From contig JAQSDW010000039.1 of NCBI GenBank assembly GCA_029946105.1, positions 1-63,461 on the forward strand: 63,461 nucleotides of DNA, read 5' to 3'. The position numbers and the translations under genes were made by a program. Source of the DNA: Reyranella sp. (GTDB taxonomy: Bacteria; Pseudomonadota; Alphaproteobacteria; Reyranellales; Reyranellaceae). Positions 1 to 63,461 of this stretch are shown here, one piece after another (the first letter of the stretch is position 1; the number at the start of each line of letters is the position of its first letter). A model generated the notes under the pieces. The model made no database searches, was not told where the DNA came from, and saw only the letters and a program-made list of their open reading frames with translations.

Positions 1-612
1 CTCACGGGCGGGGCCGGTGTAGCCGTTTTCCAGGAAACTGTCGGGCGCGCTCTTGTATTCGTAACGCTTGCCGCCCTCGACGCGCACGCCGAGCTTGTCG
101 AGGCCATTCTTCAGGAACGGCGTCTCGACGGCGATCCCGGTCACGGCGAAGCCACCGCTCGGCTGCAGCCAGACCTGCTCGAGCGCGGAAGCGAGATAGT
201 AGTCGCCGAGATGGCTTCCGCTGCCACCCAGTGACTCGGCGAAGCCGACCGTGAACTTGCCCTTGCCGCGAAAGTTGGCAATCGCCTGGCGCAGTTCCTG
301 GACACGCGCCAGGCCGGCCCGGTCGTCGCCGATCTCGACGAACAGCCCGATGACGCGGGGATCGTCGGCCGCCTGCCATAGAAGCTGGACGACATCGACC
401 AGGTCGCGCGAACTCTTGAACAGCCCACCATGCAGCAGATCCGAGGAGGCGGCTTCGGGCGGCAGGTCGCGCAGGTCGAGCGACAGCACCATCGAGCGCG
501 GCAGCGGCTTGGCCGAGAACGGGCCGGAGGCGAGCACGGCGATGCCGCCGGCGACCAGCAGCAGGGTCAGTGCGCCAACAGTCGCGAGGAGGCCGACGAA
601 GTATCGTCGCAT
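1..612 (-). CDS. sppA: Signal peptide peptidase SppA (protease IV), 3' end cut by window edge
   Basis: Membrane-anchored serine protease that degrades signal peptides left after secretion. 204 codons are visible from an ATG at 612-610, and the frame is open to the window edge, so the C-terminal half carrying the catalytic serine is missing. The N-terminus has one membrane segment at about residues 5-27. Lys187, in the local motif EYKSAPDSF, matches the general-base lysine of the large (E. coli 67-kDa) SppA class (family knowledge). The protein follows a small membrane protein, aroC and fabI on the same strand, with only about 50 bp to the gene upstream, so it is probably the last gene of that operon. 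Confidence 0.9.
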   Translation of the reverse strand, partial: MRRYFVGLLATVGALTLLLVAGGIAVLASGPFSAKPLPRSMVLSLDLRDLPPEAASSDLLHGGLFKSSRDLVDVVQLLWQAADDPRVIGLFVEIGDDRAGLARVQELRQAIANFRGKGKFTVGFAESLGGSGSHLGDYYLASALEQVWLQPSGGFAVTGIAVETPFLKNGLDKLGVRVEGGKRYEYKSAPDSFLENGYTGPARE

Positions 613-664
613 GGCTGCGTCTCCGATTGGATACAGGGACTTCTTGGATACGACTTCTTGTATA

Positions 665-1201
665 TTAGGATTTCACCAGATTCGGCCTAAATGCCCGGAC
701 AGCGTCAAGCATCGCCGCGGCCGACATGTCGAGCCCATTGTCGCGGACGAGAATGGCCGCCGGCACGCCGCGGACCGGGCGCAGGCTGTCGTCGAGGTGC
801 CACTGGGAGAGCCGCAAGTCGGCGGCAAGGAAGACCTCCGGCGCGACTCCGATCTGAAGTTGCGGACGCATGGCGAGGCGGCGGAGCTTGACCCATTGGA
901 TGTCGTCCCACGCCAGGCGACGGTTGCGGCCGAAGCCCAGCACGATGCCGTCATGGTCGATGACGATCTGCGGCTGGCGATTGGCGAATCGGCTGAAGCC
1001 CAGATAGATGTAATAGGCCATGGCAATGGCCAGCACGGCGAACAGCACGAATCGCGAATCGTTGAGCGACAGGGTCGGCGCATTGGCGGAGTTGGTCGCA
1101 AAATGAACGATCGCGACGACGATCATGACAATGGCGACAACCGCCATGCCGATATTGTGCACTGCCCCGTAGCGGGCCTCGACGGGCTTCAAGGCTGCCA
1201 T
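665..1201 (-). CDS. Small membrane protein with a C-terminal PH-like domain (STM3941-like)
   Basis: 178 residues of unknown function. Two hydrophobic segments lie at about residues 18-37 and 50-68, followed by a soluble domain of roughly 110 residues that starts with the pattern IVIDHDGIVLG and includes a tryptophan-rich strand (AWDDIQWVKL). That layout, two helices then a PH-like beta sandwich, resembles the STM3941-type family, but I assign it only by layout. The gene starts 10 bp after the aroC stop and precedes sppA, so it belongs to the fabI-aroC operon. No catalytic residues are recognisable. Confidence 0.7.
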   Translation of the reverse strand: MAALKPVEARYGAVHNIGMAVVAIVMIVVAIVHFATNSANAPTLSLNDSRFVLFAVLAIAMAYYIYLGFSRFANRQPQIVIDHDGIVLGFGRNRRLAWDDIQWVKLRRLAMRPQLQIGVAPEVFLAADLRLSQWHLDDSLRPVRGVPAAILVRDNGLDMSAAAMLDAVRAFRPNLVKS

Positions 1202-1211
1202 GCGGTCGGGG

Positions 1212-2282
1212 TCAGCCGCACTGGGCGCGATGGCGCAGCAGGTGGTCGACCAGCACGCACGCCACCATCGCCTCGGCCACGGGCGTGGCGCGGATGCCGA
1301 CGCAGGGATCGTGACGCCCCTTGGTGCGCAATTCGACCTCGTTGCCGAAGCGATCGATGCTGCGCACGTTGGCCAGGATGGAGCTGGTCGGTTTCACGGC
1401 CAGGCGGCAGACGATGTCCTGGCCGGTCGAGATGCCGCCCAGGATGCCGCCGGCATGGTTGCTGAGGAAGGCGGGCACCCCGTCGGCCATGCGCATTTCG
1501 TCGGCATTCTCTTCGCCGCTCATCGCCGCCGTCGCGAAGCCGTCGCCGATCTCGACACCCTTGACGGCGTTGATGCTCATCAGCGCCTTGGCGAGGTCGG
1601 CATCGAGCTTGTCGTAGACCGGATCGCCCAGTCCGACCGGAATGCCCGAGGCCACGACCTCGATCACGGCGCCGCAGGAGCTGCCGCGCTTGCGCACGTC
1701 GTCGAGATAGCCTTCCCAGCCCTGGGCCGCCTGCCGGTCGGGGCACCAGAAGGGATTGTCGCCTGTGGCATTCCAGTCCCACTTGGTACGGTCGATCTTC
1801 TGACTGCCGATCTGGATCACCGCGCCGCGTATGGACACGCCATCACCCAGGATTTTGCGCGCGACGGCGCCGGCGGCAACGCGCACCGCGGTCTCGCGCG
1901 CCGACTGCCGGCCGCCGCCGCGATAGTCGCGCACGCCGTACTTCTTGAAGTAGGTGTAGTCGGCATGGGAGGGCCGGAACTGGTCCTTGATCTGGCCGTA
2001 GTCGCGGCTGCGCTGGTCGACATTGTCGATGTGCAGCGCGATCGGCGTGCCGGTGGTGACGCCCTCGAAGACGCCGGACAGGATCTTTACCGTGTCGGGT
2101 TCCTGGCGCTGGGTGACGAAGCGCGACTGGCCGGGCCGGCGCTTTTCCATCCAGACCTGGATATCGGCTTCGGCAAGGGGAATGCGTGGCGGCGTGCCGT
2201 CGACGATGCAGCCTATGGCGGGGCCATGGCTTTCGCCCCAGCTCGTGAACCGGAAGAGGGTGCCGAAGCTGCTGCCGGCCAT
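1212..2282 (-). CDS. aroC: Chorismate synthase
   Basis: Last step of the shikimate pathway: FMN-dependent 1,4-elimination of phosphate from 5-enolpyruvylshikimate-3-phosphate to give chorismate, in the cytoplasm. 356 residues, the normal family length. The N-terminal signature [14 protein letters not shown] (about residues 12-25) and the internal stretch [14 protein letters not shown] (about 121-134) are diagnostic. The C-terminal RSIDRFG...KGRHDPC region is also intact. It starts 10 bp after the stop of fabI and is followed 10 bp later by the small membrane protein, which indicates one transcript. Confidence 0.97.
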
Positions 2283-2292
2283 GGCCGCCGGC

Positions 2293-3129
2293 CTACTCGC
2301 CCTCGAAGTTGCCGAGCAGCTCGGCGATCTGCTTGGCCGACGAGGTGTTGATCATGCCCACGACATGGTAGCCGGCATCGACATGCATCACTTCGCCGGT
2401 CACCGCGGTGCCGAGGTCCGACAGCAGATAGAGGCCCGCGTTGCCCACTTCTTCGGTCGTGACGTTGCGCTTGAGGGGCGAGTTGAGTTCGTTCCACTTC
2501 AGTATATAGCGGCCGTCGTTGATGCCGGCGAAAGCCAGTGTCTTGATCGGCCCGGCCGAGATCGCGTTGACGCGGATCTTCTGCGCGCCGAGATCGGCCG
2601 CCAGATAGCGCACGCTCGCCTCGAGGGCGGCCTTGGCCACGCCCATGACGTTGTAATGGGGGATGACACGCTCGGCGCCGTAGTAGGTGAGCGTAAGCAG
2701 GCTGCCGCCTTCCTTCATCAGCGGCACGGCGCGTTGCGCCACTGCTGTGAAGGAGTAGCAGCTCACGTTCATCGTCAGGGCGAAATTGTCGGCCGAGGTG
2801 TCGAGGTAGCGGCCCTTGAGTTCCTCCTTGTTGGAGAAGGCGATGGCATGGACCACGAAGTCGAGCTTGCCCCAGCGCTTTTCGATCTCGGCGAAGGTGG
2901 CGTCGATACTGGCGGGGTTGGTGACGTCGCAGGGCAGGATGATGTCGCTGCCGATGGAGGTGGCCAGAGGCCGGACCCGTTTCTCCAGGGCATCACCCTG
3001 GAAGGTGAAGGCGACCTCGGCGCCATTGTCATAGCAGGCCTTGGCAATACCCCAAGCGATCGAGCGCTCGTTGGCGACGCCCATGATCAGGCCTTTTTTT
3101 CCGGCCATTAATTGTGCAGCAACGGTCAT
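2293..3129 (-). CDS. fabI: Enoyl-[acyl-carrier-protein] reductase (NADH), FabI type
   Basis: Reduces trans-2-enoyl-ACP in the last step of each fatty-acid elongation cycle; the target of triclosan. 278 residues of the short-chain dehydrogenase fold. The nucleotide-binding start [15 protein letters not shown] is at about residues 13-27. The FabI catalytic residues are visible as Tyr149, Tyr159 and Lys166, in the context [16 protein letters not shown]. The ATG at 3129 has an AAGG-type ribosome site just upstream; an internal ATG at 3108 (MAGKKG) is a possible alternative. First gene of the leftward operon, divergent from pdxH. Confidence 0.96.
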
Positions 3130-3211
3130 CCCTTGTTCTTAGCGGGGGATGGCCATTGGGACAAGATGCCGGTGGTGGAAGGCTTGGACGGCCCCCTATA
3201 TTGTGGGTGTC

Positions 3212-3805
3212 ATGATCCAGGAGAAAACCGACCCCTTGGCCCTGTTCGGTGATTGGTACGCCGAGGCTGCCAAGACCGAGCCCAATGACCCCAACGCCGT
3301 CGCTCTGGCCACCGTGGGGCCCGACGGCACGCCTGCCGTCCGCATGGTGCTGCTCAAGGACTACGATCCGGCTGGTTTCGTCTTCTATACCAACTACGAG
3401 AGCCGCAAGGGTCAGCATTTGCTGGGCCATACCAAGGCGGCGCTGCTGTTTCACTGGAAGTCGCTTCGTCGTCAGGTCCGCCTCGAAGGACCGGTGGCGC
3501 AAACGACACCGGAGGAGGCGGACGCCTATTTCGCCACCCGGGCGCGGGGCAGCCAGATCGGCGCCTGGGCTTCCGAGCAGTCCTGCCCGCTCGAGAGCCG
3601 CTTCGCCCTGGAAAAGCGCGTGGCCGAGTACACCGCCAGGCATATCGTCGGCACCGTGCCGCGGCCGGCCCATTGGTCCGGGTTTCGCCTGCAGCCCCTG
3701 CTGATCGAATTCTGGCAGGATGGGGCGTTTCGGCTCCACGATCGCCTCGAGTACCGCCGCGGAGCGCTGGGCGAACCTTGGACGACGCGTACCCTCTATC
3801 CTTGA
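3212..3805 (+). CDS. pdxH: Pyridoxamine 5'-phosphate oxidase
   Basis: FMN enzyme that oxidises pyridoxine- or pyridoxamine-5'-phosphate to pyridoxal-5'-phosphate. From the ATG at 3212 it has 197 residues, close to the family norm. The FMN-binding stretch [19 protein letters not shown] and the substrate and FMN region [13 protein letters not shown] are present, and the C-terminus ends with the typical [11 protein letters not shown]. The frame is open to 3149 with an alternative start, but that extension (Trp-rich, no conserved residues) looks untranslated. A TATATT box at 3197-3202 sits very close to the chosen start, so the leader may be very short. Divergent from fabI. Confidence 0.95.
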
Positions 3806-3814
3806 GAGGCGTGG

Positions 3815-4714
3815 ATGAGCGCCGCCGACAATGCTCGCCTGATGCGCATGGCCACCGTCGCATCGATGACGGTGGCCTTGTGTCTGATCGGCGCCAAGAC
3901 AGTGGCCTGGCTGCTCACCGAATCGGTCAGCATGCTGTCGTCGCTGGTCGACTCGTCGCTCGATTTCGTTGCGTCGCTCGTCACGTTTCTCGCCGTCCGG
4001 CAGGCATTGACGCCGGCTGATGCCGACCATCGCTTCGGCCACGGCAAGGCCGAGGCCCTGGCGGGCCTCACGCAGGCGGGCTTCATCGCCGCCTCGGGCG
4101 GCGGCCTCCTTCTGAACGTCGGTGAGCGTCTCCTCCATCCCCAGCATGTGCAGCAGGAGATGATCGGCGTCGCGGTCAGCGCGGCGGCCATCGTGCTGAC
4201 CCTGGGGCTCGTCAGCTTTCAGTCCTATGTGGTCCGTCGCAGCGGCTCGATCGCCATCGGAGCCGACAAGGCCCACTACAAGACCGACATCGTCAGCAAT
4301 CTCGCCGTCGGTGCCGCCTTGTTTCTTTCCGGACGGTTCGATCTGCCGTTGATAGATGCGATCGTGGCCGGCGCCGTTGCAATCTATCTGCTGTTCGGCG
4401 CCTGGCATGTCGGGCTGGCCTCGCTCGATGTACTGATGGACCGCGAGCTGCCGGAAGCCGACCGGCTGCGCATCGTCGATATCGCCAGGCGCCACCCCGA
4501 GGTGCTGGATATCCACGATCTTCGCACCCGGTCGTCGGGGCTCACCAGGTTCATCCAGCTCCACATCGAACTCGACCCTGCGCTCTCCCTCACGCGCGCA
4601 CACGAGATCGGCGACCAGGTCGAGGCCGACATCCAGGCGGTATTTCCCGACGCGGAGATCATCCTCCACGTCGATCCCCATGGCGTGGAGGAACGGCGCC
4701 TTGGCTTCGTCTGA
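3815..4714 (+). CDS. Cation diffusion facilitator (FieF/YiiP-like metal exporter)
   Basis: Inner-membrane antiporter exporting divalent metals (Zn, Fe, Cd or Mn in the family) in exchange for protons. 299 residues: six predicted membrane segments followed by a cytoplasmic metallochaperone-like domain of about 90 residues. The tetrahedral membrane site is visible as Asp46 and Asp50 (SSLVDSSLD) and His154 and Asp158 (HYKTD). Another conserved His/Asp cluster is DHRFGHGK at 71-78. With D-x3-D on helix 2 and H-x3-D on helix 5, it fits the Fe/Zn group, but the metal cannot be fixed. Starts 9 bp after pdxH. Confidence 0.92.
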   Translation: MSAADNARLMRMATVASMTVALCLIGAKTVAWLLTESVSMLSSLVDSSLDFVASLVTFLAVRQALTPADADHRFGHGKAEALAGLTQAGFIAASGGGLLLNVGERLLHPQHVQQEMIGVAVSAAAIVLTLGLVSFQSYVVRRSGSIAIGADKAHYKTDIVSNLAVGAALFLSGRFDLPLIDAIVAGAVAIYLLFGAWHVGLASLDVLMDRELPEADRLRIVDIARRHPEVLDIHDLRTRSSGLTRFIQLHIELDPALSLTRAHEIGDQVEADIQAVFPDAEIILHVDPHGVEERRLGFV

Positions 4715-4718
4715 GACC

Positions 4719-6236
4719 ATGAGCGCGCGGCCTTCCTTCGTCGTAGAAGATCAGTCGGAGGTCATCGCCTTTTTGGCGGACCGGCTGGCGCCGGTGCGCC
4801 GCATCGATACGCACGGCGCCGTGGTGTTCCTGTCCGGCGAGCGCGCCTACAAGCTGAAACGCGCCGTGAAGTTCCCCTACATGGATTTCTCGACCGAGGC
4901 GCGACGGGCGGCCATGTGCGCCGCCGAGATCGACATCAATCGCCAGCTCGCGCCCGAGATCTACCTGGGCGTTGCCCCGATCCGCCGGGGCGAGGGCGGC
5001 CGGCTCATGTTGGGCGAGCCGGGGGAGGCCTCAGTCGATGCCGTCGACTGGCTGGTCGTCATGCGCCGCTTTGACGAGGAGGGCATGCTCGACCGCATGG
5101 CCGCGCGCGGCGCGCTGACGCCCGCGCTGATGACGGCGTTGGGCGCGCGCATCGCGCGTTTCCACGACGGCTTGCCGGCGATCGAGGCGGGGTTCTCGGG
5201 CCCCGACGACTACCGTCATTCGGTCGCCGCCGACGTGCGGCAGATGCGCGAAGCGGGCGACCACCTCGATCCGCCGACCAGCGAGGCCCTGGCCGAAGCC
5301 ATGCCACGGGCGCTCGAGCCGTTCGTCGACCTCGTGGCGCGGCGGCGCGCGGCCGGCGCGGTGCGGCGCTGCCACGGCGATCTCCACCTGCGCAACATCG
5401 TGCTGCTGAATGGCGAGCCGGTGCCGTTCGACGCCATCGAGTTCTCGGACAAGATCGCCAATATCGACGTGCTCTACGATCTGGCCTTCACCCTGATGGA
5501 CCTGTCGCGCCAAGGTCTGGGCTCGCTCGCCAACCGGCTGCTGAACGAATGGCTGTGGCGCATTGCCGAGCTGCCGGCGGCGCCGCACGACGAAGCGCTC
5601 GCCCTGCTGCCGCTCTTCCTGTCGCGCCGTGCCTCGATCCGCGCCTATGTCGATTCGGCGATCACCGCCGTGAGCGGCGGCGACAACAGCCCTGCGCGCG
5701 CCTATCAGCAGGCAGCCCTCCGTTTCCTGCAACCGGCGCCGCCACGCCTGCTGGCCGTAGGCGGCCTGTCGGGCAGCGGCAAGACGACCTTGGCGCTAAA
5801 GCTCGCGCCGGAAATCGGACGGACGCCCGGCGCCGTCGTCGTGCGCAGCGACGTCGAGCGAAAGAGACTGTCCGGTTTCGGACTGAACGAGCGCATGCCG
5901 GCTGGCAGCTACACGCCTGATTTGTCGGCCCGTGTTTATGCCACGCTTCTGGAGCGGGCCGAGCGGATCCTGCGCGCCGGCCATAGCGTCGTGCTCGACG
6001 CCGTATTTGCCCGCGAGGACGAGCGGCGTGCGGCCGAAGCGCTGGCGGCGAAGGTCGGCGTGCCGTTCGAGGGCTTCTGGCTCGACGTGCCGAAGGAGGT
6101 GGCCCAGGCCCGCGTCGCTGCCCGGCAGGGCGACGCCTCCGATGCCACGCCCGCCGTGGTCGAGCGCCAGTTCGGCTATGACCTCGGCGAGATCAGCTGG
6201 AAGTCCTATCCAACGAACGCGCCAAGCGTGTCGTAA
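4719..6236 (+). CDS. Fusion of an aminoglycoside-phosphotransferase-like kinase domain with an AAA/zeta-type P-loop kinase domain
   Basis: 505 residues with two kinase-type domains. The N-terminal part (about 1-330) has an APH-like fold with the catalytic loop CHGDLHLRNIVLL (His219-Gly-Asp) and the metal-binding DAIEF segment. The C-terminal part carries a Walker A loop, GGLSGSGKTTLA, at about 348-359 and resembles the AAA_33/zeta or gluconate-kinase-like group. This pairing recurs in proteobacteria as COG2187 joined to COG0645; its substrate is unknown to me. The ATG at 4719 was chosen because the longer frame (from 4680) overlaps the preceding metal exporter; only 4 bp separate the two genes, suggesting co-transcription. 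Confidence 0.85.
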   Translation: MSARPSFVVEDQSEVIAFLADRLAPVRRIDTHGAVVFLSGERAYKLKRAVKFPYMDFSTEARRAAMCAAEIDINRQLAPEIYLGVAPIRRGEGGRLMLGEPGEASVDAVDWLVVMRRFDEEGMLDRMAARGALTPALMTALGARIARFHDGLPAIEAGFSGPDDYRHSVAADVRQMREAGDHLDPPTSEALAEAMPRALEPFVDLVARRRAAGAVRRCHGDLHLRNIVLLNGEPVPFDAIEFSDKIANIDVLYDLAFTLMDLSRQGLGSLANRLLNEWLWRIAELPAAPHDEALALLPLFLSRRASIRAYVDSAITAVSGGDNSPARAYQQAALRFLQPAPPRLLAVGGLSGSGKTTLALKLAPEIGRTPGAVVVRSDVERKRLSGFGLNERMPAGSYTPDLSARVYATLLERAERILRAGHSVVLDAVFAREDERRAAEALAAKVGVPFEGFWLDVPKEVAQARVAARQGDASDATPAVVERQFGYDLGEISWKSYPTNAPSVS

Positions 6237-6829
6237 AACAGGAATATGGCGAACCCGGCGAGCGCTGCCCCGCATAGGGCGTTGACGATCCGATACAGCC
6301 TGTCCGTGAGCAGGCGTCGCGCGCCGGAGATGACAGCTGCCGCCGCGAAGCAATAAACGACACAAGCGATCATGAAGCCGCCGAAGAACACGGCAAACTC
6401 CGAAAAGGCCGCGGCGTGGCCGATGATCACTTGGATCGATGCGCCGAATGCGATCCAGTAGGCCACGGCCTGAGGATTGGTCAGCGACAGCACCGCGCCG
6501 GTGACGAAATCATTACCGACGGATGACGGCGCCGCGGCCGGTTGGCGGTTTTGCCAGGCGTCGCGAAGCGCCTGGAAGCCAAGCCATGCCAGTAACGCGG
6601 CACCGGCCGTGCCGACGAACCCCTGGACCATTGGGATCTGCATGAGAATGCCGGCGCCGGAGAGGCCCACCACCGCCCAGACGGCATCGCCGACCAGCGA
6701 TCCGAATTCGACCATGAGCGCGGCGGAGAAGCCGTGGGCGGCGCCTCGTCGCGCCGCCATTGCAAACACCGCTCCCGGCGGACCGCAAAACGCCAGCCCC
6801 ATGACGAGGGCCGTCATGAAAAGCATCAT
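6206..6829 (-). CDS. LysE/RhtB-family amino-acid exporter
   Basis: Inner-membrane exporter of about six helices and 207 residues. The N-terminal helix has the family pattern (A)FCGPPGAVFA, a variant of the GPP/GPN motif, and the mid-protein segment LSLTNPQAVAYWIAFGA matches the conserved NP-x-A-x4-W pattern of LysE/RhtB transporters. The substrate cannot be predicted. It is transcribed towards the APH/AAA gene and overlaps its 3' end by 31 bp (tail to tail). The start ATG at 6829 is followed by a second in-frame ATG, so the exact start is uncertain by a codon or so. Confidence 0.88.
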   Translation of the reverse strand: MMLFMTALVMGLAFCGPPGAVFAMAARRGAAHGFSAALMVEFGSLVGDAVWAVVGLSGAGILMQIPMVQGFVGTAGAALLAWLGFQALRDAWQNRQPAAAPSSVGNDFVTGAVLSLTNPQAVAYWIAFGASIQVIIGHAAAFSEFAVFFGGFMIACVVYCFAAAAVISGARRLLTDRLYRIVNALCGAALAGFAIFLFYDTLGAFVG

Positions 6830-6876
6830 GTCGCGGCGGACCCGCTAGGCCGAGCGCGCGCGGAGCCGCGGCACGA

Positions 6877-9765
<2,889 letters not shown>

Positions 9766-9783
9766 ATGAACCGGAGAATAGGG

Positions 9784-9804
9784 TATGCGCGGGATCAGCG
9801 CATA
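9784..9804. promoter_or_regulatory. Perfect dyad upstream of uvrA
   Basis: TATGCGC-N7-GCGCATA, both arms exact, centred about 29 bp before the uvrA start codon and within the 73-bp gap after the MFS gene. It could be an operator or a hairpin in the uvrA leader. It does not match the alphaproteobacterial LexA box (GTTC-N7-GTTC). Confidence 0.4.
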
Positions 9805-9838
9805 TGGCGATTAACCCCCAGCTTCGCCAGTCCCGGTA

Positions 9839-11083
9839 TCAAGCCGTTTGTGCTTGCGCTGCTAGCACCCGGTCCGTTGGCCGGTCGTTCATCAGCAGCT
9901 GCAGGGTGCCTGCCGCCACGCCGACCAGGACGCCGATCTTCCAGGCGAGGTCGTAGGAGCCCATGAGATCAAAGAGATAGCCGCCGCCCCAGGCGCCGAG
10001 GAAGGAGCCGGCCTGATGGCTCAGGAAGGCAATGCCGGTCAGGGTCGACAGGAAGCGCAGGCCGAAGATCTCGACCACGAGACCGTTGACCAGCGGAATG
10101 ACGCCCAGCCACAGGGTGCCCATGGCGGCGCCGAACAGCACGACGCTGAGCGGCGTGGGCGGAAACATGAAGAACAGCGCCAGTGCGAGCGAGCGCAGGA
10201 GATAGATGGCGCCCAGCAGCAGGCGCTTGGGGTAGCGGTCGCCCAGCCAGCCGAACAGCCATGAACTCAGGATATTGAAGCCGCCGATCAGCATCAGCGC
10301 GATGGCGCTGTAGGACGCATCCATGCCGCACTGGGCGAGATAGGTCGGCAGATGCGTGGTCAGAAACACGAGTTGCAGTCCGCACACGAAGAAGGCGATC
10401 GACATGACGACGTAGCCGCTGTGGCGGCGCGCCTCATCGAGGGCCAGCATCAGGGTGAGGTCGCGGTCAGCCGGTAGACTGTTCGGCAGCTTGTCGGCGC
10501 GGCTGCCGATCCAGGCGGCCGGCAGCATGGCGAAGGCGAGAATGACGAAGGCCCAAACCGCGGCCCGCCAGCCGTCCGTATTGAGAAGGTAGGCGGCGAT
10601 CGGCGCCGTCACCATGGTGCCGACCGAGCCGGCAGCCGAGACGAGGCCGAAGGCAAGCGTGCGCCGGTTCGGCTGGACCACGCGGGCGGCGATATTGGCG
10701 GTGATGCCCGATGTCGTGCAGGCAAGCGCCACGCCGATCAGCACGCCGGCGCCCAGCACGATCGGTAGCGCGCCTTGCGCGGTGGCCGTGAGCCAGATCC
10801 CCAGGATGAACAGGGCGCTTCCGATCATGGCGACCCAGCGCGTGCCGTGCTTGTCGGCGAAAACGCCGGCAATCGGCTGGCTCAGTCCCCAGGCGACCTG
10901 CTGCACCGAGATGGCGAGCGCGAAATCGGAGATCGCGATCCCGAGTTCCTTGGAGGCCGGCGCCTGGAACAGGCCGAGGTTCTGCCGGATGCCCATCGCC
11001 AAGGTCATCATCAGCGCCGCCCCGCCCAGCATGGCGTAGGCCTGCCCGGTCGAAACCTGGGGAACGTGGAAGGATTTGCTCAT
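9839..11083 (-). CDS. MFS transporter
   Basis: Major facilitator superfamily permease of 414 residues with about 12 hydrophobic segments. The loop after helix 2 reads GVFADKHGTRWVAM, a recognisable form of the MFS motif G-x3-D-x2-G-x-R, and a second copy, GWLGDRYPKRLLL, follows the central loop, marking the usual two-fold repeat. Substrate unknown; general similarity is to oxalate/formate- or monocarboxylate-type MFS members. The ATG at 11083 (MSKSF) was preferred over an in-frame ATG 20 codons upstream because the added residues are not hydrophobic and overlap the leader shared with ssb. Confidence 0.85.
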   Translation of the reverse strand: MSKSFHVPQVSTGQAYAMLGGAALMMTLAMGIRQNLGLFQAPASKELGIAISDFALAISVQQVAWGLSQPIAGVFADKHGTRWVAMIGSALFILGIWLTATAQGALPIVLGAGVLIGVALACTTSGITANIAARVVQPNRRTLAFGLVSAAGSVGTMVTAPIAAYLLNTDGWRAAVWAFVILAFAMLPAAWIGSRADKLPNSLPADRDLTLMLALDEARRHSGYVVMSIAFFVCGLQLVFLTTHLPTYLAQCGMDASYSAIALMLIGGFNILSSWLFGWLGDRYPKRLLLGAIYLLRSLALALFFMFPPTPLSVVLFGAAMGTLWLGVIPLVNGLVVEIFGLRFLSTLTGIAFLSHQAGSFLGAWGGGYLFDLMGSYDLAWKIGVLVGVAAGTLQLLMNDRPTDRVLAAQAQTA

Positions 11084-11175
11084 GGCGGCGAAGATAGGGG
11101 GACGATTACCTGCGCGGCCAATGAAATGTCGGAGGGGCGGCATGAGCGAAGCTCACCCCACAACCGTAATTTGGT

Positions 11176-11240
11176 GGCTGCCCACAGGCAGCCGGGTTTA
11201 GGTTGCCCGCCGTGAGGTAGGTGCCGCGTCCCGCGGCACC
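11176..11240 (+). promoter_or_regulatory. Two tandem hairpins in the ssb leader
   Basis: Hairpin 1: GGCTGCC (11176-11182), 4-nt loop CACA, GGCAGCC (11187-11193). Hairpin 2: GGTGCCGCG (11220-11228), 3-nt loop TCC, CGCGGCACC (11232-11240). All stems pair perfectly. The second ends 21 nt before the ssb ATG and just ahead of its AAGGAGG ribosome site. No U-tract follows either, so these are more likely leader structures or regulatory stems than terminators. Confidence 0.5.
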
Positions 11241-11261
11241 GGGAAAGCCAAGGAGGCCCCC

Positions 11262-11759
11262 ATGGCGGGCAGCGTCAACAAAGTCATTCTGGTCGGCAAT
11301 CTGGGGCGCGACCCCGAAGTGAAGGCAATGCAGGATGGACGTTCGCTGGTGAACATGTCGGTGGCGACGTCGGAGACCTGGCGCGACCGCAACAGCGGCG
11401 AGCGCAAGGAGCGTACCGAGTGGCACCGCGTCGTGATCTTCAACGACAAGCTGGCCGAAGTGGCCCAGAAATTCCTGAAGAAGGGCGCCAAGGTCTATCT
11501 CGAAGGCCAGCTCACCACCCGCAAGTGGACCGACCAGAGCGGCCAGGAGCGCTACACGACGGAAGTCGTCGTCCCGCGCTTCGGCGGCACGCTGACGATG
11601 CTCGACGGCCGCAGCGGCGGTGGTGAGGGCGGCGGTGGCGGCGGCGGCATGGACGATGACATGGGCGGCAGCGCTCCGCCCTCCAGTGGTGGCGGTGGCG
11701 GTGCTCGTCCGGCGGCACGCGGCGGCAAGGCGGAACTGGACGACGATATCCCGTTCTAG
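11262..11759 (+). CDS. ssb: Single-stranded DNA-binding protein
   Basis: Binds ssDNA during replication, repair and recombination. 165 residues: an N-terminal OB fold (about 1-110) beginning [20 protein letters not shown], a glycine-rich flexible linker, and the acidic tail DDDIPF that docks SSB partner proteins. The ATG is preceded by a near-perfect AAGGAGG ribosome site. The leader carries two tandem hairpins, which may tune expression. It lies head-to-head with the MFS gene, and the stop is 11 bp from the stop of the convergent HAD gene, with no obvious terminator between them. Confidence 0.97.
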
Positions 11760-11770
11760 GGATTAGGACG

Positions 11771-12412
11771 TCAGATCGGCAGGCCCATCGAGCGCAATGC
11801 TCGGGCGGTTTCATCGGCCGAGCGATGGTGGACGGCGTGCATGCCGAACGCCCTTGCTCCCTCGACGTTCGCCAGGACATCGTCCACGAACACCGCGTCG
11901 CCCGGCTGGAAACCGCCGGTGCGGCAGACGAGGTCGTAGATCTCCGGCGCCGGCTTGGAGCATCCCACCTTGCCGGACACGACATAGTCGCGGAAATGGC
12001 CGAGGAACGGATGGCGCTTGTGAGCAGGGCCTCGCAGCCAGCCGTCGAGGAAGGCCGGCGCGTTGGAGAGAAGGTAAAGCGGCGTCCCGGCCTTGTGGAG
12101 CCGCTGAATGAGCTGGGCCGTCTCCAGGAAGGCGTGGTCGCACATCTCGTCGAAGCGGTCGTAGAAAGCGGCAATCAGGGCCGAATGGGCCGGAAATTCG
12201 GCCTGCAGCCAGCGTGTCGCCTCGACTGGGTCACCGCCATGGTCCTGGGCGACGTGCCACTGGTTCGTGGTCACCGACGCGAGGAATTGTTCCATTTTCT
12301 CAGGCTCGGGGATCAGCTTGCGATAGAGGTGGCGTGGGTTCCAGTCGAGCAGAACGCCGCCCATGTCGAAAACGGCGACAGACGGGTTTTTAAGGCCTGT
12401 TTGTGGGGGCAA
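11771..12412 (-). CDS. HAD-superfamily hydrolase (YihX-like phosphatase)
   Basis: 213 residues with the HAD motifs in order: motif I VFDMGGVLLDW at about residues 14-24 (nucleophile Asp; the usual second Asp of D-x-D is replaced by Gly, as in YihX-like members), motif II LLSNAP, motif III Lys in CSKPAPEIY, and motif IV VFVDDVLANVEGA. This set suits a subfamily I phosphatase acting on sugar phosphates or similar small substrates; the true substrate is unknown. It is transcribed away from gyrA and converges on ssb. Confidence 0.85.
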   Translation of the reverse strand: MPPQTGLKNPSVAVFDMGGVLLDWNPRHLYRKLIPEPEKMEQFLASVTTNQWHVAQDHGGDPVEATRWLQAEFPAHSALIAAFYDRFDEMCDHAFLETAQLIQRLHKAGTPLYLLSNAPAFLDGWLRGPAHKRHPFLGHFRDYVVSGKVGCSKPAPEIYDLVCRTGGFQPGDAVFVDDVLANVEGARAFGMHAVHHRSADETARALRSMGLPI

Positions 12413-12544
12413 TTCTCGGCCTTTCCAGGATCTATTTTGGACGTCAATTTACCCAATAAAATCAAATAGTTAAAGACCGCTCTCGAATGCGTTTTTTGTT
12501 GGTGTTCGGGAGCTTGTTTGATAGTGTGCCGCCTTGTTCCGCCG

Positions 12545-12561
12545 GGCCCTCTGGCAGGGCC
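12545..12561 (+). promoter_or_regulatory. Hairpin in the gyrA leader
   Basis: GGCCCT-CTGGC-AGGGCC, perfect 6-bp stem, about 29 nt before the gyrA GTG and followed by an A-rich stretch rather than a U-tract. The surrounding 12413-12589 region is markedly AT-richer than its neighbours and must hold the divergent promoters for gyrA and the HAD gene. A weak candidate is TTGTTG (12496-12501) with GATAGT (12520-12525), spacing 18. Confidence 0.35.
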
Positions 12562-12589
12562 AAAATAACGAGTAAAAGTCCAGGTTTCC

Positions 12590-15400
<2,811 letters not shown>

Positions 15401-15455
15401 GGAACGCCTGTGTCGCTAAGACTCCGCCGCCGCATCTGGCGCACAAGGGGGAGAA

Positions 15456-15962
15456 ATGGCCTCAGAACGCACCGGCGTCTATCCGGGCACGTTCGATCCC
15501 ATTACCAGCGGGCATATGGAAGTGATGCGCCGCTCGTTGCGGCTCGTCGACAAGCTGGTGATCGGATGTGCCATCAACATCGGCAAGGGGCCGCTGTTCT
15601 CGCTCGAAGAGCGCATGGAAATCATCCGCGAGGATATTGCGGACTTCCCGCCGGCGGACCGGGATCGGATCGAGGTCGTGCCGTTCGATGGGCTGCTGAT
15701 ACGCTTCGCGCGCGAGGTTGGCTCCGCGCTGATCATCCGTGGACTGCGAGCGGTCTCCGACTTCGAGTACGAGATCCAGATGGCCAACATGAACGCCCGC
15801 ATGGACCCTGGGATCGAGACCATCTTCCTGATGGCCTCCGACCGGCACCAGTTCATTGCCTCATCCCTGGTAAAGGATATTGCACGGTTGGGCGGGGATA
15901 CGTCGCAATTCGTGTCCAAGAAGGTATTCGCGCGGCTGACGAAGAAGTTCGCCAAGTCCTGA
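15456..15962 (+). CDS. coaD: Phosphopantetheine adenylyltransferase
   Basis: Penultimate step of coenzyme A synthesis: ATP plus 4'-phosphopantetheine gives dephospho-CoA. 168 residues, normal length. The nucleotidyltransferase T-x-G-H motif appears in GTFDPITSGHMEV at about residues 9-21, and the KMSKS-like ATP loop as IASSLVKDIARLGGD near 131-145. It begins 55 bp after gyrA, with GGGGGAG just before the ATG, and may be co-transcribed with it. The stop is followed by the tRNA-Lys promoter. Confidence 0.96.
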   Translation: MASERTGVYPGTFDPITSGHMEVMRRSLRLVDKLVIGCAINIGKGPLFSLEERMEIIREDIADFPPADRDRIEVVPFDGLLIRFAREVGSALIIRGLRAVSDFEYEIQMANMNARMDPGIETIFLMASDRHQFIASSLVKDIARLGGDTSQFVSKKVFARLTKKFAKS

Positions 15963-15995
15963 CCCCAGCCCAGCTGCTGCCCCCAGCGGCCGCGT

Positions 15996-16024
15996 TGACC
16001 GTGGGGCTGGCGCACCTTATACGG
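15996..16024 (+). promoter_or_regulatory. Sigma70 promoter of tRNA-Lys
   Basis: TTGACC (15996-16001), 17-bp spacer, TATACG (16019-16024), the best sigma70-like element seen in the window. It is followed by a GC-rich run (GCGCCGCGCGG), typical of stringently controlled stable-RNA promoters, and the tRNA starts about 35 nt after the expected +1. Confidence 0.7.
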
Positions 16025-16064
16025 GCGCCGCGCGGGGGGGCGGCCTGCCGCGTGACGCCGGAGC

Positions 16065-16139
16065 GAGCCCGTAGCTCAGCGGTAGAGCATCTGACTTTTA
16101 ATCAGAGGGTCGTGGGATCGTACCCCACCGGGCTCACCA
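16065..16139 (+). tRNA. tRNA-Lys (anticodon TTT), CCA encoded
   Basis: A full cloverleaf can be drawn by hand: acceptor stem 16065-16071 with 16129-16135, D stem GCTC/GAGC, anticodon stem TCTGA/TCAGA around the loop CTTTTAA with anticodon TTT at 16097-16099, a 5-nt variable loop, T stem GTGGG/CCCAC, discriminator A136 and an encoded CCA (16137-16139). The T loop is ATCGTAC instead of the usual TTCRANY, so positions 54 and 58 are A and T rather than T and A. The next gene begins 28 bp downstream. Confidence 0.95.
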
Positions 16140-16167
16140 CTGGATTCGAGAAGGAGAGACGCGGCTC

Positions 16168-17043
16168 ATGCCGTCGGTGAAAGTCGTCAACGGTAAGCAG
16201 ATCGTGGTCGAGAATCTCGGCCCGCTGCAGCGTGCCTCCCGTTTCATGACGAGACCCTTCGAGCAAATGGTGCAGCATCAGGACCTGATCGCGGCCATCC
16301 TGAGGCGTGAGATCCGCGAGCGGTTCAAGGGATCGGTCGCCGGTTGGATCTGGGCGGTGGTCGCGCCGCTTCTTGCCATCACCGTCTATTCCTTTGCCTT
16401 TTCCACGAACCTGAAGCTACCGGGCGCAGAGGGCGATGGACCGATCATCACCTACTCGCTGTTCATCTTCAGCGGTATCGTCGTCTTCAATTTCTGGTCC
16501 GAGATGGCGTTTCGCGCGCCGATGCTGCTCCACGAATATACCCATTTCATAAAGCAGACGATCTTTCCCAGCGACATGCTGGCGGTGATCTCGACGCTGC
16601 GGGCGACTGCCTACACCCTGATCTCGATGGGCGTCATGCTGATCTTCCAGGTCGCGATTACCGGCAGCCTGCCGTGGACGGTGTTGCTGATCCCGCTGAT
16701 CTTCATCCCCTTCATGGCGTTCCTGATCGGCATGGCGTGGTTCCTGTGCGCGCTCGGGGCGTTCACCCGCGACGCCGGCTATTTCATGATCAACGTCGTG
16801 CCGTTGTTCATGTTCGCCACGCCGATCTTCTACCAGCACAGTTCGCTGCCGGCGCCGCTCGACTTCTGGATCTATGCCAACGCGCTGACCGGCTACGTCG
16901 AAGTCATGCGCGACATCGTGCTGCTCGGGAAGGTGCCGAACTTGCTCGTCTATGGCTGGACCCTGATCACGTCGGTCGTGACCTTCTACTTCGGCTACTG
17001 GTTCTTCGACAGGTATCGAAATGTCATCGTCGACGTCATCTGA
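16168..17043 (+). CDS. ABC-2 type polysaccharide exporter permease (Wzm/KpsM-like)
   Basis: Inner-membrane half of an ABC exporter that flips lipid-linked glycans. 291 residues: a soluble N-terminal stretch of about 50 residues, the amphipathic LRREIRERFKGSVAGW segment that precedes helix 1 in this family, then six membrane segments. The next gene, its ATPase, overlaps it by 23 bp in another frame, the typical wzm-wzt arrangement. The gene starts only 28 bp after tRNA-Lys, so read-through from the tRNA promoter is possible. Substrate unknown. Confidence 0.88.
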   Translation: MPSVKVVNGKQIVVENLGPLQRASRFMTRPFEQMVQHQDLIAAILRREIRERFKGSVAGWIWAVVAPLLAITVYSFAFSTNLKLPGAEGDGPIITYSLFIFSGIVVFNFWSEMAFRAPMLLHEYTHFIKQTIFPSDMLAVISTLRATAYTLISMGVMLIFQVAITGSLPWTVLLIPLIFIPFMAFLIGMAWFLCALGAFTRDAGYFMINVVPLFMFATPIFYQHSSLPAPLDFWIYANALTGYVEVMRDIVLLGKVPNLLVYGWTLITSVVTFYFGYWFFDRYRNVIVDVI

Positions 17044-17809
17044 GATCGTCGTCGAGGCGAAGCACCTCGGCAAGGCCTACCAGCTTTACGCCCATCGCAA
17101 CGACTGGCTGAAGCAGGTCCTGTTCGGGTGGTGGAAGGCGTACTTCAAGCCCTTCTGGGTGCTTCGCGACATCGACATCAGCGTCAAGCGCGGTGAGAGC
17201 ATCGGCGTGCTGGGCCGCAACGGCTGCGGCAAGTCGACGTTGCTGCAGGTCATCTGCGGCATGACCCTGCCGAGTCATGGCGAGCTCAGGGTGTCGGGCC
17301 GGATCGCGCCGGTCCTGGCGCTGGGATCGACCTTCGACCAGGAGCTGACGGGCCGCGAGAACGTCCTGATCGGCGGCGCAGTGCTCGGTCTGCGGCGGGC
17401 CGAGGTGCTGCGGAAATTCGACTCGATCGCGGAGTTCGCCGGCATCGGCGACTACATGGATCAGCCGGTGAAGCACTATTCCATGGGCATGCGCACGCGG
17501 CTCGCCTTCTCGATCTGCGCCCATGTCGAGGCGGAAATCCTGGTCGTCGACGAAGCCCTGTCGGTCGGCGACGCCGCCTTCCAGCGCAAGTGCCTCGACT
17601 GGATCGACAATTTCCGTAAGACCGGCACGCTTCTCTTCGTATCGCATTCGATGGCCGAGGTGCGCCGCCTGTGCACCCGGGCGATCTGGATCGAGGATGG
17701 CCGGATCCGCGAACAAGGCGATCCCAACGAAGTCATCCGGTCCTACCATCGCGCACTCCTGGTGGAAAAAGACGACGTGAATCGCTTCTCGGCAGGCGAG
17801 AAGAGATGA
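17021..17809 (+). CDS. ABC exporter ATPase (Wzt/KpsT-like, short form)
   Basis: Nucleotide-binding subunit paired with the preceding permease. 262 residues. Walker A is GRNGCGKSTLLQ (about 65-76), and Walker B is VVDEALSVGDAAFQRKC, the hallmark of the O-antigen, teichoic-acid and capsule exporter ATPases. The signature region is YSMGMRTRLAFS. The protein ends soon after the ABC domain, so it lacks the C-terminal carbohydrate-binding domain of long Wzt proteins that read a terminal cap on the glycan. The exporter therefore probably does not depend on a capped end. Confidence 0.9.
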   Translation: MSSSTSSEIVVEAKHLGKAYQLYAHRNDWLKQVLFGWWKAYFKPFWVLRDIDISVKRGESIGVLGRNGCGKSTLLQVICGMTLPSHGELRVSGRIAPVLALGSTFDQELTGRENVLIGGAVLGLRRAEVLRKFDSIAEFAGIGDYMDQPVKHYSMGMRTRLAFSICAHVEAEILVVDEALSVGDAAFQRKCLDWIDNFRKTGTLLFVSHSMAEVRRLCTRAIWIEDGRIREQGDPNEVIRSYHRALLVEKDDVNRFSAGEKR

Positions 17810-17812
17810 CGC

Positions 17813-18955
17813 ATGGACGCCGGGACCCCTGTCTGGCTCGGGCTCGGCTGGTGGTCGCTGAGTTCGGCCGTGCACTGGGTGAGTGCGGCGCTCGCCCGAC
17901 AGCCTAGACGGATGACGGCCGCGCGCTATCGACCTGCCGATTTCAGCATCGTCGCGCCGATGAACGGGGCGGGCGACGCGTCGGCGGCTTATGTCGATGC
18001 GCTTGCCGAACTGGCGCGGGCCGGCGTCGAAGTCCTGATCTGCGTTGCCCATGCCGACGATGGCGCCGTTGCCCCGACACGGGCCCTGTGGCCGGAGGCG
18101 CCGATCCTGGTCGGCAACGACGACACCTTTAATCCGAAGATGAACAACGTGCGCAAGGGGCTCGAGGCCGCCAGCCGCGACATCGTGGGCCTGTGCGATG
18201 CCGGTATCGTGTTCGGTGTCGACGAACTCTGCCGCGCCGCCGCGCCGCTGTCCGACACGATGGGCCTCGTGCTGGCTCTCAAGGCTGCCGACGCGCCGGC
18301 GAACTTCGCCGCCGAAATGGAGCGGGCGTACATCGATGGGCATCAGGCCAGGTTCCTGTTCGCGGCGGACCGTCTGGGTCTTGCGGTCGCTTCGGGCGGC
18401 GTGACCCTGCTGTCGCGGGACACCCTGCAGCGGATCGGCAACTGGCGCGGCTTCAATCGGTGGATTGCCGATGATTATTCGGTTGTCCGCTCGGTGCGAG
18501 AACTCGGCCTGGGGACATGTCTGGGCGAGGTGATGCTGCGGCTGCCGCTGGGCGCCCGCGACTGGCTGACGGTGTGGCGGCGGCAGGTCCGCTGGGCGCG
18601 TACCCGATTGCGCCTGCCGGTGTGGCCGTTGGTGTTGTGGGAACCCGTGATCGGTTGGGCGGCCTCTGGCGCCGCGGCCGCCGCGGCGCTCGCCTGTGCC
18701 GGCGTGGGGCCGGGCGCCGTCGTTGCCGGCTTGTTCGTGCATACCGCGGCGTGGCTGGCCGGCGAGAAATGGTTCATGGCAGGCCGTGGCCTCGAATTCG
18801 GATGGCGGGCGGCGGCGGCGGCGCTGGTGCGCGAGGCCCTGGCGCCGGCATTGATGGTGGGGGCGCTCGGCAGTCGCGCGATCTATTGGCGTGGCACCGA
18901 CCTCGGCGGGCACTGGAGCTCCCGGGGGGATGATACGGTGGGGAAGTCCGTATGA
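17813..18955 (+). CDS. Membrane glycosyltransferase, GT21/HpnI-like
   Basis: 380 residues. An N-terminal hydrophobic segment (about 5-25) precedes a GT-A domain resembling the ceramide-glucosyltransferase/HpnI group: a D-x-D-like CDAGIVFGVDEL region, the acidic DDYS catalytic site near residue 222, and the (Q/R)xxRW motif as RQVRW at 257-261. Two or three C-terminal membrane segments follow. Proteins of this type add a sugar or aminosugar to a lipid such as ceramide or a hopanoid; the acceptor is not known here. It starts 3 bp after the ATPase gene and overlaps the STAS gene by 4 bp, so translation is coupled. Confidence 0.8.
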   Translation: MDAGTPVWLGLGWWSLSSAVHWVSAALARQPRRMTAARYRPADFSIVAPMNGAGDASAAYVDALAELARAGVEVLICVAHADDGAVAPTRALWPEAPILVGNDDTFNPKMNNVRKGLEAASRDIVGLCDAGIVFGVDELCRAAAPLSDTMGLVLALKAADAPANFAAEMERAYIDGHQARFLFAADRLGLAVASGGVTLLSRDTLQRIGNWRGFNRWIADDYSVVRSVRELGLGTCLGEVMLRLPLGARDWLTVWRRQVRWARTRLRLPVWPLVLWEPVIGWAASGAAAAAALACAGVGPGAVVAGLFVHTAAWLAGEKWFMAGRGLEFGWRAAAAALVREALAPALMVGALGSRAIYWRGTDLGGHWSSRGDDTVGKSV

Positions 18956-19335
18956 AAGGGGCCCCTACGGAGACTGCAATCGCCACCATCATGCTGCCGG
19001 AGCGAGTCGATTCCGCAACCTCGGCGTCCGTGGAGGCGCTGATGATCGACGCGGTGCGTCCGGATGCCCGGGTTATCGTCGACGGTAGTGCAGTTACTTA
19101 TATGAGTGCCGCCGGCGTGCGCGCCCTGGCGATAGTGCTCCACAGGGCCGAAGAGCTGTCGGCGCGGATCGTTTTTTGCTCTTTTAGCGGGCCAGCGGCG
19201 GATTGCCTGCTGGTCAGCGGCTTTTCGCAATTGTTCGACGTGGCCGATTCGACCGAGCAAGCTCTCGCCAGATTGGCCTCGAAGCGCGCAGGTGGGTCTG
19301 CGGACCGCTTGCACCCGCATGGCGCCACGGGCTAA
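18952..19335 (+). CDS. STAS-domain protein (anti-sigma-factor-antagonist fold) lacking the usual phosphoserine
   Basis: 127 residues, a lone STAS domain (about 10-112), the fold of SpoIIAA-type anti-anti-sigma factors. The phosphorylation loop, normally (D/S)-S-(S/A)-G, reads S52-A53-A54-G55 in the context TYMSAAGVRAL, so the usual acceptor serine is alanine, with a serine one position earlier. It could be a constitutively active antagonist or a scaffold for a glycan-export complex rather than a phospho-switch. It is translationally coupled (ATGA overlap) to the glycosyltransferase upstream. No kinase or sigma factor lies nearby. Confidence 0.8.
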   Translation: MKGAPTETAIATIMLPERVDSATSASVEALMIDAVRPDARVIVDGSAVTYMSAAGVRALAIVLHRAEELSARIVFCSFSGPAADCLLVSGFSQLFDVADSTEQALARLASKRAGGSADRLHPHGATG

Positions 19336-19419
19336 TTACATGGCGGGCTGAGACTTGATTATGGGAAGGGACGAGGCGCGGCACGTTGTGATGCGACTGT
19401 TCCGGACGGAGATCGGAAT

Positions 19420-20586
19420 TTGACAATTTGGAGCTGGCTGCGCGCTGTCGCGCGACCTACCGCCATTGTCCTCGGCTTGGGTATCGGCGTTGCCGCGTGC
19501 ACCGCTTTGCCTGGCGATGGTCCGTGGATGGGCGGTGCCCAGGGAACCGCTACCGAAGCGTTGCCGTTCGACGTGATCGACCTCACGCCGACGACCATTG
19601 CAGCCTACCGCCAACCTGAGAGCGTCGACCGTCCGTCGATCACGAGCGGGCTGTCGGCCGGCGGCAAGATTTCGGTGGCGCCGGGTGATGCGATCAAGGT
19701 TCGCATCTTCGAGCCCTATGAAGGCAGTATTTTCCCGACGATTCAGAAGCCGGGCGCCGATTTCGGCGTCCAGCGCGTCACCGATGCCGGCACGATCAAC
19801 ATTCCCTTCGTGGGGACCGTCCAGGTCGCCGGCCTCGACCTCAGCCAGATCGAGCGTCGTATTGCCCAGCAATTGAACGGAAAAGCCCAGGATCCCCAGG
19901 TCATCGTCGAGTTCGTGGCCGATCGCACCCATACAGTGATGGTCTCGGGCGATGTCAAGACTCCGGGCCGCGTCTCGATCCTCGAGGGCGTGAGATCCGT
20001 CGTCGACGCCATCAACCGGGTTGGCGGTCCTGCCAGCACCGGCGGTGGCGGACAGGGCGGCGCCATGGGTGGGCAGACGCAGCTCGAAGTCGTGGTGCGA
20101 CGTCACGGTGAAGTGATCTTGACGGCGCAGTATTCGGAGCTGCTGGCCGGGGCCGATATTGCGGTCCAAAAAGGCGACGAGATCGTCGTTCGCCCCAATT
20201 CCCGGGTCTTCACCGTCCTGGGCGCCGTGATGAAATCCGGCAACGTCGAGATGACCAAGCACAATCTGTCGCTTCTGGAAGCACTGGGTCAGGTCGGTGG
20301 TTTGAATGATATCCGCGCCAACAAAACGGGCGTTTATGTCTTCAGAATGGGAGATTTGAAGATCAACCCCGCCGCCCGCGCCCGCGTGTTCCGCCTGGAT
20401 CTGATGCAGCCGGTCTCCATCTTCGTCGCCCAGCAGTTCGGGATGCAGGCCCGCGACGTAATTTACGTCTCGAATGCCCCCCTGTACGAATATGACAAGG
20501 TCCTGACATCAATTTACCGTACTTTCTCGATTGTTAGTGTCGTCCGGTCGACCGGCACGTCGTCGGTTTCGTTGCCGGCCTTCTGA
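19420..20586 (+). CDS. Outer-membrane polysaccharide export lipoprotein (Wza/OPX-like)
   Basis: 388 residues. A lipoprotein signal ends at Cys27 (lipobox VAAC), followed by a poly-export domain containing VAPGDAIKVRIFEPYEGS and AGTINIPFVGTVQVAG, then SLBB repeats (HTVMVSGDVKTPGRVSI; RVFTVLGAVMKSGNVEM). This is the Wza family that forms the outer-membrane exit for capsule or exopolysaccharide. The start is TTG at 19420; an ATG at 19391 lies in another frame and stops after 10 codons. Notably no Wzc-like co-polymerase is encoded nearby. An 84-bp gap separates it from the STAS gene. Confidence 0.9.
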   Translation: MTIWSWLRAVARPTAIVLGLGIGVAACTALPGDGPWMGGAQGTATEALPFDVIDLTPTTIAAYRQPESVDRPSITSGLSAGGKISVAPGDAIKVRIFEPYEGSIFPTIQKPGADFGVQRVTDAGTINIPFVGTVQVAGLDLSQIERRIAQQLNGKAQDPQVIVEFVADRTHTVMVSGDVKTPGRVSILEGVRSVVDAINRVGGPASTGGGGQGGAMGGQTQLEVVVRRHGEVILTAQYSELLAGADIAVQKGDEIVVRPNSRVFTVLGAVMKSGNVEMTKHNLSLLEALGQVGGLNDIRANKTGVYVFRMGDLKINPAARARVFRLDLMQPVSIFVAQQFGMQARDVIYVSNAPLYEYDKVLTSIYRTFSIVSVVRSTGTSSVSLPAF

Positions 20587-20630
20587 TCAGCATGCCGAGC
20601 GATACAAAGCGATATCTGGTATAATTGGTA

Positions 20631-21629
20631 ATGGCGCGCGCAAGAAAGTTCACATGGGGTGCGGCGAGCGTGGTGGCGCTTGTCGTGGCCGCTGTCCTGG
20701 CGATGTGGATGACCCCCACACGGCAGACCAGCAGCGCCCAGGATGGAGCTCGCTCGCTCGGGCCCCTGATTTCGCGTGGCTATACGGATGCGCCGGCCGG
20801 CACCGTGGTGATTGCGGGCGATCCGGGCGGTGGCGCGGTGATCCTCGAACTTCGCATTACCGACGGCCAGAAGGTCAAGAAGGACGACATACTTGCCGTC
20901 CTGTCGAACTATCCCAAGTCCGACGTTGCCGTCCGTTCGACCGAAGCGGAGTTGAACAAGGCCAAGCAGCAGCGCGAAGCGATGGTCGATGGTTACCGTA
21001 CGGCTGAAATCGCCATGCAGGAAGTCGTCGTAAGGTCGGAAGCCGAATCGAACAAGCTCAAGGCGCTTCAGATGCAGCGCTCGGGCCTGCCACCCGACCA
21101 GAAACAGCTCGAATTGAGCATCTCCCAGCAGAACCTGGAGCGCGAGCAGGCGAAGCTCCGGGTCCAGAAGGAGACGCTGCAGTCCGATCTCGGGCAGATC
21201 GAGACGGAAATCAGTATCATCAAGTCCAAGCTCGACAACTCGCGGACGACGCGTGAGCAGGCGCTTGTCCGCTCTCCTCTCGACGGCGTGGTGGTGCAGA
21301 TCTATTCGCGTCAGGGCGAGCGGGTGTCGCAAAGCGGCATCGCCAAGATTGTCGACCTGAACCAGCTGCGCATCCTTGCTGATGTCGACGAACTGCACGT
21401 CGGCCGGGTCGTTCCGGGCGGCAAGGTCGAGGTCACGTTCCGCGGCAGCCCGACCATCTACAAGGGAACGATCGCGCGCGTGGCGCCGACTGTGAAGCGC
21501 ATGCAGCGTGTCGAGCCGGACGGCGGCTCGTCGACCGACGGCCGCGTGGTCCAGGTCGAGATCGAACTCGACGACCCGTCCAGCATGCCGCGAGTGCTGG
21601 GGCGAGAGACGCGCGTTACCTTCCCCTGA
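20631..21629 (+). CDS. Periplasmic adaptor of an ABC exporter (DevB/HlyD family)
   Basis: 332 residues from the ATG at 20631 (an in-frame TTG lies 6 bp earlier). One N-terminal membrane segment (about 6-27), a lipoyl half-domain, a long coiled coil of about 110 residues (Lys, Gln and Glu rich), and the second lipoyl and beta-barrel half starting LVRSPLDGVVVQIYSRQGERVSQSG. It is followed by an FtsX-like permease and an ATPase in the order adaptor-permease-ATPase, the devBCA order known from heterocyst glycolipid export in cyanobacteria. Its coiled coil presumably contacts an outer-membrane channel; the OPX lipoprotein upstream is an obvious but unproven candidate. Confidence 0.87.
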   Translation: MARARKFTWGAASVVALVVAAVLAMWMTPTRQTSSAQDGARSLGPLISRGYTDAPAGTVVIAGDPGGGAVILELRITDGQKVKKDDILAVLSNYPKSDVAVRSTEAELNKAKQQREAMVDGYRTAEIAMQEVVVRSEAESNKLKALQMQRSGLPPDQKQLELSISQQNLEREQAKLRVQKETLQSDLGQIETEISIIKSKLDNSRTTREQALVRSPLDGVVVQIYSRQGERVSQSGIAKIVDLNQLRILADVDELHVGRVVPGGKVEVTFRGSPTIYKGTIARVAPTVKRMQRVEPDGGSSTDGRVVQVEIELDDPSSMPRVLGRETRVTFP

Positions 21630-21635
21630 GCTGAG

Positions 21636-22898
21636 ATGGCCCTGGTCCTACCAGCCCTTCCGTCACTGAAGCGGCGTCGCTGGCGGCCGGATTTCTCGTT
21701 CACACGCCTGCGCGCGGCGGCCAGGACGGCGACGACGATGCCGCTCGGCGCCCAGCAGCTCAAGCGCCAGCGGACCAGCACCTTGTTGTCGCTGGCCGGC
21801 GTCACCGCCAGTCTGCTGGTGATCTTCGCCCAGCTCGGTATCGAGCGCGCGGTCTACGATTCAGCCGTCCGCCTCCATCGGACCGTGGCCGCCGATCTCG
21901 TTCTGGTGCCGTCCGGCTTCAAGTCGTTGCAGCTCCACGCCGAAGTGCCCGTGGCGATGACCGACATCGTGTCGGCCAACTCGTCCGTGGCAGGGACAAT
22001 GCCGCTCTGGTTCGGTGTCATGTCGATGACCCACGCCGGCATGCCGACCTCGCGGCGTATCGCCTGGTATGCCATCGATGTGGAGCGACCGGCGATCGAC
22101 GTGCCGGGCCTGCGCGAAAATCTCTATAAGCTGCGCGAGGCGCGGCGCATGCTCTACGACCGCGAGTCGCGACCCTATTTTGGCGATCTCGGCGAGGTCG
22201 GGGAGGGCAAGGAAGTGCCGGTGCTCGGGCCGCCCGACAATCGCGGGCTGCTGCGCCAGCTTTTCGTCGTCGGAACCTTCGCGGTCGGCCCAAATGTGCT
22301 GAACGACGGCGCCGTCCTGATGTCCGAAGGGACCATGTCCGAAGTCTTCGGTGCCTGGTGGTCGGATCGTCCGGCCTTCATCGCTATTCGGCTGGCCCCC
22401 GGGGCCGATCCGATGGTGGTCCAGAAAGACCTCAATCGCGAACTGGCCGGCCGCGGCGAAGTCATTACCATCTCCGAACTCGAGGCGCGCGAGAGGAGCT
22501 ACTGGTCGCGCGAAACGCCGGTCGGCTACATCACGGATCTTGGCTTCGTTATGGGTGTGATGATCGGAATGGTGTTCATCTACTACGCCCAGTATCAGAT
22601 CATCCGCTTCTACCTGCCGGAATACGCCATCCTGAAGAGCCTGGGTTACGACTGGTGGTTCTTTCTCTTCATGATTGGCCAGATCGGCGCTGCCATTATC
22701 ACGCCGGCCTTTCTGGTGGCCTTCACGCTCGGACGGGTCGTCTATGGCATCACCGAGACAGCCATGCATCTCGGCATGTCGATGGGGCTGCGCGAAATGT
22801 CCGTGGCCCTCGCGGCCTGTGTGGTCATGACGGTGGTGTCGAGCCTTTTTGCGATCAGGCGACTGTGGAAGGTCGACCCGATCATGCTGTTCGAGTGA
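21636..22898 (+). CDS. FtsX-like ABC permease (DevC type)
   Basis: 420 residues. The N-terminal segment TLLSLAGVTASLLVIFAQLGIERAV is the first helix and resembles DevC. A periplasmic domain of about 200 residues follows, then three C-terminal helices with an FtsX domain ending IRRLWKVDPIMLFE. This four-helix MacB/DevC plan belongs to type VII-like exporters, which move substrate through the periplasm by mechanotransmission. The gene starts 6 bp after the adaptor gene. The residues MPLGAQQLKRQRT before helix 1 match the W-x-x-L...R-R/K start of this family. Confidence 0.85.
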   Translation: MALVLPALPSLKRRRWRPDFSFTRLRAAARTATTMPLGAQQLKRQRTSTLLSLAGVTASLLVIFAQLGIERAVYDSAVRLHRTVAADLVLVPSGFKSLQLHAEVPVAMTDIVSANSSVAGTMPLWFGVMSMTHAGMPTSRRIAWYAIDVERPAIDVPGLRENLYKLREARRMLYDRESRPYFGDLGEVGEGKEVPVLGPPDNRGLLRQLFVVGTFAVGPNVLNDGAVLMSEGTMSEVFGAWWSDRPAFIAIRLAPGADPMVVQKDLNRELAGRGEVITISELEARERSYWSRETPVGYITDLGFVMGVMIGMVFIYYAQYQIIRFYLPEYAILKSLGYDWWFFLFMIGQIGAAIITPAFLVAFTLGRVVYGITETAMHLGMSMGLREMSVALAACVVMTVVSSLFAIRRLWKVDPIMLFE

Positions 22899-22900
22899 CC

Positions 22901-23617
22901 ATGACAGGTAATCCCCATGGTTTCGGACCGCCGGTCATCGAGGCGGTGGACGTTCACCACCACTACGGTGAGGGGCCGCAGCGCGTCGACGTGCTGTACG
23001 ACATCAACATGCAAGTCCGAGAAGGCGAGCTGGTGATCGTCACCGGCCCGTCAGGCTCGGGCAAGACGACCCTTCTCACGATCCTCGGCACGATGCGCAA
23101 ACCATCGGAAGGCAAACTCCGCCTGCTCGGTACCGACCTCGTCGGAGTTACCGGATCCGAGCTGGACGTATTGCGCAATCGCGTCCGGTTCCTGTTCCAG
23201 AAGCGCAATCTGCTGTCGTCGCTGACGGCGCTGCAGAACGTCATTGCCGGCGTCTCGACCACGCCGCTGTCGGATCCCGCCTGGGACGAGCCGCGGGCGC
23301 GCCATCTGCTCAACTTGCTCGGGCTGGCCGAAAAGGCCGATGCCTGGCCCGATGAGTTGTCGGGTGGTCAACAGCAGCGTGTCGCCATCGCCCGCGTCAT
23401 GATCGGGTTGCCGGATCTCATCATCGCCGACGAGCCGACCTCGGCGCTCGATCGGGTGGCCGGCCGGCTGGTCGTCGACCAGCTCAAGGATCTCGCCATG
23501 CGCGCCAAGTGCGCCGTGGTGTTGTCGACGCATGACGAGCGCATCTTTGACGTCGCATCTCGCCGTCTGCACATCGAGGATGGTCGCTGCTTCGACGTGC
23601 CCATCCACTATCACTGA
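22901..23617 (+). CDS. ABC ATPase (DevA/LolD/MacB type)
   Basis: 238 residues. Walker A TGPSGSGKTTLLTILG, signature ELSGGQQQRVAIARVM, and Walker B LIIADEPTSALD are intact, with a Q-loop in LFQKRNLLSSLTALQNV. The sequence is of the LolD/DevA class that powers FtsX-like permeases. The ATG at 22901 lies 2 bp after the permease stop; the reading frame is open well upstream, but that part overlaps the permease and has no family residues. The three-gene set forms a complete exporter. Confidence 0.9.
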   Translation: MTGNPHGFGPPVIEAVDVHHHYGEGPQRVDVLYDINMQVREGELVIVTGPSGSGKTTLLTILGTMRKPSEGKLRLLGTDLVGVTGSELDVLRNRVRFLFQKRNLLSSLTALQNVIAGVSTTPLSDPAWDEPRARHLLNLLGLAEKADAWPDELSGGQQQRVAIARVMIGLPDLIIADEPTSALDRVAGRLVVDQLKDLAMRAKCAVVLSTHDERIFDVASRRLHIEDGRCFDVPIHYH

Positions 23618-23629
23618 CGGCGGGGCAGC

Positions 23630-24874
23630 ATGCTGCTCCTGGCCTTCGATACCATCGTCTTGCTCTGTTTGGCCGCGCAGTTCGCGATCGCGGCCTATTT
23701 CCTCTATCTGGTCTACTGGCTGTTCGAGCTTCCCGCCGTGCCGGAGAGTGCGCCGCCGCCCGCCGACGATCTGCCGCGGGTCCTGATCCAGCTCCCGGTC
23801 TACAATGAACCACTCGTCGTCGAGCGCGCGCTGTCTGCAGCGGCGGCCCTCGACTGGCCGGCCGACCGCCTGACGATCCAGCTCCTCGACGACAGCACCG
23901 ACATCACCTCCGATATTGCCGTTCATGCCGTCGCGCGGCTTCGTCGCCAGGGCATCGACGTGGTACACGTCCGGCGCGCCGATCGCAGCGGCTTCAAGGC
24001 CGGCGCCCTGGCGGCGGGCATGGCGCTCTGCGATGCCCGCTATGTCGCGGTGTTCGATGCCGATTTCGTGCCGCCGCCCGGCTGGCTGCGTCAGGCGATG
24101 GCCTCGATGCTGGCCAATCCGCGTGCCGCGTTCGTGCAGACCCGCATCGAGTGGGGCAACGGCGAGAGCAACTGGCTGACGCGCGCCCAGCGGCTCATGC
24201 AGGACGCCCATTTTGCCGTCGAGCAGGACGTACGCGCGCGGCGCGGCGTGCCGTTCCAGTTCAATGGTACCGGCGGCATCTGGCGGCGTGCCGCCATCGA
24301 GGAGGCCGGTGGCTGGTCGCACGACACGCTGTCGGAGGATCTCGACCTGGTGCTGCGGACATATCTGAAGGGCTGGACCGGGGTGTTCCTCATGGAACCG
24401 CACGTGGTCGGCGAGTTGCCGCAGAAGATCGCTGATTTCGGCGCCCAGCAGAACCGTTGGTCGAAGGGCTTCGTCCAGGTGGCGCGCAAGCTCCTGGGGC
24501 CGATCTGGAATTCGGCCTGGCCGACCGAAGCCAAGCTGACGACGACCGTGGCACTCGGCCAACAGCTCATCTTCCCCCTGCTGGTCGTGGGCGTGGTGGC
24601 CCTGATCCTGTCGATCGTGGGCCATGGCCGGCTGCTCGGCATCTTCCGGTTCGGTCTCTGGTTCTGGCTGATCACGATGCTGGTGGTGCTGATCGGCATG
24701 ACCTGGGGCGCCTATCGGCGACTGCAGCGTGGCGGCGTGGTGCGCTACCTGGTCACGGCGGCCAGCGTGCCGGCCCTGATCGTCTATCTTGCCGTGGCCA
24801 ACGCGGCATCCATTGTCGGCGCAGGCTTCGGCAAGAAGACCGAGTTCAATCGCACCCCCAAGACCGGCACATAA
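23630..24874 (+). CDS. Processive GT2 glycosyltransferase (CslA/cellulose-synthase-like), copy 1
   Basis: 414 residues: an N-terminal membrane helix, a cytosolic GT-A domain, and three or four C-terminal helices. Motifs in order: QLPVYNEP, LLDDSTD, the D-x-D equivalent DADFVPP, GTGGIWRRAAIE, EDLDLVLRTYLKGW and the processive-synthase QxxRW as QQNRWSKG. These fit bacterial relatives of CslA beta-mannan/glucomannan synthases and curdlan-type synthases. The C-terminus ends in a basic RTPK motif shared with copy 2. It starts 12 bp after the ATPase gene. GDP-mannose from the nearby manC could be the donor; this is inference. Confidence 0.87.
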   Translation: MLLLAFDTIVLLCLAAQFAIAAYFLYLVYWLFELPAVPESAPPPADDLPRVLIQLPVYNEPLVVERALSAAAALDWPADRLTIQLLDDSTDITSDIAVHAVARLRRQGIDVVHVRRADRSGFKAGALAAGMALCDARYVAVFDADFVPPPGWLRQAMASMLANPRAAFVQTRIEWGNGESNWLTRAQRLMQDAHFAVEQDVRARRGVPFQFNGTGGIWRRAAIEEAGGWSHDTLSEDLDLVLRTYLKGWTGVFLMEPHVVGELPQKIADFGAQQNRWSKGFVQVARKLLGPIWNSAWPTEAKLTTTVALGQQLIFPLLVVGVVALILSIVGHGRLLGIFRFGLWFWLITMLVVLIGMTWGAYRRLQRGGVVRYLVTAASVPALIVYLAVANAASIVGAGFGKKTEFNRTPKTGT

Positions 24875-24894
24875 GACAGGCAGCCCAGCGATCC

Positions 24895-26193
24895 ATGGCC
24901 ATCCTCGCCATCCTGGTTCTTTTCTTCGGCACCGTTTTCGCGGTCTGCTGCCTGTTGCTGGGCGCCTTCATCGGCAGCCTGCTCTACATGGTTGTCCTGC
25001 ATCACCGGCTGAAGGATGCGGGCCTGGAGCGCGAGGAGATGCTGCTGTCGACGCCGCTGCCGGCCGATGCCGACCTGCCGCATGTCGTCGTTCAGGTTCC
25101 GTCCTTCAACGAGGGGCGCGTGGTCCGCCGCGGCGCGGAGTCGGCCGCTGCGCTCGACTGGCCGCGCGACAAGCTGCACATCCAGCTTCTCGACGACAGC
25201 ACCGACGAAACGGCCGACATGATCCGCGCGGTGGCGGCCGAGCTCAGGGCAAAGGGCTTCGACGTGGTGGCGCTGCAGCGCACCGACCGCAGCGGTTACA
25301 AGGGCGGGGCGTTGCATGAGGCGATGCAGAAGACGCCGCACGACTTCTTTGCGATCTTCGACGTCGATTACGTGCCGCCGGCCGACTTCCTGCGCAATTG
25401 CATGCGGCCGTTCTTCGCCGAGCCGCACACCGCCTTCGTGCAGGCCCGCTTCGACTTTCTCAATCCGCACGAAAATGCCCTCACCGAGATGCAGATGGTC
25501 ACGCTCGACGCCCATCTCGGCATCGAGCAGGCGACGCGCTGCTGGGCGGGGCATCCGCTGCCCTTCAACGGCACCTGCGGCATCTGGCAGCGAGCGGCCA
25601 TCGAGGCCGGCGGCGGCTGGAAGGGCGATACCGTCACCGAGGACCTCGATCTCACCTATCGAGGGTGGGTGAAGGGCTGGCGTGCGCTGTTCCTGACCAG
25701 CGTCGGCGTGCCGGGCGAGCTGCCGGCCGACACCAAGACGTGGTTGCGCCAGCAGCAGCGCTGGCAGGACGGCTTTCGCCACGTCTCGATGCGCATGTTC
25801 CCCGAGATATTGAAGAGCCGGGATATCACGCCGTCGGCCAAGCTGGCGGCCCTCCTGCACCTCTGCATGGCGCTCAATCAGCCTGTCCTGCTGGTCGGGG
25901 TTGTGTCCGGCCTTCTGGCGGCACTGCTGGCGCCGAAGCTCATCCCGCTGCTGCTGACGTTGTTCGTCATCACCGTCGTCTGGGTGCTGATTTGTGCCAC
26001 GACCTTCCTGCGGGCCGGCCACAACTTCATCCGCGACGGCGAGATTCCGCCGCTCGCGTTCGCCGTGGTGCTGCTGCGTTTCGCGGTCGGCCAGGCCGCG
26101 ACCGTCGTGCGGTCGCTCGGCGTTCATCTGAAGAAGATGTTCAGCAAGCCCAAGCCGGTCGTGTTCGACCGCACCCCTAAGAAGGGCGTCTAG
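24895..26193 (+). CDS. Processive GT2 glycosyltransferase (CslA/cellulose-synthase-like), copy 2
   Basis: 432 residues, paralogous to the gene just upstream and with the same plan: N-terminal helix, GT-A domain with QVPSFNEG, LLDDSTDE, DVDYVPP, GTCGIWQRAAIE, EDLDLTYRGWVKGW and QQQRWQDG, then C-terminal helices and a final RTPK tail. The third motif ends QDG instead of SKG, so acceptor or donor use may differ. The ATG at 24895 lies 20 bp after copy 1; open frame further upstream overlaps copy 1 and is not used. Its 3' end overlaps the convergent amidinotransferase by 4 bp. Confidence 0.87.
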   Translation: MAILAILVLFFGTVFAVCCLLLGAFIGSLLYMVVLHHRLKDAGLEREEMLLSTPLPADADLPHVVVQVPSFNEGRVVRRGAESAAALDWPRDKLHIQLLDDSTDETADMIRAVAAELRAKGFDVVALQRTDRSGYKGGALHEAMQKTPHDFFAIFDVDYVPPADFLRNCMRPFFAEPHTAFVQARFDFLNPHENALTEMQMVTLDAHLGIEQATRCWAGHPLPFNGTCGIWQRAAIEAGGGWKGDTVTEDLDLTYRGWVKGWRALFLTSVGVPGELPADTKTWLRQQQRWQDGFRHVSMRMFPEILKSRDITPSAKLAALLHLCMALNQPVLLVGVVSGLLAALLAPKLIPLLLTLFVITVVWVLICATTFLRAGHNFIRDGEIPPLAFAVVLLRFAVGQAATVVRSLGVHLKKMFSKPKPVVFDRTPKKGV

Positions 26194-27152
26194 CCCAGCG
26201 CGCTTTCGCGCAGCAGCGGATGGTGGGCGCAGCGAAGCCCGCCGCCGGTGAAGATCGGGCCATCGAAGGGCAGGGGGATGACGTCGACCCCGCGCTTGCG
26301 CAATTCTTCGATCACGCGTGCATTGTCGGCGTCGACGATGATGCGGCCCTCGTCAAGCACCAGCCCGTTGGTCGCGAGCAGATCGGCTTCGTCCCTGGAG
26401 ACGGCGATCGCCTCCCAGTCGCGCAACGACATCGGCAGGCCGTCGATGAATTTCTCCGGACACCAGACGAGCAAGCCCGGCTTGATCAGCGCCAAGGCGC
26501 AGTCGAGGTGGAGCACGTTCGACTTCATCGCCACGGGAATGACGCGGTAGGCGCCCCCCAGCAACGCCTGCAGCCAGTCGACGCCGGCGAGATCGGACGC
26601 ACAGCCGGAGATGCCGACATAGATTTCGCGCCCGTTGAGTAGCGTGTCGCCACCTTCGAGGAAGGGCCCGTCGACGCAGCCGGGCGAGCCCAGCGGCACG
26701 CTCGACCAGCGGGCCCCATGCTCCTGTACGGCCTTGTGGATGATCGGGCGCAGCCCAAAGCGCTCGCGTTGGCGGCACTTCAGGCGGAGCGATGCATCGA
26801 TGACGTGATTGCCGATCACGATCATGCCATCGCGCGCAAAGAGCTGGGCGCCTTCGCCGTTGGGCGCCAGGAAGGTACGCTCGGAGCCTTTGAGGCGTTC
26901 GGGCCGGTGGACGGTGATCCCCTCGCGCGCCACCAACTCGGTCAGCGCATCGACCTGGCGCTCGATGCGAAGGGCACGTTCGGGATCGACATCGATCAGG
27001 CGCCGTCCGGCATGCTGGCGGCTGAAGGCATCGCCCGGCGGGACGAGCCAGCGTTGCGATTCCTCATGGAAGACGACGAAATCCTCGGCCGGCGAAATGC
27101 CGATCACGACTTCACGCAGCTTGCCCCATTCGTGGTGGGCGCCGAACCGCAT
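26190..27152 (-). CDS. Amidinotransferase / guanidino-group modifying enzyme (AGAT/DDAH fold)
   Basis: 320 residues of the pentein fold. Visible active-site pieces are GPFLEGGDTLL (acidic pair), SNVLHLDCALAL (catalytic His), and the nucleophile Cys308 in GGGLRCAHHPL near the C-terminus. The Cys-His-Asp/Glu set is shared by arginine:glycine amidinotransferase, scyllo-inosamine amidinotransferases and dimethylargininases, which I cannot separate by eye. It starts 3 bp after manC, strongly suggesting one transcript and a joint role, for example transfer of an amidino group to an aminosugar. Start ATG at 27152; upstream open frame overlaps manC. Confidence 0.8.
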   Translation of the reverse strand: MRFGAHHEWGKLREVVIGISPAEDFVVFHEESQRWLVPPGDAFSRQHAGRRLIDVDPERALRIERQVDALTELVAREGITVHRPERLKGSERTFLAPNGEGAQLFARDGMIVIGNHVIDASLRLKCRQRERFGLRPIIHKAVQEHGARWSSVPLGSPGCVDGPFLEGGDTLLNGREIYVGISGCASDLAGVDWLQALLGGAYRVIPVAMKSNVLHLDCALALIKPGLLVWCPEKFIDGLPMSLRDWEAIAVSRDEADLLATNGLVLDEGRIIVDADNARVIEELRKRGVDVIPLPFDGPIFTGGGLRCAHHPLLRESALG

Positions 27153-27154
27153 CT

Positions 27155-28555
27155 TCAAACGCGGGCGTAGATGTCTTCGTATCTGACGATGTCGTCTTCC
27201 TCGAGGTAGTCGCCGGTCTGCACCTCGACGACTTCGAGCGGTTCGAGCCCCGGGTTGGCGAGCCGGTGGATGCCGCCCATCGGGATATAGATCGACTCTT
27301 TCTCGTGCAGGGTCATGTTCTTGCCGTCGAGCGTCACTTCGGCGACGCCCTTGACCACGACCCAATGCTCGGCCCGCCGCCTGTGGCTCTGCAGGCTGAG
27401 CTTGCCGCCGGGATTGACGGTCAGGCGCTTGGCGCGGAACCGCTCGCCGCGATCGATGTCCTGATAGCTGCCCCATGGGCGGTGCATGACGGCATGCTCG
27501 GTCGCCGCCCGGTGCTTGCCATCCGACATGCGCTGCACGACATCCTTCAGCCGCGGAAGATTGTCTCGATGGCCGACCAGGACGGCGTCGTTCATCGCCA
27601 CGACGACGACGTCCTCGACGCCGATCACTGCGGTGAGCGGACCATCGGAGCGGATGTAGGAATTGCGCACGTGATCGATCTCGACTGGTCCTTCGGTGAC
27701 GTTGCCCTCACTGTCGGCCTCGCCGACGTCGAGCAGCGCATCCCAGGTGCCGAGGTCGGACCAGCGGAAGCGGGCAGGCACGACCCAGCACTTGTCGGTG
27801 CGCTCCATGACCGCGTAGTCGATCGACTTGGCTGGCGCCTTGGCGAAAGCCTCGGCGTCGAGGAATACGGTCGAGCCGACCTGCTTGGCCTTGGCGACGG
27901 CTTCCTCGGCGGCGGCGGCCATCTCGGGCTCGAAGCGGGCCATCTCCGACAGCAGCAGCGCAGGCGGGAACAGGAAGTTGCCGCTGTTCCACAGCAAGCC
28001 TTCGGCGATGTAACGCAGCGCGGTCTGGGCATTGGGCTTCTCGACGAAGGCGGCGACCTTCATCACCGGCCCGATACGCTCGCTGCCGGGACGGATGTAG
28101 CCGTAGTCGGTCTTGGGTTCCGTCGGCGGGATGCCGAAGGTGACGATGCCGCCCTGCTCGACGGCGGCGAGGCCTTCGCGGCAGCCGGCGAGGAATTCCT
28201 CGGCGCCGATCACCAGATGGTCCGACGCCAGCGCCAGCACGGCCTTGGCGCCGAGTCCGCGCGTGTAGGCGGCAGCGGCGGCCATGGCGGGCCCTGAGTC
28301 GCGGCGCGACGGCTCGACAAGAATGTCGATGTCGATATCCTTGGCTTGGCCTTCGCACATGAAGCGATAGGCGTCGTTGGTGGCGATCACGGGCTTGCCG
28401 AACAGGGAACGGTCGGCGACGCGCAGCAGCGTCTGCTGGAAGGTCGACTGCTTGCCGAGCAAGGGAACGAACTGCTTGGGCATGCTCTCGCGCGACAGCG
28501 GCCACAGTCGCTTGCCGGAGCCTCCAACCAGGATAACGGGAGTGATGAGCGACAT
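27155..28555 (-). CDS. manC: Mannose-1-phosphate guanylyltransferase / mannose-6-phosphate isomerase (bifunctional)
   Basis: Makes GDP-mannose. 466 residues, the usual length of the type II bifunctional enzyme. The nucleotidyltransferase signature GGSGKRLWPLSRESMPKQF lies at about residues 11-29, and the sugar-phosphate site FVEKPNA is present. The C-terminal cupin/isomerase domain (about 350-460) includes RPWGSYQDID and LSLQSHRRRAEHW with the metal-binding His and Glu. Transcribed against the glycosyltransferases; paired with the amidinotransferase. GDP-mannose supply fits the CslA-like synthases across the strand. Confidence 0.94.
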   Translation of the reverse strand: MSLITPVILVGGSGKRLWPLSRESMPKQFVPLLGKQSTFQQTLLRVADRSLFGKPVIATNDAYRFMCEGQAKDIDIDILVEPSRRDSGPAMAAAAAYTRGLGAKAVLALASDHLVIGAEEFLAGCREGLAAVEQGGIVTFGIPPTEPKTDYGYIRPGSERIGPVMKVAAFVEKPNAQTALRYIAEGLLWNSGNFLFPPALLLSEMARFEPEMAAAAEEAVAKAKQVGSTVFLDAEAFAKAPAKSIDYAVMERTDKCWVVPARFRWSDLGTWDALLDVGEADSEGNVTEGPVEIDHVRNSYIRSDGPLTAVIGVEDVVVVAMNDAVLVGHRDNLPRLKDVVQRMSDGKHRAATEHAVMHRPWGSYQDIDRGERFRAKRLTVNPGGKLSLQSHRRRAEHWVVVKGVAEVTLDGKNMTLHEKESIYIPMGGIHRLANPGLEPLEVVEVQTGDYLEEDDIVRYEDIYARV

Positions 28556-28659
28556 TCAGACGGCTTTCATTGGCAGAGGCGGTTAGCGGCCGGCCGAGGA
28601 GACCGCGTGTCGGGCCGCGATATAGCCGAAGGTGAGGGCCGGGCCAATGGTGATGCCAG

Positions 28660-29853
28660 TCATCGCTTTAGTTCGCCCGCCCTTCTTTCGATATTCTCCT
28701 CGCGCCGGCGCTTTGCCTCGCCTTCGACGGCCTCGGCCAGGGCGGGAATACGCGAGGCGATCTCGTAGAAGTCGCTGGCATACAGGACCAGCAACGTGGT
28801 CGGTCGCGCCGTCGCCACGGTGGCGGAGCGCGGCTGACGCTCCAGAAGCGCCATTTCGCCGAAGAATGCACCTTCGCCGAGCTTCACGGTGCCGCCGTTC
28901 GGCAGGCGGACCTCACATTCGCCGCTCGAGATGAAGAACATCGAGTCGCCGGGATCGCCGCGCCGCATGATGGTGACGTGCGAGGGATAGTAGCGGGTTC
29001 GCAGCTTGCCCACGATCTCGGACAGAGTGACGACACCCAGGGCGGCGAAGATCGGCACGCGCGCCACCTGTTCCCAAACCCTGAGATACTCGCGTCGCCG
29101 TTCCTCCTGGGCAAATCCGGTGGCGAGCACGCCGGTCATGATGGCGAGAACGGAAATGCCGCTGATCATCAGAACGGAGCCGACCAGGCGTCCTCCCGCC
29201 GTGACCGGCACCACGTCGCCGTAGCCGGTCGTGGTCAGCGTCACGACGGCCCACCACAGGGCGTTGGGAAGGCTGCCGAACGCCTCGGGCTGACGCCCGC
29301 GCTCGAGCAGGTGCGCCGCGGTCGCGGCGATCACGAGGACGATGAAGAACAGGACCAGGACGCCGGCGATCGGGGCGCGCTCGTTCGATACGACACGGGC
29401 CAGGGTTCCGAGCGCGGGCGCGTGCAGGCCGAGCTTGAGGATCCAGAGGGCGCAGAAGATCGATGCGGCGTCGGTGCCGACGATGCGGTAGCCGGCCAGC
29501 CACATGAGTATCGGCACGGTCGCCAGGAGCGCGACAAGCCCCGGCAGGGACATCGCCCATTGCAGCCGGGCCATCGTGGGGGAGGCCTCTCTGTAGCGCC
29601 CTTCCTCAGGCGCCACCCAGAGCCGCACGACGTATTCGATGAAGAACAGGTTGGCGACCGTCCAGATCGTGTAGCGGAGCGCATTTCGCGTATCGGGCGG
29701 CAGGTCGTCGATCGACAGCAGGATCACGGCGAACAGGCCGATACCGAGCACGCAGAGGTGCAGCATCCGCCACCGACGTCCCGCGTCGCTGGGGTCGGTG
29801 AAATGCAGCAGCGCATGGATGCGCGCGCGAAGACTGGAAGCCTGGGCCGTCAC
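28660..29853 (-). CDS. Cyclic-nucleotide-gated potassium channel (MlotiK1-like)
   Basis: 397 residues: six membrane segments (S1-S6) with the pore filter TTTGYGD between S5 and S6, then a C-linker and a cyclic-nucleotide-binding domain. That domain contains the phosphate-binding cassette FFGEMALLERQPRSATV, where Gly-Glu and Arg contact the cyclic nucleotide in the family. The layout matches the Mesorhizobium loti channel MlotiK1. The S4 helix has few arginines, as in MlotiK1, implying weak voltage sensing. The only plausible start is a GTG at 29853; open frame beyond it runs into the divergent hyuA. K+ uptake or efflux gated by cAMP/cGMP is inferred. Confidence 0.88.
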   Translation of the reverse strand: MTAQASSLRARIHALLHFTDPSDAGRRWRMLHLCVLGIGLFAVILLSIDDLPPDTRNALRYTIWTVANLFFIEYVVRLWVAPEEGRYREASPTMARLQWAMSLPGLVALLATVPILMWLAGYRIVGTDAASIFCALWILKLGLHAPALGTLARVVSNERAPIAGVLVLFFIVLVIAATAAHLLERGRQPEAFGSLPNALWWAVVTLTTTGYGDVVPVTAGGRLVGSVLMISGISVLAIMTGVLATGFAQEERRREYLRVWEQVARVPIFAALGVVTLSEIVGKLRTRYYPSHVTIMRRGDPGDSMFFISSGECEVRLPNGGTVKLGEGAFFGEMALLERQPRSATVATARPTTLLVLYASDFYEIASRIPALAEAVEGEAKRRREENIERRAGELKR

Positions 29854-29949
29854 AGCGCGACCATAGGCGCGCTGGCCTGCGAATTGCAACGCAGGGGAGG
29901 CCGGTCTACGGTCCCGCCCGCATCCGTGGGACAGGAGTTTGGAGCAGCA

Positions 29950-32028
29950 GTGGTCAAGGATTTGCGCATTGCCGTCGACATTGGCGGGACTTTTACGGAT
30001 GTGGTTCTGGAAGAAGGCGGGCGACGACTGACCCGCAAGCTGCTGACGACGCCGCAGCGGCCGGAAGAGGCGGTTCTCGATGGTGTGCGCCTGATTCTGG
30101 CCGATTCCGGCCATGGCTTCGGCGATGTCGAGGTCTTTGTCCATGGCACGACGCTGGCGACCAACGCCGTGATCGAACGCCGGGGCGCCCGCACGGCCCT
30201 GATCGCCACGGATGGCTTCCGCGACATTCTCGATATCGCCAACGAGAGCCGCTACGACCAATACGACCTCAGCATCGAGAAGCCGCGCCCGTTGGTTCCG
30301 CGGGCGCTGCGCTTCACCGTTCCCGAGCGCATGGATGTGCATGGCAAGGTGCGCCTGGCGCTCGATGAGAGCGCTGTGCGCGCCGTGGCGGCCGAGCTCG
30401 CCGCTCAGGGGATCGAAAGCGTGGCCGTGGCGTTCATGCACGCCTATGTCAATCCGGCGCACGAGCGGCGGACCCGTGAGATCCTCGGGGCCGAGTTGCC
30501 GGCGCTCAGGGTGACGCTCTCCAGCGAGGTCTGTCCCGAAGTCCGAGAATACGAGCGGACCTCGACGGCGGTGGCCAACGCCTATGTGCAGCCGCTCATG
30601 GACTCCTATCTTCAGCGCATGCAGACGGCGCTAGCGGCGGAGAATTTCAAAGGCACGATCTACCTCGTCACTTCCGGCGGCGGCCTCACCGCCATTGAGA
30701 CGGCACGACGCTTTCCGGTTCGCCTGATCGAATCGGGCCCGGCCGGAGGCGCGATTTTTGCGGCACAAGTGGCGGCCCGCGCCGGCGAGAAGCGCGCGCT
30801 GAGTTACGACATGGGGGGCACGACGGCCAAGATCTGCCTGATCGACGAGTACACGCCGCACACCGCGCGGCTGTTCGAGGTCGACCGTGCCGCCCGCTTC
30901 CTCAAGGGCTCTGGCCTGCCGGTGCGCATTCCCGTGATCGAGATGGTCGAGATCGGGGCGGGCGGCGGCTCGATCGCCCGGCTCGATGCCTTGAAGCGTG
31001 TCACGGTAGGGCCGGAAAGTGCCGGCGCCGAACCCGGACCGGCCTGCTACGGCCGCGGCGGCCGTCATCCGGCGGTGACCGACGCCAACGTCGTGCTGGG
31101 CACGATCGACCCCAAGGACTTCGCCGGCGGAACGATCGCGCTCGATCTTGACGCCGCCAAGGGCGCGCTTGAGCGCGACGTCGCCCAGGGGCTCGGCCTG
31201 TCGACCGACATGGCGGCCTACGCCGTTTACGAAATGGTGTCCGAGAACATGGCCAGTGCCGCCCGCGTGCACGCCGTCGAGCGCGGCGCCGTGGTCAATC
31301 AGTACAATCTGATCGCCTTTGGCGGCGGCGCGCCCTTGCATGCGGCACGGGTTGCCGAAAAGATCGGCGTCCAGCGCGTGATCGTGCCGCCCAATGCCGG
31401 CGTCGGTTCGGCGGTGGGCTTCCTGGCCGCACCGGTCTCGTTCGAGCTGGTGCGCAGCCGCTACATGCGCCTCGATGCCTTCGATGCGGCCTCGGCCACA
31501 CAGCTTCTCGAAGAGATGAGCGTCGAGGCGACGGCGCTGGTGGTGCCCGGCGCGCGCGGCCTGAAGACCTTCGAGCGGCGCGTGGCCTTCATGCGTTACA
31601 TCGGCCAAGGCCACGAGATCATGGTCGTGCTGCCTGAGCGGCCGCTGGTCGCAAGCGACGCCGAGGCGCTGCGCACGGCTTACGAGCGCGACTATGCGGC
31701 GCTGTTCGAACGGCACATCCCCAATGCCGCCATCGAGCTGCTGAGCTGGTCGGTCCAGGTCTCCACCGAGACCAACCTGCCGGCGCCCCAGGGTGCCGCG
31801 CCTTCCGTGCCCCAACCGGTGCCGGTTGGGCGTCGGCCGGTGTTCGACGGCCGCAGCGGCCGGAGCACCGACGTTCCGGTCTACCGCCGCGAGGACCTGC
31901 CGCCGGGCAGCGCCTTCCCAGGCCCCGCGATCGTGGCCGAGGACGAGACCTCGACCTACATTTCGGCCAGTTTTACCGCGCACATCGACGCGTCCGGCTG
32001 TATCGTCATGGACCGGCGGGTCGGGTGA
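29950..32028 (+). CDS. hyuA: Hydantoinase/oxoprolinase subunit A (N-methylhydantoinase A)
   Basis: ATP-dependent ring-opening amidase subunit. 692 residues. The ASKHA-type phosphate loop DIGGTFTD is at 10-17, and the second ATP motif reads YDMGGTTAKICL. A GTG start at 29950 was chosen, 6 nt after GGAG and directly before the conserved IAVDIGGTFTD; the frame is open much further upstream only because it runs antisense to the channel gene. Followed 10 bp later by hyuB. Family members act on N-methylhydantoin, 5-oxoproline, hydantoins or acetophenone/acetone (carboxylases); which applies here is unknown. Confidence 0.92.
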   Translation: MVKDLRIAVDIGGTFTDVVLEEGGRRLTRKLLTTPQRPEEAVLDGVRLILADSGHGFGDVEVFVHGTTLATNAVIERRGARTALIATDGFRDILDIANESRYDQYDLSIEKPRPLVPRALRFTVPERMDVHGKVRLALDESAVRAVAAELAAQGIESVAVAFMHAYVNPAHERRTREILGAELPALRVTLSSEVCPEVREYERTSTAVANAYVQPLMDSYLQRMQTALAAENFKGTIYLVTSGGGLTAIETARRFPVRLIESGPAGGAIFAAQVAARAGEKRALSYDMGGTTAKICLIDEYTPHTARLFEVDRAARFLKGSGLPVRIPVIEMVEIGAGGGSIARLDALKRVTVGPESAGAEPGPACYGRGGRHPAVTDANVVLGTIDPKDFAGGTIALDLDAAKGALERDVAQGLGLSTDMAAYAVYEMVSENMASAARVHAVERGAVVNQYNLIAFGGGAPLHAARVAEKIGVQRVIVPPNAGVGSAVGFLAAPVSFELVRSRYMRLDAFDAASATQLLEEMSVEATALVVPGARGLKTFERRVAFMRYIGQGHEIMVVLPERPLVASDAEALRTAYERDYAALFERHIPNAAIELLSWSVQVSTETNLPAPQGAAPSVPQPVPVGRRPVFDGRSGRSTDVPVYRREDLPPGSAFPGPAIVAEDETSTYISASFTAHIDASGCIVMDRRVG

Positions 32029-32038
32029 GGAGAACATC

Positions 32039-33712
32039 ATGAGCCAGTCCAACAGCGTCGGGCTGATCGATCTGCAGATCATGTGGAACCGGCTGATCGC
32101 CGTGGTCGAAGAGCAGGCGCAGACGTTGATGCGCACCGCCTTCAGTCCGATCGTGCGCGAGGCGGGGGACCTCTCGGCCGGTATCTTCGACCTCCAGGGT
32201 CGCATGCTGGCGCAGGCCATCACCGGCACGCCGGGTCACGTGAATTCCATGGCCGAGTCGGTGAAGCATTTCCTGCGCTACTTCCCGGTCGACACCATGA
32301 AGCCGGGCGACGCCTACATCACCAACGATCCGTGGATGGGCACCGGCCATCTCAACGACTTCGTCATCACCACGCCGTGCTTCCGGGGCGGCAATCTGGT
32401 CGCGCTGTTCTCGTGCACCAGCCATCTCATGGACATCGGCGGCATCGGCTTCGGTCCCGACGCCACCGACGTGTTCATGGAGGGCCTCTATATCCCGATG
32501 CTGAAGCTGTTCGACAACGGCAAGGTGAACGAGACGCTGATGGCGATGATCCGCGCCAACACGCGCCAGCCGGTCGACACCGAGGGCGATGTCTACTCGC
32601 TGGCCGGCTGCAACGACATCGGCTGCCGCCGGCTGGTCGAGATGATGGACGAGTTCGCCATCGACTCGCTGGATCAGCTCGGCGACCACATCATCGCCCG
32701 TTCGCGCGAGGCGGTGCTGGCCGAGATCGCCAAGCTGCCCAAGGGCACCTGGCACAACAGCATGACGGTCGACGGCTATGACGAGCCGGTGACACTCAAG
32801 GCAGCACTCACCGTTTCCGATACCGGCATCCATGTCGACTACACCGGCACCACCGGCGTCTCCACGCGCGGCATCAATGTGCCGCATGCCTATACGACCG
32901 CGTACACCGTGTTCGGTCTCGGCTGCGTCGTGGCCACCCACATTCCGAACAATGCCGGATCGCTCGGGCCGCTCACTGTGTCGGCGCCCGCGGACTGCAT
33001 TCTGAACGCGCCCAAGCCAAATGCTGTCGCCTCGCGCCATATCATCGGCCAGATGCTGCCGGATGTGACTTTCGGCTGCCTGCGCCAGATCGTTCCCGAC
33101 TGCGTGCCGGCCGAGGGCACTTCGTGCCTGTGGAACATCAACGTGCGCGGGCATGTGGCGGGAGGCCAAGGCGGCAACTACGGCTTCGGCATGACCATCA
33201 CTTCGAATGGTGGCACGGGCGCGCGGCCGGACAAGGACGGCCTCTCGGCCACCGCCTATCCCAGCGGCGTGCGCGGCACGCCGGTCGAGATCGCCGAGAC
33301 CCAGACGCCGCTGATCTTCTGGCGCAAGGAATTCCGCCCCGACTCGGGCGGCGCCGGCCGCACGCGCGGTGGATTGGGCCAGATCATGGAGATCGAAAGC
33401 GGCATCGCCGAGCCGTTCGACCTGCTCGCGGCTTTCGATCGGATCGACTATCCGGCGCGCGGCCGCGACGGCGGCGGCGACGGCGTGGCTGGTCTCTTGT
33501 CGCTGAAGTCGGGCAAGGCCCTCAAGGGCAAGGGATTCCAACTGATCCCACCGGGTGATCGCCTGATGATCATGACACCGGGCGGCGGCGGCATCGGTGC
33601 GGCGGCCGAGCGCGACCGCGCGCAGGTCGCCAACGATCTCGCCGACGAACTGATCTCGCCGGAAACGGCCGACAAGCTCTATGCCTACAAGCCGCCGCAG
33701 GCGGCCGAATAG
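32039..33712 (+). CDS. hyuB: Hydantoinase/oxoprolinase subunit B (N-methylhydantoinase B)
   Basis: Partner of HyuA; 557 residues, normal length. Begins VGLIDLQIMWNRLIAVVEEQ, the conserved start of the B family, with the REAGDLSAGIFD and ITNDPWMGTGHLNDF segments that bind metal in relatives. The C-terminal SGGAGRTRGGLGQ and MTPGGGGIG stretches are also typical. Frame open upstream of 32039 is antisense-like and discarded. Followed 25 bp downstream by a TRAP binding protein, suggesting that the imported substrate is what HyuAB opens. Confidence 0.93.
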   Translation: MSQSNSVGLIDLQIMWNRLIAVVEEQAQTLMRTAFSPIVREAGDLSAGIFDLQGRMLAQAITGTPGHVNSMAESVKHFLRYFPVDTMKPGDAYITNDPWMGTGHLNDFVITTPCFRGGNLVALFSCTSHLMDIGGIGFGPDATDVFMEGLYIPMLKLFDNGKVNETLMAMIRANTRQPVDTEGDVYSLAGCNDIGCRRLVEMMDEFAIDSLDQLGDHIIARSREAVLAEIAKLPKGTWHNSMTVDGYDEPVTLKAALTVSDTGIHVDYTGTTGVSTRGINVPHAYTTAYTVFGLGCVVATHIPNNAGSLGPLTVSAPADCILNAPKPNAVASRHIIGQMLPDVTFGCLRQIVPDCVPAEGTSCLWNINVRGHVAGGQGGNYGFGMTITSNGGTGARPDKDGLSATAYPSGVRGTPVEIAETQTPLIFWRKEFRPDSGGAGRTRGGLGQIMEIESGIAEPFDLLAAFDRIDYPARGRDGGGDGVAGLLSLKSGKALKGKGFQLIPPGDRLMIMTPGGGGIGAAAERDRAQVANDLADELISPETADKLYAYKPPQAAE

Positions 33713-33737
33713 GCAGGGACGGGGAGGCAACAAACGA

Positions 33738-34763
33738 ATGAGGGCTTCGATGAAACTGGGACGCAGGACGGCCTTGAAGGCCGGCGTGGGAGCGGGTGCG
33801 GTGGCGATGATCGCCGCACCGGCCGTGGTGATGGGACAGGCGGCGCTCAAGTTGCCGCTGGCGACGGTGTGGCCGGATGGAAATTTCCACACGGTCAACG
33901 TCAAGCGCTTTGCCGAAGAGGTGAAGAAGGGGACGGGCGGCGCCGTCGATATCGAGGTCAAGGCGGGCGGTCAGCTCGGCTTCAAGGGCCCCGAGCAGAT
34001 GCGTGCCGTGCGCGATGGCCTGGTGCCGATGGCCGACATCCTCAACATCCAGCAGATCGGCGACGAGCCGATCTTCGGCGTCGAGGGCATTCCCTTCATC
34101 TGCAATTCGGCCGAAGAGCTCAAGGTGCTGCACAAGTACCTGCGGCCGGAGTACGAGAAGGTCCTGCTGAAGAACAATCAGACGATGCTCTACACGGTGC
34201 CGTGGCCGACACAGTACCTGCATCTCAAGATCAAGGCCGAGTCGCTCGATGCCCTCAAAGCCATCAAGATCCGCGTGCCCGACAAGAACGCCCAGGAGAT
34301 GTGCAGCGCCATCGGCATGTCGCCGGCCCTGATCCCGTGGGGCGAGACCATCGCCGCGCTGTCGTCGGGCGCCGTTTCGGGCGTGTCGACCTCGTCGGTA
34401 TCGGGTGTCGATGGCAAGTTCTGGGAGTTCCTTAAGTTCTTCCACCAGACAAACCATGCCTGGTCGTCGGAGATCGTCACCATCAACAACGACACCTGGA
34501 AGAAGATCTCGCCGGTCAACCAGAAGGTGATCGTCGACCTCGCCAAGAAGCTCGAGCCCGAGTTCTGGCTGTCGTCGCTGCAGGCCGACAAGGACAGCAA
34601 CGCCAAGCTGATCGCGGGTGGCATGCAGCTCGTGATTCCGCCGCCGGCGATGACGGCCGACCTGCAGAAGAAGACGGCGCCGATGATCCCCGAATTCTAC
34701 AAGCGCGTCCCGGCCGCCGAGAAGCCGATCAAGGCCTATCTCGTCGAGATGAAGCGGGCGTGA
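33738..34763 (+). CDS. dctP: TRAP transporter solute-binding protein (DctP family)
   Basis: Periplasmic receptor of a TRAP symporter. 341 residues with an N-terminal Tat-type signal (twin Arg in GRRTALKAGVG, then a hydrophobic stretch to about residue 33). The fold-typical KGPEQMRAVRDGLVPMADI and the ligand-arginine region KIRVPDKNAQEM are visible; the latter carries the arginine that binds a substrate carboxylate in DctP proteins. The ATG at 33738 was preferred because the signal starts there. It overlaps dctQ by 4 bp. Substrate unknown; carboxylated hydantoin or N-methyl amino acids are guesses from context. Confidence 0.9.
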   Translation: MRASMKLGRRTALKAGVGAGAVAMIAAPAVVMGQAALKLPLATVWPDGNFHTVNVKRFAEEVKKGTGGAVDIEVKAGGQLGFKGPEQMRAVRDGLVPMADILNIQQIGDEPIFGVEGIPFICNSAEELKVLHKYLRPEYEKVLLKNNQTMLYTVPWPTQYLHLKIKAESLDALKAIKIRVPDKNAQEMCSAIGMSPALIPWGETIAALSSGAVSGVSTSSVSGVDGKFWEFLKFFHQTNHAWSSEIVTINNDTWKKISPVNQKVIVDLAKKLEPEFWLSSLQADKDSNAKLIAGGMQLVIPPPAMTADLQKKTAPMIPEFYKRVPAAEKPIKAYLVEMKRA

Positions 34764-35344
34764 CGGCACACGGCTCGAATCCGAACGCAGCGGCCCCCCG
34801 GCCGCTGCGTCTCTTTCTCGATGCTATCGACATGATGGGCCGGCTCGACGGCTGGATGGGGGCGGCCTGCCTGGCGGCACTCACCTGCCTGATGCTGGGC
34901 GAAGTGGCGGTGCGGGCGCTATCGGACATCTTCCCCTGGGTGCCGGCCGATATTCCGATCGCCTGGGAATACAGCTCCTACCTGATGGCGGCGGCCTTCA
35001 CCTTCGGCGCGGCGATGACGCTGCGCGCTGGCGGCCATATCCGCGTCACCCTGGTGCTGGCGCGCCTCGGACCGGCGGCGCGGCGCTGGCTGGAGACGCT
35101 GTTGGCGGCCCTCGGCGTCGGCTTCACCGGCTTCCTGGCCTACGCGATGATCAACTTCACCTGGCGCAGCTTCGTGAGCGACCAGACGTCGATCTCGAGC
35201 GCAACGCCGCTCTGGATTCCGCAAGCGCTGGTGACCTTCGGCATCTGTCTGCTCGTCCTGCAGTTCGTCGCGCGCTTCTTTCAGGCAGCGTTTGGCCTGC
35301 CGCTCGAGGATCTCAACATGCGCGCTGCGTCGGTCGCCGAATGA
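34760..35344 (+). CDS. dctQ: TRAP transporter small permease (DctQ family)
   Basis: 194 residues with four membrane segments, typical for DctQ. The conserved WEYSSYLMAAAFTFGAAMTLR stretch between helices 2 and 3 carries the family E-x(5)-A-x3-G-A pattern. Starts with GTG within the dctP stop (GTGA overlap), so translation is coupled. 23 bp separate it from dctM. Confidence 0.9.
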   Translation: MTAHGSNPNAAAPRPLRLFLDAIDMMGRLDGWMGAACLAALTCLMLGEVAVRALSDIFPWVPADIPIAWEYSSYLMAAAFTFGAAMTLRAGGHIRVTLVLARLGPAARRWLETLLAALGVGFTGFLAYAMINFTWRSFVSDQTSISSATPLWIPQALVTFGICLLVLQFVARFFQAAFGLPLEDLNMRAASVAE

Positions 35345-35367
35345 CGTTTCGGATCGGCTAGCCGGAC

Positions 35368-36672
35368 ATGCTCGCGATCGTTGTCACAATGTTTGCCGTG
35401 CTGTTCGCCTTCCTGGCGGGCGGCCTGTGGATCGGCTGGACGCTTGCCGTCACCGGCACGATCCTGCTGGCGATCTTCCGCGACATCCCGCTCGATAAGT
35501 TGTTGGCGCAGTACGCCTGGAACATCCTGACGACCCAGGAACTGCTGGCGCTGCCGCTGTTCATCGTCATGGGCGAGATCCTGTTCCGAACGCGCCTGTC
35601 GCAGGCGCTGTTTCGCGGCCTCTCGCCGTGGGCCGGTCTGCTGCCGGGCCGCCTGCTGCACGTCAATGTCATCGGCTGCACGATCTTTGCCGCCATCTCC
35701 GGCTCGTCGGCCGCCACCACCCAGGTCGTCGGCCGCATCTCGCTGTCCGAGCTTCTGAAGCGCGGCTATTCCAAGGACGTTGCCGTCGGCTCCCTGGCCG
35801 GTGCCGGCACGCTCGGCTTCCTGATCCCGCCCTCCAACATCATGATCATCTACGGCGTGCTGGGCGACGTCTCGATCGCCAAGCTGTTCACGGCCGGCTT
35901 CATCCCGGGTGTCCTGCTCGCCGGCTGTTTCATGGCCTGGATCATGATCCACACGGCGCTGAGGCCGGAGTTCGTGCCGGCTGCTGAGCGCAAGGTTCGC
36001 ATCGCGTCGGGCGCCGAGTATCTGTCGTCGATAAAGGAACTCGGCCCCGCGGTGTTCCTCATCCTCTGCGTGCTGGGATCGATGTACGGCGGCCTCGCCA
36101 CGCCTTCGGAAGCGGCGGCGGTGGGCGTGCTGGGGGCGCTGGTGGTGGCCGCGGTACAGCGCGAGCTCTCCTGGCAGGCCATGAAGGCGATTGCCGTCGG
36201 CTCGGTCCAGACCTGCGCCATGATCGCGCTGATCGTGCTCGGCGCGTCGATCCTCGGCGGCGCCGCGGCGTTTCTCGGCATTCCCGGGGCGGTGGCGGAG
36301 TTCGTCAGCAGCCTCGGCCTCTCGTCCTTCATGCTGATCGTGGCTCTGATCGTGTTCTACCTGATTTTGGGGTGCTTCCTCGACGGCTTCAGCATGATCG
36401 TGATGACGCTGCCCATCGTCATGCCGATCGTGAAAGGCGCCGGCTTCGATCCGATCTGGTTCGGCGTCTTCCTGGTCCTGGTCGTCGAGATGGCGCAGAT
36501 CACGCCGCCTGTCGGCTTCAACCTCTTCGTCATCCAGGGGCTGACCGAAGACGGCCTGGGCTATATCGCCCGGGTGACAATGCCCTATCTGCTGATCATG
36601 ACCGGTTTCACCATGCTGGTGACGCTCTTTCCCGACATTGCCCTCTGGCTTCCGCGCTACCTCAGCGGCTAG
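35368..36672 (+). CDS. dctM: TRAP transporter large permease (DctM family)
   Basis: Transport channel of the TRAP symporter. 434 residues, 12 or so hydrophobic segments. Conserved family blocks are visible: LPLFIVMGEILFRTRLSQ, ISGSSAATTQVVG, GAGTLGFLIPPSNIMIIYG and the C-terminal LILGCFLDGFSMIVMTLPIVMP and ITPPVGFNLFVIQG. With dctP and dctQ it forms a complete, Na+-driven uptake system within the hydantoinase gene series. Confidence 0.95.
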   Translation: MLAIVVTMFAVLFAFLAGGLWIGWTLAVTGTILLAIFRDIPLDKLLAQYAWNILTTQELLALPLFIVMGEILFRTRLSQALFRGLSPWAGLLPGRLLHVNVIGCTIFAAISGSSAATTQVVGRISLSELLKRGYSKDVAVGSLAGAGTLGFLIPPSNIMIIYGVLGDVSIAKLFTAGFIPGVLLAGCFMAWIMIHTALRPEFVPAAERKVRIASGAEYLSSIKELGPAVFLILCVLGSMYGGLATPSEAAAVGVLGALVVAAVQRELSWQAMKAIAVGSVQTCAMIALIVLGASILGGAAAFLGIPGAVAEFVSSLGLSSFMLIVALIVFYLILGCFLDGFSMIVMTLPIVMPIVKGAGFDPIWFGVFLVLVVEMAQITPPVGFNLFVIQGLTEDGLGYIARVTMPYLLIMTGFTMLVTLFPDIALWLPRYLSG

Positions 36673-36701
36673 TCTGCCTTCAATCGTCTAGGGGGGAATG
36701 G

Positions 36702-38066
36702 ATGGATCCGCGCCAGGTCAAAACGGCGGCTGATGCCCGCAAGATCGTCAAGGAACGCGGCCTGACCCACGTCAAGGTTGGGGTGCACGACATCGACGGC
36801 ATCCTGCGCGGCAAGTACATCCACATCGACAAATTCCACTCGGCGCTGGAAGGCGGCTTCGGCTTTTGTGACGTGGTGCTGGGCTGGGACTCCAACGACC
36901 AGCTCTACGACAACGGCACCTACACCGGCTGGCATAGCGGCTATCCCGACGCCAATGTCCGCATCCTGCCCGACACCTGCCGCGAGATCGCGACCGAGCC
37001 GGGCAACCTGATGTTCCTCTGCGAGTTCGTGGCCAGGGCTGAGGAGATCTGCCCGCGCGGCACCTTGCGTCGCGTGCTGGCCCGCGCGGCCAAGCTCGGA
37101 TTCGAGGTCAAGGTCGGCTTCGAGTACGAGTTCTTCGTCTTCGTCGAGACGCCCGAGTCCATCCGCGAGAAGGGCTACAGGAACCTGAAGCCTATTTCGC
37201 CCGGCTTCTTCGGCTACTCCGTGCTGCGCAATTCGGTGCTGTCGGACTGGTACCAGGACCTCATGGCCATGTGCGAGACCATGGACATGGGCATCGAGGG
37301 CCTCCACACCGAGACCGGTGCCGGCGTGCTCGAGGCGGCGCTGCGTGTCGACGATGCGCTGGCCGCCACCGACAAGGCAGCACTTTTCAAGCTCTTCACC
37401 AAGGTGCTGGCGCAGCGGCGCGGCTGGCTCGCCACCTTCATGGCCAAGTGGTCGAAGGACTGGCCGGGCTGCGGCGGTCACATGCACATGTCGCTGTGGA
37501 AGGGCGGCAAGCCGGTCTTCTTCGACGAGAAGGCGCCCCATCGCATGAGCACGACGATGCGCCATTTCGTCGGCGGTCAGCGGGCATTGATGCCCGAGAC
37601 GCTGGCGATGGTGGCGGCGAACGTGAACTCCTACCGGCGGCTCATTCCGGGCTTCTGGGCGCCTACGGATGCGACTTGGGGCGTGGAGAACCGCACCACG
37701 GCGCTCCGGGTCATTCCGGGCTCGGCCAAGTCGACCCGCGTCGAGTACCGGGTCGCCGCCGCCGATGCCAATCCCTACCTGGCGCTCGCTGCGGCCATCG
37801 GCGCGGGCCTGTGGGGCATCGAGAACAAGATCGACCCGGGCGAGCCGATCAAGGGCAACTCCTACGCCGTAAAACATCCGGTGAAGTCGCAACTGCCGCG
37901 CACGCTGATGGAGGCGGCCGGCCGGTTGAAGGCGTCCAAGCCGGCGCGCGACCTGTTCGGCGATGCCTTCGTCGATCACTATTCTGCAACGCGTGAATGG
38001 GAAGAGCGGGAGTTCCGCAAGGCCATCACGGATTGGGAACTCGAACGCTACATGGAAATCATCTGA
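36702..38066 (+). CDS. Glutamine-synthetase-like ligase (PuuA/GlnT group)
   Basis: 454 residues of the glutamine synthetase fold: N-terminal beta-grasp with VGVHDIDGILRGKYIHIDKF, and a catalytic domain with FEYEFFVF (metal-binding Glu), HTETGAGVLEAAL and CGGHMHMSLW (ammonium and metal site), and NRTTALRV...STRVEYR (ATP and glutamate arginines). The first motif, with D-I-D-G-x-x-R-G-K, is typical of the gamma-glutamyl-polyamine or gamma-glutamylmethylamide synthetase-like group rather than housekeeping GlnA. Likely role: glutamylation of an amine released in this pathway. Overlaps the next gene by 1 nt (TGATG). Confidence 0.85.
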   Translation: MDPRQVKTAADARKIVKERGLTHVKVGVHDIDGILRGKYIHIDKFHSALEGGFGFCDVVLGWDSNDQLYDNGTYTGWHSGYPDANVRILPDTCREIATEPGNLMFLCEFVARAEEICPRGTLRRVLARAAKLGFEVKVGFEYEFFVFVETPESIREKGYRNLKPISPGFFGYSVLRNSVLSDWYQDLMAMCETMDMGIEGLHTETGAGVLEAALRVDDALAATDKAALFKLFTKVLAQRRGWLATFMAKWSKDWPGCGGHMHMSLWKGGKPVFFDEKAPHRMSTTMRHFVGGQRALMPETLAMVAANVNSYRRLIPGFWAPTDATWGVENRTTALRVIPGSAKSTRVEYRVAAADANPYLALAAAIGAGLWGIENKIDPGEPIKGNSYAVKHPVKSQLPRTLMEAAGRLKASKPARDLFGDAFVDHYSATREWEEREFRKAITDWELERYMEII

Positions 38067-39238
38067 TGGCTGCGTCTGCTCCGCTCGTCGGCAACTGGAA
38101 CTACCCGACCTCGATCCGCTTCGGCGCCGGCCGTATCCGCGAGTTGCCCGAAGCCTGCAAGGCTGTCGGCTTGAAGCGGCCGCTGCTGGTGACCGATCCG
38201 GGCCTGGCGAAGCTGCCGATGATCTCCGATGCGATGCTTGCCCTGCGCAAGGCGGGGATTGAGGTGGCGCTTTTCAGCGAGGTGAAGCCCAATCCAGTAG
38301 CCGCCAACGTCGAGGCTGGCGTACGCGTGCTGCGTGCCGGCAAGAACGACGGCGTGATCGCCTGGGGCGGCGGCAGCGGCATCGACACCGCCAAGGCCAT
38401 CGCCTTCATGGCGGGGCAAACGAGACCCTTGTGGGACTTCGAGGATGTCGGTGACTGGTGGACGCGGGCCAATCCGGCCGGGATCTATCCGTCGATCGCC
38501 GTGCCGACGACGGCCGGGACGGGGTCGGAGACCGGCCGCGCCTCGGTGATCACCAACGAGGAGACGCACACCAAGAAGGTGATCTTCCATCCCAAGATGA
38601 TGCCGTCCATCGTCATCGCCGATCCCGAGCTCACGATCGGCCTGCCGCCGAAGCTGACGGCAGGCACCGGCATGGATGCCTTCATCCATTGCCTCGAGGC
38701 CTATTGCGCGCCGGGCTATCACCCTTATGCGGAAGGCATTGCTGTCGAAGGCATGCGGCTGGTGAAGGAAAACCTCGAACGCGCGGTCAAGGATGGTCGC
38801 GACATCGAGGCCCGTGGCCATATGCTGGCGGCCTCGCAGATGGGCTCCACGGCTTTCCAGAAGGGGCTGGGCGCCATCCATTCGCTGTCGCATCCCGTGG
38901 GCTCGACGCTCGATACGCATCATGGCCTCACCAATGCGGTGGCCATGCCCTACGTGCTGCAGTTCAACCGCCCGGCCATCGACGACAAGATCGTGCGCCT
39001 GTCGCGCTGGCTCGGGCTGCGCAATCCGACGTTCGACGGCTTCATGGAATGGACCCTCGATATCCGGCGCAAGGTCGGCATCCCGCACACGCTGGCCGAG
39101 ATAGGCGTGAAGGAGAGCCATCTCGATAAGTTCGCCGAGATGGCCGCCGTGGATCCGACGGCGAGCGGCAATCCGGTGAAGGCGGGGGTTCCCGAGATGC
39201 GCAAGATGTACGACGCAGCCGTGAACGGGCGTCTCTGA
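38066..39238 (+). CDS. Iron-containing alcohol dehydrogenase
   Basis: 390 residues of the group III (Fe-ADH) family. The NAD-binding motif is GGGSGIDTAKAIA, the nucleotide-phosphate loop PTTAGTGSE, and the metal site includes GTGMDAFIHCLEAY (Asp, His) and GAIHSLSHPVG...THHGL (His, His). Start ATG at 38066 overlaps the stop of the glutamine-synthetase-like gene, giving coupled translation. The substrate may be an alcohol or aldehyde produced by the neighbouring enzymes; several members of this family oxidise short alcohols or reduce aldehydes. Confidence 0.9.
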   Translation: MAASAPLVGNWNYPTSIRFGAGRIRELPEACKAVGLKRPLLVTDPGLAKLPMISDAMLALRKAGIEVALFSEVKPNPVAANVEAGVRVLRAGKNDGVIAWGGGSGIDTAKAIAFMAGQTRPLWDFEDVGDWWTRANPAGIYPSIAVPTTAGTGSETGRASVITNEETHTKKVIFHPKMMPSIVIADPELTIGLPPKLTAGTGMDAFIHCLEAYCAPGYHPYAEGIAVEGMRLVKENLERAVKDGRDIEARGHMLAASQMGSTAFQKGLGAIHSLSHPVGSTLDTHHGLTNAVAMPYVLQFNRPAIDDKIVRLSRWLGLRNPTFDGFMEWTLDIRRKVGIPHTLAEIGVKESHLDKFAEMAAVDPTASGNPVKAGVPEMRKMYDAAVNGRL

Positions 39239-39239
39239 C

Positions 39240-41693
39240 ATGGCCCCGAATTTCCCCACCCAGGCCCGCGTCGTCATCATCGGCGGCGGCATCATGGGCT
39301 GCTCGACGGCCTATCACCTGGCCAAGCTCGGCTGGAAAGACGTGGTCCTGCTGGAGCAGGGGCGCCTCAGCGGCGGTACGACCTGGCACGCCGCCGGACT
39401 GGTCGGCCAGCTTCGCAGCTACCAGAACCTGACGCGGCTGATCCGCTACAGCACCGATCTCTATTCGAAGCTCGAAGCCGAGACCGGGCTCGCCACTGGC
39501 TGGAAACAATGCGGGTCACTCTCGGTGGCCCGCACCGAGGAGCGCATGGTGCTGCTGCGCCGCTCGGTCGCCATGGCCAATGCGCAAGGCGTCGACTGCG
39601 AGCCGCTGACGCCCAAGGGGGCCGGCGACAAGTATCCCATCATGCGCACCGACGATCTGGTGGGCGCGGTGTGGCTGCCGGGCGACGGCAAGGCCAATCC
39701 CACAGACATCACCCAGGCGCTGGCCAAGGGCGCGCGCAATGGCGGCGTCCGCATCTTCGAGAAGACCCGCGTGACGTCGATCGACACCAAGGACGGCCGC
39801 GTCACCGGCGTGCAGACGACCGAAGGGCCGATCACCGCCGAAATCGTGGTCAACTGCGGCGGCCAGTGGGCGCGCCAGGTCGGGCGCATGGTCGGCGTTA
39901 CCGTGCCGCTCTATTCCTGCGAGCACATGTACATCGTCACCGAGAAGATGGAGAACGTGCCGCGCGATCTGCCCGTGATGCGCGATCCCGACGGCTACAT
40001 CTACTTCAAGGAGGAGGTCGGCGGCTTGTTGATGGGCGGCTTCGAGCCCGACGCTAAGCCGTGGAACAAGGACGTCATTCCCGACGATTTCGAATTCGGC
40101 ATGCTGCCGGACGACTGGGACCAGTTCCAGATCCTGATGGATAACGCCCTGATCCGCGTCCCGGCACTGGAGAAGACCGGCATCAAGACCTTCATGAACG
40201 GCCCCGAGAGTTTTACGCCCGATCTCAACTACATCCTGGGCGAGGCGCCGAACCTGCGGGGCTTCTTCGTCGGCGCCGGCTTCAACTCGATGGGCATCGC
40301 GAGTTCAGGTGGCGCCGGCATGGCACTCGCCGAATGGATCGTGGCCGGCGAGCCGACCATGGACCTCTGGCCGGTCGATATCCGCCGCTTCGCGGGCTTT
40401 CACGGCAACGACTCCTGGCTGCGCGCGCGTGTCGCCGAGACCCTGGGGCTGCACTACAAGATGCCGTGGCCGCAGCGCGAACAGGAGAGCGGCCGGCCGT
40501 TCCGCCGCTCGCCGCTCTACGACCGGCTCAAGGAGCGTGGTGCCTGGTTCGGCAACAAGATGGGCTGGGAGCGGCCCAACTGGTTCGCCGGTACCGGCAA
40601 GTCGCCGGACATGCAATACGGCTGGGACCGCGGCGCCTGGTTCGACGCCGTCGGTGCCGAGCATCGGGCGACGCGCGAAGGCGTGACGGTCGTCGACGAG
40701 ACCTCGTTCGGCAAGTTCCTGATACAGGGTCGCGATGCCGAGAAGGTGCTGCAGCATCTCTCCGCCAACGACGTCGCCGTGCCGGTGGGCCGCACGGTCT
40801 ACACCGCTCTTCTGAACAGTCGCGGCACCTTCGAGAGCGATCTCACCATTGCTCGGCTCGGCCGCGACAAGTTCATGATCGTGACCGGCTCGGCCCAGGT
40901 GACGCGTGATGCCGACTGGATCGGCCGAAACATGCCGGAGGGCGCGCATGCCACGCTGACCGACGTGACGGCGGCCTGGACCGTGCTCTCGGTCATGGGG
41001 CCGCTCAGCCGTTCGCTGCTGCAGAAGGTGAGCCGCGCCGACTTCTCCAACGAGGCGTTCCCCTTTGCCACCATCCGCGAGATCGGCGTCGGCCATGCCA
41101 CGGTGCTCGCCTCGCGCCGCACCTACATGGGCGAACTCGGCTGGGAGCTTTACGTGCCGGTCGAATTCTCCGTCACGGTGTTCGAAACCCTGCACGAGGC
41201 GGGTGTCGAATTCGGCCTGCGCGATGCCGGCTACTATGCCGTCGACACGTTGCGCCTGGAGAAAGGCTATCGCGCCTGGGGGCGTGAGCTGACGCCCGAC
41301 GACAATCCCTTCCAGGCCGGTCTCGGCTGGGCAGTGAGGCTCGACAAGCCCGGCGGCTTCATCGGCCACAAGGCATTGGTCGAGGCCAAGGCCAAGCCGC
41401 TGGTGCGGCGCCTGGTGTCGGTCGTAGTCGCGGACAGTGAGCCGCTGTTGTGGGGTGGCGAGGCGCTGCTGCGCGACGGCAAGCCGGTCGGCGATCTCAC
41501 ATCGGCAGGCTACGGCCATACGATTGGTGCGTCGGTTGGGATGGGCTACGTGAAGCGCGACGATGGTGCCGCCATCGATGCTGCCTGGCTTGATACAGGG
41601 CGCTTCGAGGTCGATCTCGCCGGCACACGTCTCAAGGCAAAGGTGTCGCTGCGATGCCCCTTCGATCCTGCGGGAGCGCGCATCAAGTTGTAG
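39240..41693 (+). CDS. FAD-dependent dimethylglycine/sarcosine dehydrogenase-like protein with C-terminal GcvT domain, copy 1
   Basis: 817 residues. The N-terminal half is a DAO-type FAD domain (VVIIGGGIMGCSTAYHL near 11-27); GTTWHAAGLVGQ contains the histidine used for covalent FAD in DMGDH/SARDH proteins. The C-terminal half (about 430-810) is an aminomethyltransferase-like GcvT domain that passes the methyl-derived one-carbon unit to tetrahydrofolate (MGELGWELYVP and RAWGRELTPDDNPFQAGLG). Starts 1 nt after the alcohol dehydrogenase gene. A paralogue lies at 58449-60887. N-demethylation of sarcosine, dimethylglycine or a related N-methyl compound is likely. Confidence 0.9.
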   Translation: MAPNFPTQARVVIIGGGIMGCSTAYHLAKLGWKDVVLLEQGRLSGGTTWHAAGLVGQLRSYQNLTRLIRYSTDLYSKLEAETGLATGWKQCGSLSVARTEERMVLLRRSVAMANAQGVDCEPLTPKGAGDKYPIMRTDDLVGAVWLPGDGKANPTDITQALAKGARNGGVRIFEKTRVTSIDTKDGRVTGVQTTEGPITAEIVVNCGGQWARQVGRMVGVTVPLYSCEHMYIVTEKMENVPRDLPVMRDPDGYIYFKEEVGGLLMGGFEPDAKPWNKDVIPDDFEFGMLPDDWDQFQILMDNALIRVPALEKTGIKTFMNGPESFTPDLNYILGEAPNLRGFFVGAGFNSMGIASSGGAGMALAEWIVAGEPTMDLWPVDIRRFAGFHGNDSWLRARVAETLGLHYKMPWPQREQESGRPFRRSPLYDRLKERGAWFGNKMGWERPNWFAGTGKSPDMQYGWDRGAWFDAVGAEHRATREGVTVVDETSFGKFLIQGRDAEKVLQHLSANDVAVPVGRTVYTALLNSRGTFESDLTIARLGRDKFMIVTGSAQVTRDADWIGRNMPEGAHATLTDVTAAWTVLSVMGPLSRSLLQKVSRADFSNEAFPFATIREIGVGHATVLASRRTYMGELGWELYVPVEFSVTVFETLHEAGVEFGLRDAGYYAVDTLRLEKGYRAWGRELTPDDNPFQAGLGWAVRLDKPGGFIGHKALVEAKAKPLVRRLVSVVVADSEPLLWGGEALLRDGKPVGDLTSAGYGHTIGASVGMGYVKRDDGAAIDAAWLDTGRFEVDLAGTRLKAKVSLRCPFDPAGARIKL

Positions 41694-41746
41694 ATGGAAG
41701 TGGTCGTCTACACTTCCCATGTGAAGGAAGATGAAGGGACGAAACA

Positions 41747-42451
41747 GTGGCCGACATTCAAAAGCTGAAAAGCACCATCAAGGTCTGCATGTTCGACCAG
41801 TACGGCACGGTCGTCGACATGCAGGGAGGATTGGTCAAGATCGCCACTCCTTACCTCGAGTCTAAAGGCTGGAAGGGCAAGGCGAATTCCTTCGTCACCT
41901 GGTGGCGCCGCACGCATTTCGAAAATTCCATGATCGACGCTCTGCTGCACAAGGAGCACACGCCGTATCGCGAGATCGGGTTCCGCTCTGTGTGCCAGGT
42001 GCTGGATCGCTGCGAGCTTTCCTACACGGACGATGAAGTCCGCTGGCTGGTATCGGAAATCGAAAAACTCGAATGCTTCCCCGAAGTGCCGGCGGCTCTG
42101 GCGAAGCTGCAGACGAAATACAAGCTCGTGGTGCTGTCGAACGGCGATCCAGACATGCTGGAAACGGCCAAGAAGTATCACAAGATGAATTTCGACCGGG
42201 TCATCTCCGTCGCGGAAGCCAACTCCTTCAAGCCTCACGTGGCGACCTACACCAAGGCCGCGGAGTTGCTGGGGCTTCCGATGGACCATATCCTGTTCGT
42301 GGCCAATCATCAGTTCGACGTGATCGGCGCCAAAGCCGCTGGCATGAGGACGGCAATGATCAACCGCCGCGATCGCCCGTTCGAGCGCACCCCGTACCAA
42401 CCCGACATCACCCTGGCCACGATGACGGATCTCGCCAATGCATTGGTCTGA
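41747..42451 (+). CDS. HAD-type hydrolase, haloacid-dehalogenase type II-like
   Basis: 234 residues from a GTG start. Motif I FDQYGTVVDM (nucleophile Asp), motif II VLSNGD, the lysine motif SFKPHVATY, and motif IV FVANHQFDVIGAKAAG correspond to the L-2-haloacid dehalogenase family. In canonical enzymes motif IV begins S-x-N-x-x-D, here A-N-H-Q-F-D, so Ser is replaced by Ala; true dehalogenase activity is uncertain. Likely the last gene of the 29950-42451 series, after a 53-bp gap. Confidence 0.82.
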   Translation: MADIQKLKSTIKVCMFDQYGTVVDMQGGLVKIATPYLESKGWKGKANSFVTWWRRTHFENSMIDALLHKEHTPYREIGFRSVCQVLDRCELSYTDDEVRWLVSEIEKLECFPEVPAALAKLQTKYKLVVLSNGDPDMLETAKKYHKMNFDRVISVAEANSFKPHVATYTKAAELLGLPMDHILFVANHQFDVIGAKAAGMRTAMINRRDRPFERTPYQPDITLATMTDLANALV

Positions 42452-42514
42452 CGGATCGCCGCTTGAGGGAGCCTTGCCCTACGATAGCAAGGCTGGTCGG
42501 GCCGGCGTCAATCG

Positions 42515-43180
42515 TCAGATCTTGTCGAGCTGAAAATCTTCGTCGGCCAGCGCCACCATTTGTTGGCTGGTCCGTGAATGTTCGGCGGAGGCGGCGAAGA
42601 CGAGGCCGGCCAAAGCGTCCTGGACTGTCTTGATCGGCGCGGGGGACCGGCCGACGCAAGCATTGAGGAAGCTGATGATAGTGGCCATGTCACCGCCGCC
42701 GTGGCCGCTGAGTTTGCGGCCCTTTGTCGACCAGACGAGCCGCTCGCGCTCGGGCTCCGTGTAGGTCACGACAAATCGACCATCCTCGAAGACGCCGTCG
42801 AGGCGCGCGGCGTCGCCGATCAGCGTGATCCGCCGCTCGCTCCGGTTCGGTCCCTGCATCGCGAGGCAGTAGGTGCCGCGCGTGCCGTTCTCCAATTCGA
42901 ACGATACGACCTGATTGTCGACGATCGATTCGTCCAGGCGGAAGACACAGCGATCGAGGCCAAAGGCACTGGGATCGGCGCGCTCGGCCTCGGTTCGATG
43001 CTCGTGCAGGCCGGTATCCACATAGGGACACTCGGCGCGCACGGCGCATTGCGAGCAGAAGGGTGCGGGCGGCGGCCTTTTGAAGGTGCTCGAGCCGCCG
43101 AGGCTGCCGACGAGGCGAGGTCGGGTATCGAGCAGCCAGCATACCAGGTCGAGGTCATGGCATGACTTGTGAACGATCAC
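42515..43180 (-). pseudogene. Gfo/Idh/MocA-family oxidoreductase, N-terminal half missing
   Basis: The 221 codons from a possible GTG at 43180 read as the C-terminal half of a Gfo/Idh/MocA sugar or inositol dehydrogenase: a KSCHDLDLVCWLL helix (catalytic His-Asp region), a four-cysteine insert (CSQC...CP), the GTYCLAMQG beta strands and a C-terminal SAEHSRTSQQMV helix. The NAD-binding Rossmann domain of about 130 residues is absent. Reading the same frame upstream of 43180 gives RLGPIRVIVHKSCHD, a normal continuation of the family, so the break lies just beyond; the sequence then joins an unrelated fragment (43177-43413). A deletion fusion is the simplest explanation. Confidence 0.75.
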
Positions 43181-43413
43181 GCGGATTGGACCCAGTCGAT
43201 CCTGGCGGATGCATGAAGGGCATGGCCCGGCCCGAGTTCAGTGCCGTCCTCCAGCAGCCGCAGGGGCGACCGGTACGGCTGTTCATTGTTGTCGGCGTCG
43301 TTCGACAGCTCTGGAGGCAAATCGGCGGCCCACCTCATGCCGCCGTCGTGACGGAAGGGGTGGGCCAGAATCCAATTGTCCGAGCTTTTGGTCGATGTCT
43401 TTGCGCGTGCCAT
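43177..43413 (-). pseudogene. N-terminal fragment of an unknown protein joined to the broken Gfo/Idh gene
   Basis: A 78-codon frame starting ATG at 43413. Its middle, YRSPLRLLEDGTELGPGHALH, looks like a conserved domain start that I associate with proteins found near surface-polysaccharide genes, but I cannot confirm the family without a search. After that it runs 11 more codons, which are an out-of-frame reading of Gfo/Idh sequence, and stops. It therefore appears to be the 5' end of one gene fused by deletion to the 3' part of another. Confidence 0.5.
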
Positions 43414-43468
43414 CTACGCTCATATTGAGTGGCGGGGAGCGGCCGGTAAGGCCGATCGGCAAAAGTGA

Positions 43469-45154
43469 TCAGACCGAAGGGGCCGTTTGGCCCGTCGCTT
43501 CGGTCTGTACGGCCTTGAGGCGCGATTCGGCCAGCTCGCCGGCAGCCTCGAGGATGGGATAGGCCACTGTCGTCAGGTGGCCGTTGATGCGCTTGAGGTC
43601 GCGGATCACGTCCATGTGGATCGAGCTGGTCTCGATCGATTCGGGCCGGCCTTCGCGCAGGCGTGCGTAGTGACTGTCGGCGGCGTGGGCCTCGGCCTCG
43701 CGCATGGCCGTCTTCTCGGCGACCAGGCGGCGGGCGAGCGTGATGTCGCGCGTGGTGAAGACGTTCAGGGCCAGCCGCAGGTTCTCCAGCACCTGCGAAT
43801 GGATGGCGCGCAGTTCGGCCATACCCTCGGGCGAGAAGGCGTAGCGGTTCCTGATCTTCTTGGCCGCGAGCTCCATCAGGTTCTTGTCGATGATGTCGCC
43901 GACGTGCTCGAGATTGGTGGTGAAGGTCAGGATCTCGACGTAACGCTGGCCGTCGTCCTCGCCGAGCTCGTTGCGCGAGGTCTGGATGAGGTAGAGCTTG
44001 ATCGCCTCGTAGATCCGGTCGACCGAATCGTCGGCGGCCTCGATCGCCTTCACCGCTTTGATATCGTTGCGATCGAAGACGCCGATCGTCTGGTGCAGCA
44101 TGTCGGCCACGCGATCACCGAGGTTTAGCGTCTCGCGCAACGCGCAGCCCAGCGCCTCGGCTGGCGAATCGAGCACATTGGGGTCGAGATGGCGCGGCTT
44201 GCCGGGATCGTCGGCCACCGGCCGGTCGGGCAGCAGGCGGCGGCAGGCCCAGGCGATGACGTCGATCAGCGGCAGGAAGACGATCGCAGCCGCGATGTTG
44301 AAGAAGGTGTGGAAGTTCACCGGCATGCGCGTCAGCGAACTGTCGATCAGCGACAGCCATTCGACCGCCGGCCCGAGGAAGGGCAGGAGGATGATGCCCA
44401 TGATCGCGCGCGTCAGCAGGTTGGCGAGCGGCACGCGCCGGGCCGCGACATCGGCACCCGATTGCGCCATGTAGGGCGCCAGGGCGCCGCCGATATTGGC
44501 GCCGATCACCAGGGCGAGCGCCAGCTTGGGCTCGATCAATCCGCTGCCGGCGAACGACATCACCAGCAGCACGGTCGACAGGCTGGAGTGGACGAACCAG
44601 GTCGCCAGAGTGCCGACGATGACGGCGATGACGTATTCGTCCTGCAGCCCCTGCAGCATCGCCATGAAGGCGGGCGCGGTGCGCAAGGGCTGGGTCGCGA
44701 GCGCCAGCAGCTTCAGCGACAGCAGCATCAGGCCGAGCCCGATGGCGACCCGGCCGAGATGGTGCGACTTGTCGGAGTCGCTCGACAGGAAGGTGATGAC
44801 GCCGACGCCGATCAGCAGCGGCGAGGCCCAGCCGAGGTCGAACGACAGGACCTGGGCCGCGATCGTGGTGCCGACGTCGGCGCCCAGCATGACGGCAAAC
44901 GCGATCGACAGCGGGATCAGGCCGCGGCCGGCGAAGGAGGACACCAGCAGCGACGTGGCCGTGCTCGACTGCAGCAGACCGGTGATGGCGAGCCCGCCCA
45001 CGAAGGCGGTGAAGCGGTTGCGCGAGCAGGCGGCGATGGCCCGCCGCAGCGTGGCGCCGAAGGCCCGCGTCAGGCCGGTGCGGACCATGCGCACGCCCCA
45101 CAGCAGCAGGCACACGCTGCCCAGTACGTTCAGGATGGTATCGACGCCATGCAT
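43469..45154 (-). CDS. Na+/phosphate cotransporter family protein with C-terminal PhoU-like domain
   Basis: 561 residues. Two inverted transport repeats carry the QSS-type motifs GLLQSSTATSLL (near residue 60) and VHSSLSTVLLVMSFA (near 190), the signature of the NptA/PNaS (SLC34-like) family. Eight or so membrane segments are followed by about 220 cytoplasmic, helical residues of PhoU type. Likely imports phosphate with Na+ and senses it through the PhoU-like domain. A PHO-box-like element at 45198-45215 is placed about 45 bp before the ATG. Confidence 0.9.
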   Translation of the reverse strand: MHGVDTILNVLGSVCLLLWGVRMVRTGLTRAFGATLRRAIAACSRNRFTAFVGGLAITGLLQSSTATSLLVSSFAGRGLIPLSIAFAVMLGADVGTTIAAQVLSFDLGWASPLLIGVGVITFLSSDSDKSHHLGRVAIGLGLMLLSLKLLALATQPLRTAPAFMAMLQGLQDEYVIAVIVGTLATWFVHSSLSTVLLVMSFAGSGLIEPKLALALVIGANIGGALAPYMAQSGADVAARRVPLANLLTRAIMGIILLPFLGPAVEWLSLIDSSLTRMPVNFHTFFNIAAAIVFLPLIDVIAWACRRLLPDRPVADDPGKPRHLDPNVLDSPAEALGCALRETLNLGDRVADMLHQTIGVFDRNDIKAVKAIEAADDSVDRIYEAIKLYLIQTSRNELGEDDGQRYVEILTFTTNLEHVGDIIDKNLMELAAKKIRNRYAFSPEGMAELRAIHSQVLENLRLALNVFTTRDITLARRLVAEKTAMREAEAHAADSHYARLREGRPESIETSSIHMDVIRDLKRINGHLTTVAYPILEAAGELAESRLKAVQTEATGQTAPSV

Positions 45155-45197
45155 GATTGGGGAATCCTACGCCTCGCGCGGCGTGGGTTAAAGTTTT

Positions 45198-45215
45198 TTG
45201 ACGGATTTGTTACGT
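45198..45215 (-). promoter_or_regulatory. PHO-box-like direct repeat upstream of the Na+/phosphate cotransporter gene
   Basis: Read on the minus strand: ACGTAAC-AAAT-CCGTCAA. Against the consensus CTGTCAT-AAAT-CTGTCAC the second half matches at 5 of 7 positions, the spacer at 4 of 4, and the first half at 3 of 7. It lies in the 69-bp gap between the LysR stop and the transporter start. Moderate match only. Confidence 0.4.
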
Positions 45216-45223
45216 TGGTGAAC

Positions 45224-46105
45224 TCAGGAGGCCAATCGCGTCGCCTCTTCCATGAACGCCCGGACCAGGGCAACACGACGGCGCTCCTGCAGGCAGAGTG
45301 CGTATTCGGCGACCGCGAGATCGCTGTCGGCGACGATGATGCGCCTGAAGCGGCGGTCCTCGCCCAACTCGCTGGCGAAGACCGCGCCCACGCCGAAGCC
45401 CGCCGCCACCGCCTCGCGCACGCCCTCGCGGGTCTGCACCTCGACGATGGAGCTGGGGCGGACTTCGGCCGCGGCCATGGCCTGTTCCAGAACCTCGCGC
45501 GTGATCGAGCCGCGCTCGCGCAGTACCAGCTCCTGGCCGTTGAGGGCAGCCAGCGGCGCGCGGCCCTTCTTCGCGAGTGGATGGCGGGCGAGCGGATGCT
45601 TGGCGGGGACGAACAGCACGACCCGGTCGGTACGCAGCCGGACGGCATGCAGGCGCGGATCGGACACGCTCTTGGCCATCACCGCGACATCGGCCTCATG
45701 GCGCAGCAGGCGTTCGAGGACGATGGCAGAGTTGTCGATCGAGAGCGCAAAGGTGAGGCCGCCGGCGCGCTTGCGCAGCGCCGCCATGATCGGGACCACG
45801 TGATGTGCCGAGTCGGCCGCGATCCGGAGATGGCCTCGGGTCAGCGCCTGCTCGCCGGCCAGCAAGGCGCGCGCCTCGTCCTGCAGGGCGAACAAGCGGG
45901 TGGTGACGCCATGAAGCTGCCGGCCGGTTTCGGTCGGCGTCACGCTGCGGCCGCGGCGATCGAACAGGTGCACGCCATAGGCCTTCTCCAGGGCCGTCAC
46001 CTGGCCGGAGAGGTTGGGCTGGCTGAGGCCCGAGGCGCGGGCGGCGGCTGAGAAGGAGCCCTGCTCGGCCACGAGGTGGAAGGCGCGAAGCTGTGTCGGG
46101 GTCAT
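45224..46105 (-). CDS. LysR-family regulator, divergent from the phosphonate operon
   Basis: 293 residues. N-terminal winged helix-turn-helix (TPTQLRAFHLVAEQGSFSAAARASGLSQPNLSGQVTAL is the recognition region, residues 2-39), then the two-lobed effector-binding domain (about 90-290). It is head-to-head with phnW across 73 bp containing an AT-rich dyad, the standard arrangement for a LysR protein that controls the neighbouring operon and itself. Likely effector: 2-aminoethylphosphonate or phosphonoacetaldehyde (inference). ATG at 46105; a longer frame upstream crosses phnW and is discarded. Confidence 0.9.
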   Translation of the reverse strand: MTPTQLRAFHLVAEQGSFSAAARASGLSQPNLSGQVTALEKAYGVHLFDRRGRSVTPTETGRQLHGVTTRLFALQDEARALLAGEQALTRGHLRIAADSAHHVVPIMAALRKRAGGLTFALSIDNSAIVLERLLRHEADVAVMAKSVSDPRLHAVRLRTDRVVLFVPAKHPLARHPLAKKGRAPLAALNGQELVLRERGSITREVLEQAMAAAEVRPSSIVEVQTREGVREAVAAGFGVGAVFASELGEDRRFRRIIVADSDLAVAEYALCLQERRRVALVRAFMEEATRLAS

Positions 46106-46117
46106 ATATATGAAACC

Positions 46118-46141
46118 TATAGATGGCATATGGAATATATA
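46118..46141. promoter_or_regulatory. AT-rich imperfect dyad between the LysR gene and phnW
   Basis: A 24-bp dyad centred on CATATG with TATA at both ends; 9 of 12 base pairs match. It lies between the divergent LysR gene and phnW. In this GC-rich DNA it stands out and is a plausible LysR binding site and promoter overlap; TATACT at 46138-46143 could be the phnW -10. Confidence 0.5.
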
Positions 46142-46178
46142 CTGGACGGATAGACGACGCGAGCCGATCATTGCCGCC

Positions 46179-47348
46179 ATGACGATCCACAAACCTGCCG
46201 CTTCCGAAACCGGCGATCCGCTGCTGCTGACGCCGGGCCCGCTCACCACCTCGGCCAGCGTCAAACAGGCCATGGTCCACGACTGGGGCTCGCGCGATGC
46301 GGGCTTCCTCGCCATCAACAAGATGGTGCTCGACCGGATCGTCGAGCTGGCGGGCGCCGTGAATGAAAGGGGAGAGGGAACGCACGTCACCGTGCCCGTG
46401 CAGGGCTCGGGCACCTTCGCCGTCGAGGCGATGATCACCAGCTTCGTGCCGAAGACCGGCAAGCTCCTGGTCCTGATCAACGGCGCCTACGGCCAACGCG
46501 CCTTGAAAATCGCCCAGATCGCCGGCCGCGCCACCGCCTCGCTGGAGACGCCCGAGGACACGCCGCCGGACCTGGCCCAGCTCGAGGCGATGCTGGCGGC
46601 CAACAAGGACATCACCCACGTCTTCGCCGTCCATTGCGAGACCACCTCGGGCATCCTCAATCCCATCGCCGAGGTCGCCGAGATCGTGGCGAAGCAGGGC
46701 CGCCGCCTGCTGGTCGATTCGATGAGCGCTTTCGGCGCCCTCGAGATCGATGCCCGCAAGATCACCTACGACGCGCTGGCTGCCTCCTCGAACAAGTGCC
46801 TCGAAGGCGTACCGGGCCTGGGCTTCGTCGTCTGCCGCAACACCGCACTCGCCGAGTGCAAGGGCAACTCCACGACGCTGGTGCTCGACCTGTTCGACCA
46901 GGCCGAGGCCTTTGCCCGCACCGGCCAGTACCGCTTCACGCCGCCGATCCACGTCATCGTGGCGCTGGGCAAGGCGATCGAGGAGCATGCGGCCGAGGGC
47001 GGCGTCGCCGGCCGCGGCAAGCGCTACCGCGACAACGCCAAGGTGTTGATCGACGGCATGCGCGCCATGGGCTTCCAGACCCTGCTGCCCAACGACCTGC
47101 AGGCGCCGATCATCGTCACCTTCCACATGCCGACCGATCCCAAGTTCGTCTTCCAGCGTTTCTACGATGGGCTGAAGGACCGCGGCTATGTGATCTATCC
47201 CGGCAAGCTCACGGTCGCCGATTCGTTCCGCATGGGCTGCATCGGCCGCCTCTATCCCGAACACATGAAGGGCGCGCTCGCCGCCGTCCGCGACGTGCTG
47301 GACGAGCTGCGTGTCTCGAACGGCGGCCCCGCCCTGGCTGCAGAATAA
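46179..47348 (+). CDS. phnW: 2-aminoethylphosphonate--pyruvate transaminase
   Basis: PLP enzyme: 2-aminoethylphosphonate plus pyruvate gives phosphonoacetaldehyde plus alanine. 389 residues, normal length. Begins with the family pattern LLLTPGPLTTSASVKQAM and includes HDWGSRD, VPVQGSGTFAVEAM, the PLP-lysine region AASSNKCLEGVPGLGFV, and a C-terminal RMGCIGRL (substrate arginine). The ATG at 46179 is preferred; an in-frame ATG at 46111 would add 23 residues that overlap the dyad. First gene of phnW-phnA-phnY. Confidence 0.95.
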   Translation: MTIHKPAASETGDPLLLTPGPLTTSASVKQAMVHDWGSRDAGFLAINKMVLDRIVELAGAVNERGEGTHVTVPVQGSGTFAVEAMITSFVPKTGKLLVLINGAYGQRALKIAQIAGRATASLETPEDTPPDLAQLEAMLAANKDITHVFAVHCETTSGILNPIAEVAEIVAKQGRRLLVDSMSAFGALEIDARKITYDALAASSNKCLEGVPGLGFVVCRNTALAECKGNSTTLVLDLFDQAEAFARTGQYRFTPPIHVIVALGKAIEEHAAEGGVAGRGKRYRDNAKVLIDGMRAMGFQTLLPNDLQAPIIVTFHMPTDPKFVFQRFYDGLKDRGYVIYPGKLTVADSFRMGCIGRLYPEHMKGALAAVRDVLDELRVSNGGPALAAE

Positions 47349-47372
47349 GAGCCGGCAGAGTAGGAGAGAGTT

Positions 47373-48638
47373 ATGGCACCCGACGGTCTCAACACCACAG
47401 GCGGCGAGATCGCCGTCAACGGCCGCCGCTACCACCTGCCGAAGCAGCCCATCGTCGTGGTTTGTGTCGACGGTTCCGAGCCCGGCTATATCGAGGAGGC
47501 CGTGAAGGCCGGCCGCGCACCGTGGTTCGCCAAGGTGCTGAAGCAGGGCACCAGCCTGATCGGCGATTGCGTCGTTCCCTCCTTCACCAATCCCAACAAT
47601 CTCTCCATCGTCACCGGCCGGCCGCCCGCCGTGCACGGCATCAGTGGCAACTACTTCCTCGATCCCGACACCGGGAAAGAGGTGATGATGAACGACCCCA
47701 GGTTCCTGCGGGTCGAGACGCTGTTCCCGGCCTTCCAGCGCGCCGGCCTGCGCATCGCCGTGATCACCGCCAAGGACAAACTGCGCGGCCTCCTCGGCAA
47801 GGGCCTCGAGCTCGGCGCCGGCAAGGCCTGCAGCTTCTCCTCGGAGAAGTCCGACAAGGCGACCCTGGCCGAAAACGGCATCGAGAACATCAATGCCCTG
47901 GTCGGCATGGCTGTGCCCAATGTCTACAGCGCCGGCCTGTCGGAGTTCGTCTTTGCCGCCGGCGTGAAACTGATGGAACGCGACCGGCCGGAGATCATGT
48001 ATCTCTCGACCACCGACTACATCCAGCACAAGCACGCCCCCGGCACGCCGGTCGCCAACGATTTCTACGCCATGATGGACGGCTACCTGGCCAAGCTCGA
48101 CGCCATGGGCTGCACCATCGTCGTCACCGCCGACCACGGCATGAACGCCAAGTTCGGCGCCGACGGCCAGCCCGACGTCCTGTACCTGCAGGACGTGTTC
48201 GACAAATGGCTGGGCACCGACAAGGCCCGCGTCATCCTGCCGATCACCGATCCCTACGTTGTCCACCATGGCGCTCTCGGCTCCTTTGCCGTCGCCTATC
48301 TGCCGTCTGGTGCCTCGCCTCAGGAATGGGCCGCCAAAGTGAAGGCGCTGCCCGGCATCGAAGCCGCCCTCACCAAGGAAGAAGCCGCCGCCCGCTTCGA
48401 GCTGCCGGCCGACCGGCTGGGCGATCTCATCATCGTCTCGACCAAGCACAAGGTGCTGGGCACGTCGTCGAGTCGACATGATCTGTCGGGCCTCACCGAG
48501 CCGCTGCGCAGCCACGGCGGCGTCTCCGAGCAGCGCGTACCGCTGCTCTGCAACCGCAAGCTCGCGGGCGATGCCTCGGCCTCGCATCGCTGGCGCAACT
48601 TCGACGCCTTCGATCTCGCCCTCAACCTCGTCGCCTGA
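47373..48638 (+). CDS. phnA: Phosphonoacetate hydrolase
   Basis: Alkaline-phosphatase-fold, two-zinc enzyme cleaving phosphonoacetate to acetate and phosphate. 421 residues. The metal and catalytic residues are visible in order: Asp in VVCVDGSEPG, the nucleophile Thr in SFTNPNNLSIVTG, Asp and His in STTDYIQHKHAPG, Asp and His in VTADHGMN, and His in LRSHGGVSEQ. A clear AGGAG site precedes the ATG, 24 bp after phnW. With phnY it forms the PhnWAY route, in which carbon-phosphorus bond cleavage happens here rather than in PhnX. Confidence 0.95.
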   Translation: MAPDGLNTTGGEIAVNGRRYHLPKQPIVVVCVDGSEPGYIEEAVKAGRAPWFAKVLKQGTSLIGDCVVPSFTNPNNLSIVTGRPPAVHGISGNYFLDPDTGKEVMMNDPRFLRVETLFPAFQRAGLRIAVITAKDKLRGLLGKGLELGAGKACSFSSEKSDKATLAENGIENINALVGMAVPNVYSAGLSEFVFAAGVKLMERDRPEIMYLSTTDYIQHKHAPGTPVANDFYAMMDGYLAKLDAMGCTIVVTADHGMNAKFGADGQPDVLYLQDVFDKWLGTDKARVILPITDPYVVHHGALGSFAVAYLPSGASPQEWAAKVKALPGIEAALTKEEAAARFELPADRLGDLIIVSTKHKVLGTSSSRHDLSGLTEPLRSHGGVSEQRVPLLCNRKLAGDASASHRWRNFDAFDLALNLVA

Positions 48639-48650
48639 GAGAGCCGAACC

Positions 48651-50105
48651 ATGGACACGATCTCCCGCCCCGATTCGGACGTGCGGCACGAATACCTGCG
48701 CATCGCCGGCAAGAAGGTCGAAACGGGCGCGCGCCTCGAAGTGCGCTTCCCCTGGGACAACCGCCTCGTCGGCACCGTGCCGCGCGCCACGCCCGAGCTG
48801 GTGGCCCAGGCCTTCCAGATCGCCCATGACTACAAGCCCCAGCTCACGCGCTATCAGCGCCAGCAGATCCTGCTCAAGACCGGCGAGCTGCTGGTCGCGC
48901 GCAAGGAAGAACTCTCCCGTCTCATCACGCTCGAATCGGGCCTCTGCCAGAAGGACTCGCTCTACGAGGTTGGCCGCGCCTACGACGTCTTCACCTTCGC
49001 GGGCCAGCTCTGCCTGTTCGACGACGGCCAGACCTTCTCCTGCGACCTCACCCCGCACGGCAAGCCGCGCAAGATCTTCACGCTGCGCCAGCCGCTCAAT
49101 GCCATCAGTGCCATCACCCCCTTCAACCATCCGCTCAACATGGTGGCGCATAAACTGGCGCCAGCCTTCGCCACCAACAACTGCGTCGTGCTGAAGCCCA
49201 CCGAGCTGACGCCGCTCACCGCGCTGTTCCTGGCCGATACGCTCTATGAGGCCGGCCTGCCGCCGGAGATGCTCTCGGTCATCACCGGCAATCCATCCGA
49301 CATCGGCGATGCCATGATCACGGATCCGCACGCCGATCTTATCACCTTCACGGGCTCGGTCCGGGTCGGCAAATACATCGCCGACAAGGCCGGCTACAAA
49401 CGCATCGTTCTCGAACTCGGCGGCAACGACCCGCTGATCGTCATGGAGGATGCCGACCTCGACAAGGCGGCCGACCTCGCCGTGGCCGGCGCCACCAAGA
49501 ACTCCGGCCAGCGCTGCACCGCCGTGAAGCGCATCATCGTCGTCGACAAGATCGCCGACGCCTTCGTCGAGCGCGTGCTGGCCAAGGCGAAGAAGCTCAG
49601 GGCGGGCGACCCGCTCGATCCCGAAACCGACGTCGGCACCGTGATCCACGAACGCGCCGCCACCCTGTTCCAGAACCGCGTGAGCGAGGCGGTGGCCAAG
49701 CACGGCGCCAAGCTGCTGCACGGCAACGACCGCCGCGGCGCTCTCTTCCCACCCACCGTGGTCGATCATGTCGATCCCGCTTGTGAATTGGTGCGCGAAG
49801 AAACTTTCGGTCCGGCGATCCCGATCATCCGCGTAAGAGACATCGACCACGCCATAAGAGTGTCCAACGGTACCGCCTACGGTCTCTCCTCGGGCGTCTG
49901 CACCGACCGCCTCGACTACATCACGCGCTTCGTCGACGAGCTGCAGGTCGGCACGGTGAACATCTGGGAAGTGCCGGGCTATCGCATCGAGATGTCACCC
50001 TTCGGCGGCATCAAGGATTCGGGCCTCGGCTACAAGGAAGGCGTGCTCGAAGCGATGAAGAGTTTTACCAACGTGAAAACCTGGTCGCTGCCCTGGCCGG
50101 GTTAG
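48651..50105 (+). CDS. phnY: Phosphonoacetaldehyde dehydrogenase
   Basis: NAD-dependent aldehyde dehydrogenase, converting phosphonoacetaldehyde to phosphonoacetate. 484 residues with the ALDH general base in [10 protein letters not shown] (Glu) and nucleophile in [11 protein letters not shown] (Cys), plus the oxyanion Asn in TPFNHPLN. Starts 12 bp after phnA. Operon order here is W-A-Y; the product of PhnY is the substrate of PhnA. Confidence 0.94.
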
Positions 50106-50114
50106 GGGCGCGGG

Positions 50115-50280
50115 CTGTCGCATAAAAAGGCGACAAACAAAAAATCCATTTCGGACTCCTTTTCAGCCTGCATCCTGGCTTCCAAGAGCCTCGAATCACT
50201 GGCGATTTCCGGCCTGGTGGAGCCTGTCGCATGTCGCCTGAAACGCGACATTTTCAGAATCCGTTTCGGTGTTTTCCTTT
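50115..50280. repeat. Two diverged copies of a palindromic repeat
   Basis: Copy 1 from 50115: TGTCGC, 8 nt, GCGACA, then AATCCATTTCGG. Copy 2 from 50224: TGTCGC, ATGTCGC-N7-GCGACAT, then AATCCGTTTCGG. The spacing between copies is about 109 bp. Both could be protein-binding palindromes or remains of a mobile intergenic repeat. Confidence 0.5.
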
Positions 50281-50344
50281 CCGTCTCCGGAGCCTTTCAA
50301 GTCTCGGGACGTAGCCGGTTGCGAGGAGAAGCTGGACTTGCCTA

Positions 50345-50373
50345 TTGAGAAGAACATATAGAGAACATACGAT
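50345..50373 (+). promoter_or_regulatory. Sigma70 promoter of the GFA gene, overlapped by a LexA-type SOS box
   Basis: TTGAGA (50345-50350), 17-bp spacer, TACGAT (50368-50373). Inside the spacer lies GAAC-N7-GAAC (50352-50366), part of a direct repeat of AGAACATA with an 11-bp period. Its complement is GTTC-N7-GTTC, the LexA box known from alphaproteobacteria. A repressor bound here would block the promoter. The GGAGG ribosome site follows at 50391-50395. Confidence 0.65.
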
Positions 50374-50400
50374 CGGAATTCAAGCCCTCGGGAGGAAATC

Positions 50401-50760
50401 ATGGCCGAAGCGAAGTCCTATTCCGGCAGCTGCCACTGCGGCGCCGTCGCCTTCGACGTGGAGCTCGATCTCGCCGGCGCCCTGAAGTGCAACTGCACGA
50501 TCTGCAGCAAGCTCGGCGCCGTGTGGGCCTTCGCGCCCAAGGCCAAGTTCAAGCTCATCTCGGGCGAGACGAAGCAGGGCGACTACCAGTTCGGCAAGAA
50601 GAGCCTGCATCATCGCTTCTGCACCGCGTGCGGCGTCGAGAGCTATGCCGAGGGCACGGCGCCCGACGGTACCGCCACGGTCGGCATCAATCTTCGTTGC
50701 ATAGAGGCCATCGATGTCGACAAACTGAACCCGCGTCCGTGGGACGGGCGCAGCAAGTAA
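50401..50760 (+). CDS. GFA-family zinc protein (glutathione-dependent formaldehyde-activating-like)
   Basis: 119 residues of the Mss4/GFA fold. Zinc ligands are visible as C-x-C in SGSCHCGAV (Cys12, Cys14), CNCTIC (about 31-36), and CTACG (about 77-81). Members are mostly uncharacterised; the founding one was described as condensing formaldehyde and glutathione, but most need not do so. The start has an excellent GGAGGAAAT site. The promoter carries a LexA-type box, so induction by DNA damage is predicted, unusual for this family. Followed 13 bp later by a PEP-mutase-like gene, probably co-transcribed. Confidence 0.88.
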   Translation: MAEAKSYSGSCHCGAVAFDVELDLAGALKCNCTICSKLGAVWAFAPKAKFKLISGETKQGDYQFGKKSLHHRFCTACGVESYAEGTAPDGTATVGINLRCIEAIDVDKLNPRPWDGRSK

Positions 50761-50773
50761 AGGGAAACGTCCA

Positions 50774-51598
50774 ATGAACGTCAGTCAGGCCGACAAAGCC
50801 AAGAAGTTGCGGGCCCTGCACGAGGCGCCGCGCGCTTTCGTCATTCCCAACCCATGGGACGCGGGTTCGGCCCGCATGCTGGCGGGCCTCGGTTACGAGG
50901 CGCTGGCGACGTCGAGCGGCGCCAAGGCGGGCGTGCTGGGCAAGCGCGACGGCAAGGTGAGCCGCGAGGAAGCGCTGGCCAATGCGCGGGCGATCGCCGA
51001 GGCGGTCGACGTGCCGGTGATCGGCGATCTCGAGAAGGGCTTTGGCGATTCGCCCGATGCGGCGGCGGAGACGATCCGCCAGGCGGCGGGCGTTGGCCTG
51101 GTCGGCGGCTCGATCGAGGATGCGACCGGCAACAAGGACAAGCCGTTGTTCGACATCGTCGTGGCGGCCGAGCGCGTGGCGGCGGCGGCCAAGGCCGCCC
51201 GCGCGCTGCCGTTCGCCTTCGTGCTGACGGCGCGCGCCGAGGGATGCCTGCGCGGCCAGCCCGACATCGACGACATCATCAAGCGCCTGCAGGCCTTCGA
51301 GGCGGCCGGCGCCGACGTGCTGATGGCGCCGGGCCTGCCCGATTTGGCTGCGGTCAAAAAGGTCTGCGGCTCGCTCAAGAAGCCGTTCAACTTCATGGCC
51401 GGCATCAAGGGCAAGTCGTTCAGCGTGGCCGAGCTCGAGGCCGCGGGCGTGAAGCGCATCAGCCTCGCCACCTCGCTCTATCGCGCGGCGATGACCGGGC
51501 TCCTCGATGCCGCCAAGGAAGTGAAGGACAAGGGCACCTTCGGCTATCTCGACCGCACCATGCCGACGCCCGATCTGAACGCCTTTATGAAGGAGTAG
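50774..51598 (+). CDS. PEP mutase/isocitrate lyase superfamily protein, copy 1
   Basis: 274 residues of the alpha/beta-barrel superfamily that includes phosphoenolpyruvate mutase, phosphonopyruvate hydrolase, methylisocitrate lyase and oxaloacetate decarboxylases. Visible family pieces: FVIPNPWDAGSARMLAGLGYEALA, the metal-binding DLEKGFGD, GGSIEDATG, and a barrel-closing VKRISLATSLYR. The lyase cysteine motif KKCGH is absent, so it is not an isocitrate lyase; substrate unknown. A paralogue lies at 56654-57469. Being near phn genes is suggestive but not proof of phosphonate chemistry. Confidence 0.85.
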   Translation: MNVSQADKAKKLRALHEAPRAFVIPNPWDAGSARMLAGLGYEALATSSGAKAGVLGKRDGKVSREEALANARAIAEAVDVPVIGDLEKGFGDSPDAAAETIRQAAGVGLVGGSIEDATGNKDKPLFDIVVAAERVAAAAKAARALPFAFVLTARAEGCLRGQPDIDDIIKRLQAFEAAGADVLMAPGLPDLAAVKKVCGSLKKPFNFMAGIKGKSFSVAELEAAGVKRISLATSLYRAAMTGLLDAAKEVKDKGTFGYLDRTMPTPDLNAFMKE

Positions 51599-51651
51599 GG
51601 CAGGCTCCTTCCGACCTTGCGTCCCGGCAAGCGCCCGGACTAAGGGTAGGC

Positions 51652-52836
51652 ATGCCTCCAGCACGCGACGTCGAAGCCGAACTCGCCAGCCAGCGCGAGC
51701 GACTGTTGCGCTGGCTGCTGGACGATGCCTTACCGCTTTGGTGGTCGGTGGGCGCGGACCGCACGGGCGGTGGCTTCCATGAGGCCATCGACCTCGCAGG
51801 CCATCCGGTGCGGAGCGAGCGCCGGGCGCGGGTCCAGGCCCGCCAGATCTTCACTTATGCGGTCGGTGGCGAACTCGGCTGGACGGGGCCGTGGCGCGAG
51901 GCCGTGGCGCATGGCCTGGACTATTACATCGGGCGCTATCGCCGGCCCGATGGCCTGTTCTGGAATGCGATAGGCGTGACGGGTGAGCCGATCGGAGGGG
52001 AGCCCCAGCTCTACGAACAGGCCTTCGCCTTGCTGGCTTTGGCGACGGCATCGGGCGTGGCCGAGGCCCCCCTCGCTGAGGCGATCGTGGAGCGACTGTA
52101 CGCCGAGCGACGCGGCGCTGCCGGAGGATTTACCGGTTTCAGCGACGTGCGGGTCTATCAGTCGGACCCGCACATGCATCTGCTGGAGGCGGCCCTTGCC
52201 TGGGAGCAGATCGCGCCCGGTGGGCCGTGGCGGCGGCTGGCCGACGAGGTGGTCGAACTTTGCCTGGCGCGTTTCATCGCGCCCGAGCATGGCGGCGCTC
52301 TGCTCGAATATTTCGATTCGACGTGGATGCCGGCTGCTGGGGCGCCGGCCGCTGGCGACAAGGGCGATGCCATCTGGCCCGGCCATCAATTCGAATGGGC
52401 GGGCCTGCTCGAGCGCTGGGCGCTGGCGCGTGGGCGCGACGATGTCCGGGCCGTTGCGCGGCGTCTGTACGATATCGGCATGCGTCACGGCATCGACGCC
52501 CAGCGCGGGGTCGCCGTCTTCGAACTGGCGGGCGACTTCTCGGTGCGCGAGCCCAGGACACGCCTGTGGGTTCAGACCGAATGGCTAAAAGCGGCGCTGA
52601 TCCTGGCGCGGTCGGAGAACGACCCGGAACGGCGGCGTGGCTATCATCGCGATGCGGTCGCGGCCGCCCGCGCGCTCACGCTCTTCCTCGACCTGCCGGT
52701 GCGAGGCCTGTGGCGGGATAAATTTCTGGCTGACGGCACCTGGGCCGACGAGCCGGCGCCGGCGAGTTCCTTCTATCATATCATTGACGCGCTGCGGGTG
52801 CTGGCGCAAAGCCCGGGCGTTGGCGGCAACAAGTAA
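51652..52836 (+). CDS. AGE-family epimerase/isomerase
   Basis: 394 residues of the (alpha/alpha)6-barrel N-acylglucosamine 2-epimerase family, which also includes mannose, glucose and cellobiose 2-epimerases and sulfoquinovose isomerases. Typical segments: TGGGFHEAIDLAG, RVQARQIFTYAVGGELGW, RLWVQTEWLKAALIL, and the catalytic-histidine contexts SDPHMHLLEAALAWEQ and GHQFEWAGLL. The substrate cannot be decided by eye. Starts ATG at 51652, 53 bp after the previous gene, in the same direction. Confidence 0.87.
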   Translation: MPPARDVEAELASQRERLLRWLLDDALPLWWSVGADRTGGGFHEAIDLAGHPVRSERRARVQARQIFTYAVGGELGWTGPWREAVAHGLDYYIGRYRRPDGLFWNAIGVTGEPIGGEPQLYEQAFALLALATASGVAEAPLAEAIVERLYAERRGAAGGFTGFSDVRVYQSDPHMHLLEAALAWEQIAPGGPWRRLADEVVELCLARFIAPEHGGALLEYFDSTWMPAAGAPAAGDKGDAIWPGHQFEWAGLLERWALARGRDDVRAVARRLYDIGMRHGIDAQRGVAVFELAGDFSVREPRTRLWVQTEWLKAALILARSENDPERRRGYHRDAVAAARALTLFLDLPVRGLWRDKFLADGTWADEPAPASSFYHIIDALRVLAQSPGVGGNK

Positions 52837-52862
52837 GTTCAAGAAGGAGCTGGGGACCCTCG

Positions 52863-53498
52863 ATGTTGACGGAAGAAGAGGCGAAGCGGATCGCGGCTGA
52901 AGAGCGATATCGCCATGAGATCCGCAAATCGCTCGCCGACGGAGAGGCGACTGTCGCGGCAGCGGCGGCGCCTGCACCCGAACCTGCGAAGCATGGCTTC
53001 AGCGCGAAGCTGATGGAGTTCCTCAACAGTTCGGTCGGCATGTGGCTGCTGTCGTCGGTCGTGCTGACCGGTGGTGCGGCGTTGCTGCAGCAGATCCAGC
53101 ACAATCACGAAGTCGCCCTCAAGAACCGCCAGGACCTGACGAGCCACCGCTTCGAGATCGAACACCGGCTCGACGCAATGGTGTTCCTGCTGCGGCGCGC
53201 CAAAACGGTGGGCGATGCCAAGGCGGCACTCAATGGCATCTTCAAGAATCCGATCCCCTTGTCGGCGGAACTGCAGAACCGTAGCCTGGGGTCGCTCTAT
53301 CTCACCGTCTACACGCTGCTTGAAGGATCTGCGCAGGACAAGACGACCCAGGCGGTCAAGCTCGTGAAGCGCCTTGAGGAAGCGGAACTTCTCCTGCAGT
53401 CGGAGCCCGACAGCAAGCCACTCGACGAAACCCAACGCACTCAACTCACCAAGCTGATCACCACCATCCAGCACCTTCATTTCGTGCCCGAGAAGTAG
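52863..53498 (+). CDS. Hypothetical membrane-anchored protein
   Basis: 211 residues, not recognised. A charged N-terminus with an alanine/proline-rich linker (about 28-43), one membrane segment at about 57-77 (SVGMWLLSSVVLTGGAALL), then a mostly helical domain of about 130 residues rich in Lys, Glu and Gln that may form a coiled coil (HNHEVALKNRQDLTSHRFE). The ATG has a GAAGGAG site upstream and it follows the epimerase gene by 26 bp. Possibly a periplasmic or cytosolic scaffold protein; no function can be assigned. Confidence 0.7.
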   Translation: MLTEEEAKRIAAEERYRHEIRKSLADGEATVAAAAAPAPEPAKHGFSAKLMEFLNSSVGMWLLSSVVLTGGAALLQQIQHNHEVALKNRQDLTSHRFEIEHRLDAMVFLLRRAKTVGDAKAALNGIFKNPIPLSAELQNRSLGSLYLTVYTLLEGSAQDKTTQAVKLVKRLEEAELLLQSEPDSKPLDETQRTQLTKLITTIQHLHFVPEK

Positions 53499-53529
53499 AA
53501 CCGCAACCATCGACGACCGGGAGGTTTCC

Positions 53530-54525
53530 ATGCCGCTTCTGTCTCGCCGCCACCTGATGGCGGCATCCGCAGCCACGACGCTCGCAGTGCCTGGATTGGC
53601 GCGCGCCCAGGTGCCGGCACAGGCCTGGCCTGCCCGGCAGATCCGCGTGATCGCACCCTATCCGCCGGGCGGTGGCGTCGACACGGTGGCGCGCGCCTTC
53701 TCGGACAAGGTCGCACCCAAGGTGGTCCAGACGCTCGTGGTCGACAACCAGCCCGGCGCCGGCGGGGTGATTGGCGCTGCCGCCCTCGCGCGCAGTGCGC
53801 CCGATGGCTACACGATGATGGTGGGCAGCATGGTCGATTATTCGATCGCGCCGTTCTTCCACCAGAGCCTCACCTTCGACATGGCCAAGGACTTCGTGCC
53901 GGTGCTCGAGATCGGCAACGGCACGGTGGGCGTGCTGGTGACGCCCAGCTTGCCCGTCAAGAACGTCCAGGAGCTGATCGCGCTGGCGAAGAAGGAGCCG
54001 GGCAAGCTCTCCTACGCCTCCTCGGGCTTCGGCGGCCTGATCCATCTCAACTATGAGATGCTGAAGCAGATGACCGGCGCGGAGATGACCCATGTGCCTT
54101 ACAAGGGCACGTCGTTCTTCCAGGCCGACCTCTATGAAAACAGGGTGCAGGTTTCGATCGACAATGTGCTGGCCCATCTGCCGCACATCGCCTCGGGCAA
54201 GGTGCGCTGCCTCGCCGTCGCCTCGAAGACCCGTTCGCCGTTGCTGCCCGAGGTGCCGACCATGGCCGAGGCGGGCGTGCCGGGCTTCGAATCGGCCACC
54301 AACTACACGCTGTTCGTGCCCAGGGGCACGCCGCCGGACATCATCGCCCGATTGAACGCGGCCGGCAACGAAACGGTGAAGGATGCCGATTTCCGTGAAC
54401 GCATGCTGAAGCTCGGCATCGTGCCGGTCGGCGGCAGCACACAGGCCGAGGCCCAGGCGAAGATGATGTCGGAGATGAAGCGCTGGGGCGACGTCATCCA
54501 GAAGGGTAACATCAAGCCGCAGTAG
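53530..54525 (+). CDS. Bug/TctC-family periplasmic solute-binding protein
   Basis: 331 residues. Signal peptide of about 27 residues ending ARA-Q (Arg-Arg in SRRHLMAAS, Tat-like), then a mature protein with the family entry WPARQIRVIAPYPPGGGVDTVAR and the ligand-loop region VDNQPGAGGVIGAAALARSAPDGYT. The membrane components (TctA and TctB) are not in the window, as is common for orphan Bug proteins. Substrate unknown, usually carboxylates or amides. Same strand as the preceding gene, 31 bp away. Confidence 0.9.
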   Translation: MPLLSRRHLMAASAATTLAVPGLARAQVPAQAWPARQIRVIAPYPPGGGVDTVARAFSDKVAPKVVQTLVVDNQPGAGGVIGAAALARSAPDGYTMMVGSMVDYSIAPFFHQSLTFDMAKDFVPVLEIGNGTVGVLVTPSLPVKNVQELIALAKKEPGKLSYASSGFGGLIHLNYEMLKQMTGAEMTHVPYKGTSFFQADLYENRVQVSIDNVLAHLPHIASGKVRCLAVASKTRSPLLPEVPTMAEAGVPGFESATNYTLFVPRGTPPDIIARLNAAGNETVKDADFRERMLKLGIVPVGGSTQAEAQAKMMSEMKRWGDVIQKGNIKPQ

Positions 54526-54587
54526 AGACGCGAGCAGGAGGCTGCCCGAGTGCGTTTGTTCTCTGGCTGGCAGGCCGGCGCGTCGGC

Positions 54588-54920
54588 CTAACGGCAGACC
54601 ATGGTCTCGGCCGGTGCCCTGCGGCTGCGGGTGATGCTGTAGGTGCCGGGCGAGTACTTGTTCTTCGTCACCAGGCCGGTGACCTCGATTTGCCCGCCCT
54701 TGCGGCAGTTGCGATCGATCTTTGGTTCGACCAGCCCGACCTCGCAGCCCGACTTGTTGTCTGCGAACAGGATGACGCCGACGTCGGAGATGTTCCGGAT
54801 AAGTCCGCCGAGTGTCGCGTTCTGGCCGTCGAGTTCGTCGCACAGCGCATGGGCCTGACCAGCGCCCAGGCACAGCGCCGTCGACAGCGCCAGGATACAG
54901 GCGGCAAGATTTCGTCCCAT
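54588..54920 (-). CDS. Small secreted protein of unknown function
   Basis: 110 residues with a clear signal peptide (about 1-25, cleavage after AHA). The mature part contains four cysteines and a short beta-rich domain ending IEVTGLVTKNKYSPGTYSITRS, compatible with a small disulfide-stabilised OB-like fold, but no family is recognised. The start was moved to 54920 because the signal peptide begins there; the longer frame to 54992 adds no recognisable residues. Convergent with the Bug gene. Confidence 0.65.
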   Translation of the reverse strand: MGRNLAACILALSTALCLGAGQAHALCDELDGQNATLGGLIRNISDVGVILFADNKSGCEVGLVEPKIDRNCRKGGQIEVTGLVTKNKYSPGTYSITRSRRAPAETMVCR

Positions 54921-55111
54921 GGTCTCGTCTTCCCACACCCAAATGACGGCCAAGACTATGCCGACTGACGGCCGAGGTGAAGTGCCGCGCATCGACCTTC
55001 TCTCGGGGAGCCTGGCCCTTCCAAGGCCTTCATTCGGCTGAAACCCACGATGTCGGCCGCCTGGCTCGCGGCGGGGTTGCGCCGGCGAACGGAGTCGATG
55101 ATGTTGCGGTC

Positions 55112-56611
55112 ATGGACACGCTTTCCGTTGCTGATCCCGTTTCTGCGCGCACAGCGAATCTCGCCGGGCACGTCGACGTGCTGATCGTCGGCGCCGGCCT
55201 GTCCGGCATCGGCGCCGCCTGGCATCTGCAGAAGAACTGCCCGGGTAAGAGCTACGCCATCGTCGAGGCGCGCGGGGCGAGCGGCGGGACGTGGGATCTT
55301 TTCCGCTATCCCGGCGTCAGGTCCGATTCCGATATGTACACGCTGGGCTACCGTTTCCGGCCGTGGAAGGACGCCAAGGCGATCGCCGATGGGCCGGCGA
55401 TCCTGTCTTACATCCGCGAGGTCGCGGGCGATCACGGCATCGACCGTCACATCCACTATCAGCATCGCGTGGTCGGCGCGTCGTGGTCGACACCTGACGC
55501 GAAATGGACGGTCGAGCTGGAGCGCGGGCCGGACAAGGAGCGCGTCTTCGTCTCCTGCGGCTTCCTGTGGATGTGCAGCGGCTACTATCGCTACGAGAAG
55601 GGCTATGTGCCCGAGTTCGCCGGCATCGATGGCTACAAGGGCAGGGTGGTGCATCCGCAACACTGGCCAGAGGACCTTGACTATGCGGGCAAGAAGGTCA
55701 TGGTGATCGGTTCGGGTGCCACGGCCGTCACCGTGGTGCCGTCGATGGCGGAGACCGCGGCGCACGTCACCATGCTGCAGCGCTCACCGACTTATGTCGT
55801 GGCGCGGCCGGCGCAGGATCCGATCGCCAACAAGCTCAAGCGCCGCCTGCCGCTCAAGCTCGCCTATATGCTGACGCGCTGGAAGAACGTGCTGCTCGGC
55901 ATGTATTTCTACCAGATGTGCAAGCGCAAGCCGGACAAGGTGAAGGGCCTGATCCTGGGCGGCGTGCGCCAGATGCTGGGGCCGGACTACGACGTCGATA
56001 CGCATTTCACGCCGCGCTACAATCCGTGGGACCAGCGGCTCTGCCTGGTGCCCGACGCCGATCTGTTCCGCGCCATCCGCAAGAAGAAGGTGTCGGTGGT
56101 CACCGACCAGATCGAGACCTTCAAGGCGGCGGGCATCAAGCTGAAGTCGGGCGCCGAGCTCGAGGCTGACATCGTCGTGATGGCGACCGGGCTGGTGCTG
56201 CAGCCGTTGGGCGGCGCGACGCTCGTGGTCGACGGCAAGCCGGTCGAGCCGGCCAAGACCCTGATCTACAAGGGCATGATGTATTCCGACGTGCCCAACC
56301 TCGCCTCGGTGTTCGGCTACACCAACGCCTCGTGGACGCTGAAGGCCGATCTGGTCTGCGAATATGTCTGCCGCCTGCTCAATCACATGGACCGCAAGGG
56401 TTTTAGGCAGGCCACGCCGCGCAACGACGATCCGACGCTCACCGAAGAGCCGTGGGTCAACTTCTCCTCAGGCTACATCCAGCGCGCGCTGGCGCACCAG
56501 CCCAAGCAGGGCAGCAAGCGGCCGTGGAAGCTCTACCAGAACTACGTCCTCGACCTCCTCACGCTGCGCCACGGCTCGGTGAAAGATCGCGCGATGGTCT
56601 TTTCGAAGTAA
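55112..56611 (+). CDS. Flavin-containing Baeyer-Villiger-type monooxygenase
   Basis: 499 residues. Rossmann FAD motif GAGLSG at 27-32, NADPH motif GSGATA in the middle, and the fingerprint F/Y-x-G-x3-H-x3-W-P seen as YKGRVVHPQHWPED. This places it among type I Baeyer-Villiger monooxygenases, which convert ketones to esters using NADPH and O2. It is on the small side of the family. Start at ATG 55112, directly before the FAD domain; an in-frame stretch upstream to 54977 lacks family residues. Substrate unknown. Followed 42 bp later by a PEP-mutase-like gene. Confidence 0.88.
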   Translation: MDTLSVADPVSARTANLAGHVDVLIVGAGLSGIGAAWHLQKNCPGKSYAIVEARGASGGTWDLFRYPGVRSDSDMYTLGYRFRPWKDAKAIADGPAILSYIREVAGDHGIDRHIHYQHRVVGASWSTPDAKWTVELERGPDKERVFVSCGFLWMCSGYYRYEKGYVPEFAGIDGYKGRVVHPQHWPEDLDYAGKKVMVIGSGATAVTVVPSMAETAAHVTMLQRSPTYVVARPAQDPIANKLKRRLPLKLAYMLTRWKNVLLGMYFYQMCKRKPDKVKGLILGGVRQMLGPDYDVDTHFTPRYNPWDQRLCLVPDADLFRAIRKKKVSVVTDQIETFKAAGIKLKSGAELEADIVVMATGLVLQPLGGATLVVDGKPVEPAKTLIYKGMMYSDVPNLASVFGYTNASWTLKADLVCEYVCRLLNHMDRKGFRQATPRNDDPTLTEEPWVNFSSGYIQRALAHQPKQGSKRPWKLYQNYVLDLLTLRHGSVKDRAMVFSK

Positions 56612-56653
56612 CGCTTGCTGGGGTGTTCCTTGGCAGGAACCGGAGGGGAAACG

Positions 56654-57469
56654 ATGCGCACCGCCGCCGAGAAGGGCCGATTGTTCCAGGAGCTGCACAA
56701 GAAGCCGGGCCTGCTGCTGTTGCCCAACCCGTGGGATGCCGGCACGGCGAAGCTGCTGGCGTCGCTCGGCTTCGAGGCGCTGGCCACCACCAGCCTCGGC
56801 ATGTCGAACGCGCTCGGCCGGCCCGACGGCGACGGCTCGGTGAGTCGCGCCGAACTGCTGGAGAACTGCCGCGTGATCGCGGAGGCCACCGACCTGCCGG
56901 TCAATGCCGATCTCGAGAACGGCTATGCCGACGACCCGAAAGAGGCGGCAACGATCCTGCGCGATGCGGCAGCGGTCGGCATCTCGGGCGGTTCGATCGA
57001 GGACTGGAGCGGTGAGCGCGTCTACGACTTCAATCATGCCGTCGAACGCGTGGCCGCGGGAGTCGAGATGGTGCGCTCGCTTGGAGTGCCCTTCACCTTC
57101 ACGGCGCGGGCCGATGGTCTGATCCGCGGCCGGCCCGACCTCGACGACGCCATCAAGCGGCTACAAGCCTTCGAGAAGGCGGGCGCCGACGTGCTCTATG
57201 CCCCGGGGCTGCGCGACCTCGCCAGCATGAAGACGGTCGTGGACGCGATCGGCAAACCGCTGAACGTGGTGATGAGCGCAGGCGATCCCGACCTCACCGC
57301 CGATCAGATCGCCGCGACAGGCGTGAAGCGCATCAGCGTCGGCGGCGCGCTGTCTCGCCTGGCGCTGGCCGCCTTCATGACGGGCGCGCGCGACATGAAG
57401 GCCGGCGGCTTCAAATGGATGCGCGGGACCATGGCGACCAGGGATCTGAAGGCGGTATTCCGTCGTTGA
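56654..57469 (+). CDS. PEP mutase/isocitrate lyase superfamily protein, copy 2
   Basis: 271 residues, paralogous to the protein at 50774-51598. Family pieces: LLLPNPWDAGTAKLLASLGFEALA, the metal-binding DLENGYADDPKEA, GGSIEDWSG, FTFTARADG and GVKRISVGGALSRLAL. No KKCGH lyase motif. The second metal-binding loop, DLENGY instead of DLEKGF, differs from copy 1, so they probably have different substrates. ATG at 56654 with GGAGGGG before it. Close to, and likely co-transcribed with, the monooxygenase. Confidence 0.85.
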   Translation: MRTAAEKGRLFQELHKKPGLLLLPNPWDAGTAKLLASLGFEALATTSLGMSNALGRPDGDGSVSRAELLENCRVIAEATDLPVNADLENGYADDPKEAATILRDAAAVGISGGSIEDWSGERVYDFNHAVERVAAGVEMVRSLGVPFTFTARADGLIRGRPDLDDAIKRLQAFEKAGADVLYAPGLRDLASMKTVVDAIGKPLNVVMSAGDPDLTADQIAATGVKRISVGGALSRLALAAFMTGARDMKAGGFKWMRGTMATRDLKAVFRR

Positions 57470-57475
57470 GAGCGC

Positions 57476-57934
57476 TCAGGCCGCCGTTCGGTATTTCATC
57501 CCTTCCAGCGCCGGGATCGGCTCGCCGCCGATCTGGCGCAGCAGCGAGGCGAGGTCGTAGTGGAAGCCCTCGCTCGCCATCAGCCCGTCCCGGAAGCCCA
57601 GGACCACGACAAAGGGAATGATGACGGGCCGGCGGGTCGGGGCGATGCCGAGGAAGGGACCGATATGGCTGCCGCGCCAGGTCGCCTCGCCGAGGTAGCC
57701 GTCGTCGTCGGTCCAGGCGGCGATCTGGCCCGGATCGCGCTTTACCGTGACGTCGAAGGTGGTCCACCATTGCCGGTAGTGCGCCGCGGCACCGTCGCGG
57801 CCGTTCCAGACCTGGCCGGTGGCGTGGTCCTCGAAGCGGCACTCCGGGTGCAGCGTCGCCAAAGTCGCTTCCAGGTTCTGGGCATTCTCGGCCTCGACAT
57901 GGCGGCGCACGAGGGCTGCGAGTTCCAGGTTCAT
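57476..57934 (-). CDS. SnoaL/NTF2-like protein
   Basis: 152 residues of the cone-shaped NTF2/SnoaL fold, with the typical N-terminal helices (LALVRRHVEAENAQNLEATLATLHP) and following beta strands (FEDHATGQVWNGRD, TVKRDPGQIAAW). Such proteins may be ketosteroid-isomerase-like enzymes or small-molecule binders; no catalytic residues can be confirmed. Divergent from a MarR gene with a shared AT-rich operator, so it is probably the MarR target. ATG at 57934; an extension to 58000 crosses the operator. Confidence 0.8.
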   Translation of the reverse strand: MNLELAALVRRHVEAENAQNLEATLATLHPECRFEDHATGQVWNGRDGAAAHYRQWWTTFDVTVKRDPGQIAAWTDDDGYLGEATWRGSHIGPFLGIAPTRRPVIIPFVVVLGFRDGLMASEGFHYDLASLLRQIGGEPIPALEGMKYRTAA

Positions 57935-57948
57935 CGGGTCGACTCCTC

Positions 57949-57971
57949 TATATTCGATATCTGATAATATA
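57949..57971. promoter_or_regulatory. Operator-like dyad between the SnoaL-like and MarR genes
   Basis: TATATT-N11-AATATA, six perfect pairs, in a 50-bp divergent gap of strikingly AT-rich DNA. It sits 13 bp before the MarR start and 14 bp before the divergent start, where a bound MarR dimer would block both promoters. Confidence 0.6.
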
Positions 57972-57984
57972 TAAGAAGGCTGAT

Positions 57985-58452
57985 ATGAATCGCAAGGCAA
58001 CCATTCCCAAGGTGGGCGAGGGCAAGCGCGGACCGGAGGGCCACCTGGGCTACCTGGTGCGCCAAGCCAACGTCGCGGTGCGGGCGGCCATGGAGCGGGC
58101 GCTGGCCGATATCGAGGCGACGCCGGCGCAGTTCGCGGTGCTGACCATGATCGCGGCCTATCCCGGCGTCTCTGGCGCCGACCTGGCGCGCCTCACGTTC
58201 CTGACGCCGCAGACCATCAACGTGATCGTGCGCAACCTGGTGCGCGGCGGCGCGATCGAGAAGACAGCCCATGCCGTGCATGGCCGGGTGCTGCGGCTCA
58301 CCGCGACGGCCAAGGGCCAGGCATTGCTGAAGCGCTGCCGGGCCCGGGTGCAGGAGGTCGAGGGCCGCATCGCCGGGCTCGCCGGCAAGGACGAGGAGAA
58401 GGCCGTCCGGCGCTGGCTGACCGCCGTCGCCGAGGAACTGGGCGGCCGTTAG
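57985..58452 (+). CDS. MarR-family transcriptional regulator
   Basis: 155 residues with a winged-helix domain: recognition region GVSGADLARLTFLTPQTINVIVRNLVRGGAIEK (about 62-94) and the wing VHGRVLRLTATAKGQALL. The N-terminal and C-terminal helices would form the dimer. Divergent from the SnoaL-like gene and sharing the AT-rich dyad; probably represses both until a small ligand binds. It overlaps the convergent flavoprotein gene by 4 bp. Confidence 0.88.
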   Translation: MNRKATIPKVGEGKRGPEGHLGYLVRQANVAVRAAMERALADIEATPAQFAVLTMIAAYPGVSGADLARLTFLTPQTINVIVRNLVRGGAIEKTAHAVHGRVLRLTATAKGQALLKRCRARVQEVEGRIAGLAGKDEEKAVRRWLTAVAEELGGR

Positions 58453-60887
58453 GCCAGGATCTTCTTTCGCTCCGGATCGACGGCGGCGCCGGCGATGCGG
58501 GTTGCCGCGTGACGCTGGGTGAAAGCCTCGATCTCATAGTCGGCGTGGCCGGCTTCCTCGGCCGGCACGTAGCCGAAGGCCACGGCCTTGCCGATGGTGT
58601 GGCCCCAGCCGGCGCTCGAGGTCACGCCCAGCACCTTGCCGCCCCGGCGGATCGCCTCGCCGCCGTAGAGTTGGACGGGAGCGTCGACCAGCAGCGTGAT
58701 CAGCCGGCGCTTCGGACCGGCGGCCTTTGCTTTCTCGAGGGCAGCACGACCGATGAAGTCGCCCTTTTTCTTGAGCGACACGGCGAAGCCCAGACCCGCC
58801 TCGTAGGGCGTGTAGTCGGGCGTGATGTCGGAGCCCCAGTAGAGGTAGCGCTTCTCCAGGCGCAGCGAGTCGATGGCGCGGTAGCCGGCATCGGCGAGGC
58901 CGAATTCCTGGCCGGCAGCCGAGAGGAGCTCGTAGACATGGGCGGCATACTCGGTCGGCAGGTGCAGCTCCCAGCCCAGCTCGCCGAGATAGGTGACGCG
59001 GAGCGCCAGGACCGGCGCGTAGCCGATGCGTAGCAGGCGCGCCGTCATGTAGGGGAACGCCTCGTTGCTCACGTCGCCGTCGGCCACCTTCTCCAGGATA
59101 CGGCGCGACAGCGGCCCCGCGAGATTGATCGTGGCGCGGGCCGAGGTGAAGTCCTGGAGCGTGACCGAGCCGTCGGCCGGCAGGTGGGCTCGGATCCAGC
59201 CGGTGTCGCGCACGCCGAAGGCCGAGCCCGTCACCATGTAGAAGCGGTTCTCGTCGAGGCGCACGAAGGTGAGATCAGCCTCGATGCCGCCGCGTTCGTT
59301 GCAGAGTTGGGTATAGATCAGCGAGCCGGCCGGCTTGTGGAGATCGTTGGCGGCGAGACGCTGAAGGGCCGAGAAAGCGCCGGAGCCTGAAATCTCGTAT
59401 TTGGAGAAGGAGCTCTGGTCGATCAGCACGGCGCGTTCGCGTGCCGCCTGACATTCCGCCGCGACCGGGCCGAACCAGTTGGGCCGGCTCTCGAAGGATG
59501 GCTTGTCGATCGGCTCGGTCCGGGTTGGCGCGAACCAGTTGGGTCGCTCCCAGCCGAAGCGCGAGCCGAACACGGCGTTCTTGGCTTGCAGGAGCGGATA
59601 AAGCGGCGAGCGCCGGCCACCGCGTGCGCTAAAAAGTTCCTCGATCGGGTAATGGATCTGGTAGTAGCGCCAGTAGCTGTCGACACTGCGCTCGGCGAGA
59701 TAGCGCGCGCTCATGTGATGGCTGCCGAACCGGCGCACGTCGAAAGCCCAGAGATCGAGGCCGGGTTCGCCTTCGAGGATCCATTCGGCCATCGCCTTGC
59801 CGGCGCCGCCCGAGGCCGCGATGCCCGAGGTGAAGCCGCAGGCGAGGTAGAAGTTATCGCGTTCGGGGGCGAGGCCCATGATTGGCTCGCCGTCGGGCGA
59901 GATCGGGATCGGGCCGTTGATCACGGTGCGGATACCGAGTTCGTTCAGGATCGGCAGGCGTTCCGCGGCCGGCAGCAGGAAGGCTTCGAGCCGGTCCTGG
60001 TTGGCCTGGAACAGCTCGCGGCCGAAGGAGAAGGGCACACCCTTGCTGCCGAACGTGGGCGTGCCCTGTTCCCAGCCGCCGACCGCCAGCGCACCGGGCT
60101 CGGGCTTAAGATAAAAGATATTGTCGGGATCGCGCAGCGTCGGCAGCCCCTTGGGGATGGCGTCGCTCTTCTCGGTGATCATGTACTGGTGCTCGACGGC
60201 GCCGGCGGGCACGTCCACGCCCGCCATCTTCGCCACGTCGCGCGCCCAGATGCCGGCGGCGTTGACCACGATCTCGCAATCGATCGCGCCCTGGTTGGTG
60301 AGCACGCGCTTGATGCGTCGTCCGTCCGCCTCGAAGCCGGTCACCAGCACGCCCTCGACGATGCGCACGCCGCCCGCCCGCGCGCCCTTGGCATAGGCCA
60401 TGGTGAGGCTCGAAGGCTCGACCGAGCCGTCGTTGGGCACGAACACGGCGCCCACGACGCCGTCGAGCGTGATCAGCGGGAATCTCTCCTGGGCTTCCCT
60501 GGGGGACAGCGTGTGCAGCTCGAAGTCGAAGCTGCGCGCCGTCGTCGCCATGCGCTTGAGCTCGCTCCAGCGCTCCTCGGAGGAGGCGAGGCGGAGGCTG
60601 CCGACCGGCTTCCATTCCGTCGCCTGACCGGTCTCGGCTTCCAGCCGGCCGTAGAGCTGGGCGCTGTACTGCATCAGGCGTGTGAGGTTGCGCTTGCTGC
60701 GGAGCTGCCCGACCAGACCGGCGGCATGCCAGGTCGAGCCGTGCGTCAGCCCGCTCTTCTCCAGCACGACGACGTCGCGCTCGCCGGCCTTGGCGAGGTG
60801 GTAGGCGATGGAGCAGCCGATGGCGCCACCGCCGATGATCACAATGCGCGCTTGAGAGGGGATGCGTGCCCGAGCAGTAAGGGCCAC
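58449..60887 (-). CDS. FAD-dependent dimethylglycine/sarcosine dehydrogenase-like protein with GcvT domain, copy 2
   Basis: 812 residues, clearly paralogous to 39240-41693, with the same FAD domain (IVIIGGGAIGCSIAYHL) and the covalent-FAD histidine in GSTWHAAGLVGQ, and a C-terminal tetrahydrofolate-binding GcvT domain (GELGWELHLP, FIGRAALEKA). Start is GTG at 60887, overlapping the stop of the Rieske oxygenase gene by one base (TAGTG), so the two are translated together. Expected to take the N-methyl product of that oxygenase and capture formaldehyde-level carbon on tetrahydrofolate. Confidence 0.9.
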   Translation of the reverse strand: MALTARARIPSQARIVIIGGGAIGCSIAYHLAKAGERDVVVLEKSGLTHGSTWHAAGLVGQLRSKRNLTRLMQYSAQLYGRLEAETGQATEWKPVGSLRLASSEERWSELKRMATTARSFDFELHTLSPREAQERFPLITLDGVVGAVFVPNDGSVEPSSLTMAYAKGARAGGVRIVEGVLVTGFEADGRRIKRVLTNQGAIDCEIVVNAAGIWARDVAKMAGVDVPAGAVEHQYMITEKSDAIPKGLPTLRDPDNIFYLKPEPGALAVGGWEQGTPTFGSKGVPFSFGRELFQANQDRLEAFLLPAAERLPILNELGIRTVINGPIPISPDGEPIMGLAPERDNFYLACGFTSGIAASGGAGKAMAEWILEGEPGLDLWAFDVRRFGSHHMSARYLAERSVDSYWRYYQIHYPIEELFSARGGRRSPLYPLLQAKNAVFGSRFGWERPNWFAPTRTEPIDKPSFESRPNWFGPVAAECQAARERAVLIDQSSFSKYEISGSGAFSALQRLAANDLHKPAGSLIYTQLCNERGGIEADLTFVRLDENRFYMVTGSAFGVRDTGWIRAHLPADGSVTLQDFTSARATINLAGPLSRRILEKVADGDVSNEAFPYMTARLLRIGYAPVLALRVTYLGELGWELHLPTEYAAHVYELLSAAGQEFGLADAGYRAIDSLRLEKRYLYWGSDITPDYTPYEAGLGFAVSLKKKGDFIGRAALEKAKAAGPKRRLITLLVDAPVQLYGGEAIRRGGKVLGVTSSAGWGHTIGKAVAFGYVPAEEAGHADYEIEAFTQRHAATRIAGAAVDPERKKILA

Positions 60888-62128
60888 TAGCGCAGTTCTC
60901 CGAGATACCAGTCGAGGAAGTGCGCCACGTTGCGTTCACGCACGAGAGAGAAGGGACCAGGTGTGTAGGCGTGCGAGCTGACGCCGGCCTGCTGGGCCTC
61001 GCAGATCGTCCAGTCCTGCTTGTTGGTGAGATCCCAGATCGGCAACAGGCGCTCGAGCGTATAATCCTTGCCCTCGACGGCCTTCTCGTCGACCAGCCAG
61101 TAGCCGCGCACATGGGTCTCGTCGGGCCCGATCGGCGTCAGGCGCGCGGCGGCGGCGTAGTCGCAGTTGGTGTGCTGCCAGAAGTTCGGGAACACGGTGG
61201 TGCGGAGGGTCCCCGAATCCCATTCCTTGATGTCGCCCATCAGGCAGGACAGCGGCTTGCCGTCCATGCTTTGCGTGACGAAGCCTTCGACCACCGGCGT
61301 GCGGTGGCAGCGCCACGACATGCCGGTCATGGTCGACATGGCGTCGCCCTCGTCGAGGCCGAGGCTGCGGAAGCGGGCGTTGGCGCGCGCCACGATGGCG
61401 TCCATGCCGGGCTGCAGCGTGGGATCGAGCATGGCGGCGTCACGCTGCACGTCGTAGGCGGCGGTGTTGTATTCCTTGTGGTTGGGCGGGCAGTGGTAGC
61501 ACTCGCGGTTGTTCTCGAACACGATCTTCCAGTTTGCCCGCACGATGTAGTCGGCCTGGTGGGCGATCTTGGCACGCTCGATGGCGTGCGGCTTCATCTT
61601 GTGGCGGATGGTGGCGAGGGCTGCGGAAAAATCCGGCGGCTGGTCGGCCAGCGAGACGAACAGCAGCCCGGCGGCGTTCTCAATCGCAACAGGCTTCAGC
61701 GACAGGCCTTCCTTGTCGACGCCGAACTCGCGGCGCGTGTCGAGCACCAGCGCGCCATCGAGTTCGTAGGTCCAGCGGTGATAGGGGCAGACCAGCCGGT
61801 GGGCGTGTCCCGTCTCGGTGCCGCAGATCCGGGAGCCGCGATGGCGGCAGACATTGTGGAAGGCGCGGATCTCGCCCTCCCGGCCGCGCACGACGATGAT
61901 CGATTCGGTCCCCACCTTATAAGTGAAGTAGTCGCCCGACTTGGGGACCTGGAAGGCATAGCCGGCGAACAGCCAATGGCGGTGCTGGATGCGCGCCAAG
62001 TCGGCGGCGAAGACCTCCGGGGCGGTGTAAAACGCCCGCTCCAATGGGCCGCCGGGCTTGTGCCGGGCGACCAATTGGGCAATTTCCGGCGACAACGAGT
62101 GACGCGCCGACAACGCCGTGCCGTCCAT
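60887..62128 (-). CDS. Rieske non-heme iron oxygenase alpha subunit (glycine-betaine monooxygenase-like)
   Basis: 413 residues. The [2Fe-2S] ligands are Cys94-x-His96 and Cys114-x2-His117; the mononuclear iron ligands include His212 and His217 in NRECYHCPPNH, with Glu205 and Glu209 nearby. The order and spacing, and the ECYHC context, suit the quaternary-amine demethylase branch (GbcA, CntA). Linked to a dimethylglycine-dehydrogenase-like gene, it probably demethylates glycine betaine or a close relative. The reductase partner (GbcB type) is not in the window. The divergent gene is an aminoethylphosphonate-binding protein. Confidence 0.88.
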   Translation of the reverse strand: MDGTALSARHSLSPEIAQLVARHKPGGPLERAFYTAPEVFAADLARIQHRHWLFAGYAFQVPKSGDYFTYKVGTESIIVVRGREGEIRAFHNVCRHRGSRICGTETGHAHRLVCPYHRWTYELDGALVLDTRREFGVDKEGLSLKPVAIENAAGLLFVSLADQPPDFSAALATIRHKMKPHAIERAKIAHQADYIVRANWKIVFENNRECYHCPPNHKEYNTAAYDVQRDAAMLDPTLQPGMDAIVARANARFRSLGLDEGDAMSTMTGMSWRCHRTPVVEGFVTQSMDGKPLSCLMGDIKEWDSGTLRTTVFPNFWQHTNCDYAAAARLTPIGPDETHVRGYWLVDEKAVEGKDYTLERLLPIWDLTNKQDWTICEAQQAGVSSHAYTPGPFSLVRERNVAHFLDWYLGELR

Positions 62129-62172
62129 TCTGGCTCTCCTCTTGCTAGGGGAGACCGTAGCATGACGGCCTT

Positions 62173-62228
62173 GCCCATCCCCATCCCCATGTTAAGGTTT
62201 TGTGAAGAACGGCACGCTGGGGATGGGC
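62173..62228. promoter_or_regulatory. 11-bp perfect inverted repeat next to the PHO box
   Basis: GCCCATCCCCA (62173-62183) and TGGGGATGGGC (62218-62228), separated by 34 nt. The right arm ends 1 bp before the PHO box. It could be a binding site pair for a second regulator of the divergent Rieske and phnS2-like genes, or a stem in the Rieske leader RNA. No U-tract is attached. Confidence 0.4.
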
Positions 62229-62229
62229 G

Positions 62230-62247
62230 CTGTCACGGATGCGTCAT
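62230..62247 (+). promoter_or_regulatory. PHO box upstream of the aminoethylphosphonate-binding protein gene
   Basis: CTGTCAC-GGAT-GCGTCAT: two 7-bp repeats with an 11-bp period. The first is a full match to the PHO-box half-site CTGTCA(T/C) and the second matches at 5 of 7. It lies 51 bp before the ATG at 62298, where PhoB would replace the -35 element; TGTAGC at 62256-62261 is a possible -10. Confidence 0.7.
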
Positions 62248-62297
62248 AGGGCGCGTGTAGCGAGGCGACCGGAATGTCGCCGGACGGGGAGATAAAA

Positions 62298-63344
62298 ATG
62301 GGCAAGACTACAATTCTGCGGCGCGTGGTGCTGGCGGGGGCTGCGGCTCTTGCCGCGAGCGGTTTCGCCACCAGCGCCTGGGCGCAAAAGACCAAACTCA
62401 CGGTCTATACGGCGATCGAGAACGAGCAGCTCGAGCCGTTCAAGAAAGCCTTCGAGGCCGACAATCCCACCATCGAGCTCGCCTGGGTGCGCGATTCGAC
62501 CGGCGTGGTGACGGCCAAGCTGATCGCCGAGAAGGACAATCCCCGCGCCGATGCGATCTGGGGCCTCGCCGCCTCGAGCGTCGGTCTGTTCGCCAGCATG
62601 GGCATGATCGAGCCCTATACGCCGGCCAACGCCGCGGCGCTGAAGCCGATGTTCCGGAGCGGCAAGACTCCCGATACCTGGGTCGGCATGGACGCCTACC
62701 TCGCCGTGCTGTGCTTCAACACCGCCGAAGCCGCGAAGGGCAAGAAGGCCAAGCCCACGAGCTGGGCCGACCTCACCAAGCCCGAGTACAAGGACTCGAT
62801 CGTGATGCCGAACCCGGCCTCGTCGGGTACCGGCTACCTCACGGTCGCGGGCTGGCTCACCCTCATGGGAGAGGAAGCGGGCTGGAAGTTCATGGACGCG
62901 CTGCACCAGAACGTGGCGCAGTACCTCCACTCCGGTTCGGCACCCTGCGTGCAAGCCGCCAAGGGCGAACGCCTGATGGGCATCGGCTTCGACATGCGTG
63001 GCGCCACCGAGAAGACCAAGGGCGCGCCGATCGACCTGATCGTGCCCAAGGAAGGGCTCGGCTGGGAGATGGAAGTCACGGCCATCATGAAGGGCACCAA
63101 GAACCTCGAAGCGGCCAAGAAGCTCGCGGACTACTCCGCGTCGCTCAAGGCCAACGAGATGTACGGCAAGTACTACGCGATCGTGGCCAACCCGACCGTC
63201 AAGTCGATGCCAACCAACTATCCGGCCGATGGCGAGAAGCTGATGGCCAAGATGGACGTCGAATGGATGGCCAAGAACCGCGAGCGTATCCTGGCCGAGT
63301 GGACCAAGCGCTACGACGGCAAGTCCGCGCCGAAGGCCAAGTGA
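62298..63344 (+). CDS. 2-aminoethylphosphonate ABC transporter substrate-binding protein (PhnS2-like)
   Basis: Periplasmic receptor, 348 residues, signal peptide ending AWA-Q at about residue 29. The mature protein contains LTVYTAIENEQLEPFKKAFE, the ligand-loop WVRDSTGVVTAKL, VMPNPASSGTGYL, and PKEGLGWEMEVTAI, all characteristic of the PhnS2 type in the iron/phosphonate-binding cluster. ATG at 62298 has GGGGAG seven bases before it. Preceded by a PHO box. The ATPase and permease genes should follow beyond the window. Makes substrate for the phnW-phnA-phnY operon at 46179-50105. Confidence 0.9.
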   Translation: MGKTTILRRVVLAGAAALAASGFATSAWAQKTKLTVYTAIENEQLEPFKKAFEADNPTIELAWVRDSTGVVTAKLIAEKDNPRADAIWGLAASSVGLFASMGMIEPYTPANAAALKPMFRSGKTPDTWVGMDAYLAVLCFNTAEAAKGKKAKPTSWADLTKPEYKDSIVMPNPASSGTGYLTVAGWLTLMGEEAGWKFMDALHQNVAQYLHSGSAPCVQAAKGERLMGIGFDMRGATEKTKGAPIDLIVPKEGLGWEMEVTAIMKGTKNLEAAKKLADYSASLKANEMYGKYYAIVANPTVKSMPTNYPADGEKLMAKMDVEWMAKNRERILAEWTKRYDGKSAPKAK

Positions 63345-63387
63345 GCCGTCCAACCAGGCGGCGAACTGCCGATGTTCCCGTGTCATC

Positions 63388-63423
63388 CTGAGGCGAAGCC
63401 GAAGGATCCTTCGCTTCGCTCAG
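63388..63423. repeat. REP-like palindromic element
   Basis: An inverted repeat centred on GGATCC: CTGAG, a bulged G, CGAAG, a bulged C, then CGAAGGATCCTTCG and the complementary arm ending in CTCAG. It lies directly after the binding-protein gene. The shape is like dispersed intergenic palindromes of proteobacterial genomes and may also help end transcription, though no U-tract follows. Sequence 63424-63461 holds nothing else recognisable. Confidence 0.6.
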
Positions 63424-63461
63424 CAACCATTAAGAACGAGCTGTCATGCGGCGGCGTTGCG

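Follow-up and report, generated by a model that had tools for sequence, protein, structure and literature searches.

The window analyzed here is a 63,461-nucleotide stretch of DNA from a Reyranella-type alphaproteobacterium. Positions 16168–28555 hold twelve genes, ten on the plus strand and two on the minus strand (Table 1). An initial annotation, made from the letters alone, had proposed this gene content and these positions, and profile matches bore out all twelve genes. No Wzt_C-type domain is among the domain matches reported for the wzt product. Intergenic gaps are small, the largest (stas to opx) being 84 bases, and several genes overlap; because the gaps are so small, the locus is likely a ten-gene operon facing a two-gene operon. 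A promoter and terminator scan of the locus gave no excess over shuffled sequence. We rejected a mobile island at tRNA-Lys: of 54 loci from the Reyranella genus, 45 are preceded by gyrA, and the other nine have none in the stretch covered.

Table 1. Features of the locus, with window positions and supporting matches
Feature	Kind	Position	Strand	Group	Support and remarks
tRNA-Lys(ttt)		16065..16139	+		ARAGORN; left edge, 28 bases 5' of wzm
wzm	ABC-2 permease	16168..17043	+		ABC2_membrane PF01061 1.1e-12
wzt	ABC ATPase, 262 aa	17021..17809	+		ABC_tran PF00005 3.3e-20
gt21	ceramide-glucosyltransferase/HpnI-like	17813..18955	+	core	Glyco_transf_21 PF13506 1.2e-28
stas	single STAS domain	18952..19335	+	core	PF01740 7.7e-10
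opx	Wza-like outer-membrane polysaccharide export lipoprotein	19420..20586	+	core	Poly_export PF02563 2.8e-15, SLBB (PF22461, PF10531); TTG start
devB	membrane-anchored periplasmic adaptor	20631..21629	+	core	HlyD_D23/HlyD_3; alternative start TTG at 20625
devC	MacB/FtsX-type permease	21636..22898	+	core	DevC model 4.8e-51, below cut-off
devA	DevA/LolD-type ABC ATPase	22901..23617	+	core	DevA model 4e-73, below cut-off
gt2a	cellulose-synthase-like GT2	23630..24874	+		PF13632/PF13641; CelA/BcsA relatives; QxxRW-type signature by eye
gt2b	second cellulose-synthase-like GT2	24895..26193	+		PF13632/PF13641
amt	StrB/AGAT/HsvA-kind amidinotransferase	26190..27152	-	accessory	PF02274; HsvA 3.6e-19, inosamine-phosphate amidinotransferase 6.4e-18
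manC	mannose-1-phosphate guanylyltransferase/mannose-6-phosphate isomerase kind	27155..28555	-	accessory	PF00483, PF01050

Recurrence of a six-gene core

Six of the twelve genes, gt21-stas-opx-devB-devC-devA, form a core conserved across 60 sister loci from 60 genomes, which are kin by descent and are not put forward as independent. Reyranella soli NBRC 108950 and R. aquatilis KCTC 52223 are among its carriers. The core is complete, in order, and with gaps below 1 kb in 56 of these loci, including two (L047 and L086) in which the OPX frame is broken; three others are cut by contig ends, and one (L096) carries an additional reverse-strand gene between stas and opx. Because the same core recurs in sister loci, it is no chance neighborhood. 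The complete twelve-gene set is less constant than this core: wzm is present in Reyranella loci, and GT2 genes are found in those whose contig extends that far. Two sister genera (g2 and g3; five genomes, L097–L101) keep the core in every case, and the stretches fetched around it contain no match to wzm, wzt, gt2, amt, or manC, nor to gyrA near the core. Directly 5' of gt21 in all five lies a gene of the fatty-acid-hydroxylase superfamily (PF04116; by coordinates in each, by direct scan in two), which we treat as a mere hint because PF04116 genes occur in all ten genomes scanned.

OPX adjoins DevBCA in every sister locus whose contig spans both. The initial annotation had suggested a gene-neighborhood search for co-occurrence and took homologous loci without DevBCA as evidence against its idea; among the 60 sister loci DevBCA is missing only where a contig ends, and this check did not refute the pairing. 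Across the order, 61 of 76 genomes, the source genome among them, encode a close relative of DevC. Six genomes have a true OPX orthologue and no close DevC, and in all six the contig stops no more than 132 bases past opx, or else within devB or shortly beyond it; four group-g5 genomes without DevC contain only a remote OPX (174–192 bits, versus 631–691 in the six contig-cut genomes). Eight loci contain lone OPX relatives, 54–82% identical, without DevBCA. OPX was found near none of 36 non-core DevC loci examined, a set that leaves out three weak DevC matches (G015:C206, G049:C15, and G029:C126). Nine of 30 plasmid records were viewed, four scanned for OPX and five, from cyanobacteria, for the DevB tip only; DevBCA sits within a lipid-type cluster on two of the four alphaproteobacterial plasmids viewed and not on the other two.

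The adaptor, the lipoprotein, and their usual partners

The adaptor, the MacB/FtsX permease, and the ATPase are encoded by three genes in B-C-A order, as expected of a DevBCA exporter. All three products fall below the curated NCBIfam cut-offs (DevB versus TIGR02971, 109.5 of 129 bits, 2.2e-31; DevC versus TIGR01185, 173.9 of 290.35 bits; DevA versus TIGR02982, 245.7 of 295.8 bits), and the Dev models are nonetheless the best NCBIfam match of each. DevC has FtsX C-terminal similarity of 24.0 bits, under the cut-off of 25.5, and its profile found no match among solved structures. AlphaFold predicts a long alpha-hairpin for DevB (mean pLDDT 80, pTM 0.55), and the best fold match of this model is MacA (1.9e-16, TM 0.42).

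The tip of this hairpin, at about residues 153–157 counted from the TTG at 20625, is rebuilt. The TolC-docking RLS motif, strict or relaxed, is found at the tip of none of 60 core adaptors; because these are one orthologous family, the difference counts as one event, not 60. Other DevC-linked adaptors, partly related to each other, have the strict motif in 18 of 27 cases and the relaxed form in 21, leaving six without even the latter; strict RLS occurs in three of five cyanobacterial DevB tips, and its R and L in all five. The core and non-core counts omit L111–L178, which are largely the same genomes again, and DevB-like frames not adjoining a DevC frame. The script had labeled L060 (at a contig end) and L086 (broken OPX frame) "no OPX"; we class both as core, so that the totals are 60 and 27 rather than 58 and 29. 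RLS is not universal, since TolC-binding adaptors without it exist according to PMC4446572.

The OPX protein is Wza-like over nearly its full length (Wza chains, 6e-52), and Foldseek matches its model, of low confidence (mean pLDDT 61) and hence weak as support, to Wza at 3.6e-23. It carries Poly_export and SLBB domains and, by eye, a lipobox (GVAAC), as in the OPX (Wza) family. Its tail of about 33 residues is modeled with confidence below 50, and no Wza_C, the C-terminal outer-membrane helix that marks class 1 OPX proteins, is among the reported Pfam matches, from a library in which that model's presence is unconfirmed. PMC3391258 describes hexamers of MacA-type adaptors and PMC9601211 an octameric Wza, a symmetry mismatch that counts against docking of DevB on OPX.

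The initial annotation held that neither usual partner is present. This is correct for the locus, which has no Wzc/KpsE-type or TolC gene, but not for the genome, which encodes TolC homologues and one Wzz protein elsewhere. The 5.62-Mb draft of 242 contigs contains seven OEP/TolC domain matches in four reading frames, all on other contigs, and its sole Wzz match is a Wzc-sized frame of 800 aa beside another OPX on contig C72. A search for KpsE-type proteins (TIGR01010) found none in the source genome. The operon could encode two ordinary exporters, one in which Wzm/Wzt and OPX export a polysaccharide and one in which DevBCA exports a lipid through a TolC encoded elsewhere. The distant TolC homologues fit such a pair, as do the OPX protein's closest resemblance, which is to Wza, and the partnership of OPX proteins with ABC exporters such as KpsMT, as given in PMC4594306. 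We consider this unlikely: OPX still adjoins devB in all five g2/g3 genomes, with no Wzm/Wzt match in the stretch, the adaptor lacks the RLS tip, and KpsE-type proteins, not found in the source genome, lie at least 0.3 Mb from the core in the two other genomes G012 and G013. That OPX and DevBCA are one unit is well supported, because the core recurs, also without Wzm/Wzt and GT2, because DevB lacks RLS, and because OPX stands at none of the 36 other DevC loci.

Shared divergence and the probable cargo

Once the divergence of gyrA is taken out, wzm, wzt, gt21, opx, devB, and devC co-vary across 41 loci (pairwise 0.59–0.92), and gt2a and gt2b reach at most 0.46; L046, L047, L079, L084, L086, and any locus missing one of 11 genes were left out. 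When the eight loci whose DevB diverges most are set aside, the corresponding values over the remaining 33 are 0.45–0.78 and at most 0.39. Those eight were chosen by DevB identity below 66% to the window protein, so DevB's own drop there arises by construction; identity also falls by 13 points in wzm, 8 in wzt, and 13 in gt21, versus 1 in gyrA, and by 4 in gt2a and 0 in gt2b. A bond specific to DevB and OPX was not found in this comparison: the best partner of DevB is gt21 (0.92) and that of OPX is devC (0.81), a broader shared signal.

These patterns bear on two further readings. OPX and DevBCA might merely be linked in a conserved region and share no function, as unrelated partners are possible within operons and related OPX genes are also found alone. 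This seems very improbable to us, given that core order is constant in surroundings that differ as to gyrA, and that the gene-specific divergence is common to part of the operon only. Alternatively, DevB might stand in for the PCP of Wzm/Wzt, such that a polysaccharide leaves via Wzm/Wzt-DevB-OPX while DevCA merely energizes or gates the bridge. The locus indeed has no PCP, the GT2 genes accompany Reyranella loci where the contig reaches them, and wzm, wzt, and gt21 diverge together with DevB. Against this arrangement, which retains the polymer of the initial annotation as cargo and which we judge improbable, the g2/g3 core persists without Wzm/Wzt and GT2, and gt2a and gt2b barely join the divergence.

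As for the cargo, positions 7–361 of the GT21 profile align end to end with a solved ceramide glucosyltransferase (4e-50), and GT21 is probably a lipid glycosyltransferase. We rejected its assignment as an HpnI orthologue in hopanoid glycosylation: the HpnI model matches at 1.4e-29, with 103 of 310 bits, and the source genome has no detected hopene cyclase. Because only two of ten genomes have that enzyme, hopanoids appear unlikely as the lipid acceptor in general. The motif position of STAS holds alanine in 54 of 58 sequences and serine in one, the motif not being found in three; this alanine stands where classical antagonists carry a phosphorylatable serine. The initial annotation had proposed a combined exporter of a mannan-like polymer. 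Its pairing of OPX with DevBCA is supported, given the adjacency, including in g2/g3, and the missing RLS tip; its mannan cargo, in the form proposed, is not. Mannan-type genes lie outside the conserved unit, the GT2s track core divergence weakly, and the constant enzyme is a ceramide glucosyltransferase relative. A glycolipid produced by GT21, or a glycan carried on a lipid, is the likelier cargo of the core, with the ABC-2 exporter and the cellulose-synthase-like enzymes as probable additions in Reyranella. Nothing relevant to Reyranella surface glycans was among the literature matches listed.

A proposed route and its relation to known systems

We consider the chances slightly better than even that gt21-stas-opx-devBCA encodes one trans-envelope pathway with OPX, instead of TolC, as its outer-membrane exit. 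In this pathway, GT21 would glycosylate a membrane lipid at the inner membrane. As a putative MacB-type (type VII) ABC machine, DevC/DevA would act from the periplasmic side, not transporting cargo across the inner membrane; it would lift into the DevB adaptor either the glycolipid itself or a glycan assembled on that lipid, which would then leave through the Wza-like pore. An adaptor that exits via OPX would be expected to lack the TolC-gripping tip. In Reyranella, Wzm/Wzt may supply the step beyond DevBCA, transfer of a lipid-linked product over the inner membrane; the two cellulose-synthase-like synthases may extend this product with sugars including mannose. Our more tentative proposal, a possibility short of even, is a new class of machine in which a Wza-type OPX pore serves as docking site for a MacB-type engine and its hairpin adaptor. 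In Reyranella, two pumps would then form a relay that passes the GT21-primed lipid-linked glycan from Wzm/Wzt to DevBCA and OPX.

The recurrence of GT21, OPX, and DevBCA, with an adaptor devoid of the TolC-gripping tip, suggests a new route of sugar-lipid to the cell surface. In PMC8277102, PMC5985334, and PMC9601211, OPX proteins are described with PCP partners and tripartite MacB-type pumps with TolC. No title describing an OPX paired with a MacB-type pump was among the matches listed (in part the best 12 of 187 and 8 of 9), and as subscription literature fell mostly outside this search, absence is unproven. By term count, neither "HlyD" nor "adaptor" occurs in the main texts of two 2022 OPX surveys; a single "devc" in PMC9601211 proved to be a journal identifier in the reference list, not a mention of DevC. 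If such a machine class exists, OPX is not tied to PCP partners nor MacB-type pumps to TolC, and outer-membrane exits can be swapped between polysaccharide and efflux machines, here in a stable lineage whose two halves have been exchanged and whose adaptor has correspondingly lost its TolC-docking tip. The six genes also offer a compact system for asking how a Wza-type pore opens and how glycolipids cross the periplasm.

The closest parallel is the Anabaena heterocyst glycolipid exporter, in which DevBCA works via the TolC-like HgdD (PMC8277102 and PMC5985334). Gene order is the same, the Dev models fit all three proteins best, and the cargo is probably a glycolipid; here, however, the proteins fall below all three curated cut-offs, OPX is adjacent in place of TolC/HgdD, and the tip lacks RLS. 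MacAB-TolC shares the engine class by family, and MacA the adaptor fold, but here permease and ATPase are separate proteins, the locus has no TolC, and the tip is rebuilt. Wza-Wzc and KpsD-KpsE capsule export share the Wza-like OPX over almost its full length; unlike them, the locus has no Wzc/KpsE, and a DevB-type adaptor appears to occupy the partner's place. GT21 resembles HpnI and ceramide glucosyltransferase, aligning end to end with the latter, yet scores far under the HpnI cut-off in a genome without detected hopene cyclase. The Myxococcus OPX/beta-barrel translocon likewise places OPX in a non-canonical envelope assembly; its novelty, according to PMC9601211, is the outer-membrane barrel, with the PCP kept, whereas here it is the inner-membrane partner that differs.

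Locus layout and conservation of the six-gene core

Domain and reading-frame analysis of the window, contig C39 of a 5.62 Mb draft genome (G000), bore out the initial annotation's gene list and its twelve-gene observation: a tRNA-Lys lies 28 bases ahead of ten co-directional genes, on which a manC-amidinotransferase pair converges. Named relatives carrying the OPX locus include Reyranella massiliensis, R. soli, R. aquatilis and Enhydrobacter aerosaccus, alongside many MAGs, some otherwise named.

Positions of individually located features in the window
Feature	Position	Domains and setting
STAS protein	18952-19335	
Ion channel gene with cyclic-nucleotide-binding domain	28660-30462	Ion_trans + cNMP_binding; adjoins manC; beside many sister loci

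Searching the 76 genomes of the order (our own included) for DevC gave matches in 63, two of them remote, leaving a close DevC in 61. Window proteins were mapped onto 60 fetched neighborhoods, window excluded, and gt21-stas-opx-devB-devC-devA was complete and in order in 56, two of which have a broken OPX frame; contig ends interrupt the core in three others, and in one a reverse-oriented gene separates stas from opx. The broken frames belong to draft genomes (loci L047 and L086), for which assembly error and decay are both possible. No close DevC was matched in the other 15 genomes. Six of these encode a true OPX orthologue (631-691 bits), in every case on a contig that stops no more than 132 bases beyond opx, within devB or shortly after it. 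Four genomes of genus group g5 have only a remote OPX (174-192 bits), and four Reyranella drafts (60-82% complete) plus genome G001 yielded none at an E threshold of 1e-20.

All six core genes are kept, at 32-73% identity, in the five genomes of two sister genera (g2/g3; loci L097-L101), and the 13-20 kb stretches fetched there contained no match to wzm, wzt, either GT2 gene, manC or the amidinotransferase gene. Across 67 mapped loci, truncated loci and g2/g3 included, 55 have matches to both gt2a and gt2b, 53 to both wzm and wzt, 39 to manC and 38 to the amidinotransferase gene. The core is therefore the more constant part of the locus, and the mannan-like cargo initially proposed loses ground, its genes being less constant than the core.

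The adaptor tip and the outer-membrane partner

The predicted structure of DevB comprises an inner-membrane helix, lipoyl and barrel parts and hairpin arms of ~57 residues, with a MacA-like fold by fold comparison; DevC and DevA match heterocyst Dev models best, both below cut-off. Excerpts of published work describe R-x3-L-x6-S (or T) at the hairpin tip as common to TolC-binding adaptors (PMC3391258) and report that Anabaena DevB requires TolC's tip regions (PMC4446572). This RLS motif, strict or relaxed, occurs in 0/60 core DevB proteins, which count as one lineage rather than 60 independent cases. Their alignment has a ten-column gap exactly at the motif site and a short turn in place of it, mostly RSGKPPD or RSGLPPD (45 of 59 tallied); S153 and P157 are invariant in 18 aligned sequences. 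Cyanobacterial DevB, in contrast, has the strict motif at the tip in three of five proteins, with R and L there in all five. Non-core DevC-linked adaptors carry it strictly in 18/27 and in relaxed form in 21/27, and paralogous adaptors from the same genus are strict at L103, L104, L105 and L108, relaxed at L106 and without the motif at L102.

For a change of outer-membrane partner in core DevBCA, the tip difference provides the strongest sequence-level support. The argument is weakened by the six of 27 non-core adaptors that miss even the relaxed motif, and some TolC-binding adaptors dispense with RLS, according to a passage of PMC4446572. No OPX gene was found near DevC, within fetched stretches of 6-20 kb, at any of 36 non-core loci (seven of them in Reyranellaceae genomes, 25 from class and phylum samples, four on named plasmids). 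Together with the tip and the conserved core order, this strengthens the initial proposal that DevB may bridge DevCA to OPX.

The OPX of the window carries Poly_export and SLBB domains and is Wza-like nearly throughout. An excerpt of PMC2850547 describes alphaproteobacterial OPX proteins with adaptor-type helical regions, a hint that OPX and adaptor families might be able to meet; no such insert is seen in the Pfam layout of the present OPX. Against docking stands a symmetry mismatch, MacA-type adaptors being hexameric (excerpt of PMC3391258) and Wza octameric (excerpt of PMC9601211). Nor is the OPX family bound to DevBCA without exception, since eight lone relatives, 54-82% identical, lack adjacent core genes (L118, L155, L161, L162, L166, L167, L172, L214). 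Pfam scans of four of these neighborhoods returned copper, phosphatase (PhoX), sugar-uptake, transposase and other genes, and an RND pump and an OEP gene also lie near the L118 copy. The lone genes look like stray duplicates, produced repeatedly in Reyranella and otherwise-named MAGs.

Cargo and shared divergence

GT21 is probably a lipid glycosyltransferase, because its 17-sequence profile (positions 7-361) aligns with a solved ceramide glucosyltransferase (4e-50) and HpnI is the closest NCBI model, at a score far below the HpnI cut-off. A hopanoid is unlikely as the general acceptor, hopene cyclase having been found in two of ten genomes scanned. In the g2/g3 loci, a PF04116 (fatty-acid hydroxylase superfamily) gene directly precedes gt21; it hints at "lipid" and nothing beyond, because the superfamily also includes carotenoid and sterol enzymes and has further members in all ten genomes scanned. 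By model and profile matches GT2a and GT2b are cellulose-synthase-like, and the amidinotransferase is of the StrB/AGAT/HsvA kind.

Elsewhere, at locus L195 of another alphaproteobacterium, a pair of GT21-like genes lies 5-10 kb away from opposite-strand DevB/DevC genes, possibly a second GT21-DevBCA association, without OPX. On Thioclava and Methylocystis plasmids (L204, L206), DevBCA genes adjoin similar lipid-type clusters (AMP-binding enzyme, ketosynthase/polyketide synthase, phosphopantetheinyl transferase, acyl-CoA dehydrogenase, DUF1295), possibly serving an unstudied exported lipid.

With gyrA divergence removed, wzm, wzt, gt21, opx, devB and devC co-vary over 41 loci (0.59-0.92; strongest pair gt21-devB, 0.92), and gt2a and gt2b correlate with these six at 0.46 or less. 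Much of the shared signal comes from eight loci grouped by their divergent DevB, so that devB's 14-point identity drop against the other 33 is by construction; wzm and gt21 drop 13 points, wzt 8, opx 6 and devC 5, and gyrA, stas, devA, gt2a and gt2b 0-4. Correlation among the six genes persists, at 0.45-0.78, when these eight loci are left out. Transfer as a single block is an awkward account of this pattern, because stas, between gt21 and opx, is hardly affected; the pattern fits, suggestively only, a change of common substrate. The comparison revealed no special DevB-OPX bond. The STAS protein itself is perhaps not a phospho-switch, because in 54 of 58 sequences alanine occupies the position of the phosphorylatable serine of classical anti-sigma antagonists.

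A possible two-pump relay

In the favored reading, GT21 would form a glycolipid that, in Reyranella, Wzm/Wzt would carry across the inner membrane, as such or in extended form; DevBCA would then lift it, with OPX as the exit to the outside. Such a relay would explain two ABC systems in one operon. MacB-type engines, as an excerpt of PMC5985334 describes them, act in the periplasm and do not transport cargo across the inner membrane. The parts of this putative exporter are of known kinds, their arrangement appears to be a variant, and the claim, with its predicted DevB-OPX contact, is sharply testable.
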